DNA of 64,000 nucleotides from Paracoccaceae bacterium (lineage in GTDB: Bacteria > Pseudomonadota > Alphaproteobacteria > Rhodobacterales > Rhodobacteraceae), in NCBI GenBank assembly GCA_033344815.1, contig JAWPMR010000001.1, forward strand, positions 2,590,136-2,654,135, given 5' to 3'. Below the pieces are notes generated by a model, which saw nothing but the letters and a program-made list of their open reading frames with translations, did not search any database and had not been told where the DNA came from. The translations under genes were made by a program, and so were the position numbers. Below are positions 1-64,000 of this stretch, piece after piece (the stretch's first letter is position 1; each line of letters begins with the position of its first letter).

Positions 1-2
1 TC

Positions 3-542
3 TCCGGAGATCTGTTCACGCCTGAAACAGAGCAGATCATGCGTGTGCGCAAGCCGATTATTGCGGCTGTGTCCGGATACGCTTTGGGGGGAGGCTGCGA
101 ACTGGCGATGATGTGTGATTTCATCATCTGTTCGGAGACCGCAAAGTTTGGCCAGCCGGAAATAAACCTTGGCGTCGTGGCGGGCATTGGCGGCACACAG
201 CGCCTGACTCGCATTGTCGGCAAATCCAAAGCGATGGATATGAACCTGACCGGGCGTTTCATGGACGCCGAAGAGGCAGAACGTTCCGGTCTCGTCTCCC
301 GCGTGGTGCCGTGTAAAAAGCTGCTCGAAGAAGCGCAGAACGCTGCACAGAAAATCGCCGAGAAATCCACGGTTTCCGTTATGGTCGTCAAAGAGGCCGT
401 GAACCGTGCCTACGAGGTTCCGCTGCGTGAAGGACTTCTGTTTGAGCGCCGTATGTTTCACGCGCTCTTTGCAACAGAAGATCAATCCGAAGGTATGTCT
501 GCGTTCCTTGAAAAGCGTGAAGCTCAGTTTCGCGACAAATAG
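3..542 (+). CDS. Enoyl-CoA hydratase/isomerase family protein (5' end outside window)
   Basis: Crotonase-fold enzyme, most likely hydrating trans-2-enoyl-CoA in fatty-acid or aromatic-acid beta-oxidation. The frame is open from base 3, so the true start lies left of the window; about 180 residues are visible. Seen: the oxyanion-hole segment [16 protein letters not shown], the catalytic stretch [20 protein letters not shown] (a Glu lies in PEI), and a C-terminal helical part with FFxR-like FERRMF and [10 protein letters not shown], usual for bacterial enoyl-CoA hydratases of about 258 residues. Ends with TAG. The position next to rpsT-dnaA is common in Rhodobacterales (family knowledge). The exact substrate cannot be told from sequence. 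Confidence 0.93.
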
Positions 543-587
543 GACACATAACGTGTGTCGCAAACCCGGGTTGGCATCGCCCGCGGT

Positions 588-1811
588 CTAAAGATTTGAA
601 GTCTTCTCTCCGGGTTTGAGGCGCTTGACCAATGATCCGCAGGTTTCGATGATACCTTTCAGCCGTTCTTCGAGGCGGGTCATTTCAAGCGTGGATGATT
701 TCAGCGTTTCGCTTTGATCCCCTAGATCGGCCAGCTTGTTATAGATGGACTCACTAGTTTGTGTCTGGGCTTCGGCGTTCGAAACCACCTGCCGGAGGGT
801 ATCCAGCAAGTCCGTGGCCGCGGCGGTGTCGTCGATCTTTTCCAGGCTGTTGTCCAGATCCACGATCGAACTGCGTACTGCATCAAACCATTCGTTTGAC
901 AGGCGCGGTTCTTTTTTGGCGCTCAGCATTGCGTTGCGCTCCAATTGCCTGACACCGGACACCACGTTATCCACCGTCTGGCGCAAGTTGCCCTGCACAG
1001 CAATGATGTCATCATTCGCCACCACCACTTTGCTAAGAACTGTATCCAATTCAGAAACAATGCCGGTGATCCGGTCCAGAAAGAGGTTGAGGTCACGTGC
1101 AAGAACACCAAATTCATCCGATGTCCGAATTTCTGCGCGATGATCCAGCCGCCCATATGCCCGCGCCAGATTGCTGACAACTGATCTCAGTTCCAGCAAC
1201 GGCTCCATCCGTGCGCGCAGGATGAGAAACAACAAAAGCGAATGAAGCAGGATTTTCCCGGTAGCAAGAATGCCGGTGAGTTGCACCTCTTTGAACCAGA
1301 TAGCAAAGTCGCGGTACAGGTAATTGCGCACGGTCACGGTCCCCAGTACATCCCCCACCGTCGCCTGATAATGGCATGCGAGACAAAATTCCTCCGCGAC
1401 GATGTCGATCTGATGGGCACGGAACCGACCCTCCGGCCAGTTGTCAGCAGGAATACCCTGCGGCGTAAAATCAAAGCCCTCTTCAATGGAGCGCACCGTT
1501 ACGGGTGCAGGTTCGATGGCAATCGCGTATCCCAGTGCGGACCAGTTTTCCTCCAGGATGGGATACATCGTGCGGGCTGCGACCGGGCCACCTTCATTGC
1601 GCATGATGGATCTGACGTTATCCGCCAGGTCTTCAGCGACGGCTTCCGCTTCTTCAGCGCCGTCAAAATGATAGTTGTAATAGACCAGCCCCGCTTTCAA
1701 GGAGAACTCGACCACTGTGACAATCACCAGAACGACAAAAAAGTCACGGATCATGTGTACGAGGAAAGACTTGTCAAATCTGCCAATCGACGGGCTGTTC
1801 TGATCAATCAT
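588..1811 (-). CDS. Membrane HAMP-domain sensor-like protein with a c-type heme motif
   Basis: 407 residues. One membrane segment near residues 22-45, a periplasmic domain of about 130 residues, a second membrane segment near 178-200, then a HAMP-like linker and a long helical, coiled-coil-prone cytoplasmic region with no recognisable kinase, cyclase or methyl-accepting output domain. The periplasmic part holds CLACH at 143-147, a canonical CxxCH heme-c attachment motif, in a setting like the heme-PAS/DUF3365 sensors (family inference). It could sense redox state, NO or another ligand and signal through a partner protein, or act as a truncated chemoreceptor. It is a lone gene convergent with the enoyl-CoA hydratase. 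Function is not established. Confidence 0.8.
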   Translation of the reverse strand: MIDQNSPSIGRFDKSFLVHMIRDFFVVLVIVTVVEFSLKAGLVYYNYHFDGAEEAEAVAEDLADNVRSIMRNEGGPVAARTMYPILEENWSALGYAIAIEPAPVTVRSIEEGFDFTPQGIPADNWPEGRFRAHQIDIVAEEFCLACHYQATVGDVLGTVTVRNYLYRDFAIWFKEVQLTGILATGKILLHSLLLFLILRARMEPLLELRSVVSNLARAYGRLDHRAEIRTSDEFGVLARDLNLFLDRITGIVSELDTVLSKVVVANDDIIAVQGNLRQTVDNVVSGVRQLERNAMLSAKKEPRLSNEWFDAVRSSIVDLDNSLEKIDDTAAATDLLDTLRQVVSNAEAQTQTSESIYNKLADLGDQSETLKSSTLEMTRLEERLKGIIETCGSLVKRLKPGEKTSNL

Positions 1812-2313
1812 GCGGGCACCTGTTTTAAGACAAGTGACGACCTAGCGTTGTATCCTTCCATTTAAAGTAGCGCGTGATGCCACCACGCCTCCCAGAGCAA
1901 TCCGCCCTAAACGCCCGGGTGGTCGGGCGGTCCCTTCAAAGTCCATCGCAATTTACTTTATCTCACAGCAAAAACACGTGACCCGACTTGATCGAAAAAC
2001 TGCACGTGATGGTTTTTCGGTTAAGTGATCACGGTTGCTTTCTGAAGCGATCCACATCGTTCGGCAAGGAATGTGATACCGCCGTTCAGTCCATACATTG
2101 AACGCGTCGTTCTATTGCCAAAAGAAGTCGAAACACATCTTTCATGAACAAATGAATTGCGGTTTGCAATATCGTCAAAAATCTCTATACGCCTCCGCAT
2201 ACATGCGCGTGCAGCCCGCTTCGGCTAGAATCATCTTTGGTTGACCATCAACCGGATCGGCTTGGCATCGTGCTAAAGAGTTACAAACTGATCTGAGAAA
2301 AGGTTCCGCACAC
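1812..2313. other. Intergenic region upstream of rpsT
   Basis: About 500 bases between the divergent sensor gene and rpsT. No convincing ORF or RNA gene was seen. It must carry the promoter of rpsT and that of the divergent HAMP gene. A TTGACC near 2240 could be a -35 element, but no clear -10 was found. Confidence 0.5.
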
Positions 2314-2577
2314 ATGGCAAATTCGCCACAAGCAAAAAAACGCGCCCGTCAGAACGAAGCCCGTTTCCAAGTCAACAAAGCACGTCGTTCGCGCATCCGC
2401 ACTTTCCTGCGCAAAGTAGAAGAAGCCATCGCATCCGGAGACAAGGACGCAGCTGCGGCAGCATTGAAAGCCGCACAGCCCGAGTTGATGCGCGGCGTCA
2501 GCAAAGGCGTTTTTCATAAAAATACGGCGTCGCGCAAAGTATCGCGCCTGTCTTCTCGCGTGAAAGCGTTGGGCTAA
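2314..2577 (+). CDS. rpsT: 30S ribosomal protein S20
   Basis: 87 residues, the usual S20 length. Begins [15 protein letters not shown], the highly conserved S20 N-terminus, and ends with the typical [23 protein letters not shown] segment. It binds 16S rRNA in the 30S body. Stands alone with its own terminator, upstream of dnaA as in other Rhodobacterales. Confidence 0.98.
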
Positions 2578-2622
2578 GCCAGCCACGCCCAAAGGTTAAC
2601 AAGAGTGACCTAAAAGGTTAAC

Positions 2623-2650
2623 AAAAGCGCTCCGACTGGAGCGCTTTTTT
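2623..2650 (+). terminator. Rho-independent terminator of rpsT
   Basis: Perfect 11-bp stem AAAAGCGCTCC / GGAGCGCTTTT with a 4-base loop GACT, running into six T. Just upstream, AAAGGTTAAC occurs twice (2591 and about 2613), a small direct repeat. Confidence 0.93.
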
Positions 2651-3120
2651 GCATTTTTGAGACACTTCCCGCCGAGCTCAGAGATTCTTTTCTGAAAAAT
2701 CAGAGTCAAGAATGAAGTTCAGTTGCCGTGCCGCCAACGAACTTGCTACCAGTATAGGGCGATTCATTTCGCCTTGGGGGGACAGGCTCTGAATGTCATA
2801 TTCGCGCTGCTGCGATCACTAACGGCATGAGGAACTGGGTGTTGCGTTTTGCGTGACACATTCAGTCTGCAAACGTTGCTACAACAGCGTTGCGCCCTGT
2901 CACAGTACATACGGACGGTGTCGTCTGACAAGATAATGGACCTCCTTTTCTTTGGGGTCCAATCGGTTGGATTTTGCCTAATCTGTAAATGTCGGTGGGT
3001 GGCATTCCGTTTTCTGTAAGGGGCGGGTGATGCACCTCATTGGCAAACGGAAAAAAACTCGGGACCCCAAAAATGGGGACTGGCTTGAACTGGGAACGCT
3101 AGAGGGAAAACAGGTCTAAT
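2651..3120. other. dnaA upstream region
   Basis: 470 bases without a gene. It contains a short hairpin just before dnaA (CCCCA-AAAA-TGGGG, 3065-3078) and another partial inverted repeat near 2940-2963 (GGACC/GGTCC). No cluster of TTATCCACA-type DnaA boxes was found, so an origin cannot be supported here. The dnaA promoter presumably lies here. Confidence 0.45.
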
Positions 3121-4479
3121 ATGACTAAAGAACAATGGGGGCAGTTGAGGCAACGACTGCTTAAGACTGTAGGGCAAAACAACTATACGAACTGGATTGA
3201 ACCAATCGAGTTTCGCGCCAGCGCAGACGGGATCGCAACATTCGATGTTCCAACCAATTTTCTGGGGAACTATGTGAACCAGAACTTTGCGGACCTGATC
3301 CTGCATGAGTTGAAGGCCGAAGATCCTGAAGTACGCCGCCTGCGTTTCGCTGTTCCCGTTATGGCTGAAGCACATTCCGAGGCGGCTCCCGCCGCGCCTG
3401 AATCCGCGCGCCCGGTTCATCGGAACACGGGCAGTTCCATGGCAACAGCCCCTCTGGACAAGCGTTTCACTTTTGACACCTTCGTTGTCGGCAAACCCAA
3501 CGAACTGGCCCACGCTGCCGCCCGTCGCGTTGCCGAAGGCGGCCCCGTCACCTTTAACCCGCTGTTCCTTTACGGAGGCGTCGGCCTTGGTAAAACCCAC
3601 CTGATGCACGCCATTGCACATGAATTGCGCCAGCGTCGTCCCGACATCAATGTGCTGTATCTTTCGGCCGAACAGTTCATGTACCGGTTTGTTCAAGCGC
3701 TGCGCGACCGCAAGATGATGGACTTCAAGGAAATCTTCCGCTCCGTGGATGTGCTCATGGTCGATGATGTCCAATTCATCGCCGGCAAGGGCAGCACGCA
3801 GGAAGAATTCTTTCACACGTTCAACGCGCTGGTGGATCAGAACAAGCAGATCATTATCTCCGCCGACCGGGCGCCGGGCGAAATCAAGGACTTGGAAGAT
3901 CGCGTAAAGTCGCGCCTGCAATGCGGATTGGTTGTGGATTTGCACCCGACGGATTACGAACTGCGCCTTGGGATTCTGCAAAGCAAGGTCGAGCAACAGC
4001 GCTTGAACTATCCCGGTCTGGAAGTTGAAACCGGCGTGCTGGAATTCCTTGCGCATCGTATTTCCACCAACGTGCGTGTGCTTGAGGGGGCATTGACCCG
4101 TCTGTTCGCCTTTGCCTCTTTGGTCGGCCGCGAGATCAACATGGAACTCACGCAGGACTGTCTTTCTGATGTGTTGCGTGCTTCTGAACGCAAAATCACC
4201 GTGGAAGAGATTCAGCGCAAGGTGTCGGACCACTACAACATCCGTCTATCTGATATGATTGGTCCGAAACGGTTGCGCAGCTATGCACGCCCACGACAGG
4301 TCGCGATGTATCTGTGCAAGAAAATGACCAGTCGGTCTTTGCCCGAAATCGGACGCCGTTTTGGCGGACGCGATCACACGACGGTCATGCATGGCGTCAA
4401 ACGCATCGAGGAACTCAAGGTGCAAGACGGCCAGATCGCCGAAGATCTGGAGATGCTGCGCCGCGCGCTGGAAGAATAG
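3121..4479 (+). CDS. dnaA: Chromosomal replication initiator DnaA
   Basis: 452 residues. Domain I at the N-terminus (WGQLRQRLLKTVGQNNYTNWIEP), a short Ala/Pro-rich domain II near 85-110, then the AAA+ domain from about 115 with Walker A GGVGLGKTH, Walker B VLMVDDVQF and sensor motifs, and C-terminal domain IV with the DnaA-box-binding signature GGRDHTTVMHG near 420-432. It unwinds the origin and loads replisome factors. ATG start as for other alphaproteobacterial DnaA. Followed by dnaN, recF and gyrB on the same strand. Confidence 0.98.
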   Translation: MTKEQWGQLRQRLLKTVGQNNYTNWIEPIEFRASADGIATFDVPTNFLGNYVNQNFADLILHELKAEDPEVRRLRFAVPVMAEAHSEAAPAAPESARPVHRNTGSSMATAPLDKRFTFDTFVVGKPNELAHAAARRVAEGGPVTFNPLFLYGGVGLGKTHLMHAIAHELRQRRPDINVLYLSAEQFMYRFVQALRDRKMMDFKEIFRSVDVLMVDDVQFIAGKGSTQEEFFHTFNALVDQNKQIIISADRAPGEIKDLEDRVKSRLQCGLVVDLHPTDYELRLGILQSKVEQQRLNYPGLEVETGVLEFLAHRISTNVRVLEGALTRLFAFASLVGREINMELTQDCLSDVLRASERKITVEEIQRKVSDHYNIRLSDMIGPKRLRSYARPRQVAMYLCKKMTSRSLPEIGRRFGGRDHTTVMHGVKRIEELKVQDGQIAEDLEMLRRALEE

Positions 4480-4487
4480 TCACTCAA

Positions 4488-4522
4488 AAGACCCGCTGAC
4501 CTTCAAAGTGGTCGCGGGTCTT
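4488..4522 (+). terminator. Stem-loop between dnaA and dnaN
   Basis: AAGACCCGC / GCGGGTCTT (9 bp) extended inside by GACC/GGTC with one bulged T and an 8-base loop. No T-run follows (TGACGCCCC), so it is a weak or Rho-assisted terminator, an attenuator, or an mRNA processing structure that separates dnaA from dnaN expression. Confidence 0.6.
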
Positions 4523-4623
4523 GACGCCCCCATCTTTCCAACACACAAAACAACAAAAGTCTTGTGAAGTCGGTGGAACCGGGTAGTTTGCCTTTCCCGA
4601 CTGGTGGGAAGGATGACAAAATC

Positions 4624-5742
4624 ATGAAGATCAGTATCGAACGTGCCGCCCTGCTGAAAGCGGTGTCTCAAGCGCAGTCCGTTGTTGAACGACGCAACAC
4701 AATCCCAATTCTTGCAAATGTGTTGATTGAGGCAGAAGGCAGCGATGTCACTTTCCGCGCCACTGATCTTGACATCGAGGTTGTGGATAAAGCTCCGGCT
4801 CAGGTGGAGCGTGCTGGGGCAACCACGGTTTCTGCCACAACACTGCATGAGATCGTGCGCAAGCTGCCTGACGGTGCGCTGGTAACACTGACAGCGGATG
4901 GCGCAACGGGACGGCTGACCGTTGACGCGGGCCGCTCGAATTTTTCTCTGGCGACGCTGCCAAAGGAAGATTTCCCGGTCATGGCCTCCTCGGAGTACGC
5001 GTCGAACTTCTCTGCATCTGCCCCGGTTTTACGACGGTTGTTTGACAAATCGAAATTCGCGATCTCAACAGAAGAAACACGGTACTATCTGAATGGGGTT
5101 TACATGCATGTCTCTGACGCGGACGGCGGTCAGGTCTTGCGGTGCGTGGCAACGGACGGTCATCGTCTGGCACGTATTGATGCCGATTTGCCGGAAGGTG
5201 CCTCAGAAATGCCCGGCGTTATTGTACCGCGCAAAACTGTTGGCGAATTGCGCAAGTTGCTGGACGATGATGACATGAAAATCGCCGTTTCGGTTTCCGA
5301 GACGAAGATCCGCTTTGCGACTCCCGACATCACGCTGACCTCAAAAGTTATCGACGGGACGTTCCCTGATTACACAAGGGTTATCCCGCAAGGTAACACC
5401 CGCAAGCTTGAGGTCGACGCAAGTGATTTCGCCAAAGCCGTGGACCGCGTTGCAACGGTGAGTTCGGAACGCTCACGCGCAGTCAAACTACAACTCGACG
5501 AAGATCGTCTCATTTTGTCCGTGAACGCCCCCGATAGCGGTGCTGCCGAAGAAGAACTGGCCGTCGCCTACAACGACGAACGTTTGGAAATCGGCTTCAA
5601 TGCAAAATACCTGTTGGAAATTGCCAGTCAGGTAGATCGCGAAAACGCGGTGTTCATGTTCAACTCCTCGGGCGATCCTACTTTGATGCGCGAAGGCAAT
5701 GACCTGTCAGCAGTCTATGTTGTCATGCCGATGCGCGTTTAA
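4624..5742 (+). CDS. dnaN: DNA polymerase III beta sliding clamp
   Basis: 372 residues from the ATG at 4624 (MKISIERAALLKAVSQAQ). The frame is open further upstream, but this start has a GGAAGG-type ribosome site and the standard length for the family. Three repeated clamp domains; conserved NTIPILANVLIEA, TDGHRLA and the C-terminal YVVMPMRV ending. It forms the ring that tethers Pol III to DNA. Confidence 0.97.
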   Translation: MKISIERAALLKAVSQAQSVVERRNTIPILANVLIEAEGSDVTFRATDLDIEVVDKAPAQVERAGATTVSATTLHEIVRKLPDGALVTLTADGATGRLTVDAGRSNFSLATLPKEDFPVMASSEYASNFSASAPVLRRLFDKSKFAISTEETRYYLNGVYMHVSDADGGQVLRCVATDGHRLARIDADLPEGASEMPGVIVPRKTVGELRKLLDDDDMKIAVSVSETKIRFATPDITLTSKVIDGTFPDYTRVIPQGNTRKLEVDASDFAKAVDRVATVSSERSRAVKLQLDEDRLILSVNAPDSGAAEEELAVAYNDERLEIGFNAKYLLEIASQVDRENAVFMFNSSGDPTLMREGNDLSAVYVVMPMRV

Positions 5743-5776
5743 CCCATCACATCGCCCACAACATTAAGGTGATGTC

Positions 5777-6880
5777 GTGACACTGGCGCTGACATCTCTG
5801 ACGCTTTCGCATTTCCGGTCACACAAACTGGGACGTATATCTATAGATGCGCGCCCGGTTGCGCTGTTTGGGGCCAACGGTGCAGGTAAAACCAATGTGC
5901 TTGAAGCTGTTTCACTTTTTTCGCCGGGGCGCGGTTTGCGGCGGGCCAGTGCTGAGGACATGACACGACGCCCGGAGGCTCTGGGATGGAAGGTCACAGG
6001 CCTGTTGCACTCCTTGCACCAGATGCATGAAATCGAAATCTGGTCGGAAAACGGTGCTGCCCGTCACATCAAGATTGACGAAAAAACCGCACCGCAAACA
6101 GCATTGGGCCGAATTGCGCGGATACTATGGTTGATCCCCGCGATGGATCGGTTGTGGATCGAGGGCGCTGAAGGGAGACGGCGTTTTCTGGATCGTACGA
6201 CCCTGAGTTTCGAGCCAGGCCATGCGGAGGCGTCTTTGGCCTATGAACGCGCCATGCGGGAACGCAATCGTCTGCTCAAGGATCAGGTACGGGACCCCGC
6301 GTGGTATAATGCGCTCGAAAGTCAGATGGCGCAGTCAGGCGCGGTAATAGACTTCAACAGACGGTCCGCCCTGGCCCAGTTGGCCGCAGCACAACAAGAT
6401 GCCGAAACCGCTTTTCCCGCTGCCGATCTGACCCTCACCCATCCTGACAACGACTTGCCGGAAACCGAAGAAGACTTGCGCCTGGCCTTTGCGGAAAATC
6501 GAAACCGGGACATGGTTGCCGGGCGCAGCCTGATCGGGCCGCACCGGGCTGATCTTCTCGGATTCTACAGTGCAAAGGATGTCCCGGCCAGGGATTGCTC
6601 CACGGGTGAGCAAAAGGCGCTGCTGGTATCCTTGATCCTTGCCAATGCGCGGGCCCTGTCGCGGGATTTTGGCGCGCCGCCATTGCTGCTGCTGGATGAG
6701 GTCGCCGCGCATCTGGACGCAGACCGCCGCGCAGCACTTTATGATGAAATCATCGCGCTGGAGGCGCAAGCTTGGATGACAGGCACAGGTGCTGAGCTTT
6801 TCGACACTCTCAGAGACCGCGCGCAATACATTGAGGTCAGTGAGACCAATGGTATTTCACAGATATCAACGCCGCGATGA
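5777..6880 (+). CDS. recF: DNA replication and repair protein RecF
   Basis: 367 residues, GTG start at 5777; the ATG five bases upstream is out of frame and hits a stop at once. SMC-like ABC ATPase: Walker A FGANGAGKTN near 32-41, signature TGEQKALL, Walker B PLLLLDEVAAHLD. Loads RecA at gaps through RecFOR. Lies 34 bases after dnaN and overlaps the next gene by ATGA, so these are likely co-transcribed. Confidence 0.96.
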   Translation: MTLALTSLTLSHFRSHKLGRISIDARPVALFGANGAGKTNVLEAVSLFSPGRGLRRASAEDMTRRPEALGWKVTGLLHSLHQMHEIEIWSENGAARHIKIDEKTAPQTALGRIARILWLIPAMDRLWIEGAEGRRRFLDRTTLSFEPGHAEASLAYERAMRERNRLLKDQVRDPAWYNALESQMAQSGAVIDFNRRSALAQLAAAQQDAETAFPAADLTLTHPDNDLPETEEDLRLAFAENRNRDMVAGRSLIGPHRADLLGFYSAKDVPARDCSTGEQKALLVSLILANARALSRDFGAPPLLLLDEVAAHLDADRRAALYDEIIALEAQAWMTGTGAELFDTLRDRAQYIEVSETNGISQISTPR

Positions 6881-7497
6881 CAATCACACTGTCTGATCTT
6901 CTGCTCTATTCCGGCGCTCTTGTGATCCTGTTTTTGACGCCCGGCCCGGTTTGGCTGGCGCTGATGGCGCGCGCTCTGTCGGGGGGATTTCAGGCCGCGT
7001 GGCCGCTTGCGCTGGGTGTCGCAGTCGGCGATATCGTCTGGCCCCTTGTTGCCATCCTTGGCATTTCGTGGATCTTGTCAGTATTCGATGTTTTCATGAC
7101 CGTGCTGCGATGGGTGGCCTGTGGCGTTTTCATCCTCATGGGCGCGCTCTTGATCAAGCATGCGCACCAGAAAATCAGCGCCGACAGCACCCTGACCCGC
7201 CCCGGTCTCTGGCCCGGATTTCTGGCCGGAATGGTGGCAATTTTGGGAAACCCCAAGGCTGTACTGTTCTATATGGGCGTCCTGCCCGGTTTTTTTGATC
7301 TGCGCGGCGTGACCCTTCTGGACATTGGTGCAATCCTTGGTGTTTCGGTCGCAATTCCGATGATCGGCAACTTGATACTCGCGGCTTGTGTGGGCCATGT
7401 CCGCAGTATCATTACTGCGCCTGACACGCTCGCGCGCATCAATATCACCTCTGGCGTGCTCCTGATTGCGGTTGGTATGCTTATTCCCCTGATCTGA
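6877..7497 (+). CDS. LysE/RhtB-family amino-acid exporter
   Basis: 206 residues, about six membrane segments, with the family N-terminal pattern FLTPGPVWLALMARALSGG and a mid-protein GFLAGMVAILGNPKAVLFYMGVLP typical of LysE/RhtB permeases. Start overlaps the recF stop (ATGA). Inserted between recF and gyrB. Probably exports an amino acid or homoserine-lactone-like compound; substrate unknown. Confidence 0.88.
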   Translation: MTITLSDLLLYSGALVILFLTPGPVWLALMARALSGGFQAAWPLALGVAVGDIVWPLVAILGISWILSVFDVFMTVLRWVACGVFILMGALLIKHAHQKISADSTLTRPGLWPGFLAGMVAILGNPKAVLFYMGVLPGFFDLRGVTLLDIGAILGVSVAIPMIGNLILAACVGHVRSIITAPDTLARINITSGVLLIAVGMLIPLI

Positions 7498-9990
<2,493 letters not shown>

Positions 9991-10276
9991 AGACCGGCAT
10001 GGATAGACGAAATTGCACATTTCAGGCGCGCATTTGACGGCTGAAAGCCTTTTCTTTCATAATATTGGGACGTTTTTGAACACCATCCATCGCCCCGGAA
10101 CTTGAACGGGTTTTGCACTATTTGAGGTTGCTGTCACACGCTGTTTGAAAAACCATGGCGACGGCGTGAGCACACTCCTTTCACCAAAACCAACACTTAT
10201 TTGATACCGCTGTATTGAGAAGACATCCCAAAAAGTGCGTTCTGGTAAAGGAAGGATCAGGCACCGATTCAATATA
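9991..10276. other. Region between gyrB and uraH, with a weak terminator
   Basis: Between the convergent gyrB and uraH. A short GGCT-GAA-AGCC stem at 10039-10049 followed by TTTTCTTT (10050-10057) may end the gyrB transcript; the stem is only 4 bp, so confidence is low. No gene was seen. Confidence 0.4.
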
Positions 10277-10669
10277 TCACGCACCACCTCGGAAAAGAGA
10301 AAACCCCCACGGCGTGAACTTGAACGGCAGATGGAAGTGCTCATGCACTTTGTCGATGCCAAACCGGAAAACAGCAATTTCAACGAAAGAAGGCTCAGGC
10401 AGGCTGATACCGGCATCGCGGTAATAGTCGCCTACGTCGAATTCCACTTCGTACAGGCCACGGGTGACGTGTTTGCCTTGTGAAACCGGATGGTCAAACA
10501 ACCCGCTGGAACTGCATTGGCCGGACGCGACGTCGATGCGGGTGTCTCCCAGCAGGATTAGTCTCAGCTTCAATCCCACGGCCGGAACGCCACGAGACAC
10601 GTCAACCGCATGGATCGAAATTCCCCCAGGTTCGAAGGGTTCGGATTTGGTGTGCACACGCGTCTCCAT
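10277..10669 (-). CDS. uraH: 5-hydroxyisourate hydrolase (transthyretin-like)
   Basis: 130 residues from ATG 10669 (a GTG four codons earlier is possible). Transthyretin-related fold: GGISIHAVDVSRGVPA at the start with the active-site His, GDTRIDVASGQCSSSGL, GLYEVEFDVGDYY, EHFHLPF, and a C-terminal FRGGA in the place of the usual YRGS tetrapeptide. It hydrolyses 5-hydroxyisourate to OHCU after urate oxidation. Divergent from the LysR gene; the partner OHCU decarboxylase lies on the other side of that regulator. The changed C-terminal tetrapeptide is a mild oddity. Confidence 0.88.
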   Translation of the reverse strand: METRVHTKSEPFEPGGISIHAVDVSRGVPAVGLKLRLILLGDTRIDVASGQCSSSGLFDHPVSQGKHVTRGLYEVEFDVGDYYRDAGISLPEPSFVEIAVFRFGIDKVHEHFHLPFKFTPWGFSLFRGGA

Positions 10670-10761
10670 GGTTGAAAACACTCCACATTTCGCACAGATC
10701 AGCGTTCTGATCCATGCTATAAATCAGGCCTTCCTATTTGAACAATTAGAATGATATCCAG

Positions 10762-11724
10762 ATGCTCAACCGGGTTTTCTCAGAGGTTGAAACTGTGGCT
10801 CTAAAAATCGTTCCTCGCGCGCTCCATTACTTCGAACAGGTCGCACAATTGGGATCGATACAAGCGGCATCGCGAGAACTGGGGATTTCTGCCTCCGCAA
10901 TTTTGCGCCAGATCACCACGATCGAGGAGGATATGGGAACGCAGATATTTGACCGAAACACCAAGGGTATGACGTTAACTCCAACGGGGTATCATCTTCT
11001 GGAACTCGCGCGTGACTGGCGCTTGGACAGTGCCCGCCTTTGGTCGACCGTGCAGTCTGAACGAGGGGTTGAGCAGGGCCACATCACCATTGCCGCAATG
11101 GACGGGATGGTGAATGGATTTGTGCCCGAACTTGTCAAAAGCATTGTTTCACACCTGCCACGTGTTCAGATCAGTATCGATATTACCAGCCCAATCAATG
11201 CTGCCAAAGAGGTCCTGAACGGTGATGTTGACATCGCTGCTGTCGTCAATGTTCCACCTGACGATAACTTGTTTTTTCACTGGAGCCGGGAATTTCCGCT
11301 TGGTTGTATCCTAACGCCGTCGCATCCCGCAGCGGAACTGAACAGCATTCGATTGAGCGAGTTGATCCAGCATCCAGCCGTATTTCAGGATTCGAGTCTG
11401 TCCATCCGGAAACTACTCGAAGCACACCACGGTTGGATTTTCGAGCAGGCGAAGGACACAGTTGTCGTGAACTCCATCCAACTCATGAAACAACTCGTGG
11501 CTTCCGGGCGGTATCTGGCGATAACCTCAGAATTTGATGCGGGTCCGGAACTGGAAAGCGGACAGCTCAAGTTCATTCCCATCGCTGATGATACGACTTT
11601 CAGTCAGACGTTCTCCGTCATTTCGAATCTCCAGATGCCCCGGACAGGGATATTCGATCAAATTGCCGAACTCACTGTCGACGTCCTCAACCATCGGGTC
11701 GGAAGAGGACACCCGAGTGTCTGA
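10762..11724 (+). CDS. LysR-family transcriptional regulator of the urate/TTT island
   Basis: 320 residues from the ATG at 10762. A GTG at 10795, preceded by AGAGG at a good distance, would give 309 residues and start just before the winged helix-turn-helix (ALHYFEQVAQLGSIQAASRELGIS). The C-terminal half is the periplasmic-binding-like effector domain (GHITIAAMDGMVNGFVPELV). Divergent from uraH and upstream of uraD-tctBAC, so it probably controls both in response to a purine breakdown intermediate (inference). Confidence 0.9.
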   Translation: MLNRVFSEVETVALKIVPRALHYFEQVAQLGSIQAASRELGISASAILRQITTIEEDMGTQIFDRNTKGMTLTPTGYHLLELARDWRLDSARLWSTVQSERGVEQGHITIAAMDGMVNGFVPELVKSIVSHLPRVQISIDITSPINAAKEVLNGDVDIAAVVNVPPDDNLFFHWSREFPLGCILTPSHPAAELNSIRLSELIQHPAVFQDSSLSIRKLLEAHHGWIFEQAKDTVVVNSIQLMKQLVASGRYLAITSEFDAGPELESGQLKFIPIADDTTFSQTFSVISNLQMPRTGIFDQIAELTVDVLNHRVGRGHPSV

Positions 11725-11860
11725 AACTTGGGCGCAGTGTTCTCAAAGCGAGCAGACAGAAAACAAGCGTTCCAATTTACGGTAATTCATTCTGTTTTTG
11801 GCAACAACAGCGTGTTTTTTATTCTATAGACAGCAACAAGTTCCGCCACTTACCCTCGGT

Positions 11861-12439
11861 ATGATCTTGGGGGTTGTCGGCTTGGTTGATATTCGTGAAC
11901 TCAATAATTGCGACGAAAAGCGCGCTTTGCAGCTTCTCGAGCCGGTCATCGAGCGCGCGCCTGCGGTTGTTATGCAAGTGCTGCGTCATCGGCCATTTGC
12001 AGATCTGGCGGATTTGATCTTGAGAATATCAGAGGAATTGTATGCTCTTAGCGACAGCCAACGCATGGATCTCTTTCAGGCTCACCCTGAATTGGCGACA
12101 GATCAACCGCAATCAATGACAATCGCGTCCCAGAAAGAACAGGGGCAATTTGGCTTGACGTCATCTGATAATGCCCACCGTACGCGGCTTGAAAAGTTGA
12201 ATAGAGCTTACCGCGAAAAGTTCGGGTTTCCGTTCATCGTGGCGCTGTCCTCTCATACAAGCATGGACAGCGTCTTTGCGGAGTTCGACATCCGCCTCTC
12301 TGCAGACAAGACCTCCGAAATAAACCGGGCGCTAGAACAGATTTGCAGTGTCAGTGCGGAACGCGTGCGACGCACCTTTGGCGGGCCCGATGCAAATAAT
12401 TCTGCGCCTGCTGACGCCCAATCTGAAGCCGTGCAATGA
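11861..12439 (+). CDS. uraD: OHCU decarboxylase
   Basis: 2-oxo-4-hydroxy-4-carboxy-5-ureidoimidazoline decarboxylase, giving S-allantoin. 192 residues from ATG 11861; an upstream TTG extension adds 21 residues unlike the family. Seen: IRELNNCDEKRALQLLEPVIE, the catalytic-His region FQAHPELA, SQKEQGQFGL, and RLEKLNRAYREKFGFPFIVAL. The C-terminal tail (about 40 residues after SAERVRR) is longer than usual. Overlaps tctB by ATGA. Confidence 0.9.
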   Translation: MILGVVGLVDIRELNNCDEKRALQLLEPVIERAPAVVMQVLRHRPFADLADLILRISEELYALSDSQRMDLFQAHPELATDQPQSMTIASQKEQGQFGLTSSDNAHRTRLEKLNRAYREKFGFPFIVALSSHTSMDSVFAEFDIRLSADKTSEINRALEQICSVSAERVRRTFGGPDANNSAPADAQSEAVQ

Positions 12440-12915
12440 TGACAGAGCCCGCTCAAAAATCTCCAAAACATCAAATGCCGTGGCGATGGCAGGGATTGAT
12501 TGCGGGGGGAATATTGTGCGCTGGCAGTATGATCTTTATCGTAGGAGGGTGGCAGTTGGGGCTTGGGTCGCCGTTTCGCCTCGGCACGGGCGCATTCCCC
12601 TTTATCACTGGCTTCATCCTGATGATCTTGTCACTGGCCATAGCCGTTCAGGATGTGCGTTCAGAGCCTGCGCAAGAGGCTGCCGACTGGATAAGTCTTA
12701 CTGCGATCGGGGCGGCGCTGGCAGTCTTTGCCGGCACTGCGGACAGGCTTGGTTTGGTTCCAGCGGTTTTCCTTACCATTCTTGTGGCCAGCGCTCCGGA
12801 TCGCAATCTACCAATCGGGGGGAAAGTCGCCCTTGGTGCAGCCATATCACTCGCCGCATGGGCCATCTTTATTCAGGCACTGAATCTTCCGCTCAATGCC
12901 TTTGCGGGAGGGTAG
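12436..12915 (+). CDS. tctB: Tripartite tricarboxylate transporter small membrane subunit
   Basis: 159 residues with four hydrophobic segments, typical of TctB (IAGGILCAGSMIFIVGG, LGTGAFPFITGFILMILS, a central pair, and a last segment near 130-150). Forms the membrane unit with TctA. Start overlaps the uraD stop, which ties the transporter to purine breakdown. Confidence 0.88.
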   Translation: MMTEPAQKSPKHQMPWRWQGLIAGGILCAGSMIFIVGGWQLGLGSPFRLGTGAFPFITGFILMILSLAIAVQDVRSEPAQEAADWISLTAIGAALAVFAGTADRLGLVPAVFLTILVASAPDRNLPIGGKVALGAAISLAAWAIFIQALNLPLNAFAGG

Positions 12916-12917
12916 CT

Positions 12918-14450
12918 TTGGACATTCTCGCCAGTTTTTACGCAGGTCTGTTGGTCGTGATGGAGCCGCATAACCTTCTGTATTGCTTCATTGGGGTCTT
13001 TGTAGGCACGTTTATCGGTGTTTTGCCGGGCATTGGCTCAATGGCTGCAATTGCTATGATCCTGCCACTCACCTTTTATCTGGAACCAACCAGCGCGCTC
13101 GTCATGATCGCCGGTGTCTACTATGGCGCCGAATATGGCGGCTCGATCGCTTCGATTTTGATGAATATCCCCGGCACACCTGCGGCCTCGATTACCGCAA
13201 TCGAAGGCTATCCCATGGCCCAGCAGGGCCGCGCAGGTGTTGCGCTATTTTCGACTGCGACTGCCTCGTTTGGCGGCGGGATTATCGGAATGATCGTGAT
13301 AGCCCTGCTGTCGCCAAGCCTTGCAAAACTCGCCCTGTCCTTTGGCCCGGCGGATTACTTTGCGGTTATCCTTCTTGGACTCATGGCTGCCTCCGCCGTC
13401 AGCAACGGTGGCGCTCTCAGAGGAATCGCCATGGTCGTTGCAGGCTTGATGCTTGGGACAATCGGGATCGATCTCACAACAGGTGATTTGCGCTACACCA
13501 TGGGCATCCCCGAATTGCGCGACGGCATCCACATCGTGATCGTTGCAATGGGACTGTTCGGAGTTAGTGAGGTCATTGCATCGATCCGCGCCAACAAAGG
13601 CGGGTCAGCTACTCAGGACATCGACTATAACGATTTTTACCCCTCCAAAGCTGAATGGAAATCGCTTGCCGCTCCCATCCTGCGCGGGGGTGCCATTGGG
13701 TCATTTTTCGGCGCGCTGCCCGGAACAGGCCAGACCATTGCTGCAGCAATTGCTTATTCGGTTGAAAAACGCGTGAACAAACTCCGTTCCAAGTTCGGCA
13801 CGGGTGTGGTGCCCGGTGTCGCGGTACCCGAAGCCGCAAACAACTCGGCAACGCAGACAGCCTTCATTCCAACGTTGACCCTTGGGGTGCCCGGAAGCCC
13901 GCCCATGGCGATCGTGATTGGAGCGCTGATGATCTACGGTATCACGCCGGGACCGCGCCTGATTACGGAAGAGCCAGATCTGTTCTGGGGCCTCGTCGCG
14001 AGCTTTTTGGTTGGAAATGTAATGCTGATTGTCCTCAATATCCCACTGATCGGGATTTGGGTGCGGCTGCTGAAAATTCCTTACAAATACATGTACCCAA
14101 CGATCATAGTGTTGATATGCATCGGGGTATACAGCCTCAACAACAACGTCTTTGACGTCTGGTTGACGTTGGTCATTGGCGGGATCGGCTATCTGATGAA
14201 GCTGTTCCGGTTCGAGCCTGCCCCCTTGCTTTTGGGCTTCGTGCTCGGACCACTTATGGAAGAGCAATTACGCAGGGCCATGTTGCTCTCGCGCGGCGAC
14301 CCCATGGTGTTTCTGGAACGCCCGATCAGCGCCACATTGCTGGCGCTCACTGCGCTCATACTGGCCTGCGCCCTCTTTTCGGCTCTGCGTTCACGCAGGC
14401 TTGCCAAACCAACCCCATTACAGAATTCAACAGAAGGAACGACCTCATGA
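12918..14450 (+). CDS. tctA: Tripartite tricarboxylate transporter large permease
   Basis: 510 residues from a TTG at 12918, three bases after the tctB stop; the first residues (DILASFYAGLLVVMEPHNLLYCFIGVFVGTFIGVLPGIGS) match TctA proteins from the very start. A start at ATG 12960 would cut the first helix. About 11-12 membrane segments; conserved LPGIGSMAAIAM and ALPGTGQTIAAAIAYSVEKR in the two halves, plus ESANNS-like PEAANNSATQTAFIPTLTLGVPGS. Overlaps tctC by ATGA. Confidence 0.93.
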   Translation: MDILASFYAGLLVVMEPHNLLYCFIGVFVGTFIGVLPGIGSMAAIAMILPLTFYLEPTSALVMIAGVYYGAEYGGSIASILMNIPGTPAASITAIEGYPMAQQGRAGVALFSTATASFGGGIIGMIVIALLSPSLAKLALSFGPADYFAVILLGLMAASAVSNGGALRGIAMVVAGLMLGTIGIDLTTGDLRYTMGIPELRDGIHIVIVAMGLFGVSEVIASIRANKGGSATQDIDYNDFYPSKAEWKSLAAPILRGGAIGSFFGALPGTGQTIAAAIAYSVEKRVNKLRSKFGTGVVPGVAVPEAANNSATQTAFIPTLTLGVPGSPPMAIVIGALMIYGITPGPRLITEEPDLFWGLVASFLVGNVMLIVLNIPLIGIWVRLLKIPYKYMYPTIIVLICIGVYSLNNNVFDVWLTLVIGGIGYLMKLFRFEPAPLLLGFVLGPLMEEQLRRAMLLSRGDPMVFLERPISATLLALTALILACALFSALRSRRLAKPTPLQNSTEGTTS

Positions 14451-15421
14451 CCATGATGAAAACCGCATTTCTGGCAACGTCCTTTGTCACAGTTACCGCA
14501 CTGGCAGCACCCTCTGCCTTTGCCGAACCAGGCGCCTGGAGCAGCGAGCCAGTGCGTATCGTTGTGACTTTCCCTCCGGGCGGAACCAGCGATCTGGTAG
14601 CACGCTTACTGGCCCAGCATCTTGATACGGATTTTGGTCAGAAAGCAGTTGTGGACAACCGCCCCGGGGCTGCCGGTACCGTCGCTGCGGACTATGTCGC
14701 CCAACAGGATCCAGACGGCACAACCCTTATTCTTGCCAATAATGCACCCTACACAATTGCGCCAACGCGCTTCCAGTCAATCCCCTACGATCCAGTTGCG
14801 GGGGCCACCCATGTTGCCTATATCGGCGCGTCCGCTCCGGGGCTTTTTGTTCAACCCTCATCGGGCATCACAAATCTCGATGAGTATATTGCGCACGTGA
14901 AAGGCACACCCATGACCTATGGTTCAAGCGGCGTCGGTTCAATTTCACATATTTTGGGGCAGGCAGTAGACGCGAAACTTGAAGTGGAATCGATTCACGT
15001 TCCCTACAAGGGCAGTTCACCCGCCATTCAGGATTTTCGTGCTGGCGTACTCGATTCCTTTTACGACATGGTCGTACAGAACAGTGACATGATCGAAGAC
15101 AACGAAGCCATTGCGCTTGCAATCGCGTCACCAGAACGAAACCCACAACTGCCGGACGTCCCGACGTTTGTGGAACAAGGCTATGACATTGTCATAGAAA
15201 ACTGGGTGGGACTATCCGCACCCGCTGGACTGGACCCGGCCTTGACAGCTCAAATCAATGAAACTGTCCTTGCTGTCTTCGCCACTCCCGAAGTGCAGTC
15301 CAGGCTCACCGAGCTTGGGATTACCCATACACCAATGTCCTCAGAGGAATACACGGGCTTTGTAACCAAGCAGATCGACGTTTGGGCACCCCTGATCGTT
15401 TCTGCTGGCATTGCAGAGTAG
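14447..15421 (+). CDS. tctC: TctC/BugD-family periplasmic solute-binding protein
   Basis: 324 residues with a Sec signal peptide (MMKTAFLATSF... ending ...PSAFA|EPG). Conserved Bug-family motifs VRIVVTFPPGGTSD, VVDNRPGAAGTVAADYVA and YGSSGVGSISHILGQ. Captures the substrate for TctAB. The usual substrates are carboxylates; linkage to uraH/uraD suggests a purine breakdown product such as urate, OHCU or allantoate-like anions (inference). Confidence 0.93.
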   Translation: MTMMKTAFLATSFVTVTALAAPSAFAEPGAWSSEPVRIVVTFPPGGTSDLVARLLAQHLDTDFGQKAVVDNRPGAAGTVAADYVAQQDPDGTTLILANNAPYTIAPTRFQSIPYDPVAGATHVAYIGASAPGLFVQPSSGITNLDEYIAHVKGTPMTYGSSGVGSISHILGQAVDAKLEVESIHVPYKGSSPAIQDFRAGVLDSFYDMVVQNSDMIEDNEAIALAIASPERNPQLPDVPTFVEQGYDIVIENWVGLSAPAGLDPALTAQINETVLAVFATPEVQSRLTELGITHTPMSSEEYTGFVTKQIDVWAPLIVSAGIAE

Positions 15422-15826
15422 ACGCTTCGGGTCTGAACAATTGGGGCCGCGCAAGTTTTGGGGGGGAGCGGATTTCAAGTGACCCCCGAAAACTGCTTTG
15501 CAGTCAGTCGAAAATCGACCGATGGCCGATGTGCATCAATTGCCCACAACACTAATGGTGAAATCGTCTCCAAAATACTGATAGTACAGTAAACTCCACA
15601 GATCTCGCGGAACGGAACATGATGGTCTCAGCATAAAAAACACCCTTCGCATCACTGCGAGAAATGACCACTGATCGACCGACGCTCGAAGGGTTGCACG
15701 CGAGACGCAAACAGATCCATTGCTTGCAAGTTCCAAAGATCTGAGGCGTTGCGGGTAAGAGGTCTTTTAACAAGACGAAACGCAAGACATCGCCTTTTCC
15801 TATCCTCGATTCCGTCCGGTGGGAGT
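15422..15826. other. Gap between tctC and oxyR
   Basis: 405 bases. A 66-codon minus-strand frame (15536-15736) and others overlap here, but none resembles a known protein and none has a good ribosome site. No clear terminator was seen. Confidence 0.4.
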
Positions 15827-16741
15827 TTACGTCGAATACGGCGACGGGTGTTTTACGTCGCCGACTTGCCGAACGATGGCGGCGATCTCCATCAGCTTCT
15901 CCGCCAGAGGGTTTGTTTTGCGCCAAACCATCCCAATGCTTCTGTCAGGGCTTGGCGGCTGGAAGCGGGCGACTGATACGGCAGCGAGCCTGGTTTCGAG
16001 AGGCACCGCCATCTCAGGGATAAGCGTCAAACCCAATCCGGCACCGACCATCTGAACCAGAGTCGAAAGCGAACTCCCCTCCATTAAATAGCGCGGGTTA
16101 GCCGTTGAAACCTCACAAAAGCTAAGCGCTTGATCCCGGAAACAATGCCCTTCCTCTAGCAGCAACAGCCGCATCTCTCCCAACATCTGCGGGCTCGGCA
16201 CGGGTCTGTTCGCCTCGCTGATCGGGCGCACAAGCACGAAGTCTTCGTTGAACAACGCAAATTCCTGAAGCGCTGGTTCAGAGATCGGCAAAGCCACAAT
16301 GGCCGCGTCCAGCTGCGAGTCCAGCAAATCTGTAATCAGCGACTTTGTGACGGATTCGCGCGGGTGAAGATCAACTCCCGGTAACCTCGCCGACAATGCG
16401 GCCATCACCTGGGGCAAAAGATAGGGTGCCACCGTGGGAATTATGCCGAGACGCAATTGCCCTGCCAGAGGCCCTATTGCCGAACGGGCAAGATCGTTTA
16501 ACTCGCCAACCTGAACAAGGATCCCGCGGGCGCGCTCCAAAAAAGCGTCTCCAAGGTTTGTCAAACGGATGCGACGCGCACTCCTTTCAACCAGCGGCGA
16601 ACCTAACATCGCTTCCAGATCCTTTATCTGTACCGAAAGGGCTGGCTGGGAAATGCCACAGGACTCTGCAGCGCGACCAAAGTGGCCATGGCGGGCAAGC
16701 GCATCGAAGTAGCGGAGGTGTTTTAGCGTCAAACCAATCAT
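15827..16741 (-). CDS. oxyR: Hydrogen-peroxide-inducible activator OxyR
   Basis: LysR-type peroxide sensor, 304 residues from ATG 16741 (a GTG two codons earlier also exists). N-terminal helix-turn-helix (HFGRAAESCGISQPALSVQIKDLE). Two cysteines nine residues apart in EEGHCFRDQALSFC match the C199/C208 redox pair of E. coli OxyR. Divergent from katG, its classic target. Confidence 0.94.
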   Translation of the reverse strand: MIGLTLKHLRYFDALARHGHFGRAAESCGISQPALSVQIKDLEAMLGSPLVERSARRIRLTNLGDAFLERARGILVQVGELNDLARSAIGPLAGQLRLGIIPTVAPYLLPQVMAALSARLPGVDLHPRESVTKSLITDLLDSQLDAAIVALPISEPALQEFALFNEDFVLVRPISEANRPVPSPQMLGEMRLLLLEEGHCFRDQALSFCEVSTANPRYLMEGSSLSTLVQMVGAGLGLTLIPEMAVPLETRLAAVSVARFQPPSPDRSIGMVWRKTNPLAEKLMEIAAIVRQVGDVKHPSPYST

Positions 16742-16796
16742 AAGCACAGGTTATCGTTTCGGTTAGAAGAATCAATTGGAGTGTATGAACATCACA

Positions 16797-16816
16797 GGTT
16801 AGAGTCATTCTAAACC
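16797..16816. promoter_or_regulatory. Imperfect palindrome in the oxyR-katG intergenic region
   Basis: GGTTAGAGTCATTCTAAACC, an imperfect inverted repeat about 35 bases upstream of katG. It is a candidate OxyR operator or part of one; the full OxyR tetrad (ATAG spaced repeats) is not evident, so this is a suggestion only. Confidence 0.35.
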
Positions 16817-16849
16817 GCGCGGGACGCGGCCTCACAGGACATGGAGTAG

Positions 16850-19030
<2,181 letters not shown>

Positions 19031-19041
19031 CCCCTATCATG

Positions 19042-19069
19042 GTTCGAGCAGGCTATAGCTTGCTCGAAC
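19042..19069 (+). terminator. Hairpin after katG
   Basis: GTTCGAGCA / TGCTCGAAC, a perfect 9-bp stem that continues through a G-T pair into GCTATAGC. No T-run follows. Likely 3' structure of the katG mRNA. Confidence 0.55.
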
Positions 19070-19496
19070 TGCCTTAAGCGTCGAAGAAAGAGTGATACCA
19101 ACAGATTTTGCGCAGGCGCGGACACGTAATTCAAACATTTTAGCCGTTTGCGACGCCTTGGTCGTGCGGATACGTCCAGCAAGTCCTTCAGAGTCCTACC
19201 AGCCGCTGTGACGACGCCTCAGCGCGACGACAACCGAAAGCACGCTTTTTTGTGGCATTGATGGCTCGGGACCTGTGCCAACAGACTTTGGCTGTATTGA
19301 TGTGGTATTTGAAGGTTTTTGCAGTCAAGCTTGTCCGACGTTGCAAGCAGGGTTTTGCGCACCAAAATGCTTTTTGTTAAATGTCTCAGCTTTCTTGCCT
19401 AACTAACGGTCATCTCGGCGGTCCTGCGGGTGGGGCCCTTCTGTCAGCCGATTAGCCATCTCTCATCCACGTCATCCACTTGAAAAAAGCGCAAAT
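19070..19496. other. Gap between katG and the anti-sigma gene
   Basis: About 430 bases between convergent genes. No ORF with protein-like features and no RNA gene was recognised. Confidence 0.4.
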
Positions 19497-20261
19497 CTAA
19501 ATCTCCAATGCAGCCTGTGATGCAATGGCGTTCAAACCGGAATGCCCCTCCGGGCCGATCAAAACATAACGCGCATCCTGTGCACGCCATGACACGAAAT
19601 CAAACCCGTTGATCGTCGTGTTATTGAACACAAGCTGACCTTCATGAGCCGATGAACTGCTCTGCAAACAAAGAGCAATAACCGTGCCGTCTTCCTGACG
19701 GTACATCAGTTGCGCCACGGGTTTGCCGTTTGCAACCAACAATCGACCCCCCTGAAAGGTTAGATTGAATTCGGATAGAGACGGAATGGAGAAAGTCGCA
19801 CCAATTGTGTTGCCCAACCATTTCTCGATGTGATCGGACTCATCCGCGCCAACTTCGACCAGATGCCGTTCCTGTTCTGAATAGACGCTATGATAGTCGG
19901 CGATGTCAGCCAACCATCCAGCTGTCTGCGTCGGCGTGATCTGATCTTTTAACAGGAATCCACCGACCCCGCCCAGTGTCAGAGCCACAAGACTTGCCGC
20001 CATCGCCCCCCAAATCGGTCGTGCCGGGCTCGTCGCATCAGGGGATTGCGAGTCTTTGATTTGTCGGACCAGTGCCAAAGGAACCGGGTGCCTCAATTGT
20101 GCGTCAAACATATCCTGCGCGTCCACCTGCGCTTGCAACAGATCATCCAATTCGGTCTGCGCGACAGGGTCGCTCTCCAGGAGTGCTTCAATAGTTTCAG
20201 CTTCCGCAGGGTCTAGTTCGCCGTCCAGATACGCGCTTAGTTTCATTGATAAATCTGTCAC
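19497..20261 (-). CDS. Membrane anti-sigma factor
   Basis: 254 residues. N-terminal anti-sigma helical domain (KLSAYLDGELDPAEAETIEALLESD) without the HxxxCxxC zinc motif, one membrane segment near 85-105 (IWGAMAASLVALTLGGVGGFLL), then a periplasmic domain of about 145 residues with a single Cys. Start overlaps the stop of the ECF sigma gene (ATGA), so it is very probably its cognate inhibitor, released by an envelope signal. Confidence 0.87.
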   Translation of the reverse strand: MTDLSMKLSAYLDGELDPAEAETIEALLESDPVAQTELDDLLQAQVDAQDMFDAQLRHPVPLALVRQIKDSQSPDATSPARPIWGAMAASLVALTLGGVGGFLLKDQITPTQTAGWLADIADYHSVYSEQERHLVEVGADESDHIEKWLGNTIGATFSIPSLSEFNLTFQGGRLLVANGKPVAQLMYRQEDGTVIALCLQSSSSAHEGQLVFNNTTINGFDFVSWRAQDARYVLIGPEGHSGLNAIASQAALEI

Positions 20262-20764
20262 TCTGCGACCCCTTCCAAGTCCGATAGTACGGCGATGACG
20301 GTCTTGCGAGCGCGATGGACCCGGCTCATCACAGTTCCAATCGGAATGCCCAGCAAATCTGATACTTCACGGTAGCTGTAGCCTTCGGAACACACCAACA
20401 TCAGAGGCTGGGACAGATCGCTGGGTAATTCTTCTATTTTTCCACGCGCCTGTTGCGCCGCCAGCTGATCGACAGCGGTATCCTCCACACGCAGCGCGGA
20501 CTCCTCTTCTGCCGGGACCTGCCCCTGTCCAACGCGAACCTTACGCTTGCGGATTTCTGATATCCAAAGATTTCGCAAAACTCGGAACATCCACCGATCA
20601 AGCGGTTGAGAGGGATCATATTGCCCCCACTTCTGGAGCGCAGTTGTGCACGCATCTTGCAACAGGTCATCTGCGTCGGGACCGGATCGTGTCAAACTGA
20701 GCGCAAATCGACGCAACCTCGGCAAAAGCTCGATCATCTGGGATTTAAATTGCTCGAACGTCAT
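20258..20764 (-). CDS. ECF-type RNA polymerase sigma factor
   Basis: 168 residues from ATG 20764, which has AGGA five bases upstream; a longer frame to 20797 is less likely. Region 2 (LRRFALSLTRSGPDADDLLQDACTTALQKW, then PLDRWMFRVLRNLWISEIRKRK) and region 4 (LVCSEGYSYREVSDLLGIPIGTVMSRVHRARK). Forms a two-gene unit with the anti-sigma gene. The regulon is unknown; no GGAAC-type autoregulatory promoter was clear upstream. Confidence 0.93.
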   Translation of the reverse strand: MTFEQFKSQMIELLPRLRRFALSLTRSGPDADDLLQDACTTALQKWGQYDPSQPLDRWMFRVLRNLWISEIRKRKVRVGQGQVPAEEESALRVEDTAVDQLAAQQARGKIEELPSDLSQPLMLVCSEGYSYREVSDLLGIPIGTVMSRVHRARKTVIAVLSDLEGVAE

Positions 20765-21456
20765 TGCGGTCCTGTCGCTATAATCTGCCCGCGCCATTTT
20801 ATTGGCCTGATACTGTTCTCTCTCACATCAAAGCACTCGTTTCGGCGACATCTGCAAGAGGCTCCGTCGCGGTTTTTTTTGCGGCCTCCAAGCCTACATT
20901 CAGTCGGGCGCGCATTGGGAACCCATCCACCTTCTCCCATACCCCGTAATTGGTGCACAGCGTCCAGAACACTCAACACCTGTGATGCTATGCGCAAGAC
21001 TGGCAGCCCACACCCAAAAGTAAAGCGCAACATTTTTTTCCGTCGCCAAAAGCGAAAACCAACCTGCAGCCTGGTACAGCCGGGTCTTCCAGTCCTTGCG
21101 TATGGCGCAATATTCACCTGCCAATTCCAAATCAGTCCTGTGCATTTCTTGGGGCAAAAAGAGAAGCTGCATTCAGTATCTGCTGAAACTACGTTCAAGG
21201 ATGGATAATTATTCTTTCCAGGAAAGATTGCGCCCATTTTCCAACCATCAAGCGCAGAATTTAACCATCGTGTCGCGCTCAGGTTCAAAGCGATGGCGAA
21301 AGGCCATCACCTTGGCCTACTGTGCCTCGATGTTAGAAGCACGGCGCCTTGAAGCCCTGGTGCGCGGCCAACAAGCTGGACAACGGAAGACATGCTATCC
21401 TACCTTTGTGGCGTATTTGCATAATCACATCCGCGCCAAGAAAATGACGGTGACCT
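20765..21456. other. Gap upstream of the sigma factor and the GAF-LuxR gene
   Basis: About 690 bases between divergent genes. Overlapping open frames exist on both strands, but none is recognisable or has a plausible ribosome site. It presumably contains the promoters of both regulators. Confidence 0.4.
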
Positions 21457-22434
21457 ATGAATCCCAGCACCCCGTACGTCCGGCCGGTGGTTTCCTCAGA
21501 AACGCTCGTGAAATGGCAATACCTGGTAGACCAGATATCCGATATCGCAAAAGTTCCGGCCACGTTGATCATGCATACGCAAGACCAACAGCATGACGTC
21601 TATGTGTCCAGCGCGGGAGATGAAAACCCTTACGTTGAAGGCCAGTCGTTCCAACTTCACGACAAACTCTACTGTTACGGCGTCTTTGAAAACGATGGAG
21701 AGCTGTGCGTAGAGGACGCAACAAGTGACTCGCGTTGGCATGACAATGCCGATCTGGAATTCAGTATGAGCTTCTATGTGGGCCTTCCGCTGAAATGGCC
21801 CGATGGGGCTGTTTTCGGGACCATCTGCATGCTGGATCGGAACCGCAATGAGCGTGCGTTACAATTCAGGGCAGGATTACGCCAGTTTTGCCGGATCGTT
21901 GAAGATGATCTGGCATTGCTTCAGGAAAACGAGCACCGCAAAAAGGCCGAAGCGGATTTGAAGCGAGAACTGGATTCCCGCGAAGCTCTGATCAACAGAC
22001 GGACACAGGATCTGGAAGACGCAAATACCGCACTTCGTGTTTTGTTGAAAAGTGTGGAAGCCTCCAAATCCGACATCGAAGAACGGATTGCGCAAGAAGT
22101 GAAAGAGCTGATTTTGCCCCATATCAGTCGGTTGCGGCAGCTAAATGCAGACAATGACAGGAGCCTGTCCCATCTGGAAATTGTCGAGGCGAACCTCAAA
22201 AACATCACATCGGCTTTCAGCGGCAAACTGGCGCAAACGCTCGAAGCTCTGACACCGACTGAGGCCGAAATCGTACAGTTGATCGTACAGGGTCGCAGCA
22301 CCAAGGAGATTGCAAGTACATTGTCGCGTGGCACCAGTACGGTGGATTTTCACCGCAATAACATTCGGCAAAAACTGGGCCTGACGCATCAGGGAAAAAG
22401 TCTGCGCCAGCATCTGAGTTCCTTGGTTCAATAG
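21457..22434 (+). CDS. GAF-domain LuxR-type transcriptional regulator
   Basis: 325 residues. GAF domain at about 20-150 (LCVEDATSDSRWHDNADLEF, FYVGLPLKWPDGAVFGTICMLD), a charged coiled coil at about 150-240, and a C-terminal LuxR helix-turn-helix at about 262-325 (LTPTEAEIVQLIVQGRSTKEIASTLSRGTSTVDFHRNNIRQKLGL). A cytoplasmic one-component sensor, likely of a small ligand or redox signal. The next gene downstream is a Tat-exported hydrolase and may be its target. Confidence 0.88.
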   Translation: MNPSTPYVRPVVSSETLVKWQYLVDQISDIAKVPATLIMHTQDQQHDVYVSSAGDENPYVEGQSFQLHDKLYCYGVFENDGELCVEDATSDSRWHDNADLEFSMSFYVGLPLKWPDGAVFGTICMLDRNRNERALQFRAGLRQFCRIVEDDLALLQENEHRKKAEADLKRELDSREALINRRTQDLEDANTALRVLLKSVEASKSDIEERIAQEVKELILPHISRLRQLNADNDRSLSHLEIVEANLKNITSAFSGKLAQTLEALTPTEAEIVQLIVQGRSTKEIASTLSRGTSTVDFHRNNIRQKLGLTHQGKSLRQHLSSLVQ

Positions 22435-22447
22435 GGGGAAATCCCCC
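22434..22447 (+). terminator. Short G5/C5 hairpin at the end of the GAF-LuxR gene
   Basis: GGGGG-AAAT-CCCCC beginning within the stop codon. Five G-C pairs with a small loop; no T-run follows. A weak terminator candidate. Confidence 0.4.
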
Positions 22448-22549
22448 ATATTAGCCCCTTACTTTTCTATCAAGACGGTTCTGTTGTTTGCCTCTACTTT
22501 TTTCGCATGCCGCTGATCCTGCGGTGGGTGAAAACAGGGAAAAGCAACA

Positions 22550-23533
22550 ATGGATAAGAAAGATCTAAAACCGATTAAGCTGAACGGGCAAAAGGACGAT
22601 CTCGCGCCTGGTCTGTCGCGCCGTTCATTTTTCATGGCAGCAGGGGCCGTTGGTGTTGGCAGCGCGGCCAGCCTGCTGGGCACGGCGTCCGCGCAAGCGC
22701 AGTCTACTGACTGGACCCAACCGGGAAATAATAACCACGTGATCGAATTGCAAAACGCCTCAAGTTATCCTGATGGTGCGGTCACGGTCGAGTATTTCGG
22801 TCACTGCGCCTTTAAGATTACATCTCCGGGTGGGGCATCCGTTGTTGTAGATCCATGGCGGGATGATCCGTCCGGGGCCTGGGGGTTGTGGTACAAAAAC
22901 AAATTCCCGGAAACGGTCACAGACATCACTCTGTCCACCCATACACATTTTGACCACGACGCGATTGATCGTCCCGTGTCGACCATGGTGCTGGATCGCA
23001 TGGTGGGGTCATTCGAGTTTGCGGACCTGAAGATCACTGGTTTTGCAGACAAACACGTCTGTAAAGCGCCGGGCTACTACGATTGGACCAACGCGCTTGC
23101 TGAATTTGGGGTGGAGGCCTGTGCACCCAATAACGTGGGCCATATGGATATGGTGGTCTACCTGATTGAGACTGGCGGCATCCGCACCTTGATCTGGGGC
23201 GACAACCGCGCGGATCCCGGGCCGGGATTCTGGGAGGCCATTGGGACCGTCGATGTATTGACCCTTCCCGTGGATGGATCAGAGCACATTCTGTCTTACG
23301 AACAGGGCAATGCGATCGTTGATCGGTTGAAGCCCAAAGTGGTTATTCCGACGCATTATCTCAATGAAACAACGACTTATACGCTATCGACACTCAGAAC
23401 AGCGGATGAGTGGGTTCAGGGTCAGAAAAGCTTCCAGATGCTGGATGCGGGAAGTGTTTCACTGAATGCAGCCGAGGTTGGCGGCATGGATCGTGAATTC
23501 ATGTATTTCGGCCATAATGTCATGACGGCATAA
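22550..23533 (+). CDS. Tat-exported MBL-fold metallo-hydrolase
   Basis: 327 residues. A twin-arginine signal (SRRSFFMAAGAVGVG... with AQA-type cleavage near 50) shows export in folded form. MBL fold: VEYFGHCAFKI, the metal motif THTHFDHDAID, the HMDMVVYLIE strand, and VIPTHYLNE for a late metal ligand. It resembles the UlaG-like/YfiT-like L-ascorbate-lactonase branch of metallo-hydrolases. Substrate unknown. Good ribosome site about 8 bases before ATG. Confidence 0.9.
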   Translation: MDKKDLKPIKLNGQKDDLAPGLSRRSFFMAAGAVGVGSAASLLGTASAQAQSTDWTQPGNNNHVIELQNASSYPDGAVTVEYFGHCAFKITSPGGASVVVDPWRDDPSGAWGLWYKNKFPETVTDITLSTHTHFDHDAIDRPVSTMVLDRMVGSFEFADLKITGFADKHVCKAPGYYDWTNALAEFGVEACAPNNVGHMDMVVYLIETGGIRTLIWGDNRADPGPGFWEAIGTVDVLTLPVDGSEHILSYEQGNAIVDRLKPKVVIPTHYLNETTTYTLSTLRTADEWVQGQKSFQMLDAGSVSLNAAEVGGMDREFMYFGHNVMTA

Positions 23534-23546
23534 CATCAGGAAAAAG

Positions 23547-23575
23547 GACAAGGAGCCAGTTCATGGCTCTTTGTC
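23547..23575 (+). terminator. Stem-loop after the metallo-hydrolase gene
   Basis: GACAAGGAGCC / GGCTCTTTGTC, an 11-bp stem (one G-T pair) with loop AGTTCAT, directly behind the stop codon. No long T-run. It may serve both this gene and the convergent CAP gene. Confidence 0.65.
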
Positions 23576-23625
23576 GAACTTGAAAACACGGTGGCGCAAC
23601 GGGCGCGCGGGTACAGACCTGTGAT

Positions 23626-24900
23626 CTACGCAAACAGGTCGTATGTGCCGATATCTGCAGTCATCACGCCGATCGTTTCACGGACATGCGCCACCTCCGC
23701 GTCACTGGAGGTTTCTTCATCTACCCAAATGCGGGAGCTGTTTCCCAATGCATCGTACCGCAGGTTCGCCGTATCGCTGCCATTGAAGGTCTGCATCTGA
23801 GCAAACAATGCCTGCCCTGCGTTATGCGCAACGAGGGTAGGCTTATGCGTTACACCATTGATTTCACCTAAGGACACTCCGCCAGAATTCCCATCCTCGA
23901 TCGCAATCCAGTCAAAGTCTTCCACCACATGGCCGCCTCTGCTTTCTTCTTCCTGCAAGCGAAAGCGAAACCCATCGGCATCGACCATATCCACGCGACT
24001 GGTCACTGTATCCCCGCCGCGGTTTGACGTCACCTGCGCAAACACCAGCGGGTCATCCTCAAAACCATCGCCAAGATCGACGCGCTTTACGGTGTCACTT
24101 GCCGCATCAGATCCCGCTGTGATGGTGCGCCCATCTGCCAACGCGTGCGTGCCTTCACTGGCGGCCATCCAGCTAATCGTTTCGGTGGTGTGACGGCCGT
24201 CAAGATATTCCCATTCCTCCATACGGAATTCAAATCCGGTATCAGTTACATTTTGCACGCGGATCGTGACAGGATCGCTGCCCTCACTGCTCGCGGGTCC
24301 CATCACAACAACGGCATCCTTGATCTCCTGATCGAATGTGACTTTGTGCCAGATGTCAGGAGAGGCCTGCGCGACAGTCTCAGCGCCGATTTGTAGTGTC
24401 GCACTGGGCGTAACCGGCACTTCGGGTGGCGTGTTTCCACCGTTGTCGATTTGCAAAGGTGCAGAGGTACGAGCAAAATTCTGCGTCACAAACAGACCGT
24501 CCCAGCCCTTGTATTCGCCGCGCTCAATACCGATGCCGATCACTTCGAGGTTCGGATTGAGGATGTTTGCGCGGTGACCCGGGCTGTTCATCAAGCCCTG
24601 ATGCAGATCAACGACATCGTCCGAGAGTCCCGGTTGTCCACGCACGCTTTGCCAGGCGATATTTTCCGCCGACTGCCAGCTGCCAGTAAATTCAAAACCT
24701 GCATCCCGCATCCGTTCCGTGGACGATGATCCGTTGACGCCGGTATGACTGAACCGATCCGTATTGATCATCCACTGGCTGTGATCTTCCGCGGAATCGT
24801 TGAGGCGAAGCTCGAGTCGCAACGGATCCAAACCAATCGAGAGACGTTCTGTGTTGATCAGATCCAACATCTGGCGTTCGAGTGTATTTGCTTTCGACAT
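23626..24900 (-). CDS. CAP (SCP/PR1)-domain protein with repeated beta-domains
   Basis: 424 residues from ATG 24900, preceded by AGGAAGG; an upstream extension of 10 codons is possible. Residues about 5-140 are a CAP domain: LERQMLDLINTERLSIGLDPLRL, HSQWM, RFSHTG, AENIAW, SPGHRANIL. The rest holds two or three related repeats (WHKVTFDQEIKDAVVVMGP; DDPLVFAQVTSNRGGDTVTSR; ALFAQMQTFNGSDTANLR), each with a V/A-F-x-Q-like strand and an R-x-x-x-x-x-GF-F-R pattern resembling H-type-lectin-like units. No signal peptide; it ends with hydrophobic DLFA, as type I secreted proteins often do (inference). Confidence 0.85.
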   Translation of the reverse strand: MSKANTLERQMLDLINTERLSIGLDPLRLELRLNDSAEDHSQWMINTDRFSHTGVNGSSSTERMRDAGFEFTGSWQSAENIAWQSVRGQPGLSDDVVDLHQGLMNSPGHRANILNPNLEVIGIGIERGEYKGWDGLFVTQNFARTSAPLQIDNGGNTPPEVPVTPSATLQIGAETVAQASPDIWHKVTFDQEIKDAVVVMGPASSEGSDPVTIRVQNVTDTGFEFRMEEWEYLDGRHTTETISWMAASEGTHALADGRTITAGSDAASDTVKRVDLGDGFEDDPLVFAQVTSNRGGDTVTSRVDMVDADGFRFRLQEEESRGGHVVEDFDWIAIEDGNSGGVSLGEINGVTHKPTLVAHNAGQALFAQMQTFNGSDTANLRYDALGNSSRIWVDEETSSDAEVAHVRETIGVMTADIGTYDLFA

Positions 24901-25345
24901 AGTTCCTGCGTCCTTCCTGTTATTTGCCACGGCTCAAGCGGTAGAGAGACACAACGAACCTGGGAAGGCAGCTAGAGGTGCTGCGACTTCAAAAAGCAGA
25001 AAGTCGCGCAATGATGGGGAACACCGCCGAAAACAACTGATTTTGTCAATTATGATTCAAATTTTGATGAAATCAGGGTGGACGCGAAAAAAGGTTATCC
25101 GGTTATCGCGACAACCTGCAATTTAGCAAAACGACCAGAAGCCGGTCTTTGACAACACTTTCAACGGCTCTGTTGGAGTAGTGTGGCCGGGCGAAACAGT
25201 AGGCATCTGTTGCTTTGCTCACGCTGCTGGCTTGAGTGGATTTGCAACGAACACGGATCAGTCAAGGCACGGCCATTTGAGCCAATGAAAGATCAATGTG
25301 CAGGGCACAGTCCGTTCCTTTGAAAAGGGAGACGTAGAACAAAAC
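24901..25345. other. Gap with an IS-derived repeat
   Basis: No gene. Bases about 25180-25256 are closely similar to 40235-40312, which is the 3' end of a decayed IS6-family copy (shared core TTGCTTTGCT-A/C-TGCTGCTGGCTTG). This is therefore probably a leftover IS end. Confidence 0.55.
25180..25256 (-). repeat. IS6-family 3'-end remnant, copy related to 40235-40312
   Basis: Read on the minus strand, both copies end a reading frame with KPAA-stop (LKPAA here, HKPAA at 40 kb) followed by GCAAAGCAAC and a similar flank. Only the terminal fragment survives here. Confidence 0.5.
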
Positions 25346-25636
25346 CTAGTCTTTGAGTTCGGTTTCAACAAACGTCATTGGCTCGGTTCCACGATTGACG
25401 ACGTTGTGCTTCACGCCCTTGGATCGGCGATACGCGTCGCCAGCCGCTACATCGACCTCGCGAGCAGAACCGCCAGGTTCTTCGAGGAGGAAAGCGCAAT
25501 CTGTGACCGCCGTCACGACGTAGTCATGGCCATGCACATGCCAGCCTGTTTCAGCATCAGAGGCGAATTCGAACCGTGTTACCCTTACGCGCTCGTCGTC
25601 TACAAGGACTGTCGCTGTGGCCTGTGGTCTGTGCAT
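25346..25636 (-). CDS. Small cupin-domain protein
   Basis: 96 residues. Single cupin: RVTRFEFASDAETGWHVHGHDYVVTAVTDC contains the first cupin motif with H-x-H and a later His; KHNVVNRGTEPMTFVETEL is the second motif. Such small cupins are often dioxygenase-like or metal/ligand-binding; specific role unknown. Monocistronic. Confidence 0.82.
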   Translation of the reverse strand: MHRPQATATVLVDDERVRVTRFEFASDAETGWHVHGHDYVVTAVTDCAFLLEEPGGSAREVDVAAGDAYRRSKGVKHNVVNRGTEPMTFVETELKD

Positions 25637-25698
25637 TTTCCCGCTCCTTTATTATCCTATTCGAATGAACATAGTTGGGTGTGACGCTATTTGCGTGA

Positions 25699-26193
25699 TC
25701 ATGACCGCAATTTCAGTTCAAGGCGATGTTCCAAACCTATGCGCCCTTGAAAGACTGGTCCGCTATCTGACATGCCAAAGCCTCGATAAACTGCAAGTGC
25801 GGGGTCATTTCCTGCATCGACGGCAAGTGTCAGGGTTGTGGCTTCAGGCCAGTTGTTTTTTGCAAATGCGACGGAGAGGCCAAACGCGCGCTTTCCAAGG
25901 CCTTTGCCCTGATCGGTTTGTGCGATTTTGAGACCATGCAACGATATTGCAGGGAGAGGCACCCAAGGTGGCGATAGCGGTGGCCGTTTCAACAAAACCA
26001 GCCCAACCGGCCGCTCAGCCTGAAAAAAGCATACACCTAGAATGTCGTCCGGGTGCGCATCTTTCCATTCAGCAACAGAGGCTGCAAATGACCCGCCCAA
26101 GTCCTGTTGTTTCTCTGAGACCTTAAGCTTCGTCAGGACTTCCAATTTTCCTTCGCTGATCTCCCGAAAGTCTCTTGCTGTAAAGTCAGTCAC
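25699..26193 (-). CDS. GNAT-family N-acetyltransferase
   Basis: About 164 residues. The GTG at 26193 has AGAGG five bases upstream; a second GTG at 26199 is possible. The acetyl-CoA loop LKIAQTDQGKGLGKRAFGL (Q/R-x-x-G-x-G/A type) and AVDAGNDPALAVYRGFGM are clear GNAT motifs A and B. Lies a few bases after the DMT exporter gene and is probably co-transcribed. Acceptor substrate unknown. Confidence 0.85.
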   Translation of the reverse strand: MTDFTARDFREISEGKLEVLTKLKVSEKQQDLGGSFAASVAEWKDAHPDDILGVCFFQAERPVGLVLLKRPPLSPPWVPLPAISLHGLKIAQTDQGKGLGKRAFGLSVAFAKNNWPEATTLTLAVDAGNDPALAVYRGFGMSDSGPVFQGRIGLEHRLELKLRS

Positions 26194-26201
26194 GCACACC
26201 T

Positions 26202-27068
26202 CTATTTTGCGGTCTTGTTGGGCCGTCCAAGAACAAGCAACAAGCCAGCAGCGATTATCAAACCTGCACCGATGAGCGTCATCAGAGTGGGTACTTCCCT
26301 GAAGATCAGAAAGCCAATGATGGCGCTGCCTACCAGCTCAAGATACACCAACGGTGCCAGCGTGGACGCATCCGACAGCCGGAAAGCCAAGATGGTCAGG
26401 ATATGCGCGATGGCTGAAAACAACCCAAGACCCAAGAATAGCCAAACAACGTCGATCTGGGGCAATTGAAATGCAAAGGCCGCCTGCGGGCTTAGCAAAA
26501 CAGTGCCAGCAACACATTGGAACGCCAGCGTTTTGATGGGGTCGCTGTGCTGTGATGCTTGCCGCGTAGCGATAAGGTACAATCCAAAGAACAAGCCTGC
26601 GCCAAATGCCAGAATGACGCCTTCCTCAATCTGTCCTGATGGGCGAAGGACGACGATAGAACCCGCAAATCCTATCCCAAGGCTCAACACTTTGCGCGTT
26701 GTCAGTGTTTCGCGAAGGAAGAGGACAGAAAGAACAACCGCAATGATCGGCCCAACAAAGTATGCGGTGACGGCAAGCGCGATAGGAATACGTGCAATCG
26801 CCATGAAGTAGAGTGTCATTGCCGAGACGAGAAACGCAGTACGAACAAGATGGGCAAATCTTTGTTCGTCGGGAAAAAGTCGTGTGCCATGAAACCAATA
26901 CGCCATTGGCAATACGAACACCGATGCGACTGCGTATCGCGCCCAACCTATGAACAGAGGTGAATGGCTGGAGCTCAGATACTTTGCGATGCCATCAACA
27001 ACAGGAACCCCGAGCATAGCGACCGCCATAAGCGCGATGCCGCGCGCATTTGAATGTGCAGCCATCAA
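26202..27068 (-). CDS. EamA/DMT-superfamily transporter
   Basis: 288 residues with ten membrane segments in two EamA repeats (repeat 1 from about residue 10 and repeat 2 from about 145), start MMAAHSNARGIALMAVAMLGVPVVDGIAKYL. Typical drug/metabolite or S-adenosylmethionine/amino-acid exporter. The downstream GNAT gene abuts it, which hints at a detoxification or metabolite-export pair. Confidence 0.9.
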   Translation of the reverse strand: MMAAHSNARGIALMAVAMLGVPVVDGIAKYLSSSHSPLFIGWARYAVASVFVLPMAYWFHGTRLFPDEQRFAHLVRTAFLVSAMTLYFMAIARIPIALAVTAYFVGPIIAVVLSVLFLRETLTTRKVLSLGIGFAGSIVVLRPSGQIEEGVILAFGAGLFFGLYLIATRQASQHSDPIKTLAFQCVAGTVLLSPQAAFAFQLPQIDVVWLFLGLGLFSAIAHILTILAFRLSDASTLAPLVYLELVGSAIIGFLIFREVPTLMTLIGAGLIIAAGLLLVLGRPNKTAK

Positions 27069-27202
27069 GTCTCTTCCTCACTCTCTTTTCGGTACCACAA
27101 AACGATGACAACACCGCTGAACCCTATCACAACTACGGGCAAAAAAGACCGCTGGGGGTAATACATCATTGGTCATTCTGGAATGGAAGGGGCCAGGATC
27201 GA

Positions 27203-27360
27203 GGGGACTATTGCATTGACGCGTGACAAGCTAATTTTGAGCAGCGCACAGGGCAAAGATGCATAGAAAACAGTCATTCGAACGATATCGCTACCCGACA
27301 ATGACCCTCTTATCCGCCCTGCGAATGTACCTTCTTTATCCGCTGACCAACCTGAACATT
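27203..27360 (+). pseudogene. 5' remnant of an IS6-family element
   Basis: Begins GGGGACTATTGCATT, like the IS6-type terminal repeat GGNACTGTTGCA, followed by AAGCTAATTTTGAGCAGCGCACAGGGCAAAGATGCATAGAAAACAG. This aligns well with the copy at about 36107-36200. Only the first 150 bases or so remain, and the frame is broken. Confidence 0.6.
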
Positions 27361-27623
27361 GCGAATGTTCTCGATGATGTGGATGTTTAAGTTCACAAGA
27401 TGCAAAATCTCCGAGTTATGAGGAAGACGGAGTTTAACACGATTGAATTCGCACAAGTTGCTCCAGACTTGATGGAAGGGAACAGAGTTTCAAATTTGCC
27501 TCACAGCCTCGGAACATGCCTTGCTGACCGTGTTGACTCTAAGGCACTGATCATCTCGGGAGTCCTGTCTTTTGATCTTATCAAGATAGCTTGCAAGAAG
27601 ACAAAATGGTTCAAAATTCAAAT

Positions 27624-28523
27624 TTACCGCGCCCGAACCTCACAGATAAAATCCTCGAGTGACCAGAGCCAGCCACACTGCGCATCGATGTAAGTGCTGT
27701 GAACTGGGAGGAGACGACGAGCTGCAGACTGGACGCCACCATCTGGTCAATCTGCGACTCTGAAATCGCCGGTTCCAGAGTCAATGAGTGCTTTCGGCTG
27801 ATCTTCTCGGCTTCCGCTAAAACCTGCCGGCAGCGATCCTTGCAGGTGGATTTTGCCCCCAACATTGCCCTCGGCTCGTACAACTTGAAAAGTCTTCAGA
27901 CCGGGAAACAGGTAATCCGGCTTGTGCTTGTGTTCTGTCACAGCACCTCGGATTTGCCTGATTTCGTGCGCCCTTAGAACAGCAGCTAGTTGGTTTTCCA
28001 GTGATTGGCCTATGCAGGACTTGCGCCGATTCCACGCACACGGGAAAAACTGATGAAGACGTCAACATTTGTGTCGCCGCCGTCAATGAACTCAGCCGCG
28101 ATACGAGACGACACAATCTTGCACTCCAAGCCCCGGAACGGGTCTTCTTCATGGTCCAGTCACTTGATATGTGCAGCGTCCGGGTCGTCCTCGGCGCGGA
28201 CCTCGGGCAGGGTTGGGCGGTCCAGATCAGAGAACTCAGCCGTATTCGGGAATGTGGTGTCAAACTTCTCGATTGTGCTGTCCAACTTGCCGGCTTCCGG
28301 TTTCTCAAACTCAACGCCAATCTCGTCGAGAATGAAGCGAGCCGCAAAATACAGCTCAGGTTCGTCGTCGGAGAACTCTCGCGAGACGAATTCCTCGCCT
28401 TCGGGGCGCAGCCCGAACAGCCAGAAAAGCTGCTGCTCGCTGGTGGATCCCTTCGGTTCCATAATGAACCACAAGATAGCGCCCTTGTCTTTTGCAATGA
28501 ATAAGGATGTCGTCCGCCTTCAT
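27624..28523 (-). pseudogene. Decayed EcoRII/PspGI-type restriction endonuclease
   Basis: Read on the minus strand with frame changes, this spells a nearly whole type II restriction enzyme with an EcoRII C-terminal domain. Part 1 (to 28160): AILWFIMEPKGSTSEQQ ... DDPDAAHIK, then an in-frame TGA (28160-28162, probably a former Trp TGG), then LDHEEDPFRGLECKIVSSRIAAEF. After a frameshift near 28035: NRRKSCIGQSLENQL ... GAVTEHKHKPDYLFPG. After a second near 27890: LGAKSTCKDRCRQVLAEAEKI ... LTLEPAISESQ. After a third near 27710: LPVHSTYIDAQ ... WSLEDFICEVRAR-stop. The segments KPDYLFPG and KSTCKDR hold the expected catalytic residues. An ATG at 28523 may be the old start, one more frameshift away. 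No partner methyltransferase was seen. Confidence 0.85.
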
Positions 28524-29856
28524 GGCCTCTTATGTGAGATTTGAGGGGAAGTAGTGCCGCGATTCGGCGGCGCGTGGTTTGTTGAGCCTTGTATCATAAT
28601 GAGTGAACCAGCTTTCTTCGCTGATGCAATATTTTCAAGTTTCTTAGAAAAACTGTACCGCCGAGCCAACACGAAAAGGTAATCCTGCGAAACAGAGGGA
28701 AAATCGAGAAGCATTCAATCTGACGACGCCGCTTACAACACCTGAGATAAGCCACGCAGTCAATCGCGCTAATCAGCGAGAATTTCCGATTTCCAAGCCG
28801 CTGCTATGGCTCGTTTAAGTTACGACGGAGAATGTTTCAGATCCGGCACTCGCAACAGCAAGTGTCATGACAAAGCCGTTTGGAAGGAGGGGAAAGGTCT
28901 TGCCCGGAGCCATTCACGAAATCCGGCACCGGGCATTCTCTTCAAAAAATACTTTGCATACTCGTTAACTACTTGCTCGGGCGACAAACCGACGCCCCAA
29001 ATTTTTCTCAGGTCCGGCACCCCTCAGTTGGGGATTGGGTGCCGGAGGGACGAATCGGCCCTGAAGTTCTTATAAGCGATTGGTCTTATGCACAGCGTTG
29101 TCATGACCGTTGTAATCGCGTTGTATTTGTATCCGCCGTCGTTGTAATTTGCCTGCTCCTCCACCACTTGTGACAGTGGCGTTGCCGGGCAACTCAACTT
29201 TTACCATCACGATATGGATTTTACCTTTGCCAAGGTCGCGCTAGACCGCAGCAACACCTTTGTTGTTGTACCGCTGGCCATGAATTTGCAGCGGGCCAGT
29301 GTCTCTTTCATAAAGAGAAACTGAAGCTGCCGTCTCCCAAGAGTGCGGCGCCGTGTTCACTTTGTTATCCTCGATTGGGTCCGTTGTGGCCACATTGATG
29401 AAGGATTCCACTACGGTTTCACCAGCCAAACACATGGAATGCAAAGTCTCTGTCGTTATTAGTAGGCTCGTTGCAGGCCACAATGCAGCTACCGCGTTGC
29501 AGAGCCCGTACAGCACCGTCCTAGATCTTGAGCGCGTCATTCCCAAAAAAATCGTCTAATGGTGTTGCCACCGGACGACATGAACCGCGACTCGAGCCGA
29601 CCTCCCGTGTCGCTGTTACCGTCCAATACGTGCGGCAGCACGACGTGGCCAGTGGCCAGCGTGGTAGATTGCAGATCATCATCGCTGCCACGGGGTACAC
29701 TACGCCCATGTATCACCTCGGCTTCCCGTGAATCCGGGGCTTGACGCAGCTTACCGCGTGAGAAAAAGGACGATGCGCCCCTCCTGCCAATCGAGTGGCC
29801 ATCCAGCCATCGGTGCCCGCGCTACCGTTGAAACCCGTCGCAAAAGGTCGAGATGA
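28524..29856. other. Gene-poor stretch
   Basis: About 1.3 kb with only short open frames, none recognised; a 101-codon minus-strand frame at 29241-29546 has no family resemblance. One strong hairpin lies at 29013-29046 (TCCGGCACCCC / GGGG with three extra bases, then GGGTGCCGGA). It reads as decayed accessory DNA. Confidence 0.5.
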
Positions 29857-31395
29857 TCACAGGTCATGCTCTTTCATGAAATCCCGGATCGCATCCATCC
29901 CTACACGCCAGGCGGGTTCATAATCTACGAGCACATGATTGCGGCTCTCCAGTGGCACAAAGCGCGCGTCCGGTATGCCCGACGCCACCGCACGACCCTG
30001 CGCGAGAGGAATCCGCTGGTCCCCCTTGGCATGGAGAACAATCGTGGGGACTTTGACCAGACCTAACCTGTCGCGCACGTCGATGTCGCCGAACGCATCT
30101 TGAAAACGCGCGGCATTTTGAGGCGAAGTGGTCTGGCGCTGGAATTCGTCAAACCAGGAGAGATCATCATTTTCCGCGTCGGGCATGAACGTTTTGGAAA
30201 AGATATGCCGATACGCAGGATTTTCTGTCCCCCATCCGACCTCAGTCAGGTTACGTACTGCCTCGCGACGCGCCTGCTCTTCGGGGCTGGCAAGGTGTCG
30301 CCAACCTGCTGCGTAACTGCCCACGAGAATGAGCCCCGATACGCGTTCGGGATGGCGTACGGCATATTCTATCGCGACCGCCGCTCCCTGTGAGATGCCA
30401 ATCAATGGAAACCGCTGCAGTTGCAGTTTATCGACAACAGCTTCAAGATCTTCCACGAATGCTTCAAAACTGAGGTTTTCCACGTCCCAATCTGACAGGC
30501 CACAGCCTCGTTCGTCGTACCGAATTAGGGTTCGATCCCGCGCGACCTCCGCGAAGCATTCACCCCAGATCGGCGTTGTCCAATCAAATTCAAGGTGATT
30601 GAGCCAATTCGCAGCTTTCAAAATGGGGCGTCCTGATCCAATCGACGCATAGGCAATCTTGGTCCCGTCCGCGGCATCGCAAAAGCCGATGCGTTGCGCG
30701 CGCAACGCGCTCGTTTGCCGAGGCAATCGCTGGTCCCGCGCTGCCGGCAAGTCAATCTCGCGCTTTCCTGGTCCTTCGAGGATATTCTGCGCTTCCGCGA
30801 AGCCTGGCTTCCCCCGCGATTCTTCAAAAGCCCTTGCATCCTCGGGCGCCAAATTATGCCACAGCCGCATCCATTTGCGAGTGTCGCCAGAGCGCATAGC
30901 AAGTAGTTGGAGAACCTTTTTACGGATTGCAAAGGCGTCGTCCCGCACCTCGGCCAACCATGACTGAAAAGCATCGCCGCCCGACTCGTCAAGACCTTCG
31001 AGAACGACCCCATCGAGGTTCATCGCCAAATCTTCTAACTCGACAATCGACAAGTGCTCATCACCGCCTCGCAGCCGTGTTTGAACGTCCAGAATGTCAA
31101 TTCCCAACCCTTCAACATCGATGGCCACTCGTTCACGGTCCGCAACAACTCGAACGCGATCAGGTCCGTCGATCACTTTGCGCAGCTTGCTCAGTGACCA
31201 CCGCAGAGCAGCTTTTGGATCATCCGGCAGATCCCAGAACAGCTCACACAGGCGCTCTCGTCGATGCGGGCGACCGGTTTCAACCAGGAAAGCCAACAAG
31301 GCACGGGTTTTACGCGAAGCCGGGAGTGAAACATCTTTACCATTTCGTGTCACCCGTAAGTCGCCAAAAAATGAAATTTCAAGACTTGAGGACAT
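29857..31395 (-). CDS. SARP-like DNA-binding domain fused to an alpha/beta hydrolase
   Basis: 512 residues from ATG 31395 (MSSSLEISFFGDLRV); the frame runs 46 codons further up without family-like sequence. Residues about 1-95 are an OmpR/SARP-type winged helix (LRVTRNGKDVSLPASRKTRALLAFLVETG, RRERLCELFWD, RWSLSKLRKVI), followed by a BTAD-like helical stretch to about 220. Residues about 235-512 are an alpha/beta hydrolase with nucleophile elbow GISQGA (Ser near 335), an Asp in VLHAKGDQRIP and catalytic His in ESRNHVLVD. A cytoplasmic regulator whose hydrolase part may bind or cleave the inducer (inference). Confidence 0.85.
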   Translation of the reverse strand: MSSSLEISFFGDLRVTRNGKDVSLPASRKTRALLAFLVETGRPHRRERLCELFWDLPDDPKAALRWSLSKLRKVIDGPDRVRVVADRERVAIDVEGLGIDILDVQTRLRGGDEHLSIVELEDLAMNLDGVVLEGLDESGGDAFQSWLAEVRDDAFAIRKKVLQLLAMRSGDTRKWMRLWHNLAPEDARAFEESRGKPGFAEAQNILEGPGKREIDLPAARDQRLPRQTSALRAQRIGFCDAADGTKIAYASIGSGRPILKAANWLNHLEFDWTTPIWGECFAEVARDRTLIRYDERGCGLSDWDVENLSFEAFVEDLEAVVDKLQLQRFPLIGISQGAAVAIEYAVRHPERVSGLILVGSYAAGWRHLASPEEQARREAVRNLTEVGWGTENPAYRHIFSKTFMPDAENDDLSWFDEFQRQTTSPQNAARFQDAFGDIDVRDRLGLVKVPTIVLHAKGDQRIPLAQGRAVASGIPDARFVPLESRNHVLVDYEPAWRVGMDAIRDFMKEHDL

Positions 31396-31693
31396 GTCCA
31401 CTAACTCTGGTGATCTCAATGACAAATGGCGCACCTGCGAGAAAAATTTAACCCGGAAGACGATCATCAGTAGATGGTCGCAGATGAGGCCCTTCGCAAT
31501 ATTAGCATATGAGAAAACAGGAGACTTTACCAAGAGGTGTGTATTTGGGCAGATTTTCGCCTAAAACGGGTAGTGCCACAAACTCTTGGCCAGTTGCTGT
31601 CTGTTGTAGCATGCCGCTCCAAGGAACAGCCTTCCACAGCAAGGATTGGGTTTGACGCGTTGGTTGGTTTCGTTGGCACTGCCGCATTCGCCA

Positions 31694-32280
31694 TCAACGG
31701 GGACAGAAGTTGAAGGAGGTTTCTATCCTAAGCTGCTGATTTGAAAGATCAGCAGGAAAGGCGATCTGGATTCGGTCGCCTGTTTCGATGTTGGCGAGTT
31801 GACCTTTCTTGATAGATCGGGCTGTCTCAATCCCCTTTAGTACTTTCTTGGCAGCGGTAAGTTTTCGGACGCTTCTTGTCGGCCGTGGAAACTGAATCAG
31901 GGCGGCGTGATCTGCCTCAACCCTATTGCTAAGATACTTGCGATCAACGTTTTGGGTCCAATCCTCCGGCCCATTCCCGAAATTCACCTCTTCGATTACT
32001 TCAACCCATCTATGGGCTTTATCTGTGACAATCGTGATGGGCTGATAGCGACGGACCGTCTCGCTCGGCGCATAAAAACCCTTGCCGCGCTGGCGTTTCT
32101 ACGCGCTTCTCTTATCAATACTGCGCATTGATTGCGGCAATGGTTTGGCGGAAATCGATAAAGCGACCACAGCGCTCTACTGCGCGCCTGAAATAACATC
32201 ATCAGCCGGTTTGCGGATTTCGGGGCCAAACTTTTGAACCCACAGATAGTTTGTCGCAGCATCCAACCGGATCTCACACT
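31694..32280 (-). pseudogene. Decayed IS6-family transposase
   Basis: Minus strand, two frames. 31987-31694 gives NFGNGPEDWTQNVDRKYLSNRVEADHAALIQ ... KVLKGIETARSIKKGQ, the conserved C-terminal part of IS6-family transposases (KYLNNRxExDHxxxK, with the final catalytic Glu/Asp region). Upstream to 32280 the homology continues in another frame (VWVQKFGPEIRK-like). Stops and frameshifts make it non-functional. Confidence 0.75.
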
Positions 32281-32697
32281 CAGCCGAAATCACTCAAATC
32301 GCGACATGAATGCGGGTAACGGCACTACTAACAAGATCATATCATTGGGAAGACAGTGCTGTTTGAATAGATCGCAGCGCGGCATGGCCACCCCCTAATT
32401 CAATTGACGAAACTGTCGCAGCAATCCCACGCTAATTCAGCAGAGCTTTTAGTCGTCCGCATGGGGTTTGATCGTGGATGGCAGCAGGTCACAAGGAATA
32501 GGTTACAGGGCGACAGGCAGCCGTTCAGTCATGCGAAGTCCGTCTCGATATGGAACTCCAGGTCCTATTTTTCGACCACATTATCGGTAATCTGCTCGTT
32601 CCCGTCTTGGATGGGCGAATGGCGTGCCGGGGCTGTTGACCGAATCGGAAAAACACTCAGGGTCGGGTTAACACTTTATCAATAGAGGTATTTAGAA
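32281..32697. other. Region upstream of the RTX gene
   Basis: No gene was recognised. GGGTTAACACT at 32665-32675 is identical to an 11-mer at 43213-43223, upstream of the first sulfotransferase. It sits about 23 bases before the RTX start codon and may be a regulatory half-site. Confidence 0.4.
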
Positions 32698-35600
32698 ATG
32701 GCGATCCCAATCGATTGGCTTGACGATTTTCTCGTGGATGCGGGCTCGACGCAGGCGGGTTTTCAGACAACTCCGAAGATACTCGGCCTTGCGAATGGTG
32801 GCTTCGTCGTAGCCTGGTTGGAAAACGGGTCTGATGTCATCGGTACAAGCACCGGCAGTGATGTACTGGCCAAGATATACGATGCTGAGGGAAACCTTCT
32901 CGAGGGCCCCTTTCAGCTGAATTCATTCGCAAATTCAGATGATGAGCGCAGCTTCGACCTTGCCGCCACGCACGACGGCTTTGCGATGATACTGATCGAT
33001 GATGAGATTGCCGACTCAGACAGTACCAAAGTGGTTTTCGAGCGGTACGATTTCGATGGTGACCGCGTGCCGGGATTGGGCGGCGCGGCCACTCTGGCGG
33101 ATGGAAACTCCGAAACCGGGTTTTTTGACAACCCTACCATCGCGGCAAATCTCATAGCTGGTATTGATGGTTTCTTGGTGGCCTATGAGCGTGGAACGGG
33201 CACAGATACCGATATTCTTGCTCAGGTGATCGACGAAACCGGCGCGCCCTCGTCTCAGTTCGACGCCGCGCAGAACAGTAGTGATTATGACCGGCTGGGG
33301 GAGATTAGTATCCTGAGCGATGGCAATTTCGTTACTGTCTACGAAGAAGATGACTCAGGCATAAACAGCCTGGAGTTCTCCATCCGAGGCCCGGATGGTT
33401 CCACGATTGGCCCCACTGCGTTTGCGCTCGCGCAGGAAGGAAACGATCCAAGTGTTGCCGCACTTGAAGGCGGTGGCTTCGTCGCGGTCTACGAGCTGGC
33501 TGGGGACATCCTGTTCCGCACCTTCGACAATGCGGGCACTCCCCGGGACAGTGGCACGGTTTTCTCCAGCTCTGATCGTCTGGACAATGCTGTTGTCGCT
33601 GGGTTGCCTGACGGCAGTTTTACAGTGGCCTGGAACAACGACAGCAAAGGTGATCTTTTTGTGCGCAGCTTGAACGCGGACGGTTCGCGAGACGGGCCCG
33701 CCCGACGGGTGGGCGAAAACCGACCGACCGAGATCGACATCAGCGCCACAGGGGATGGCCGCATCCTTTTGGCATGGCAAGCGCAAAGCGGAGAAATCTT
33801 CTCAACGATATTGGACTCGCGGGACCGGACAATCGATCCTGGTGATTTCGCTGTGGAAAGACCACATGTGCTGACCTCGAATGTCATCACGACGGGTCCA
33901 AGCAGCACGACCGTTCTGGCAGGCTCCAAAGGAGATACTGTGCTCGGCCAGGGGGGCAATGACGATATCTTTTCATCGGGCAGTGGCCGCTATTTCGGGG
34001 GCGCGGGGGATGACGATATCTACACGGCTGATCTGACAGGTGATGTGGATGTCGAAGTGCTGGACGGGGGCGCGGATCAGGACCGGTTGAACACAACTGC
34101 ATTCTCGGGCGATCTGAGCATTGATCTGGTCACGGGCGAAGTCGGCTATAACGGGGCACCCGCCGCTGGTGTGAAGTCCTATGTCAATTTCGAGCGTGCC
34201 ACGACCGGGGAAGGCGATGACACGGTCATCGGAACGGATGGCGATAACATCATATCCACTGGCGGTGGGAACGATACGATCTTCACCGGGGATGGCGATG
34301 ACTCCGTTTTTGCCGGGGACGGTGATGACGTGATCGATGCGACCTGGACCAGCGGTGCCAACAGGATCTCTGCCGGGGCAGGCGATGATGTGATTTTCTC
34401 TTCAGGAGAGGGATCCATGTTCGGCCAGGGCGGGGATGATACAATTTTTGTTGGCCGCGGGCCAAGCGCGGTACTAGACGGCGGCACGGGCACAGATACG
34501 CTTAACACTACGGCCCTGAACGGCAGCTTTAGCATCAATCTGGCGACCGGGCGCAGCAGTTTTGCCGATAAAACCTTCCTTAATTTCGAGAACATCGTAA
34601 CCGGGAACGGCGATTACACGTTGAACGGCACGTTCGGCGACAATGTAATCACGACCGGTTCCGGCAAGGATCGCATCCTGAGTCTGACGGGGGACGATAT
34701 CGTCAACGCCGGCGCTGGCACGGATGTCATCTTTGGCGGGGATGGCAGTGATATGCTGAACGGGGAGGACGGCAATGATCAAATCTTTGGAGAGGCGGGT
34801 GATGACACTCTTGAAGGTGGCGCGGGAGATGACCTGATCTCTGCAGGTGATGGCGAAGACGTTCTCAACGGGGGCGACGGGAACGATATTCTGGAAGGCG
34901 GCGCAGATGCTGACAGGCTGTTCGGGGGCGACGGAGATGACATTCTGCGCGCCGGTTCGGGCTACGATCAAGTCGATGCGGGTGATGGGAACGACATCGT
35001 TTTCGGCGGCAGCGAGGATGATTTCATCGGGGGCGGTTTGGGCGATGATTTCATTTACGGGGGATCGGGTGACGATCTGCTGAATGGCCGCGAAGGTGAC
35101 GATACTCTTGTGGGCATGAGCGGCTCTGACACGCTGAATGGCGGAGTGGGCAACGACATCCTGCGCGGTGGCGAGGGGAGCGACTTTCTGACGGGTAATG
35201 AAGGCGATGATCTGATGTTTGGCGGTACAGGGGACGATATCCTTTATGCCGGCGATGGCGACGACACGCTGGTCGGTGAAGACGGGGATGACAGCTTCCG
35301 CGGTGGTGATGGCGAGGATATCCTGCAAGGGGGAACGGGGAACGACTTCCTTGAGGGGGGGGATGGAAATGACATCCTCGCGGGGGATAATGGTCATGAT
35401 TTTCTGGTTGGTGGGCTTGGCGCGGATACGATGAGCGGGCGCCAGGGCGATGACACCTTCCTTTTCTTTGATACCGAGGAGTCGACGCGACTTGCATCTG
35501 ATGTGATCATGGGGGTCGAACGCGCAGGGCTGGAGGGCGGTGATATCATCGATCTGGGAAACATCGACGCGGATACGACACAAAGCGGGGGTCAGGCTTT

Positions 35601-35796
35601 CACCTTCCTGGGGGCGGTTACCAATGACATCGGATTGAACTTTGGCGCCGGTGGCCTGTGGCTCAAAGACTTCGGCAATCAGACCCGGTTGTTCGGCAAT
35701 ACCGATGATGACGATCAGATCGAGTTTGTTGTGCGGATCAATGATGGCGGTTCAATATCTGCGGTCGACTACATTGCTGGTGACTTTATCCTTTAG
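32698..35796 (+). CDS. Large RTX (hemolysin-type calcium-binding) secreted protein
   Basis: 1032 residues, strongly acidic, no Sec signal. Residues about 1-390 contain repeated beta-strand units of the type G-F-V-V-A-W/Y-E with D-I-L-A-Q/K-I-D following (near 35, 160, 210, 260, 305, 355), suggesting a beta-propeller or similar fold. From about 410 to 930 there are many GGxGxDxUx nonapeptides (GGDGDDILR, GGTGDDILY and so on), interrupted near 465-490 and 590-620 by an LNTTA-x-x-G-x-x-SI spacer that occurs twice. The C-terminal 100 residues (FTFLGAV ... VDYIAGDFIL) look like the serralysin-type type I secretion end. Likely an extracellular adhesin or matrix protein; no type I exporter genes lie nearby. 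Confidence 0.9.
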   Translation: MAIPIDWLDDFLVDAGSTQAGFQTTPKILGLANGGFVVAWLENGSDVIGTSTGSDVLAKIYDAEGNLLEGPFQLNSFANSDDERSFDLAATHDGFAMILIDDEIADSDSTKVVFERYDFDGDRVPGLGGAATLADGNSETGFFDNPTIAANLIAGIDGFLVAYERGTGTDTDILAQVIDETGAPSSQFDAAQNSSDYDRLGEISILSDGNFVTVYEEDDSGINSLEFSIRGPDGSTIGPTAFALAQEGNDPSVAALEGGGFVAVYELAGDILFRTFDNAGTPRDSGTVFSSSDRLDNAVVAGLPDGSFTVAWNNDSKGDLFVRSLNADGSRDGPARRVGENRPTEIDISATGDGRILLAWQAQSGEIFSTILDSRDRTIDPGDFAVERPHVLTSNVITTGPSSTTVLAGSKGDTVLGQGGNDDIFSSGSGRYFGGAGDDDIYTADLTGDVDVEVLDGGADQDRLNTTAFSGDLSIDLVTGEVGYNGAPAAGVKSYVNFERATTGEGDDTVIGTDGDNIISTGGGNDTIFTGDGDDSVFAGDGDDVIDATWTSGANRISAGAGDDVIFSSGEGSMFGQGGDDTIFVGRGPSAVLDGGTGTDTLNTTALNGSFSINLATGRSSFADKTFLNFENIVTGNGDYTLNGTFGDNVITTGSGKDRILSLTGDDIVNAGAGTDVIFGGDGSDMLNGEDGNDQIFGEAGDDTLEGGAGDDLISAGDGEDVLNGGDGNDILEGGADADRLFGGDGDDILRAGSGYDQVDAGDGNDIVFGGSEDDFIGGGLGDDFIYGGSGDDLLNGREGDDTLVGMSGSDTLNGGVGNDILRGGEGSDFLTGNEGDDLMFGGTGDDILYAGDGDDTLVGEDGDDSFRGGDGEDILQGGTGNDFLEGGDGNDILAGDNGHDFLVGGLGADTMSGRQGDDTFLFFDTEESTRLASDVIMGVERAGLEGGDIIDLGNIDADTTQSGGQAFTFLGAVTNDIGLNFGAGGLWLKDFGNQTRLFGNTDDDDQIEFVVRINDGGSISAVDYIAGDFIL

Positions 35797-36106
35797 CGGC
35801 TTGGGGACCACAGGTGTTTTTCAGGACCTTGCAACTCCAATGGGTCACCTTGCGGACCTCGGGCATGAAACGGTTTTCATGATGTAGTACCAGCCGCTGG
35901 TCATGTTCGAGGGCCTTGATGAAATGAGCGACCTGCGCCAATTTTGCATACCTATGGCCGATGAAAGATGGACGACCCACGCGCACTATACCGGACAGCG
36001 GGGGATCAAGCGCGTTGCGCCGGCTCGTGACTTCAGTGATATCGCGCTGCCGTACCGTGTTCCCCAGCGGACTGTTGGAGCGAGCAGTCCGGATTGGCAG
36101 GGATGA
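35797..36106. other. Gap between the RTX gene and an IS remnant
   Basis: 310 bases; no gene recognised. Short open frames on both strands show no family resemblance. Confidence 0.35.
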
Positions 36107-36706
36107 GACTGTTGCATAAACTCGTGAGAAGCTCATTTTGAGCAGAGCGGGGGCAAAGGCTTATAGACAACAGCCGTTTGAACGTCACCGTTTTCCGTCA
36201 TTAATCACCTTGTGCGTTGTGCGCATGTATCTGCGGTATCGGCTTTCCAATAAAGATGTGGTCGACCTCATGGACGATCGTGGCGTCGACGTTAATCGCT
36301 CAACAGTGCTCCGCTGCGTTCAGAAATTTGGCCAGGAACCGGCAAGGCGAACGGAACGGTATCTCCGCCGTACAAGTTAAAATTGGCACGTTCCTTTTCG
36401 GCAGATCAATGCGTGATCGCCTGTCGGGCGGGGGACGAAACCAGTATCAGCGTTGGCGGAGAGTGGCGACACCTAGAGCGAGCCATCTATGCAAAAGGCC
36501 AGTTGGTCGATTTTAGACTGACTGTGAGGCGTGATACAAAGGCTACCAACGCCTTTCTGAACAAGGACATTAAACTCGCGCGACTACATGGACCGATTTC
36601 GTTCTGCACCGCCTTTCGTGATATCGGCAAAGCTTCAGATCGTTCAGGGCTGCAAAAGCGACATTGTAAGGCATGGAGACTATCAGATTGGCCTGCTCGC
36701 CATTGA
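36107..36706 (+). pseudogene. Decayed IS6-family transposase with its left end
   Basis: Starts with GACTGTTGCATAAA, an IS6-type terminal repeat. 36138-36380 encodes the N-terminal part (FERHRFPSLITLCVVRMYLRYRLSNKDVVDLMDDRGVDVNRSTVLRCVQKFG, the family zinc-ribbon/HTH region). A frameshift near 36390 leads to DETSISVGGEWRHLERAIYAKGQLVDFRLTVRRDTKATNAFLNK with the first catalytic Asp. The second Asp motif is lost and the C-terminus missing. Confidence 0.85.
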
Positions 36707-37120
36707 GTTCGCTAATTCATGTTAGCTCGGTTCAGGTTTTGGTCCTCTTTTGACCGGTTGACACATTCTGCTGGTGTCAGGCCAGCGCGACTGGAATTCG
36801 GGCGGTGGTGGTTAGAGGCGCTGCACCAGGCAACGGTCAGATGACGGGCATGCTGCGCCCAATTAAGCGAGAGTTTCATCGGTCCCATGGTCGATACAGG
36901 CGTCGAAGCCCATGGTGTCTACGATACAGAGCTTCCGTTGAAAACAAGGTGGATCATGAATTAACAATCGTCCTGGATCAGTCAGATCTGGCGAGGCACA
37001 TGGTGCTGACCACTTTAGCGCCAGTGGCATCTGAATCGCCGGAGATGTGCTGTTTGGCGTCGCGCGCAAGCCCAGAGTTTTTGCTGGCCAGACCAAAAAA
37101 AATGTCCAAGACTAATCCGT
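36707..37120. other. Gap downstream of the IS remnant
   Basis: About 410 bases; overlapping short frames only. A fragment reading ESFIGPMVDTGVEAHGVYDTE (about 36870-36930, plus strand) looks protein-like but was not identified. Confidence 0.3.
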
Positions 37121-37528
37121 ATGAACAGAACCTGGTTGGCAGCATTCTTGATTGTCTGTGCGGCATCGTCCGTCGCAACGAGCGACACTTCGGCTACTGG
37201 TGCTGGAGAGAGCGAATGGGTCATGTACGCCCAAGAAGCGAACGGTGACGTCTATTTTTTCGATCCGTCACGCGTGGAAAGGACCAACACGTTACGTCAC
37301 GTTTGGAATGGCGTCCGGTACAAAACGTCCGTCATGGGCGCATCCAGTTTTCTTAGCCTGTTGGAAATCGACTGTTCCGAGTGGACGGAGAAAGTATTGC
37401 AGAGTACTTTTTTCACAGACAAAGACTGGCAAAAAGCCGCCATGAAGACGGATACGACAGAAAAACCGAAGAACCCTATCGCGGGTGGATCTACGACGGA
37501 ACGCCTGAGCAGAATACTGTGCGATTGA
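37121..37528 (+). CDS. Surface-adhesin-E-like secreted small protein
   Basis: 135 residues with a Sec signal (MNRTWLAAFLIVCAASSVATS). The mature part WVMYAQEANGDVYFFDPSRVERTNTLRHVWNGVRYK ... LLEIDCSEW follows the pattern of the surface-adhesin E family (small beta domain, WxxY, DxxxI, YDC). Two Cys could form a disulfide. Lone gene in accessory DNA, convergent with the PQQ dehydrogenase gene. Confidence 0.7.
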   Translation: MNRTWLAAFLIVCAASSVATSDTSATGAGESEWVMYAQEANGDVYFFDPSRVERTNTLRHVWNGVRYKTSVMGASSFLSLLEIDCSEWTEKVLQSTFFTDKDWQKAAMKTDTTEKPKNPIAGGSTTERLSRILCD

Positions 37529-37566
37529 TAGACTGATTGGTCGCCGGGAGTTTTAACAGTCCGAAC

Positions 37567-37600
37567 AAAAAATGCCCGCGTTACCTTGGTACCGCGGGCA
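37567..37600 (-). terminator. Rho-independent terminator of the PQQ dehydrogenase operon
   Basis: On the minus strand TGCCCGCG / CGCGGGCA with inner GGTA/TACC, followed by six T. It could also act for the convergent gene from the other side. Confidence 0.85.
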
Positions 37601-37609
37601 CGTCGTTCG

Positions 37610-37623
37610 AGAGGTTAACCTCT
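37610..37623. promoter_or_regulatory. Perfect 14-bp palindrome AGAGGTTAACCTCT
   Basis: A perfect palindrome between the terminator and the end of the dehydrogenase gene. It contains GGTTAACC, the core motif that also recurs upstream of other surface genes in the window. Being at a 3' end, it may be a chance structure. Confidence 0.3.
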
Positions 37624-37634
37624 GGCTTTCAGAC

Positions 37635-38957
37635 TTACCTCATGCTTTCCGCTGAAACTTGGTAAATCTCACCGGCATCTGTTGTAACGTATAGCGCGTT
37701 ATCCGGCCCCATGACCAAGCCACGGAATCGCTTCGAAAATTCGAGAGGCATGCGCGTGATACCATTGATACCCAAACCATCAGGAGTGAGGCTGATCAAG
37801 TCGATCCGTGAGCCGGCTGGCGTTCCACCAAAACCGATACCCATGATGCCGACCGCCAAACGGCCTTCGTAGATGCCCCAATTGCTGCCCTTGAGGAATG
37901 CGGCAGAGCCAGTTCCTTGCGAGAAGCCATTGTTGTTCCAACTTGCCGGCATCAAATCGTCAAAGCGTGTGTCGCTCATTGGAGTGTATGCAGCACGTAT
38001 CGCCGGATCCACACCGTCCATCTGATTTGGCTCATAACCGCAGTACTGATCCGGGCATTCGCCTCGACCGGCAATTTTTTCCGCGGGGTCCCATCCGGCA
38101 TTGCCACCATTTACAAGAGCGGTGATTTCATCGTTGTGCCAAGGACCATGTTCAGCTGTGAATGCCTTACCGTCGCTGGGGCGGAAATCGATGCCTTGGA
38201 CATTTCTGTGTCCGTAGGTGTAAATGCGCTTGTCAAAGCCCTCGGGCGGATTGTTGTCCGGGTGTGCGTTCCCGTCCATATCGATCCGCAGCACTTTACC
38301 ACACAGAAGGTTTCCATCCTGGGGACAGATCCCACGGTGACGATCCCCTCCGGCGACCCAGAGATAACCGCCAGGCCCGACGCGGATACGCCCACCGTTA
38401 TGCGCGCCAGGTCCACCAAACGGCTGATCGGATTCAAATGGCTTATACTGAATGTCCGTCACGATATCAGACCGATCCGTGAGACTCATGAGATCGTCGC
38501 TGACCTTAAACGTCATGACGATGTTACCGTCGCATTTCTCAAAATTGGTCTTGCAGCCATCGCCGTGATACTTGGTTGACGACGAATAGACGGCAATGGT
38601 CCGGTTTTGCGCGAATTGCCGATCTGCGACCACGCCAAGCATACCGGCTTGTCCCTCGCAGAAAAGGTCATCGCCGCTATCGCTGTAGCCCGTGCTGTCC
38701 TTCATTCCATACAATGCATGTACGGTTCCATCAGGAGTTCTTACCGAAAGGCCTTTGCATTTTTCGGTGAAGAACATTGTGCCATCTGGCAAAAATGCCA
38801 TGTCCCAAGGGTTTTCGAGCCCTGAGAGCACAACGGATGATGAGATCATGGGCACGTCCATACCTTGGTGACCATCGGCTTGAGCAGCCAACGGCAGTCC
38901 AAGGATCAAGGCACCGGCCATGACTCTCGAAAAGATCCTACTTGTTATTGTTTTCAT
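37635..38957 (-). CDS. PQQ-dependent sugar dehydrogenase (GSDH family), periplasmic
   Basis: 440 residues with a Sec signal (ILGLPLAAQA|DG). Six-bladed propeller of the soluble aldose/sorbosone dehydrogenase family: LENPWDMAFLPDGTMFFTEK at the start, the PQQ/active-site region GPGAHNGGRIRVGPGGYLWVAGGD, GHRNVQGIDFRP and AEHGPWHNDEI. Oxidises an aldose or related alcohol and needs PQQ. Extra paired cysteines (for example GDGCKTNFEKC, GECPDQYC) suggest disulfides. The cytochrome c encoded 18 bases upstream is the probable electron acceptor. Confidence 0.92.
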   Translation of the reverse strand: MKTITSRIFSRVMAGALILGLPLAAQADGHQGMDVPMISSSVVLSGLENPWDMAFLPDGTMFFTEKCKGLSVRTPDGTVHALYGMKDSTGYSDSGDDLFCEGQAGMLGVVADRQFAQNRTIAVYSSSTKYHGDGCKTNFEKCDGNIVMTFKVSDDLMSLTDRSDIVTDIQYKPFESDQPFGGPGAHNGGRIRVGPGGYLWVAGGDRHRGICPQDGNLLCGKVLRIDMDGNAHPDNNPPEGFDKRIYTYGHRNVQGIDFRPSDGKAFTAEHGPWHNDEITALVNGGNAGWDPAEKIAGRGECPDQYCGYEPNQMDGVDPAIRAAYTPMSDTRFDDLMPASWNNNGFSQGTGSAAFLKGSNWGIYEGRLAVGIMGIGFGGTPAGSRIDLISLTPDGLGINGITRMPLEFSKRFRGLVMGPDNALYVTTDAGEIYQVSAESMR

Positions 38958-38975
38958 GTCTTACTCCCAATTTAG

Positions 38976-39302
38976 TTATTGAACTTCGTATGTTGCGTCC
39001 TCCAAATACGCGGCTAGATTTTCGATTTCCTCATCGGTCAATGGCTTGGCCATCATGATCATCAGAGCTGAGTTCGGGCCTTGCTTTATGCCTTCTCTGT
39101 AAGCTCTCAGTTTTTCCATCGTAAATGAAACTTCATTGCCAGAAATCTTTGGATAACTGGCAGCGCCTTTTCCGGCTTGCCCATGGCAAGAAACGCAAGA
39201 TTCTTTGTATCGGATTTCGCCTAATTCCTTGTCGGCGCCGAATCCGTAATCAGGAAAAGTCAAAACCAGAAAAAGAACTATGACCTTGGAAAATCTATAC
39301 AA
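38976..39302 (-). CDS. Small periplasmic cytochrome c
   Basis: 108 residues, Sec signal (VIVLFLVLTFPDYGFG), heme motif CVSCH at about 36-40, and a Met ligand candidate in MIMMAKPLTDEEIENLAAYL, typical for class I cytochromes c of the c553/c5 type. First gene of a two-gene unit with the PQQ dehydrogenase. Confidence 0.9.
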   Translation of the reverse strand: MYRFSKVIVLFLVLTFPDYGFGADKELGEIRYKESCVSCHGQAGKGAASYPKISGNEVSFTMEKLRAYREGIKQGPNSALMIMMAKPLTDEEIENLAAYLEDATYEVQ

Positions 39303-40234
39303 AGCGCTCTCCTCAATTCAATGCAATCACGCTACAGGAACCGTTGTACAATTTCCATCGACACAAAAGTGGGTGTTGAGGGATCAAGCAAACGACGCCG
39401 CCTATGCCTCTCAAATCTTTCAATAAATTGGGCACAACTCTGTCTTTATTGGGCCTCAGTGGGCAACAGAAATTGAAGTCAGCCCGAGGTCCGGCCAGCA
39501 AACAAAGCCAGTTATTTAACTCTGACCGTCCCCCAATGTAGACACCAAAAATGGCGAGGGTGGGTGTTGAATGTCACGTAAAACTGACCCGGCAGAGGTC
39601 GGAATTGTTCCTGAAAAAGGCCCACATGCGACCTTGCACCAAACCGGAAGTGTCGGGGCAATTGGATTGCCAAGGATGGGCTTTTTGAGAGTTTTCGAAG
39701 ATGGTTACAGAGGGATAAGACGCCTGTTCGCGAGATTTCACGGCAGGCTGGGCTGTCTCGCTACACACCAACTGGAAGAACCTGCGGGCTGAAATCGCCG
39801 AGCCCAACTTCAGTACGCCGACGCGGCAAAGCAAGCGAGATCCATGTGCGGAAAAACGGGCTCTTTGCTGGGGCGGACACCGGCGTGGTGATCTTGGTGT
39901 CAATCGGCATTCAGCTTTAAGACGAAGTCAGTTCATTTCCGATGCAGCACCTGATTTGAGAATTCAATCATTGCCATTTTCAGATTAGTTATATCGGGCT
40001 CGCAAGCCGGGTAATCACTTGGTCCCTTGCTTCGATGAGCCGGTTTCTGTTGTGTCTGAAGGTGTGCGCCAAAGACATTTCTGGACCAGCCCGCTCGACG
40101 ATAGCGGCGTCGATCAGAAGCATCGGTCGGATGTGCAGCCGGAGGATCGGCCTTTTGGGCAAGGCTGTGAATGACGTTGTCGAGATCGGGGATTAGGGCA
40201 CCGAAAATTCTGTAACGCAGGCTCCGTTGGAGTT
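39303..40234. other. Gene-poor accessory stretch
   Basis: About 930 bases. No intact gene. A minus-strand fragment (about 39992-40160) reads RLHIRPMLLIDAAIVERAGPEMSLAHTFRHNRNRLIEARDQ in short pieces without a recognisable start or family; it may be the tail of a lost gene. Confidence 0.35.
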
Positions 40235-40640
40235 GTGTGGCCAGTTGAAACAGTTGGCATCAGTTGCTTTGCTTATGCTGCTGGCTTGTGCAGATTTGCA
40301 CCAAAATCGATCTCGTTCAGCACGCTCGGTTTGTTACGTGCGACGTGGCGAATTTTGTTTGCTCTGTGGGCCTTGATGGTTTGCAGTGTGTTCTTGCACG
40401 CTATGAGCTTCAGACAATCGCGTTTCGGTCGTGGAGGCTGATTCAGCGCGGCGTGATCGACCTCTATCCTCTTGTTGAGATGCTTTCGGTCGACGGGTCG
40501 GATTCAATCGTCGGGCCCGTTTCCAACGTTCATTTCTTCAATCCCCTTTGCACGGCTATGGGCATTGCCAGTGCCCCTGTAACCTGCGTCATGAGCGATT
40601 ATGACTGTAGGTCCACTGGCCGATCTCTGCTTGAATCTCT
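40235..40640 (-). pseudogene. Decayed IS6-family transposase 3' part
   Basis: The top strand here aligns with the pseudogene at 31694-32000: GGTCGTGGAGGCTGATTCAG versus GGCCGTGGAAACTGAATCAG, then GGCGTGATCGACCTC versus GGCGTGATCTGCCTC, and CTTTCGGTCGACG versus CTTGCGATCAACG. The minus-strand frames encode the same C-terminal transposase segment, ended by KPAA-stop. Broken by frameshifts. Confidence 0.7.
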
Positions 40641-40893
40641 TACACCCATCTGACCGGCAAGGCATGTTTCAAAAATCTGAAAGGCGGCCAAAAGATCGCG
40701 CACGTCGCGGTTATCTTCGGTATCCGCGTGCGGCCAGCGGCATCACAGCCTTCGGAAAGCTGTGCTCTTAGAACATACTTTGACGGGACACAGCATTTTC
40801 CTGCTAATCAAATATCCCAATCTCACGACATCGCAGGCTTAATGAAACAGGGGTCCTATGATGCGCGAACCTGATTTGTTCGCAGTTCGACCC

Positions 40894-42966
40894 TCAATTC
40901 CAGTATTCCGAATATGCGTGGTCCGACAATCCATATCGCTGACCAAAAGCTCTTGGAGCATTGCAAAATGCGACAACCAGGTGGTCCACTTTAACGGATT
41001 GAAGGGCCGCGACAGTATCCCTTACGGCTGCACGCGGGCTGCGATCGTAGTCTGCCACCAGGACATGGGCGTTAAGGTGTATTGCAATTTTAGGTGCGTC
41101 GGGCAGGACCAAGACAGGTGGCGTGTCAAACAGGACAACGTCATAGCGTTCCCGCAAATATGAAATAAGCCGCCCAAACCGATCAGATTCCAGCAGATCA
41201 GCCGGATTGGTATCCGATTGACCACTGGGCAGCAAATCAAAACCCATCTCCTCAAGCGATACGATTGCGTTCGTCGGATCAAGGTCGTCAACGATCACTT
41301 CCTGCAAACCCGGCTGGCCCGCCTTGATACCAAGGTTTTTTGACAGAGTTCCGGCGCGCATGTCCCCGTCCACAACGATCACACGCCGGTCAATCATTGT
41401 GAAGCTTTGGGCAAGCCCGCGAGTCACAGTAGATTTGCCTTCGGTTGGCAGGGATGAAAAAATGCCCGCGACCAACGATCCCTGTCCAGCCTGAGAACTG
41501 GACATCAGCTGGTGCCGCAAAGAGCGGACACCCTCTTTGAAAGGGGCCATCTTGCGTTTGGAAGAGCCAAAATTCAAAAATTTGTTCTGGTTTAGCAAAC
41601 CATTGTGGGCTGGTGGCAGCTGTACGACGCACTCTGATCCGGTGATCTCGATCAATTCGGATACTTTTCGAACGCGATCATTGGCAGCTTCGCGCAGCAA
41701 GACGTAGGCAATGCCAAAAAACAATCCGAGTACGCCCGCAATGGCGACCATCCGACGGCGGCCCTGCGCATCGGTGCGCAAGGGGGCTTCTGCCCGTGCA
41801 AGGATCTGCGCGCCGGCATCCCGCAGACCGGTTTGAATGGACAGTTCTTTCAGGCGGCCAAGCGAGGACTCGTAAACCTGCGATGTGGTTCCGACCTCAA
41901 CTTCCAACTGTCGCAATCCAACGGTGAAGGCGTTGACCTCAGCGATGCGCGCTTCGATGGCCGTTCTGCCATCTTCAAGCGCATCGCGAAGCCGGACCAA
42001 TCGCGCCCGCTCAACCTGCAATGCAGCTTCTATCGCCTGTACATCCTGCTCCAGCGCAGCCGCGTTTACAGGACGGCCCAGTGTCGATTGCTGTATGCGC
42101 AAGAGCGTTTCATTTCGGTTTATCTCTTCTCGCAGCAGTGCAATGCCGCCATCCCCAACGGCGCCCAGTTCACCAATCGCGGCCTCGACTACGACAAGTG
42201 CGTTTTCCGTCGCTGCCAGTCGAGATCGGATATCTACCGCCTCTCCCATCAAAGCATCAGCGGATTCCACCACACTGCTCTGCGCGCCGCCGCGAAAATT
42301 CTGCAAGCGTTGCTGATCGACTTCAAGTTGCAGCCGCAACTCATTTACTCTGGTTTCCAGAGCATCTGCCGCCCGCTCGGTTTCCTCCTGACCGCGCCTG
42401 ACTTGGTATTCAAGGTATGAGTCCACATAAGCATTTGCGATAGCTGCAGATTTACCTGGCCCGGTCGTGGTTGCTCGTATCACAATTGCATTGCTGCCCG
42501 GCAGAATACTGACCCGCGTGATGGCCGCCAGCCAGTCAAGGGCGAGCTGCCGGACGACATTGTCGGGGTAAAATTCTGCCGGATCGGTCCCCTCAGGCAA
42601 GGAAAGATTCGGATTGATCTCCGGGTCAGAGGTCAGGTCCACCCGGTCAATTACCTGCAAAGCGAGACTGCGGGATCCAAGAATGGTCAGCGCATTGGTG
42701 ATCGCACCCTGACTGACTTCAGTGCCGCCCGCGCTGTCAAACTCGACGATCTCAAGATTGCCGCGGGTCAGGAGCATTTGCGCCTCAGCCGTATAGATAT
42801 CATCCGAGCGGAATACCAAAAGCGCTGTCAGGAATGCCAACGCAAAGGTTGGCACGAGAATGCGCTTCTTGTTGCGCCATAGCAGTTGCCAAAGCGCAAC
42901 GATCCCGACCGGCGAGTCGTCTTGGTTCGGTTCGGCGGCAAAAGTATCTCGGGGCGTGTAGTTCAT
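40894..42966 (-). CDS. Wzc-type polysaccharide co-polymerase / BY-kinase
   Basis: 690 residues. Wzz domain with a first membrane helix near 35-52 (RILVPTFALAFLTALLVF), a long periplasmic coiled coil to about 405, and a second membrane helix near 408-428. Then a cytoplasmic bacterial tyrosine kinase: Walker A FSSLPTEGKST, Walker A' VIVVDGDMRAG, Walker B DVVLFDTPPVL, and a C-terminal Tyr cluster RYGLSDHAYSEYW for autophosphorylation. Controls chain length and export of exopolysaccharide. Divergent from the sulfotransferase-polymerase-flippase genes. Confidence 0.93.
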   Translation of the reverse strand: MNYTPRDTFAAEPNQDDSPVGIVALWQLLWRNKKRILVPTFALAFLTALLVFRSDDIYTAEAQMLLTRGNLEIVEFDSAGGTEVSQGAITNALTILGSRSLALQVIDRVDLTSDPEINPNLSLPEGTDPAEFYPDNVVRQLALDWLAAITRVSILPGSNAIVIRATTTGPGKSAAIANAYVDSYLEYQVRRGQEETERAADALETRVNELRLQLEVDQQRLQNFRGGAQSSVVESADALMGEAVDIRSRLAATENALVVVEAAIGELGAVGDGGIALLREEINRNETLLRIQQSTLGRPVNAAALEQDVQAIEAALQVERARLVRLRDALEDGRTAIEARIAEVNAFTVGLRQLEVEVGTTSQVYESSLGRLKELSIQTGLRDAGAQILARAEAPLRTDAQGRRRMVAIAGVLGLFFGIAYVLLREAANDRVRKVSELIEITGSECVVQLPPAHNGLLNQNKFLNFGSSKRKMAPFKEGVRSLRHQLMSSSQAGQGSLVAGIFSSLPTEGKSTVTRGLAQSFTMIDRRVIVVDGDMRAGTLSKNLGIKAGQPGLQEVIVDDLDPTNAIVSLEEMGFDLLPSGQSDTNPADLLESDRFGRLISYLRERYDVVLFDTPPVLVLPDAPKIAIHLNAHVLVADYDRSPRAAVRDTVAALQSVKVDHLVVAFCNAPRAFGQRYGLSDHAYSEYWN

Positions 42967-43275
42967 GTGGCCTGCTCATTCTGCGATGTGTTGCCAACAA
43001 AATCGTTCGTCCCTGCCGGGGAGCACCACGCTCACGGACAAACCCTCTCTGGCATGCCTTGTAATAGGGCTGTTCATGAGTGCATGAAAGGGTTAATCGC
43101 GCAACAGAGCGTTTGCCGGACACTGATACCAGCAAAGACATACAAGCGCACAGGATATCGGCAGAACGGCATTCTTGAATGCAGATTGCATCAAGTTCGC
43201 TTGCGCGTCACTGGGTTAACACTGTAAATCAACTGCGAATGGCGTCTTACGTCTCGACGAACAGGTGACATACCG
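42967..43275. promoter_or_regulatory. Divergent promoter region of the exopolysaccharide genes
   Basis: 309 bases between the BY-kinase and the first sulfotransferase gene. GGGTTAACACT (43213-43223) is shared exactly with the RTX upstream region. GGGTTAATCGCG near 43090 is a related half-site. It probably drives both directions. Confidence 0.45.
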
Positions 43276-44115
43276 ATGATGCTCCCGAACTACTTTTATG
43301 GCGGCCCACCCAAGGCGGGTTCTTCGTGGATTTACAGCTTGCTGAGCGCTCATCCCGAGGTTTTCGTGCCGGAAGGGAAATACGTTCAGTTCTTTACGGA
43401 TTTTTATGATCGTGGCATTGATTGGTATGCGCAAAACTATGCCGATGCCCAAGCTGGCCAAACCGCACGCTGTGATTTGACAACAGACTATCTGTTTGTG
43501 CCTGAAGCTGCGGAACGGCTGGCGCAGCTTATCCCGGACGCGCGGATTTTCTTTTCGCTGCGCAACCCCGCAGAACGCGACTGGTCGGCCTATCAACATC
43601 TGTTGCGCACCGGTCAGGCGCACGGTCCGCTTGAAAAGGAAGCGGATAGCGCACATCGGCTTTTATCCACATGCAGCGCATATTCAGATGCAATTGAGCG
43701 CGCCTGGCGTCTTTTTGGCAAGGAAAATACCCATATCCTCTGGTTTGACGACATTCGTGCGGAACCTCAGGCGGCGGCGAACTCGCTCTTTGAGTTCTTG
43801 CGTGTTTCACAGCGTGACATATCCGAAGCCGACGAGGGGGCAAAGAATGTGGCACGTGCCGCACGCAATACGCATCTGAACGGGATGCTCAAACAAGGTG
43901 CCATCGCTTTGCGCGCCGCAGGATTGAGCAACGTGCTTGGCAAACTCAAAGCGAACCCGCTGGTCGACAAGGTTCTTTTCAGCGCCGACCGCGTGCCAAA
44001 ACTGCGTGATACGCCAGAGGCATGGGATTTCCTATCCGACCGTCATGCTGCAGAACTTGACCGGCTGGAATCGCTTCTGGACCGTGATCTTTCCGCGTGG
44101 CGGGCGCGCCCGTGA
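43276..44115 (+). CDS. Sulfotransferase
   Basis: 279 residues. The PAPS-binding loop GGPPKAGSSWIYSLLSAHPEV at the N-terminus (5'-phosphosulfate loop) and FSLRNPAERDWSAYQHL (3'-phosphate binding, RNPxxRxxS) mark a heparan-sulfate-type sulfotransferase. Likely sulfates the exopolysaccharide, or possibly another local product. The next gene starts inside its stop (GTGA). Confidence 0.88.
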   Translation: MMLPNYFYGGPPKAGSSWIYSLLSAHPEVFVPEGKYVQFFTDFYDRGIDWYAQNYADAQAGQTARCDLTTDYLFVPEAAERLAQLIPDARIFFSLRNPAERDWSAYQHLLRTGQAHGPLEKEADSAHRLLSTCSAYSDAIERAWRLFGKENTHILWFDDIRAEPQAAANSLFEFLRVSQRDISEADEGAKNVARAARNTHLNGMLKQGAIALRAAGLSNVLGKLKANPLVDKVLFSADRVPKLRDTPEAWDFLSDRHAAELDRLESLLDRDLSAWRARP

Positions 44116-45383
44116 CACACGCCGTGCAGACGGTCAGCGCAACAGACGCCGCCGGGGAAACAAGTTGGCGGATCTATGTTTTGGCCATCATGCTCAGCTT
44201 TTTTGTCGTTGTTGAGCCTGCACCCACCGATCTGGTTTTCATAATCGCCCTTGGCGTCTTTTGTTTTTCACGGCCTGTCAAAACAGCTTTCCTCAGCGGA
44301 GCAGCTCTGATCGGGGTATTCCTTTACCTTGTATTTTCGGTCTTATCGCTCGTTTTTGTGCAATATGTTCCGATATTTGCGGTGCGTGCCGTTGCGATTG
44401 AATTCTACATGATCGCGCTGTTCGTCATGACCGCATATTTCATGAAAACTCGGGGTGACCAGGCTTTCGCCACTGTATTGGCAGCGCTGACAATTGGAGG
44501 CGTGCTCGCCTCTTTTGTAGCCATAGCTGCACTGCTCGACCTCATCCCCAACAGCGATATCCTGTTTCGCGGCGATGGCGCGCGTTACCGGGTCAAAGCC
44601 ACATTCAAGGACCCCAACGTATTTGGCCCCTTTATCGTGCCAAGCCTGTTGTTCGTCACGTGGGTGGTCGTCGAATCTGCGCGTTTCCGCTTGATTGCGC
44701 TCGGGGCTATGGGCCTGTTGCTCATCTCTCTGCTGTCTACCTATTCGCGTGGCGCCTGGGTTCACGCGTTTATCTCACTGTCTTTCTTCAGCCTCGCGCT
44801 GCTCATTTATCGGCCAACTGCGCGTCCAACGTTGACTGCCATCGTCTGGGTCATCATCTTGATTTGCGGGACAGTTCTGTTTTTCCTCGATCAGATCACC
44901 GCGCGGCTGACCGACTCTTTTCTGGCGCAGCGCCTTTCGCTGCAAAGCTATGATACATCGCGGTTTGGCTATGTCGCTGACGCGGCGCGACAAATCTGGG
45001 AACACCCGCTTGGGATCGGCCCTTTTCAAGCGCGCTACGTCTATGGGTATTTGCCGCATAATACCTTTGTGGCTTTCGCGATGCACAACGGTATCTTTGC
45101 GTGTCTCGGATTGATCCTAATCTATGGGTCCGCATCAATCCGCTGTATGGCAAAAATCATTGCGCAACGTCCTGGATGGACAAAATACGCACTGGTTTTC
45201 TCGATTCTTCTGGGGCTTCTTGTTTTGATGCAGGTTGTGGGCGCAATTCACTGGCGCCACCTCTATCTGGTTTGTGGGATGGCTTTTGGCACCTATACAA
45301 CGGATCGCCTGCTGCCAGATCACATCGGCTGGTCAAAACGTAAACGGGCCCGCGCGCGCAAGAACTGGCAGCCCGCTCAATGA
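44112..45383 (+). CDS. O-antigen ligase/polymerase-like membrane protein
   Basis: 423 residues from GTG 44112, overlapping the previous stop. About 11-12 membrane segments with a large periplasmic loop, and the O-antigen-ligase Wzy_C signature near the middle (FKDPNVFGPFIVPSLLF, STYSRGAWVHAF). Probably the polymerase (Wzy) of the exopolysaccharide repeat unit, or a ligase. Confidence 0.85.
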   Translation: MTHAVQTVSATDAAGETSWRIYVLAIMLSFFVVVEPAPTDLVFIIALGVFCFSRPVKTAFLSGAALIGVFLYLVFSVLSLVFVQYVPIFAVRAVAIEFYMIALFVMTAYFMKTRGDQAFATVLAALTIGGVLASFVAIAALLDLIPNSDILFRGDGARYRVKATFKDPNVFGPFIVPSLLFVTWVVVESARFRLIALGAMGLLLISLLSTYSRGAWVHAFISLSFFSLALLIYRPTARPTLTAIVWVIILICGTVLFFLDQITARLTDSFLAQRLSLQSYDTSRFGYVADAARQIWEHPLGIGPFQARYVYGYLPHNTFVAFAMHNGIFACLGLILIYGSASIRCMAKIIAQRPGWTKYALVFSILLGLLVLMQVVGAIHWRHLYLVCGMAFGTYTTDRLLPDHIGWSKRKRARARKNWQPAQ

Positions 45384-45405
45384 CCCTGGTTAGGAACTGC
45401 CTGAA

Positions 45406-46713
45406 ATGAAACGCCTTTTGCTTGGCAGCGTCTTGTCTGCCGGCCTCAAAGTGGTCAGCGCAGGACTGACCTTCCTTATGTTCATGTTTCTCGCGCGCGT
45501 GCTGGGCGCCGTAGAATACGGTCTTTTTGCATCCATGTTTGCGCTTGGCACAATTGGTGCGATCACCTCTTTGTTTGGACAACACACGCTCAGCATCAAA
45601 ACTCTGTCTGCCTTGAGTGACGGACCGGAGGCCGCGGCCGACCGACGCTATGCCATGCGCCAAAGTTACCGGGTGGCTCTGTCTGGTGTCGTGGTGGTTG
45701 TAGCGGTCCTTTTAGGTGCCGGATTGATCGCGGGTTGGCTTGGGACCGACGTCGACATGCGCTACGTCTTTGGAGCCTGTGCGCTGGTTTTGCCTTTTGC
45801 GTTGGCAGAACTTGTGTCGCATCAGTATCGCGCTTTCGGAGCGATTTTCTGGGCGCTCGCCCCACGTGACGTGATTTGGCGCGGAGCAATCGTACTGGCC
45901 TGTCTGGCGGCGGCAAGCATACCATTCTTCTTTACCGATGCGCTGACTGCCATGGCCGCCATATCGGCGACCTTGATGGCAATTGTCGCGATACAGGCGA
46001 TCTCCATGATTGCCATCCATCGAGACAGATTTGCGGCGCCCGCAGGGTCCCATTCAACGATCACCATGCCTTGGAAAGTTTCAGCCTGGATGTGGTTGGC
46101 CTCGCTCGGCACCATGGGCGCGAGTCTGAACTTGTCTGCGGCGGCCCTTTTCTTGCCACCCGATCAAATCGGTGCCTATTTTGCCGCCCAAAAGACATCT
46201 CAGCTTTTGCAACTCCCCATCATGGCGATCAACATCGCCGCGACCCCCGTGTTTGCGCGGTTGCACAGCCAAAACGACATCGATGGTCTGCGTAACGTCG
46301 GCCGCAAATTGGCGATGCTCATTGCAGCGCCTCTCGCGCTCGGAGCGGCAGTGATCATCTTTTTCGCACCGCAACTCTTGGCGCTGTTTGATCCTGCGTT
46401 TGCGTCGGCGGCATTGGCTCTGACGCTTCTGGCGGGCAGCTATCTGCTGATCGGATTAGGCGGACCGACACGACAACTCATGCTAATGAGCAACGGGGAA
46501 CAGCAGGTCGTGCGTCTGACCTTGATTTCCGAAATCGCAGGTCTGGCGCTGATTCCCATTCTGGTGCCAATGTTCGGAATATTGGGCGCGGCAATTGCCG
46601 CCTGTGTGGCGCGGGTGTTGTTCACGGTTATGACGGTGTTTTGGTGTCGCAGAAACCTAGGTGTGGATACATCTGTTTTGTCGCTTTTGCCTGGCGTTTC
46701 GATGTCAAGATAA
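45406..46713 (+). CDS. Wzx-like polysaccharide flippase
   Basis: 435 residues, about 12-14 membrane segments. N-terminus KRLLLGSVLSAGLKVVSAGLTFLMFMFLARVLGAVEYGLFA is typical of the PST/Wzx family (lipid-linked oligosaccharide flippase); a polysaccharide-biosynthesis C-terminal region follows. Third gene of the sulfotransferase-polymerase-flippase run. Confidence 0.9.
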   Translation: MKRLLLGSVLSAGLKVVSAGLTFLMFMFLARVLGAVEYGLFASMFALGTIGAITSLFGQHTLSIKTLSALSDGPEAAADRRYAMRQSYRVALSGVVVVVAVLLGAGLIAGWLGTDVDMRYVFGACALVLPFALAELVSHQYRAFGAIFWALAPRDVIWRGAIVLACLAAASIPFFFTDALTAMAAISATLMAIVAIQAISMIAIHRDRFAAPAGSHSTITMPWKVSAWMWLASLGTMGASLNLSAAALFLPPDQIGAYFAAQKTSQLLQLPIMAINIAATPVFARLHSQNDIDGLRNVGRKLAMLIAAPLALGAAVIIFFAPQLLALFDPAFASAALALTLLAGSYLLIGLGGPTRQLMLMSNGEQQVVRLTLISEIAGLALIPILVPMFGILGAAIAACVARVLFTVMTVFWCRRNLGVDTSVLSLLPGVSMSR

Positions 46714-46719
46714 GGCGTT

Positions 46720-47694
46720 TCAGCGCATCGAGTACCCATAGCGGCCTGCGACCGGACCACAGATCATGGCGGCAAGTTTGCGATCCATGCGAGTAACGGC
46801 GTCGCTCCACGAAGTGTCAGGCTTCAAACGGACCTCGCCCAGATCAAACCGGGAAGGGTTACCGCTGATGGAATGTTGCGCATGCACGATTGCGGCGCGA
46901 CCATCACCCGCCAGCGTGTCCTCTGGCGCTGGTTCGAAAAGCGCGCCGGCCCCGGATAGGAGTGCAGCGTGCCAATTGTCTGCAAAATCCTCGTAACGCA
47001 CCTGAAAATAGCGATCCGGCGCAAGTTGCTCGAAACGTTCACAACGCGAATTCACGACGGCCCATTGCAACAGCGACCGGATCGAGGAATAGCGCGGGAA
47101 CAGCTGATCATCAGAGCTGTCGCCGCGTTGCTTGGTCTTTTTCCACGAATAGAGAACTGCGCGCGGATCGCGCACCAGATGCAAAAACGCGACATCAAAA
47201 GGACGATCAGGATGCAACAGGTTGAGCGCGTAAAACGGGCTTTTTGAGGCATCTACCAGAACGCGGCTGTGGCTCTTCTCGAAAGCGGCTGAATAGAGCT
47301 CCATCAGCAGATCGAGATCGGCATGATTACGCTCAAAATAGGCGGCCCGTGACCGTGCATTGTGCAGGGCCGGGATCTGACTGCGCCGTGCGCCGCTGCC
47401 AATGAATTTTGTCAGAGCACGCGCGCGCTCTGGGTTCACATCGCCCAAACGCCCCGAACCCAGTTCAATACCAGGCCAGAAGTCACATTCGGAAAAGGGC
47501 TCTCCGCAACCGCAAATGCCGTTTTCCAATACCCCACGATCCCACAAATAGCGCACTTCGCCGAGTGACGCACTGCCAGGCATGGAACCCAGAATATTGG
47601 CAAGTATCGAACTGCCGCTACGACCCCAGCCCAATATATACACCAAAAGTGGACGTGGCGATTGTTTGAAGGCAAGAGAGGCGGTCGTGACCAT
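46720..47694 (-). CDS. Second sulfotransferase
   Basis: 324 residues from ATG 47694, which has GGAG five bases upstream; a TTG six codons earlier is less likely. PAPS loop YILGWGRSGSSILANILGSMPG, CGCGEPFSECDFW, and HLVRDPRAVLYSWKKTK as the 3'-phosphate site. Convergent with the flippase gene (6 bases between stops) and divergent from the export gene. Acceptor unknown. Confidence 0.88.
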   Translation of the reverse strand: MVTTASLAFKQSPRPLLVYILGWGRSGSSILANILGSMPGSASLGEVRYLWDRGVLENGICGCGEPFSECDFWPGIELGSGRLGDVNPERARALTKFIGSGARRSQIPALHNARSRAAYFERNHADLDLLMELYSAAFEKSHSRVLVDASKSPFYALNLLHPDRPFDVAFLHLVRDPRAVLYSWKKTKQRGDSSDDQLFPRYSSIRSLLQWAVVNSRCERFEQLAPDRYFQVRYEDFADNWHAALLSGAGALFEPAPEDTLAGDGRAAIVHAQHSISGNPSRFDLGEVRLKPDTSWSDAVTRMDRKLAAMICGPVAGRYGYSMR

Positions 47695-47986
47695 GGGCGC
47701 TCCAAGTGACAACCGGAGAGTTTTGGCGGGCGGAATTCGCGATCCATTCAGGATCCCTTGAGGTCCGAGCGCCCTGTCCGGCGAATTACCCGATAGCTGT
47801 GCTGGAGGTCGTGCACCGGGTCAAGCCCTTCTCCAGAATTCAACGGCAGTATTTGACCGGTTGCCGCCAAATCGAGCGTATTATGATACAAAGCGGGAGT
47901 GACCTATTTCGACGGGCGGCTGTCTCTGGACAAAACTCGTGAAACCGGGTCAGTGTCTGCGCACGAAGCAAGAGGAAAATTTACGT

Positions 47987-49240
47987 ATGGCGATCGGGTG
48001 TTTTGCAAATTTCCAAATAAGGTTTGCGCGAGGTTTTCGGCAAATGCTTGGGTCGATTATGACTCTCGCATTCATTGCCACCTCCGGGCATGCTCTGGCA
48101 GAGCCTTACCGGCTATCGCCGGGTGACCGTATTTTGGTGCAGATCATTGTTTTGAACAATCAATCCTACGTCGGAACCGTCGATACGGCTGGTGAAATTC
48201 GGCTGCCTTATCTAGGAACCCACAAAGCCGTAAACAAAACACTCGACGAACTGGCACAAGAGATCTCTCTTTCAGTTGCGGGCCGTCAAATACAGTCCGT
48301 CCGCGATGGGATCACTTCGGTAATCGTACTGGATGAGGAAGATATTTTCCTGGATATCGAAACCTACCGACCAATCACCGTCGTCGGAGCCGTCGCAGCG
48401 CCGGGCCGCGTTCCCTTTGAACCTGGTTTGAACGCACGAGCCGCCATCGGCTCCGCTGGGGGATCGGCCGTCGCCGGACAAACCGAGCGTGTGGACCAAC
48501 TTGCGAATTTTCGAACCCGACAGGCGGAGTTGCGTGAAACAGAAGCCTGGCTGGCCTCCGAACTCTGGCGAATCGAAATATTGCTCTCTGGTGCGCCAAG
48601 CGACTCACCCATTGATGGCGAGTTCCAGATCATCGCTGATCGCCTTGATAGCGGGGACATTGAAGTGTTGAGGCAACTCGTTGAGGGCGCGCGTACTGGA
48701 TTGGAACGCGAACGCGAAGACAATACCGCGCGCATTGCACTCTCCGAAAAGCGGGTCCTGTTCCTCGAAACTGCGCTTGAGCAGTTCGTCACCGCTTCTG
48801 AGATCGAAGAAGAGCGGTTACAGGACATTCTTCAGCTATCGGACCGTGGTCTTGTCACCGCAAATGCGCTCGACAATGCCCGCGAAGGTGCGTTGAATGC
48901 ATCTTCCCGGCTTCTGACGACGCAGGCTGATCTGGCGGCCGCTGAGCGGGAACTGCAGTCGCTGATCATAGAAAAACAAAGCTTGGACGAAGACTTCGTA
49001 CAGACACTTAGGGACGAGAGAGCACGATTCGAGCGAGATTATGATGAAGCCCGGGCACGGCTGAGCAGTCTCAACAGGGAACTGGCCCTTGGCGCGGTGA
49101 GCAACACCGAAGACGTGTCGATGGACATTCGGATCATCCTGCACCGCCAGAACGGAGACGAAGAGACCAGCACTGAAGTAGCGCCAAGCGAACTTCTCAA
49201 ACCCGGTGATGTTCTCGAGTTGCTGTTAAGTTACAACTGA
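47987..49240 (+). CDS. Wza/ExoF-like polysaccharide export protein
   Basis: 417 residues from ATG 47987 (GAGGAAAA site upstream; the frame is open 16 codons further). Sec signal near 25-38 (MTLAFIATSGHALA). Poly_export domain YRLSPGDRILVQIIVLNNQSYVGTVDTAGEIRLPYLG, an SLBB-like segment ITVVGAVAAPGRVPFEPGLNARAAIGSAGG, then a long coiled coil (about 160-370) as in ExoF of rhizobia, and a short C-terminal beta part. Outer-membrane/periplasmic partner of the BY-kinase co-polymerase. Confidence 0.9.
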   Translation: MAIGCFANFQIRFARGFRQMLGSIMTLAFIATSGHALAEPYRLSPGDRILVQIIVLNNQSYVGTVDTAGEIRLPYLGTHKAVNKTLDELAQEISLSVAGRQIQSVRDGITSVIVLDEEDIFLDIETYRPITVVGAVAAPGRVPFEPGLNARAAIGSAGGSAVAGQTERVDQLANFRTRQAELRETEAWLASELWRIEILLSGAPSDSPIDGEFQIIADRLDSGDIEVLRQLVEGARTGLEREREDNTARIALSEKRVLFLETALEQFVTASEIEEERLQDILQLSDRGLVTANALDNAREGALNASSRLLTTQADLAAAERELQSLIIEKQSLDEDFVQTLRDERARFERDYDEARARLSSLNRELALGAVSNTEDVSMDIRIILHRQNGDEETSTEVAPSELLKPGDVLELLLSYN

Positions 49241-50439
49241 TACGTCGTGAAATCCTAATCCCAATAGGGGCACGGCGCAGAGCGTCGTTGTTGTCCGTTA
49301 AAGCACCAATACCGTTCCAAAAATCGCCACCAGAAGACAAAATCATGCTGACCTCTACCTTGGCTTCTTTGATCAAACTAACGGTACAGCCCGGTCGAAT
49401 GACGGCATGGGTTCAAGCACAGCCAATGGTATCCTCTTCAACCTGACTGATGCAGCTTTCATCAGGATGGCGATAAACCGCCATGCCAAACTCGGCCAAA
49501 TCAACAACATGAAGGTTGATGACGCGAATGCCGTGCAGATTGGGGTGCAGCGGGTCATGATCAGCCTCCCGTATCGAGAAAAACCCGTCGCGAATGCCAA
49601 AGACCGCATTGCACTGAGTGACACTGTCCACAAGAATCCCGTCGCCAGAATGAACAGAATTGCCGTTGCGCGCGAAAACATGAGCTAAGTTGTCATGACG
49701 CATCGTTGCCGTCATGGACCGCGGCATCGATTCCTTGCTAACACGAAGCGAAGATTTAGGTGCTGCGGATCACAAACCCATTCGCGCGACAGAGCAAAAA
49801 GACTTCGTGATCTTTTTTTGGTGTGTTTGTCTTGGTAGCGTGATTGGCCTGAACCGAAACCTCAAACAGGCGGTATGTGTGGATCTGAGCGGTCAAACGC
49901 ATGTCGATGTCTGGGGAAAAACTTCCCGTCTTGCGAATACCATTGCGGGAAAACCGTTCTCTAAAGGAGGAGAGGGAAATTCTAAAAGCCTCTCCAGCGC
50001 TAACCGGCAAGATTTTGCATAGCAACGCAGGAGAGGGATCTTCACGGGCCTAGCGCAATGAGCTTTAAGCTTGTGAACGCGCATCGAGATCACTTTCCCA
50101 CCAATCGGCTTTTTCATATCGTGGACGTCGGCACGCGTGGATGACGGGTGTATCCCAGTCGTCCAGACAGCCGCGGTCAACGGTCTGGTTGAGGTTATGT
50201 CCAGCATATCAACAAATAGCCGCGCATCGCCAAGGGGTCGCCTCCTCTAGGTAGTTTTCTTCGCAATCGCCTGCCGCACAATGCATGCATGAGAATGGCA
50301 TATCAATTGCGCGAACACGCAAATACAATGTAACGACCTACAGCGACCACAAGCTCCGAACCTACTCGACAGATATTTCAGCGCGGATGCGCCTAATAAG
50401 AAAGGGGCGGGCCCCTTTCGTATCATTGCTGCGCGATAC
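49241..50439. other. Gene-poor stretch inside the polysaccharide locus
   Basis: About 1.2 kb. Open frames of 90-105 codons overlap on both strands (for example 49407-49688) but none is recognisable. Together with the IS3 remnant that follows, it looks like an insertion-scarred interval. Confidence 0.4.
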
Positions 50440-50955
50440 AATGTCGGGCAATGAACATCAGCTATGTTTAGACTCGCGACAGCTGGTGTACTTGGCTGCG
50501 ATCCTAGACTTTCATTCCGGGCGTGTGATCGGTTCGATGGTAACAAATCGCATGAAGCGGGACTTGCAATGAAAGCGCTGACCATAACCACCGCGTTCAG
50601 ATCACCACCCGAGAGCCGCGTTCATTGTAAGGCTCGTGGCTACCAATACTGTTCCCACGACCATCAGAAAATCCTGAGCCAGAATGGGTTCAAGGTATTC
50701 ATGACCGGCAAGAGAAATTATTGTGAAAACACGGCGGTTGAAGCGTTCTTTGATACCATCAAAGCTGAACTGATCTGGCGCAGGTCATCGGAAACACAGC
50801 GGCAAGCCGAGATGGCGATCTTCCCCTCTCATCGTTTGCAAGCAAACAGTTGCCGGACGCGGAATACAACAACGTCTTCTACGATCCACGTCCCAAACAC
50901 TCAGCGCTGGACTGGAAAAGCCCCGTTACGTTCGAACGAAAAGTGGCCTAACCGA
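50440..50955 (+). pseudogene. Decayed IS3-family transposase (OrfB part)
   Basis: Three frames in a row give the DDE integrase core: LVYLAAILDFHSGRVIGSMVTNRMKRDL (50483-50570), then ITTAFRSPPESRVHCKARGYQY ... GKRNYCENTAVEAFFDTIKAELIWR with the catalytic Glu region, then HSALDWKSPVTFERKVA near 50900-50950. Frameshifted and without OrfA. Confidence 0.85.
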
Positions 50956-51576
50956 GCACATGGGGCGACGCAAAAGCGTGACAGGTCCAACAAGCTCAGA
51001 GGACAAGACGGCATTCTTGACTCGCGCGGGTCCCTCTTTGAGGGGAGCCACCACGATTTTGTTCCCAAACCCGCCTTTTCGTTGGCAATTTGCGGCTGGC
51101 TAAATGCGCGCGTAAGTGTCCCGCCTCCGAACCGCCGCACCTCAGACGCTAAAAACATGATCCCGCGTCAGTTGTCGGCGATTTTCAGCTTGTTTCGAAG
51201 TTCCAGAAAATGTGACGTAATCTCATCGTCATCCATATTCGTCTGGCCAAGGTTATTCAGTCTGTTCACACACCGCAGTCCCGCGCGCTTTTTCCCTTAT
51301 GTAGAGGATTTCAGCTAAAAAACAAAAACGAAATGGCCTGGAACGGATGACACCCGCCTTTGCAGACGAGTTTCATCGGCAGGTCTTCGGGACGTGCAAA
51401 ATAAATCGACAGAAACAATCAGCACAATCCATGCGCAATTGTGCATAATCCACTGGATGAATTGCAGCATTTGTACACCTTCGCTCTGGTAGGTTTCGCA
51501 TGAGGGTCGTATCAATGGGCAACAGGTGCCTGACTGTTCGGCAAAAGCAATTTAACGCAGGATTTTTAAGCAGACG
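50956..51576. other. Gap upstream of the nucleotidyltransferase gene
   Basis: About 620 bases, no gene recognised. TGCGCAATTGTGCATAAT near 51431 contains a short inverted repeat. The promoter of the next gene should lie here. Confidence 0.35.
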
Positions 51577-52776
51577 ATGGATGCCAGCCTCAATACCGCG
51601 GAAATGCGCCTGCATATAGCATTTGCCAAGGTCCGTCTTTGTGACAAAGAAAGAAAGGCAGCCGAAGAATTCGCCCGTCAAATCACGCATTGGGACCGGT
51701 TCATCGAAACAGCGGCGCGAAATTTCAGTCTGCCCAACATCAGAATGCACCTGGCTCAGATGGACGAGAAATGTGTGCCACCGCAGGTCCACAAACAGTT
51801 GAATGAGGCCGCGAATGCGTCCGCCATACGCAATATGATGCTCATTTCAGCGCAACGTCAGTTCAAGGAAAAATGTGTCGATCCGCTCGGACAGGAAGCG
51901 GTATTTTTCAAGGGTATCACTCTGGTGGGGCAATACTATCCGGATCTGGGACTAAGGCCCTGCCGCGATATTGATGTGCTGGTCAGGCCAGACGCGCTGC
52001 GCGGGATTGTCTTACAAGCCATCGATTGTGGATATGAATTTGTCGTACCCGGTCAATCTGATCACCCCTTGGTTGAGCCCTCTGAAATTGACGCAGCACT
52101 GCATTATCGTAATGATGCCAGCCTTTTGTCACCTGAGGGCATGGCCATTGATCTGCAGGTCAAGCTGGACAAATATTCCGGGATTTTTGCGGATGTGGAC
52201 GTGATGGCGCAAGCTGTGCCCGTCACTCTGGGAGGCAAAGAGTTTCTGACGATGCCACCCGTGTTTCTTTTCAATTATATCTGTCACCACCACGCCCGGC
52301 ACGTATGGTCCCGCCTGCATTGGCTCAGCGATCTGGACGCGATGATCACATCTCCCGGTTTTGACGTCGATGCCACTATCGACATGGCCGGTCAACTGAA
52401 CCAGCGCGGCACTGTCGAAGCCAGCTTTGAAATGCAGCGTCTGATGTCGCCTTGTGCTGACTGGGAACCGGCTCCTGACACCTGGCGGGGCCTGAAGTTT
52501 CTTGAATTGAGTCTGCGCAATCTTTCCGGTGATCTGGATCTGGAAAAGAAGATTGGGTTCAGCATGAAGGGCGGTGAATTCATGTTTGACTGGCAGGCTG
52601 GCTCCAGCCTGATCCGCCGTGCACGCTGGCAGCATTGGCGCAAGATCTTGCAACCTACCATCCGCCAATATACGCGCTTTCCTCTCCCGCGCGGCCTGCG
52701 GTGGCTCTATGTTTTTCCGCGCTTCGTGCATTTGATCGCCCGTACCCGAGACCGGGCCAGTAAAGAAGCCGACTGA
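51577..52776 (+). CDS. Uncharacterised nucleotidyltransferase-fold protein
   Basis: 399 residues. Matches the pattern of the NTP_transf_5 family: AVFFKGITLVGQYYPDLGLRPCRDIDVLVRP (nucleotidyltransferase core with the D-x-D metal pair in RDIDVLV) and HYRNDASLLSPEGMAIDLQVKLDKYSG, then a helical C-terminal half (FLFNYICHHHARHVWSRLHWLSDLDAM). The family is often encoded next to lasso-peptide and polysaccharide genes (as I recall). It could transfer a nucleotide to the lasso peptide or to another product. The glycosyltransferase follows at 85 bases. Confidence 0.82.
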   Translation: MDASLNTAEMRLHIAFAKVRLCDKERKAAEEFARQITHWDRFIETAARNFSLPNIRMHLAQMDEKCVPPQVHKQLNEAANASAIRNMMLISAQRQFKEKCVDPLGQEAVFFKGITLVGQYYPDLGLRPCRDIDVLVRPDALRGIVLQAIDCGYEFVVPGQSDHPLVEPSEIDAALHYRNDASLLSPEGMAIDLQVKLDKYSGIFADVDVMAQAVPVTLGGKEFLTMPPVFLFNYICHHHARHVWSRLHWLSDLDAMITSPGFDVDATIDMAGQLNQRGTVEASFEMQRLMSPCADWEPAPDTWRGLKFLELSLRNLSGDLDLEKKIGFSMKGGEFMFDWQAGSSLIRRARWQHWRKILQPTIRQYTRFPLPRGLRWLYVFPRFVHLIARTRDRASKEAD

Positions 52777-52860
52777 CCAGAGTTTTCCACCCTTGCGTCT
52801 GTACAATGGAGCACCAATCGAGATGTGCGGCATGATCAAACTCTTATGAAGGACTCCGCG

Positions 52861-53979
52861 ATGCTGGATCCCCTAAAAATTGCGCTTGTCCTTGAAACAT
52901 CGGGCGGCGGATCCGGGCGTCATGTTCTTGATCTGGCGCAGGGGTTGGCGGAACAAGGCCATGCGGTCACGGTGATCTGGTCGCCAGTGCGCGCACAGGA
53001 AGATTTTCGCTTGCAGCTCCTGAGTATGAAGCAGGTAGACAACCTACCTATTGCGATGCACAGACCTGTTGGCTTGCATGATTTCAAAAGCCTGCAAGCC
53101 CTTGCCACGACGCTGCGCGCGCACGGACCATTTGACGTCCTACATGGTCACAGCTCAAAGGCAGGGGCATTGATCCGCTTGCTGCCCCGCTCCATTCCGG
53201 GATCACGGATTTACACACCCCACGCATTTCGCACCATGGACCCGACGATGGGCCGGATGGGCGCGCTGGTCTATGGGACCATTGAACGTGTGCTTGCCCT
53301 GCGCGCAGATCACATCATCCCGGTCAGTTCTGCGGAAAAAGCGCATGGTATTGAGCTTGGAATCAAGGCGCAAAAGATGACGACTGTCGTGAATGGCGCA
53401 ACCTTGCCGCCGGGGGCCGACCGCGTGGCGGCACGCGCCTTCATGGGCTTGGCAGCGGATGATTTCGCCGTGGGTTTCATTGGGCGTCTGGACCCTCAAA
53501 AAGCGCCGCTGCGCTTTGTAGAAGCCATTTTGCTAGCAGCCCGGGATGCGCCAAATCTGCGTGGAATGGTCATTGGCGATGGCAACCTGCGGGACGCGGC
53601 TGAGGCGAAAAATACGGGCGAAGTGGTCCGGTTTCTGGGATGGCAGGACGGCCCCGCTCTGTTCCCCGGGCTCGACGTCTTTTGCATGACCAGCCACTTT
53701 GAGGCGATGCCCTATACCCTGATCGAAGCGCTGCATGCGGGTGTCCCGATTGTAACCACTGCAGTCGGTGGCGTGCAGGAAACAGTACAGGAAGGCGAAA
53801 ACGGCTTTGTATTACCAACCGATTGCGATCCATCGGCCATTGCCGAGCGATTGACAACCCTGGCGGCAAACCCGGACCTGCGCCAGGCGTTCAGCGCACG
53901 TGCGCAACTCCTTGCACGCGAACGGACGATCGAGAATATGGTCAGAGAAACGTTGGCCGTATATGAAGCGTCACGCTGA
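52861..53979 (+). CDS. GT4-family glycosyltransferase
   Basis: 372 residues from ATG 52861, preceded by AAGGA; in-frame starts at 52846 and 52825 exist. GT-B fold: ETSGGGSGRHVLDLAQGLAEQGHAV near the N-terminus, HGHSSKAGALIRL, FIGRLDPQKAPLRFVEAI, and the nucleotide-sugar-binding E-x7-E region FEAMPYTLIEALHAGVPIVTTAVGG. Probably adds a sugar to the exopolysaccharide repeat unit. Confidence 0.92.
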   Translation: MLDPLKIALVLETSGGGSGRHVLDLAQGLAEQGHAVTVIWSPVRAQEDFRLQLLSMKQVDNLPIAMHRPVGLHDFKSLQALATTLRAHGPFDVLHGHSSKAGALIRLLPRSIPGSRIYTPHAFRTMDPTMGRMGALVYGTIERVLALRADHIIPVSSAEKAHGIELGIKAQKMTTVVNGATLPPGADRVAARAFMGLAADDFAVGFIGRLDPQKAPLRFVEAILLAARDAPNLRGMVIGDGNLRDAAEAKNTGEVVRFLGWQDGPALFPGLDVFCMTSHFEAMPYTLIEALHAGVPIVTTAVGGVQETVQEGENGFVLPTDCDPSAIAERLTTLAANPDLRQAFSARAQLLARERTIENMVRETLAVYEASR

Positions 53980-53987
53980 GTGCGTTA

Positions 53988-54013
53988 AAGATCGCGCGCC
54001 ATCGCGCGATCTT
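53988..54013. terminator. Strong stem-loop between convergent genes
   Basis: AAGATCGCGCG / CGCGCGATCTT, an 11-bp perfect stem with loop CCAT, followed by CTTCCGTT on the plus strand. It serves the glycosyltransferase and probably also the convergent beta-helix gene. Confidence 0.75.
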
Positions 54014-54036
54014 CTTCCGTTCAAAATCGCCGGGGA

Positions 54037-56394
54037 CTAAGGCTCCGTATGCGCTCCTGCGGTGCGTGTAACACCGCGCGGATGACCGTTGAAATCTGCT
54101 TCAAACGGGCCGATTGTCGCGGCTGCGTCAACCAACAGACCAGCCGCCGTTCCCGATGGCAGCGACAAGTCGGGTGGTGTTGCAGTGACATCTACAAAGG
54201 ATGGGTCCACCCCGATCAGATTGTCCGCGACGGTGAAACCCGGTTTGTCCACAAAGGTGTTTGTCTGGCGAATTGACGCTGTGTCATTCCAAACGATATT
54301 GCCGACGAAATCGACGCCGCTCACAACGCCGGCAGCCTCAAAGTCGGGATCAGACCAACCTGACAGGTTCAGATCCCGCCCACTCTCCATGCGGTTGGCA
54401 TTATAGACGGTGTTGAAGCGGATCCGGATATTGCTGATCACACCGTTTGGCCCGTCTTTCTGGGGATGCCGCTGACAGAAGATGCCGGCAGCTTCGATAT
54501 TCCAGACAAGATTGTTGTAAATATCAATGTTGGCCAGCGTCTGGACAAATTCCGCGACGCCTTCCTGATCAGTAAACGTACCGTATTCCGTCGAGTTCGA
54601 TCCTGCTTCGCGCGACAGAACAATACCAAGATGGCAATCCCACACCTGATTATTGTAAATGGCTACGTCTTCGACAAAACGCCGTCCTGCGTCCAGATAG
54701 ATGCCATATCGTTCGACGTTCCAGACGCGGTTACCATAGATTTCACCCCCCTGAACGCCCGCTTTGTAATCAATGCCGTACTGACGAGTGTCATGCACAT
54801 CGTTAAAACGGGTAACGATGTTACCCGCACTGGCCGCAACGCTGATGGCTTCTGCTACACCACCGGGCACGCCCTGCGGGTTGACAAGGTTGTTGTTGTA
54901 ATCGGTGACAACATTGGTTTGCGAGACATCATTGTGTTCGATCAACACATCAACCGTGCGCAGTTCCGCCTTTTCTCCGAGGGGGATGATTGTGGCCGAA
55001 CTGTTGCCACCCACGTAGATACCGGAACTTCCGGTCATGGAGATCGCATTGCCCGCGATTACATGATGTCCATGCTGTTCTTCCGGTACGCCGACGAAAA
55101 AAATCCCACAGCGCCAGACATTGCGTATCGTCAGATTGCGGATGTGAATGTGATCTTTTGCCTTGACGTAAATGCCATCCCTTGTCGCGGCACTCGAAGC
55201 GACTCCCTCACCACCATTCACGACATGCTGCATCAGATCACCTTCGATCACGGCCTGATGCTCTTCACCGGGCAGCGTCGTTACAGTGATCGGGTTTCCC
55301 GTTGTGCCGCTCACTAAAATCTCGAACGGGGCGTATGTGCCGGGCCGCAGATAAACAGTGTCACCCGGGCGTGCAGCGCCACAAGCGGCAGCAGGAGTGG
55401 CAAAGGGGGAGCCGAAAGCACCGGAGCCAAGATAGTCGTTGCCAGAGGGTGACACATAAAGGACGCCGGGGTCCGGCGTATAGATCGTGTTACGTGATCG
55501 CGCGCTGCCCGAGGACACATCTATCTGAATCTGACGCCCGGCAATGCCACCTGCCCTCCGGCAAGAAAAAGACCCGAAAGTCAGATCGCCATCCAAACGT
55601 GCAACTGCGTCAACGTCGCTGTCCTGCGCGACTAGCGTTACCGCGTGATGTCCGATGGCAGTCGGCAGTTTGGTAAAGGGAAACGGTGACCCTGCTCCTG
55701 CCGGGGTAAACAGAGACTTGGTGCCCGAATTGGACTTGATCTCATAGCGCAACGTGTAGGTTGTCCCGATTTCGAGCGGAGCATTGAGCGCAGACACTGC
55801 CACACCACTCCCCCGTATACGACCGGGTTCACGCGTGATGGCCATTTCCGGATAGGCAGATCCGGACGGCAGGTTCATATGCCATTCCGCCTTGCGGCAA
55901 GAAATAAAACCAAAGGTAAGATCCCCATTCACGCGCAGGATTGCGTTTGTATCAGTATCTTTCGCTTCCACGAGGATCTTGTGACGGCCAGGTGTAAATG
56001 CGGCCACAGTCGAATTCGGGAAAGGCGACCCGCCGCCGTCCGAGAAATACAGCCCCGTGGTGCCGCCATCCGCGATGATATCGTAGGACACGACGTAGAG
56101 AGCGCCGACTTCAAGCGGTCCTGTCAGGGCGGAAACGATTTTGCCATTGCCTTTGACGCGACCCGGTGTCGGATCAGCCGCAAGTTGCGGGCTGCTGGGG
56201 TGAACGACCTCTCCCAGAAAAGACTGGCCGTCGATGTCGAGAACATTCAATGCCAGCTCGTCCATTGCTGCAGATGGGATCCGCTCCATCTGCAGCCTGA
56301 GACCGGTTGCGGAGATGTCAGTTCGTGCTGTCAGCCTACGGGCTTGGTTTGGTGACCCGCTGGCCACCGCACCAATTGTGAATGCCCCCATCAT
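54037..56394 (-). CDS. Right-handed parallel beta-helix protein with two tandem N-terminal domains
   Basis: 785 residues from ATG 56394, whose A is also the last base of the spike-base stop (TGATG); a frame 19 codons longer exists but would overlap that gene. Residues about 30-280 hold two related beta-domains, each with GRVKGNGKIVSALTGPLEVGALY / GRIRGSGVAVSALNAPLEIGTTY and ending DLTFG-x-x-SCR. From about 310, YVSPSGNDYLGSGAFGSPFATPAAACGAARPGDTVYLRPGTY opens a pectate-lyase-like parallel beta-helix (repeats such as HIHIRNLTIRNVWRCGIFF, VEDVAIYNNQVWDCHLGI). No clear Sec signal. Likely a polysaccharide-binding or -cleaving spike. Confidence 0.87.
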   Translation of the reverse strand: MMGAFTIGAVASGSPNQARRLTARTDISATGLRLQMERIPSAAMDELALNVLDIDGQSFLGEVVHPSSPQLAADPTPGRVKGNGKIVSALTGPLEVGALYVVSYDIIADGGTTGLYFSDGGGSPFPNSTVAAFTPGRHKILVEAKDTDTNAILRVNGDLTFGFISCRKAEWHMNLPSGSAYPEMAITREPGRIRGSGVAVSALNAPLEIGTTYTLRYEIKSNSGTKSLFTPAGAGSPFPFTKLPTAIGHHAVTLVAQDSDVDAVARLDGDLTFGSFSCRRAGGIAGRQIQIDVSSGSARSRNTIYTPDPGVLYVSPSGNDYLGSGAFGSPFATPAAACGAARPGDTVYLRPGTYAPFEILVSGTTGNPITVTTLPGEEHQAVIEGDLMQHVVNGGEGVASSAATRDGIYVKAKDHIHIRNLTIRNVWRCGIFFVGVPEEQHGHHVIAGNAISMTGSSGIYVGGNSSATIIPLGEKAELRTVDVLIEHNDVSQTNVVTDYNNNLVNPQGVPGGVAEAISVAASAGNIVTRFNDVHDTRQYGIDYKAGVQGGEIYGNRVWNVERYGIYLDAGRRFVEDVAIYNNQVWDCHLGIVLSREAGSNSTEYGTFTDQEGVAEFVQTLANIDIYNNLVWNIEAAGIFCQRHPQKDGPNGVISNIRIRFNTVYNANRMESGRDLNLSGWSDPDFEAAGVVSGVDFVGNIVWNDTASIRQTNTFVDKPGFTVADNLIGVDPSFVDVTATPPDLSLPSGTAAGLLVDAAATIGPFEADFNGHPRGVTRTAGAHTEP

Positions 56395-56657
56395 CAGTAA
56401 AGCCCCACAATCCCGGAGGCGCTTGTTCCTGTTTGATGGACTTCTTTGCAACGAAGCGGGTACATCATGCCAGGCTGCACGGCAGTCAGGGTAACGGTTT
56501 GACCGTGGGCCATAGTAACGGTCAGATTGCCTTCACCGCCGACATAAATCGCGCGCGTGGTATGTGACAGTTGAGCTGTATCGTCTGGGGTGATCTGAAA
56601 AGCACCAAAGGCAGGTGCGTTGAGGCCGGGACTGTGTCGTTCAAATGGATCAGACAT
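56394..56657 (-). CDS. Spike base protein of the RCAP_rcc01079 type
   Basis: 87 residues from ATG 56657. MSDPFERHSPGLNAPAFGAFQITPDDTAQLSHTTRAIYVGGEGNLTVTM ... GMMYPLRCKEVHQTGTSA-IVGLY follows the pattern of the Rhodobacter capsulatus gene-transfer-agent head-spike base protein (family recognised from pattern; not searched). Translationally coupled to the beta-helix gene by TGATG. Lies 226 bases after the lasso kinase gene. No capsid or tail genes are nearby. Confidence 0.8.
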   Translation of the reverse strand: MSDPFERHSPGLNAPAFGAFQITPDDTAQLSHTTRAIYVGGEGNLTVTMAHGQTVTLTAVQPGMMYPLRCKEVHQTGTSASGIVGLY

Positions 56658-56730
56658 GTTCACTCTTTTTTTCAGGAAGGTTGACGTTTTCGGCGACCAG
56701 TTATGAACAAGATATGCTTTTGAAACCGCC

Positions 56731-56750
56731 AACAGGTCGCGCGACCCGTT
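56731..56750. promoter_or_regulatory. 20-bp inverted repeat between the kinase and spike-base genes
   Basis: AACAGGTCGCGCGACCCGTT, one mismatch from a perfect palindrome, in the 226-base gap. It may be an operator for a separate promoter of the spike-base/beta-helix pair or a transcript-end structure of the lasso operon. Confidence 0.4.
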
Positions 56751-56883
56751 AAGGTTTCTTTGTCATTTTCAACGCCAGTTAGAGAGACAAAATTCAAACG
56801 ATCCAGAAACGCCATCTGGATGCAGACCGGTTTCCAGGGGCCGCGACGTCTAAAGGCCGTTTTATTGGTCCAGGTGTTTGATG

Positions 56884-57816
56884 TTATTCCGCAGTATGAA
56901 ACACCTGTTCGATCTTTTGAGCAACTGCATCAAGCTGGGACAAATCCGCGGGAATCATCAGATCATAGACAGGTGCGTTGGCCACAACGGCTCCACACCG
57001 TTTAAGATGCCGCCCCAGATGGTCCCGGCCCAGACGCGTTTCGCCGTAGCGTGCCATGAATGTGTAACGCATCACCATCTGAAGCGCTTCGTGCGCGGGG
57101 CGCGGCACGACCGATGGTGCCATTACGTCTTCGCTGCGGCGCAAGACGAAAAGTGCGCCCAAGGGAACCGGTTCTTCGGCAAGCGGTGTCGGCATGCGTT
57201 TTTGCACCTTTGTCACGGAAGGATGGATCAGACGGTCACTTTCGTCCGCGTCCAACGACAAAGCTTCGACCGAATCTGGCCAGAGTTTCATACTTGAAAA
57301 GCCGGGCCATATAACCGGCGCAGGCACTTTTTGCAGTGTCCCATCCACTGCCACCAGATCATCGGTTATCGGTACGTGCCCGCGTGCAAGCAGAGCGGCA
57401 TTGGTTGTGGATTTTCCAGCACCTTTGTCGCCCAGGAACAGGGCCGCGCGATTGTTCACCGACACCGCACTGGCGTGTAGGCAAAGCACCCCGCGCCGCT
57501 CCAGAACAAGCGAGATCACCAGACCCAGAAACGCCTGCGACACCAAATGGTTGGACACGTCATCCTGCGGCTCGATCAGAACGGTACTTGGGTCTTCGAT
57601 AATGAAGGTGCCAACCGCTTTCCAATGAAAAAACTGACGGTCTGGTTGAATGTCAAAATACGGGTCGATCGCTGGCGGCGTTGTGGGCCGGATGCCCTGC
57701 GTGCGAACAACCCGTAGCAGATCTGAATCCGGATTAGGGACGATAGGGTCCAAGACTTCAAATTCGAAATCAGATGCCAGCGTCAGTCCGAATACCGAAT
57801 AATAATGCAGTGTCAT
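56884..57816 (-). CDS. HPr-kinase-like tailoring kinase of the lasso cluster
   Basis: 310 residues from ATG 57816, overlapping the cyclase stop (TGATGA); 12 further codons are open upstream. HprK-type core: LCLHASAVSVNNRAALFLGDKGAGKST with the His before the P-loop and Walker A GDKGAGKST, then ITDDLVAVDG (metal/catalytic Asp pair) and WPGFSSMKLWPDS. It lacks the N-terminal domain of true HPr kinases. In paeninodin-type clusters such kinases phosphorylate the C-terminal Ser of the precursor (family knowledge). The precursor here ends in Ser. Confidence 0.9.
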   Translation of the reverse strand: MTLHYYSVFGLTLASDFEFEVLDPIVPNPDSDLLRVVRTQGIRPTTPPAIDPYFDIQPDRQFFHWKAVGTFIIEDPSTVLIEPQDDVSNHLVSQAFLGLVISLVLERRGVLCLHASAVSVNNRAALFLGDKGAGKSTTNAALLARGHVPITDDLVAVDGTLQKVPAPVIWPGFSSMKLWPDSVEALSLDADESDRLIHPSVTKVQKRMPTPLAEEPVPLGALFVLRRSEDVMAPSVVPRPAHEALQMVMRYTFMARYGETRLGRDHLGRHLKRCGAVVANAPVYDLMIPADLSQLDAVAQKIEQVFHTAE

Positions 57817-59705
57817 CAGATCAGCATCCCTTCGACTTGTGCGTCGCGCCAACGTTTCAATGCTTCAATCCAGTGGATCAGAACGGCCAATCGCCAAAGC
57901 GCACGAATTGCCGCCACATCCGTCACAGCGCCTGACACAACCCTTTCACGCAGATGATCAGCCGACGCGACATCTATGAAAGGCGCAAGGGTGACAAAAC
58001 AATTGGCATCGGCATCTTTGAAAAAAGCTATGACAGTATCCTTAAGTTCGTTGCCAAACTCTGCCTTATCTACGCGGAGCCGGATACCATCCGGCAAAAC
58101 ACCGAGCATTGCCTCACGCAAAACCCAACGGCTGCGACCGTCGCGCAGTTTTTGATCCGCCGGCAGCGAAAGACAAAGCGACGTAACACGCCGGTCCAAA
58201 AAGGGGTATCGCGGCAGAACTCCGGCGGCCGTGGCTGAACGATGCAAAACTTCGAAGGACTGAACAATCAACGGCGTTGTGAGCGATTCCAGATGCGTTA
58301 TCTGCGCGGCTTGCTGAAAATCCGATTCGGACTTGAGTATTGGATTGCGGGCATACCGTGTCCTTGCATCAACACTTGAACGTAAATCCGCCGCAATCAG
58401 AGAGTCCGCGTTCTCTGACCAGTTTGATACCAGCGAGCGTCGCGTCAGAACACGTGCGGCCTTCATTAATAGTCTGCGCAGTGGATGCCTGGGTCGCAAC
58501 CCGCCATATTGTGCAATGTGACCCGCAACCAGCGCAATCAACGGGACGCCATGCACCCGCGCCGCGCCGCGGGCCTCGCGCAACAACGCGCTGAACCGCC
58601 GCGCGTGCGCCAACTCCACCAGACGCCCGTACCCGTGGGAAATTGCTTCATCGCCACCGTGGCCATCAATCAGCCCATTCAAGCCAAGCGCATGCGCTTC
58701 TGCGTAAATCTGTCTGCTTTTGGGCAAACCCGGCGCTAGGAAAAGATCCATCTGTTCCTCAACAACAGGTCCCAACGCATCAAGCGCCGTGCCCGCTGCT
58801 ATGGGAATCTTGTGCGGGACTGTCTTGAACGCCTTATTCGCGGCGTCAATGTAACGTGTTTCATCGTATGCTTTGTCCTGACCATACACAAACGACAACG
58901 TTTGTAAGTCCGTCGTCTCTGCGGCCGCCAGTCCAACCAGTGACGTGGAGTCCAAACCTCCGCTCAACATGGCGCCCACTGGCCCGTTGACTTTCATGCT
59001 TGCGACTGTCGCGTTCTTTAGAGCTGTGCGCAGTTCTGCCGGGGCATCTGGCCCGGAATAGGGTTTTATTAGAGTTTCGAATTTCCAATACCGTTGCGCA
59101 CTCACGCCCTCCGGTCCCGGCACAAGTTGATGTGCGGGCGGCAGACGAGACACATCTTTGAAAGCGGTGCGATCAACGTCAATATCGTCGCCGTGTATGA
59201 AATCGGCAACCCGGACAGGATCCGCGATGATCTCTCTGCCTGACAGATGCAAACACGCGCGCAGATCGGACGCACATGTCAGCGCGCCGTCAGATAGCGT
59301 GTGGTAAAAAGGATAAAGGCCAAAATGATCCCGGTAGGCTTCAAAAGTCCCGGTTTTGCGGTGGATAAAGACAACCGAGAAAGACCCAGCTATGTCGCGC
59401 ACAAACTCGGAACCCAGCGTTGCGCGCAGGTGCAAAAAAAATTCCAGATCGGATTTCCCATCCAACGCGCTCAGTCCAAGTCGTTGCTGCTCGCTAGCGC
59501 GATCTTCCAGAAACGCGAGCCCGATTGCCATCCATTCAGCCGTCTCACACAAAGACGCCACACCTGAAACCGCCACATCAACGCCAGCGACGGGCTGCGA
59601 TACATTCCAACCCTGATCCCGCATCCGTGACAGGCGTATTGGCTCGATCAATGGGGCTTTCTCGGTTCCGGCAAGCGGTATCCGCACAGAAAAAGAATGC
59701 ATCAT
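57816..59705 (-). CDS. Lasso peptide cyclase (asparagine-synthase-like, C protein)
   Basis: 629 residues. N-terminal glutaminase-like domain without the catalytic Cys (starts MMHSFSV), with YRDHFGLYPFYHTLSDGALTCASDLRACL near 124-152. Synthetase domain with the ATP PP-loop AMLSGGLDSTSLVG at 245-258 and conserved LNGLIDGHGGDEAISHGY and PRYPFLDRRVTSLCLSLP. It adenylates the ring Asp side chain and closes the isopeptide bond to Gly1. Start overlaps the B2 stop (ATGATGA). It could be mistaken for asparagine synthetase B, but the neighbours and missing Cys argue for a cyclase. Confidence 0.93.
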   Translation of the reverse strand: MMHSFSVRIPLAGTEKAPLIEPIRLSRMRDQGWNVSQPVAGVDVAVSGVASLCETAEWMAIGLAFLEDRASEQQRLGLSALDGKSDLEFFLHLRATLGSEFVRDIAGSFSVVFIHRKTGTFEAYRDHFGLYPFYHTLSDGALTCASDLRACLHLSGREIIADPVRVADFIHGDDIDVDRTAFKDVSRLPPAHQLVPGPEGVSAQRYWKFETLIKPYSGPDAPAELRTALKNATVASMKVNGPVGAMLSGGLDSTSLVGLAAAETTDLQTLSFVYGQDKAYDETRYIDAANKAFKTVPHKIPIAAGTALDALGPVVEEQMDLFLAPGLPKSRQIYAEAHALGLNGLIDGHGGDEAISHGYGRLVELAHARRFSALLREARGAARVHGVPLIALVAGHIAQYGGLRPRHPLRRLLMKAARVLTRRSLVSNWSENADSLIAADLRSSVDARTRYARNPILKSESDFQQAAQITHLESLTTPLIVQSFEVLHRSATAAGVLPRYPFLDRRVTSLCLSLPADQKLRDGRSRWVLREAMLGVLPDGIRLRVDKAEFGNELKDTVIAFFKDADANCFVTLAPFIDVASADHLRERVVSGAVTDVAAIRALWRLAVLIHWIEALKRWRDAQVEGMLI

Positions 59706-60127
59706 GAGGAGGACTGAACCGGCGTGGGTAAATCAAGGATTTTGGCAAAATCCACCAACGTGCCCTCATTTCCTTCCAACACGACCTGGTCGTGCCAGCT
59801 CAACCACGCGTGCGCTTTAAGAGCGCCGCCTTCGTCCTTTTTCAACCCCATCGTGATGGTGGACGGAATACCTTTCCAAGACAGGATGGCCTGGCAAGAA
59901 ATGGTCTGGGTCAGGCAACTCGCATCAGGCACGAAGCGCGCGATATGTGCGACCGCATGCGTTATTCGGGCAACGGTTGCGCGCCTCTCAAACTGTGGGT
60001 CAACTGGGCAGGGCCGCACCAGAATCGCGCGAATCCGCTGATACTTGGTCGTCCAAAGCCCAATACGCACGACCAAGATAACCAGCGCGCTGATGGTGTA
60101 TATCACTGCCCAGCGCATGGCACGCAT
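59702..60127 (-). CDS. Lasso leader peptidase (B2, transglutaminase-like)
   Basis: 141 residues. A hydrophobic N-terminus (about 7-25) and a papain/transglutaminase-like core: Cys71 in VPDASCLTQTISCQAILSW, His106 in ALKAHAWLSWHD and a nearby Asp113, the triad arrangement of B2 proteins, with IPSTITMGLKKDEGG between. It cuts the leader from the core. Starts 4 bases after the B1 stop. Confidence 0.93.
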   Translation of the reverse strand: MRAMRWAVIYTISALVILVVRIGLWTTKYQRIRAILVRPCPVDPQFERRATVARITHAVAHIARFVPDASCLTQTISCQAILSWKGIPSTITMGLKKDEGGALKAHAWLSWHDQVVLEGNEGTLVDFAKILDLPTPVQSSS

Positions 60128-60130
60128 AGG

Positions 60131-60418
60131 TTAACCGACCCCGGCCGGTGTGATGCCAATCACGTTTGCTTCCATCATCTGGCTCAGCAAAACTTCTATG
60201 TCGCCACGGCACTGATCTTCTGAGACTTCGAACTTTTCGGTCACGACACTAACGAGGTCATCCAGGTTTTTAGGCTCAGCCAAGGCCAACCACAAAGCGG
60301 ATGCAGTGGCGTTCATAGTAAAATACGTATTCGTTTGTAGATGGAGCAATGCGCGATCTCCGCCGATGTCACAGTCAACAACATCTGGTTGCGCGCTATA
60401 AAATTGTTCAGATGACAT
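60131..60418 (-). CDS. PqqD-like leader-recognition protein (B1)
   Basis: 95 residues from ATG 60418; a GTG two codons earlier is possible. PqqD/RRE fold: DVVDCDIGGDRALLHLQTNTYFTMNATASALWLALAEPKNLDDLVSVV, then a helical part with a DIEVLLSQMMEANVI end. It binds the leader peptide (the YxxPxL part) and presents the precursor to B2. Follows the terminator behind the precursor gene. Confidence 0.92.
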   Translation of the reverse strand: MSSEQFYSAQPDVVDCDIGGDRALLHLQTNTYFTMNATASALWLALAEPKNLDDLVSVVTEKFEVSEDQCRGDIEVLLSQMMEANVIGITPAGVG

Positions 60419-60544
60419 AAACACTAATCCAATTTCGGCTCTTTGATCGTTAAGCCCAATAGTTACCTACACACTGCCGATCTGAAAATACACCACCTTA
60501 ACTGCAAAAACTCAGGCGGCCATTCTGTTCAGTTGCTTCAAGAC

Positions 60545-60575
60545 AAAACCGGGGTCCGGCATGACCGGACCCCGG
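60545..60575 (-). terminator. Terminator between lasso precursor and processing genes
   Basis: On the minus strand CCGGGGTCCGG / CCGGACCCCGG, a perfect 11-bp GC-rich stem with a 5-base loop, followed by TTTTGTCTT. It lies 47 bases after the precursor stop and about 130 before B1. Partial read-through would give much more precursor mRNA than enzyme mRNA. Confidence 0.88.
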
Positions 60576-60621
60576 AAATCTTTTCACGTTGCGAACAACC
60601 CAAGGGTTGTCGCAATCGCAA

Positions 60622-60762
60622 TTAGGACAGAGTTACATCAGCGAAAGGTGTGCCGACTGGGAAGGCGGCGTCCAATGATGTACCTGTGGAACCACCTTTG
60701 GTCACAGCTTCGACTTTGCCGTGGGACCGAAGAACTGGTGCTTCATAAATAGCTTTAGTCAT
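60622..60762 (-). CDS. Lasso peptide precursor (A)
   Basis: 46 codons, ATG at 60762 with AAGGAG five bases upstream. Leader of 22 residues: Tyr6, Pro9, Leu11, Gly15 and Thr21 fit Y-x2-P-x-L-x3-G-x5-T, with Thr at the -2 position and Lys at -1. Predicted core of 24 residues (bases 60696-60625) starts GGSTGTSLD: Gly1 and Asp9 would form a 9-residue ring. The loop/tail has bulky residues (Phe12, Phe18, with Pro13 and Pro17) that could act as plugs, and it ends VTLS. The terminal Ser is the expected site for the kinase encoded downstream. First gene after its own promoter region and directly followed by a terminator. No Cys, so not a class I or III peptide. Confidence 0.94.
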   Translation of the reverse strand: MTKAIYEAPVLRSHGKVEAVTKGGSTGTSLDAAFPVGTPFADVTLS

Positions 60763-60916
60763 GACTTCTCCTTTTGCGTTAACCGTAATAGTTAAAACGT
60801 GTTAACCATATTGGCTTTTGGCGGGTTATCTCAAGGACTTTTCATGCCTTTTCGGCGATTTTTTGTTCAAAAATGGCATTTTGCCTGCTTTTTAGTCCAT
60901 TGACTTTCGTTAATAG
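60763..60916 (-). promoter_or_regulatory. Putative promoter/operator of the lasso precursor
   Basis: 154 bases between the exporter stop and the precursor. On the minus strand GGTTAAC occurs twice (60807-60801 and 60784-60778) with another TTAA between (60795-60792). A TTGAGA with 17 bases to ATATGG upstream is a possible -35/-10 pair. The repeats could bind a regulator; CtrA half-sites are similar (TTAAC) but the spacing is not the classical seven. Confidence 0.45.
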
Positions 60917-62740
60917 TTAAGATCGGTAGCTTCTGCCCTGGCGTTCGAACATTTCCGCGTAGCGCCCTCCCTGGCCGATGAGCGCCTCATGAGTCCCTTC
61001 TTCTACTATTCTGCCGCCATCCAGCACATAGGTATAATCCGCCTGTCTTATGGTGGACAAGCGGTGGCTGATGACCAGCGCGCCGCGTCCCTCAAGCTTG
61101 TCGCGGAACCCGTCAAACAACTCGGCTTCTGCATTTGGATCAATCGCGCTGGTGGGTTCATCCAGTATGATAAACTTTGAGTCGGGGAAAACTGCCCGTG
61201 ACAGAGCGATTTTTTGCCACTGGCCTCCACTCAGCTCAACGCCACCGTCGAACATGCGCGACAAAACGGTTTCGTAACCGTTCGGCAGCGCTTCGAGCAC
61301 ATCATGCGCACCTGTCAGTTTCGAGACGTTTTCCAGCCGTGCGTCATCGCTTTCCTGGCCCAGATCCGACAAACGCATATTGTCTCGCCCGGAATAGGCA
61401 AACTGCGCGAAATCCTGAAATATCACGCTGAACTGCCGACGATAGGCGGTCGGATCAAATGAACGGACGTCGACCCCGTCATAGGTTACCGAGCCCTCCT
61501 GGGGGTCGTAGAGTCGACACAACAGTTTGATCAAAGTAGTTTTTCCGGACCCGTTGCCCCCAACCAATGCTGTAAACTGTCCCGGTTTGATGTTCAGTGA
61601 AACGTCTCGCAAGGCGGGGCGTTCTGCAGTCGGATATGAAAACGTCACATGATCTAAGACCACACCCTGTTTTGTACCAGACGGCAGGGTTTCAGCCTTG
61701 GCGTCAGGTTTCATGACCGGTTCCAGATCCAGAAAGGCGAACAGTTGGTTCAGGAACAACTGGTCATCATAGAGCTTTGACAGGCTCGTCACGAAATCCC
61801 GTCCAGCCGTCTCCGCACGGACCAAGAGCAAGACCACCATGATCAGGTCGGATAGCTCCGCTTGGCCAGTGCTGAAGCGATACAAGATAAACGCAGCCGA
61901 TGCGAGAACGACGAGCGTACCCACGATAGAAACCAGACTTTCCGCGATGGATTTGCGCCGTTCAATGGTGAGATAGTCTTTGCGAACAGCCTTGCGGATA
62001 TTCAAATATTGGGCGCGCAGATACGCTCCGATATCCCAGAGGCGGATCTCTTTTGCGAAAGGTTGTGATGTCATCACATAGTCCGCGTAGGATGCATGAC
62101 GTTCCTTTTGCACAAGCTGACGCTGCAAGTGAAACCGCTCCCTGGTGAAACGGACTTGTACAACCAACATCATTGCAACCGCGATCAAACTTATCGGCAG
62201 CAGACGCCACTCAACGAAAAACAGCACGATAGCGATACCAAAAAGCATCATACCGCCCCGGAAAACGTTCAATGCGTTAGCAATCACCTGAGCAGGTCGC
62301 TGTGCGCCGGCCTGTCGTGCGCGTTCCAGACTGTCATAGTAAAGGGAACTATCATAGAAACTCAGATCCGCAGCAACGGCCCGTTCTTGTATGGCGCGGT
62401 TCACGTAGTCACTGACCACAAATCCCTGGGCAGCACGATAATAGTTTGCCACCGAATGCATGATACGTCCGCCAAGGAAAAGGCCGAGGACAACCACAAC
62501 AGACCATAAAACACGACCCAGATCGACGGAACCGTCAGCGCTTGCGGCCTGTGCAATATCTTCTACAGCCAGCTTGACCGCAAAAAGCGCACCAAGTGTC
62601 AGAACGATTTCGAGCACTGAAGCCGCGAGCACGAAAACGCCGAGCTTCTTGTTGCTGAACTTCAACAGCTCGATCACTTTGCGCCACAAAACAAAAGAAC
62701 GCGATAGCTTGCTGGTGAATGAGGAAGTTTTGGATAACAT
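60917..62740 (-). CDS. Lasso peptide ABC exporter (D, half-transporter)
   Basis: 607 residues from ATG 62740; a TTG 26 codons earlier is less likely. Six-helix membrane domain (about 25-310) then nucleotide-binding domain: Walker A GGNGSGKTTLIKLL, Q-loop region VIFQDFAQF, signature VELSGGQWQKIALSRA, Walker B FIILDEPTSAIDP, H-loop ISHRLST. No peptidase domain. Exports the mature lasso peptide and may give immunity. Upstream of the precursor on the same strand. Confidence 0.92.
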   Translation of the reverse strand: MLSKTSSFTSKLSRSFVLWRKVIELLKFSNKKLGVFVLAASVLEIVLTLGALFAVKLAVEDIAQAASADGSVDLGRVLWSVVVVLGLFLGGRIMHSVANYYRAAQGFVVSDYVNRAIQERAVAADLSFYDSSLYYDSLERARQAGAQRPAQVIANALNVFRGGMMLFGIAIVLFFVEWRLLPISLIAVAMMLVVQVRFTRERFHLQRQLVQKERHASYADYVMTSQPFAKEIRLWDIGAYLRAQYLNIRKAVRKDYLTIERRKSIAESLVSIVGTLVVLASAAFILYRFSTGQAELSDLIMVVLLLVRAETAGRDFVTSLSKLYDDQLFLNQLFAFLDLEPVMKPDAKAETLPSGTKQGVVLDHVTFSYPTAERPALRDVSLNIKPGQFTALVGGNGSGKTTLIKLLCRLYDPQEGSVTYDGVDVRSFDPTAYRRQFSVIFQDFAQFAYSGRDNMRLSDLGQESDDARLENVSKLTGAHDVLEALPNGYETVLSRMFDGGVELSGGQWQKIALSRAVFPDSKFIILDEPTSAIDPNAEAELFDGFRDKLEGRGALVISHRLSTIRQADYTYVLDGGRIVEEGTHEALIGQGGRYAEMFERQGRSYRS

Positions 62741-62884
62741 CGGGAGTGTGCCTTTCAGCAGCCTATTTAAGGCTGTGCTACCGGCAATACTACCGTCAAT
62801 ATTATGAGGGTTTGGCAAGTCTGAGCGACGGCGAATCCTATTGAAGCAGCAGTCGCAAAGGCGTTGTCGTGCTTCGGAATGGTA

Positions 62885-63562
62885 TTACCGACCAGTTGCG
62901 CCCACGATTGACAGACCCGTCATCGCAATCAGGCGAATATCGGTAAACAGAGACACATCATTCGAGTAGTCGACGTCGAATTGCACCCGCTCCGAGTAGG
63001 ATACGTCATTGCGACCGGATACTTGCCAAAGACCTGTGATCCCAGGCGTCATAGATAGATAAACAGGCCGATGAATCCCGTACTTGTGTAGTTCTACGCG
63101 CACAATTGGCCTAGGCCCCACAAAACTCATCTCGCCGCGGAAGACATTCCAAATTTGCGGTAGCTCATCCAGGCTTGTTTTGCGCATAAAACGGCCCAAA
63201 CGAGTGATTCGCGGGTCATTTGCGAGTTTGTGATCTGTTGCCCACTCCGCTGCAGCCTCCGGATTCTCCTCCAGATGGGCGTGTAGCTTGGATTCCGCGT
63301 CCACAACCATGGTGCGGAGTTTCCAGCACCGAAACACTTTGCCATCCCGACCAACACGCCGATGCCCAAAAAATCCGCTTCCACCATCGCGGGTCGTCGC
63401 GAGCCATAAAATACCGATAATCGGCAGTAGCAAAGGGGTGATTAAGGCAGCCAGAAGCAGGTCAAAAAGCCGTTTTCCCGCGCGGCGATAGAGCGCAACA
63501 CCACCGTCTAGTTTGGGGAAGGATTTGGAATTTTCCGTTTCTTCTAAGTGAAACACAGCCAT
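62885..63562 (-). CDS. Undecaprenyl-phosphate sugar-1-phosphate transferase (ExoY/WbaP-type)
   Basis: 225 residues from ATG 63562, with TAGGAG 9 bases upstream. One N-terminal membrane segment ([24 protein letters not shown]), then the catalytic sugar-transferase domain: [51 protein letters not shown] and [16 protein letters not shown]. Starts exopolysaccharide repeat assembly by priming the lipid carrier. Confidence 0.94.
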
Positions 63563-63595
63563 AGTCACAAACTCCTAAAGATGATTCTCGCGCGC

Positions 63596-63611
63596 TTAAT
63601 CATTCGTTAAC
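63596..63611. promoter_or_regulatory. CtrA-type box TTAA-N7-TTAAC
   Basis: TTAATCATTCGTTAAC, exactly two TTAA half-sites with seven bases between, the classical CtrA consensus, about 34 bases upstream of the sugar-transferase start. It suggests cell-cycle or motility-type control of polysaccharide priming (inference). Confidence 0.6.
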
Positions 63612-63804
63612 TATATCTCGGCAAGTTCTCCCGTCAATGAAAGCAAAAAAACACTGATCTCGGAGAATCACGCAATTCGCGTTAAAGTGGTGACTAATTT
63701 TTAGGCACACTATTCGTGGCAACCCAGCCAGCGCTACCCGGTTACCGCGCCCGTATTCCCGAGGCTTTGAGCGCAAGCGGGGGCTGGTGGCGTTGGATTG
63801 CGTG

Positions 63805-64000
63805 TTAGGCCGCGCCAGATTTTTTGCCGGGCATAGGTAGTCTCCGCAAAACCGCTGCAGCCATCAGGAATCCCAAAAGCGCGCCAGAAGCTGGTACGGA
63901 CACAGGTGCTAGCCCAGTGCCGGCAGGTTGGACGGATAGGATCGTCGCCTCTACGGACTGAATCACATCGGTTTCGTCAAGAAAATAAGCCGAGATAAAA
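63805..64000 (-). CDS. C-terminal end of a secreted protein with VPxxA-type sorting signal (partial)
   Basis: About 64 residues, open to the window edge with its 5' end beyond. It ends SVQPAGTGLAPVSVPASGALLGF, then a hydrophobic LMAAAVLRRLP and a basic tail with KKSGAA-stop (TAA at 63805-63807). The order VPxSG, transmembrane helix, Arg-rich end is that of VPLPA/PEP-CTERM-like exosortase sorting signals, found in roseobacters with exopolysaccharide genes (family knowledge). It implies an exosortase elsewhere. The rest of the protein is not visible. Confidence 0.7.
   Translation of the reverse strand, partial: FISAYFLDETDVIQSVEATILSVQPAGTGLAPVSVPASGALLGFLMAAAVLRRLPMPGKKSGAA

What the first reader, a model, noticed from the sequence alone, without database searches (positions are those of the whole stretch)
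56884..62740. Complete, apparently undescribed lasso-peptide cluster D-A-B1-B2-C-K in a roseobacter-like chromosome
On one strand lie an ABC exporter, a 46-codon precursor, PqqD-like B1, Cys/His protease B2, asparagine-synthase-like cyclase and an HPr-kinase-like enzyme, with ATGA-type overlaps between B2, C and K. The precursor has the canonical leader motif (Y6, P9, L11, G15, T21) and a core Gly1...Asp9 that predicts a 9-membered macrolactam. The core sequence is not one I recognise from any named lasso peptide.
Basis: partly seen in the sequence, partly recalled or inferred. Interest (0 to 1): 0.95.

Follow-up and report, generated by a model that had tools for sequence, protein, structure and literature searches.

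The report
Phosphorylated lasso peptide in polysaccharide locus
This marine Roseobacter carries a complete gene cluster predicted to make a knotted "lasso" peptide, likely phosphorylated on its last residue, and the cluster and nearly all of its fetched relatives sit next to genes for surface polysaccharide, so the peptide would likely act at the cell surface rather than being just another antibiotic.

Summary
In detail: D-A-B1-B2-C-K on the minus strand, 62740-56884, with a 46-aa precursor (core GGSTGTSLDAAFPVGTPFADVTLS) under purifying selection (pN/pS 0.02-0.29).
(1) The core belongs to a family: in 55 distinct 24-residue cores from related clusters, D9, T22 and S24 are invariant. C-terminal Ser persists in 60 of 61 precursors, also where the core is not lasso-like and in a strain whose genome gave no cyclase hit. 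K has the lasso-kinase motif with exact spacing and an HPrK/PEPCK-like predicted fold. Prediction: Gly1-Asp9 ring, phosphate on Ser24 (lasso 2249.085 Da; with phosphate 2329.052).
(2) The cluster is embedded in a surface-polysaccharide locus. So are 87 of 88 related loci; a sugar transferase lies in 80 of 88 against 0 of 60 other B2 loci, though 67 of the 88 share one Mesorhizobium-type layout.
(3) In the genus, window-type B2, a nucleotidyltransferase and the locus's polymerase/ligase occur in the same 5 of 19 genomes.
C-terminally phosphorylated lasso peptides are published, and so is co-location with capsule loci in Bacilli; my searches found no such co-location report for Alphaproteobacteria. 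New member of a known kind, with a testable role.

The parts
60917..62740 (-). D: ABC exporter (ORF listed from TTG 62818; start uncertain, the ATG at 62740 is codon 27)
   Evidence: ABC_tran 107.5 bits; MsbA-like, below cut-off. Matches to relatives begin at residue 26-33 in six loci but at 3 and 13 in L126 and L128. D found in 85 of 89 clade loci, Walker A in all 85
60622..60762 (-). A: 46-codon lasso precursor; leader codons 1-22 at 60762-60697, core codons 23-46 at 60696-60625
   Evidence: NF033521 lasso_leader_L3 27.1 bits, cut-off 19; 13 homologues; pN/pS 0.02-0.29
60549..60575 (-). Hairpin terminator between A and B1: 12-pair stem, 10 G-C pairs, then TTTTGTCTTG; likely lets A be made in excess of the enzymes
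   Evidence: RNA fold of 60530-60590 -32.5 kcal/mol, z -5.2, 0 of 200 shuffles as good. Conservation in relatives was not tested
60131..60424 (-). B1: PqqD-like RiPP recognition element
   Evidence: PF05402 59.5 bits; PDB relatives 9x90 lasso PqqD chaperone (E 4.5e-8) and TbiB1 5v1u (E 1.6e-7)
59702..60127 (-). B2: Cys/His leader peptidase
   Evidence: NF033537 68.8 bits, cut-off 33; PF13471 79.9 bits; Cys and His motifs in 89 of 89 clade B2
57816..59705 (-). C: asparagine-synthetase-like macrolactam cyclase
   Evidence: PF00733 147 bits; SGGxDS ATP site in 88 of 88 clade C proteins
56884..57816 (-). K: HPrK-like precursor kinase (ORF opens at TTG 57852; close relatives begin at the ATG at 57816)
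   Evidence: motif H126-G141-G144-G146-K147-S148-D164-D165, invariant in 26 aligned; AlphaFold2 pLDDT 93.2, pTM 0.90; HPrK/PEPCK fold; profile hit to HPrK chains E 5e-9
62885..63568 (-). Sugar transferase (WbaP-like priming glycosyltransferase), directly upstream of D
   Evidence: PF02397 195.2 bits; next to the cluster in all 5 cluster-bearing genomes of the genus sample
51577..52776 (+). N: PF14907 nucleotidyltransferase, candidate tailoring enzyme for the phosphate (inferred)
   Evidence: NTP_transf_5 122.1 bits; found in exactly the 5 of 19 genus genomes that carry the cluster
52825..53979 (+). Family-4 glycosyltransferase paired with N
   Evidence: 70-73% identical beside the cluster in L125-L128
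44097..45383 (+). Wzy/WaaL-type polymerase or ligase of the polysaccharide locus
   Evidence: PF04932 34 bits, cut-off 31.7; same 5 of 19 genomes
40894..49240 (.). Rest of the polysaccharide locus: Wzz 40894-42966 (-), sulfotransferases 43276-44115 (+) and 46720-47712 (-), MatE flippase 45406-46713 (+), Wza export 47939-49240 (+)
   Evidence: Pfam

Best explanation
The cluster D-A-B1-B2-C-K is predicted to make and export a 24-residue class II lasso peptide (Gly1-Asp9 ring) that K likely phosphorylates on the C-terminal Ser24, and because it lies inside a surface-polysaccharide locus the product would likely act in or on that polysaccharide. Inferred steps in order: B1 binds the YxxPxL leader; K phosphorylates Ser24 of the linear precursor with B1's help; B2 cuts after Lys22 (Thr at -2); C activates Asp9 with ATP and closes the ring round the tail; D exports the product. 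N and the GT4, conserved with the cluster within the genus, may decorate the phosphate with sugar. Shown here: gene content, sequence conservation, family motifs, K's predicted fold, and gene linkage. Not shown: any product, its topology, the phosphate, or any link of the peptide to the polysaccharide itself.
For: Parts and families. Ser: 60 of 61 distinct precursors chosen by leader motif alone end in Ser; D9, T22, S24 each 55 of 55 in the 24-residue cores, while the ring Ser3 used by BsfK is Ser in only 21 of 55. Natural experiment: L018 keeps the A leader, B1, B2, K and the C-terminal Ser but has no C in the locus and a core without Gly1 or Asp9; a search of that whole genome (G408, 99% complete) with the window C finds nothing at E 0.001, while the same search finds C in both comparison genomes. 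Extra non-24-residue precursors in L020 and L021, one in each Gly/His/Lys/Trp-rich, also end in Ser. K motif with the spacing printed for BsfK (passages of PMC10368454) in 85 of 89 clade K, HPrK/PEPCK fold. Polysaccharide linkage: 87 of 88 clade loci carry at least one of five marker genes, against 4 of 60 other B2 loci; sugar transferase 80 of 88 against 0 of 60, Wza 80 of 88 against 0 of 60. Genus: B2, N and Wzy in the same 5 of 19 genomes. Order sample of 390 genomes: Wzy in 5, 4 of them among the 7 with clade K.
Against: I know of no observed product. 67 of the 88 loci are one Mesorhizobium-type arrangement, so counts are not independent events; among the other 21, the sugar transferase is in 13. 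Genus co-occurrence fits shared descent of one locus. One of the 5 Wzy genomes (G142) lacks the clade K, and in G295 the Wzy is a distant one (31%) on another contig. N was found in only 6 of 88 clade loci (a search that missed a fused PF14907 domain in L088), so it is no fixed part. One precursor (L092) ends Ser-Asp. K scores below Pfam's cut-off for HPr kinase. Four of 89 clade K lack the exact motif spacing. The third member of the peptidase triad is not Asp at the expected place in 88 of 89 B2. In more distant kinase loci the terminal Ser is not general.
Confidence: 0.75

Rival explanations
1. An ordinary antibacterial lasso peptide whose cluster merely lodges in polysaccharide loci because such loci are variable islands.
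For: Lasso peptides are often antibacterial (recalled); the plasmid copy in Sulfitobacter indolifex is flanked by transposases, so the cluster likely moves.
Against: Other B2 loci from the same genome samples show the sugar transferase in 0 of 60 cases; within the clade it occurs in all four combinations of side and strand relative to K (downstream same strand 71, upstream same 5, downstream opposite 3, upstream opposite 1), so the link is not one inherited layout; the core is near-invariant, above all in Mesorhizobium-type loci, unlike arms-race peptides.
Confidence: 0.15
2. K phosphorylates a ring residue (core Ser3), as BsfK does, not the C-terminal Ser.
For: The window core has Ser at 3, as BsfA does; K carries the same motif.
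Against: Position 3 is Ser in 21 of 55 and Ala or Gly in 29 of 55 24-residue cores, Ser24 in 55 of 55.
Confidence: 0.06
3. The mature product is a linear or merely branched phosphopeptide, not a threaded lasso.
For: L018 lacks C and the ring residues yet keeps A, B1, B2 and K; linear polyphosphorylated peptides with HPrK kinases exist beside lasso clusters in Bacilli (PMC13381572, section 6).
Against: The window keeps an intact C (SGGxDS in 88 of 88 clade C) and Gly1/Asp9.
Confidence: 0.07

Closest known systems
Paeninodin-type phosphorylated lasso peptides (Paenibacillus, PadeK/ThcoK)
   Same: Split B1/B2, HPrK-like kinase, C-terminal Ser; Bacilli clusters also lie in capsular polysaccharide loci and NTP transferases are typical of them (PMC13381572, section 6 and passages; reviews PMC8498205, PMC9266682, passages)
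   Different: Different phylum and, by the review passage, a different gene order in Proteobacteria; precursors share little but the C-terminal Ser; here the core length (24) and D9, T22, S24 are fixed in 55 of 61 precursors
SyanK cluster of Sphingobium yanoikuyae
   Same: Alphaproteobacterial lasso kinase acting on a C-terminal Ser (reviews)
   Different: SyanK/SyanA sequences were not at hand to compare; no polysaccharide link is mentioned in the passages I saw
BsfK lasso kinase of Bradymonas sediminis
   Same: Same H-G-G-G-K-S-D-D motif and spacing
   Different: BsfK acts on ring Ser3 and BsfA ends in Asp; here Ser3 is not conserved and Ser24 is
Linear polyphosphorylated peptides (LPP)
   Same: HPrK-like kinase, RRE, NTP transferase, MsbA-like exporter, polysaccharide loci
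   Different: LPP lack the cyclase, use an SpI peptidase and are phosphorylated on Ser3; the window has B2 and C. The cyclase-less L018 is an outward parallel
NCBIfam lasso_cyano (NF033528) and rhodolasso (NF033534)
   Same: Leader part aligns
   Different: Below both cut-offs: 20.9 against 33 and 15.9 against 30 bits

Membership tests
Lasso peptide biosynthetic cluster (split B) | Precursor with lasso leader motif | tested here: met
   NF033521 27.1 bits, cut-off 19
Lasso peptide biosynthetic cluster (split B) | B1 recognition element and B2 peptidase | tested here: met
   PF05402 and NF033537/PF13471 over cut-off; Cys and His in 89 of 89. The Asp of the triad (place recalled from McjB) is not at His+12 in 88 of 89
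Lasso peptide biosynthetic cluster (split B) | Asparagine-synthetase-like cyclase with ATP site | tested here: met
   PF00733 147 bits; SGGxDS 88 of 88
Lasso peptide biosynthetic cluster (split B) | Core residue 1 plus Asp/Glu at 7-9 | tested here: met
   Gly1 and Asp9 in the window; Asp9 in 55 of 55 24-residue cores, position 1 Gly in 52 of 55
Lasso peptide biosynthetic cluster (split B) | Threaded product | not testable with these tools
   Needs expression and NMR or ion mobility
Phosphorylated (paeninodin-like) lasso peptides | HPrK-like kinase in the cluster with catalytic motif | tested here: met
   Motif; fold
Phosphorylated (paeninodin-like) lasso peptides | C-terminal Ser | tested here: met
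   60 of 61 distinct clade precursors; 14 of 14 close sequences, window included
Phosphorylated (paeninodin-like) lasso peptides | Phosphate on that Ser | not testable with these tools
   Needs mass spectrometry
HPr kinase (Pfam PF07475) | Score over the gathering cut-off | tested here: not met
   26.1 against 33.3 bits; works like one by motif and fold, but is not filed as HPr kinase
Linear polyphosphorylated peptides | No macrolactam cyclase | tested here: not met
   C is present
Linear polyphosphorylated peptides | SpI-type leader peptidase | not tested
   No such search was run; B2 is present
NCBIfam lasso_cyano / rhodolasso | Score over cut-off | tested here: not met
   20.9/33 and 15.9/30 bits

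The most novel reading that the evidence does not exclude
The lasso peptide is a structural part of the polysaccharide: exported with it and joined, through a sugar-phosphate on Ser24 made by K, N and the glycosyltransferase, to chains handled by the locus's own Wzy/WaaL-type enzyme, giving a lasso-capped or lasso-anchored surface glycan across Alphaproteobacteria.
Probability: 0.08. Interest if true: 0.9.

Novelty: new member of a known kind. Interest (0 to 1): 0.52.

Why it matters
The biological roles of paeninodins are stated to be unknown (PMC13381572 discussion passage: often co-located with capsule loci in Bacilli, a biofilm role untested). Here a second, distant phylum shows the same co-location, in 87 of 88 fetched loci of a family with a mostly fixed 24-residue core. 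The cyclase-less relative L018 also offers a natural test of what the kinase reads.

Tried and rejected
NCBIfam cyanobacterial and rhodolasso models as homes for the precursor: below cut-off. N (PF14907) as a fixed part of the cluster: it holds in the genus and in L018 (59%), weakly in L019 (29%), but was found in 6 of 88 clade loci and 7 of 60 other B2 loci (that search missed a fused PF14907 domain in L088), so it is offered only as a candidate. A general rule 'kinase means C-terminal Ser' for all B2 loci: rejected; among distant kinase loci some candidate precursors end in Ser (L129, L130, L140, L142, L153, L200, L202, L205, L212, L223) and others do not (L133, L134, L138, L157, L219, L220); these were picked by eye from a motif scan. 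Solved-structure search by sequence for B2 gave nothing useful. The VIA rows shown are PEPCK chains; HPrK rows appear in the Foldseek list, so which is closer is open. Wzz is no discriminating marker (6 of 88 against 4 of 60). First B2 motif count (47 of 89) used too narrow a pattern and was redone (89 of 89).

Rows dropped before counts: L128 and L135 as duplicates of L015 and L018; L152 (contig end, no K) left out of both groups; the window is not among the 88 but is among the 89. 47 of 108 small ORFs lacking the leader motif were dropped by pattern; the 61 include the window and L152; the precursor of L148 was missed by the scan and is not in the 61 (it ends DLTFS). The K search kept the best 80 of 133 loci. 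Not every B2 hit was fetched in full (G418:C132 was not). Median locus length is 16.9 kb for the clade and 16.0 kb for the others; 1 clade and 4 other loci are under 10 kb. Marker queries came partly from clade loci; a search with the window's sugar transferase alone gave the same 80 clade loci and, outside the clade, only a weak hit at a contig end in L152.

Full report
What is there. On the minus strand, 62740 to 56884, lie an ABC exporter (D), a 46-codon precursor (A), a PqqD-like B1, a B2 peptidase, an asparagine-synthetase-like C and an HPrK-like K. The precursor passes NCBI's lasso leader model. B2 and C overlap as ATGA; C and K as TGATG if K starts at the ATG where its close relatives start. 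Between A and B1 stands a 12-pair hairpin followed by a T-rich run (z -5.2), which likely lets more precursor than enzyme be made (interpretation; its conservation was not tested).

A is a real gene. Comparing the window with four other precursors of the genus and one Marivita precursor, silent changes far outnumber amino-acid changes: pN/pS over the whole gene is 0.02-0.29 in the 15 pairs. Thirteen homologues were found among 5.8 billion proteins; all 14 aligned sequences share T21, G23, D31 and the C-terminal S46.

A family with a mostly fixed core. I collected related clusters through K in GTDB genomes (best 80 loci of 133), through B2 in 99 relatives, 390 genomes of the order and 385 of the class, and one annotated plasmid of Sulfitobacter indolifex. 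Profiles of each enzyme separate a clear clade (K profile score over 240; the best K outside it scores 177.8): 88 distinct loci besides the window, against 60 other B2 loci. Of 61 distinct clade precursors selected by leader motif only, 60 end in Ser; the exception (L092) ends Ser-Asp. Fifty-five have a 24-residue core in which D9, T22 and S24 are invariant and F12 and T16 are present in 54. Position 3, the site BsfK phosphorylates, is Ser in 21.

Polysaccharide context. The window from 41 to 49 kb holds Wzz, two sulfotransferases, a Wzy/WaaL-type enzyme, a MatE flippase and Wza; N and a GT4 lie at 51.6-54.0 kb, and a sugar transferase abuts D. The same holds elsewhere: of 88 clade loci, 87 carry at least one of WbaP, Wza, Wzy, Wzz or Wzx within the fetched stretch (usually about 8 kb each side of K or B2), against 4 of 60 other B2 loci (all four through Wzz); the one clade locus without is a 4.5-kb contig (L081). 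Sugar transferase: 80 of 88 against 0 of 60; Wza 80 of 88 against 0 of 60; Wzy 71 of 88 against 0 of 60; Wzz alone does not discriminate, 6 of 88 against 4 of 60. Sixty-seven of the 88 share one Mesorhizobium-type layout; among the other 21, 13 have the sugar transferase and 20 have some marker. The sugar transferase occurs in all four combinations of side and strand relative to K: 71, 5, 3 and 1 loci, so the linkage was probably made or kept several times (inference). Pfam scans of flanking ORFs in L040, L088, L090, L150, L151 and part of L091 show polysaccharide genes in each, beside some ORFs without a family.

Co-inheritance. In 19 genomes of the genus, window-type B2, N and Wzy occur in the same five (G000, G004, G010, G011, G013); G005 has a different B2 without K. 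PF02397 transferases occur in 18 of 19, so surface polysaccharide in general is not the difference. In 390 genomes of the order K matched 9 at E under 1e-20, 7 of them clade members; Wzy matched 5, 4 of which are clade members; the three with identity of 63% or more are all clade members, including the cyclase-less strain, the fourth (G295) is a distant match on another contig, and G142 lacks the clade K. The hypergeometric value of 2e-7 ignores relatedness.

Literature. Reviews (PMC8498205, PMC9266682, passages) describe PadeK, ThcoK and SyanK phosphorylating a C-terminal Ser, the last two several times over. PMC13381572 (section 6 whole, other passages) reports paeninodin-like clusters inside capsular polysaccharide loci of Bacilli and calls their roles unknown. 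For Alphaproteobacteria I found no such report in searches for lasso peptide with exopolysaccharide (71 papers, 25 listed, one opened), with Mesorhizobium (6 listed, none opened), with Roseobacter denitrificans (0), lassopeptide with Roseobacter (3 listed, two opened) and lasso peptide with capsular polysaccharide, kinase and Alphaproteobacteria (0); only open-licence papers are held. The 2016 genome paper of O3.65, the strain of L020, names an antiSMASH 'lassopeptide' cluster without detail (PMC5064897, passages), and one of Pseudoruegeria a lasso cluster (PMC9728324, passages).

Verdict. The observation and the lasso reading stand. It is a new member of the phosphorylated lasso peptides, not a new kind of system. 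What raises it above routine is the family-wide C-terminal Ser with a mostly fixed core, the cyclase-less relative, and the near-constant place in surface-polysaccharide loci, which makes the open question of function testable.

Noticed in passing
window 56394-56732 (-) and 54037-56451 (-): A spike base protein of the RCAP_Rcc01079 family (113.6 bits, cut-off 28) next to an 804-aa right-handed beta-helix protein, between the lasso cluster and the polysaccharide genes; it resembles the gene-transfer-agent head-spike pair GhsA/GhsB (names recalled). The spike base is conserved in L125-L128.
   Followed up: partly
L018 6882-8987: Lasso-type cluster without cyclase or exporter: leader, B1, B2 and K kept, core FYWSWTKIAPWCDPSYS; no cyclase hit in the whole genome; possibly a linear phosphopeptide.
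   Followed up: partly
L020 and L021, upstream of B1: Extra precursors with the same kind of leader and terminal Ser but cores that are not 24-mers, one in each locus Gly/His/Lys/Trp-rich.
   Followed up: partly
L129-L163 and L194-L223: Distant B2 loci with an HPrK-like K (38 of 60 other loci), many also with B1 and an asparagine synthetase, and short candidate precursors with YxxPxL leaders and very different cores; possibly other RiPP types.
   Followed up: no
window 63805-63999 (-): Open frame ending VPASGALLGFLMAAAVLRRLPMPGKKSGAA, like a PEP-CTERM-type sorting tail (recalled); no NCBIfam hit.
   Followed up: partly
window 59702-60127 (B2): The Asp expected 12 residues after the catalytic His (place recalled from McjB) is Glu here and Gly, Glu or Gln in 88 of 89 clade B2 proteins.
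   Followed up: partly
window 50464-51318 (+): Fragment like an IS3 transposase (51 bits, cut-off 160) just upstream of N.
   Followed up: no
window 32698-35796 (+): 1032-aa protein with RTX calcium-binding repeats (217 bits).
   Followed up: no
L193 (NZ_CP084955.1 21198-39599): The same cluster on Sulfitobacter indolifex plasmid pDSM14862_d amid transposases and polysaccharide genes; its precursor (core TTKSGTTLDAGFSSGTPLSEVTLS) is not in PLSDB's gene table, which is incomplete.
   Followed up: yes
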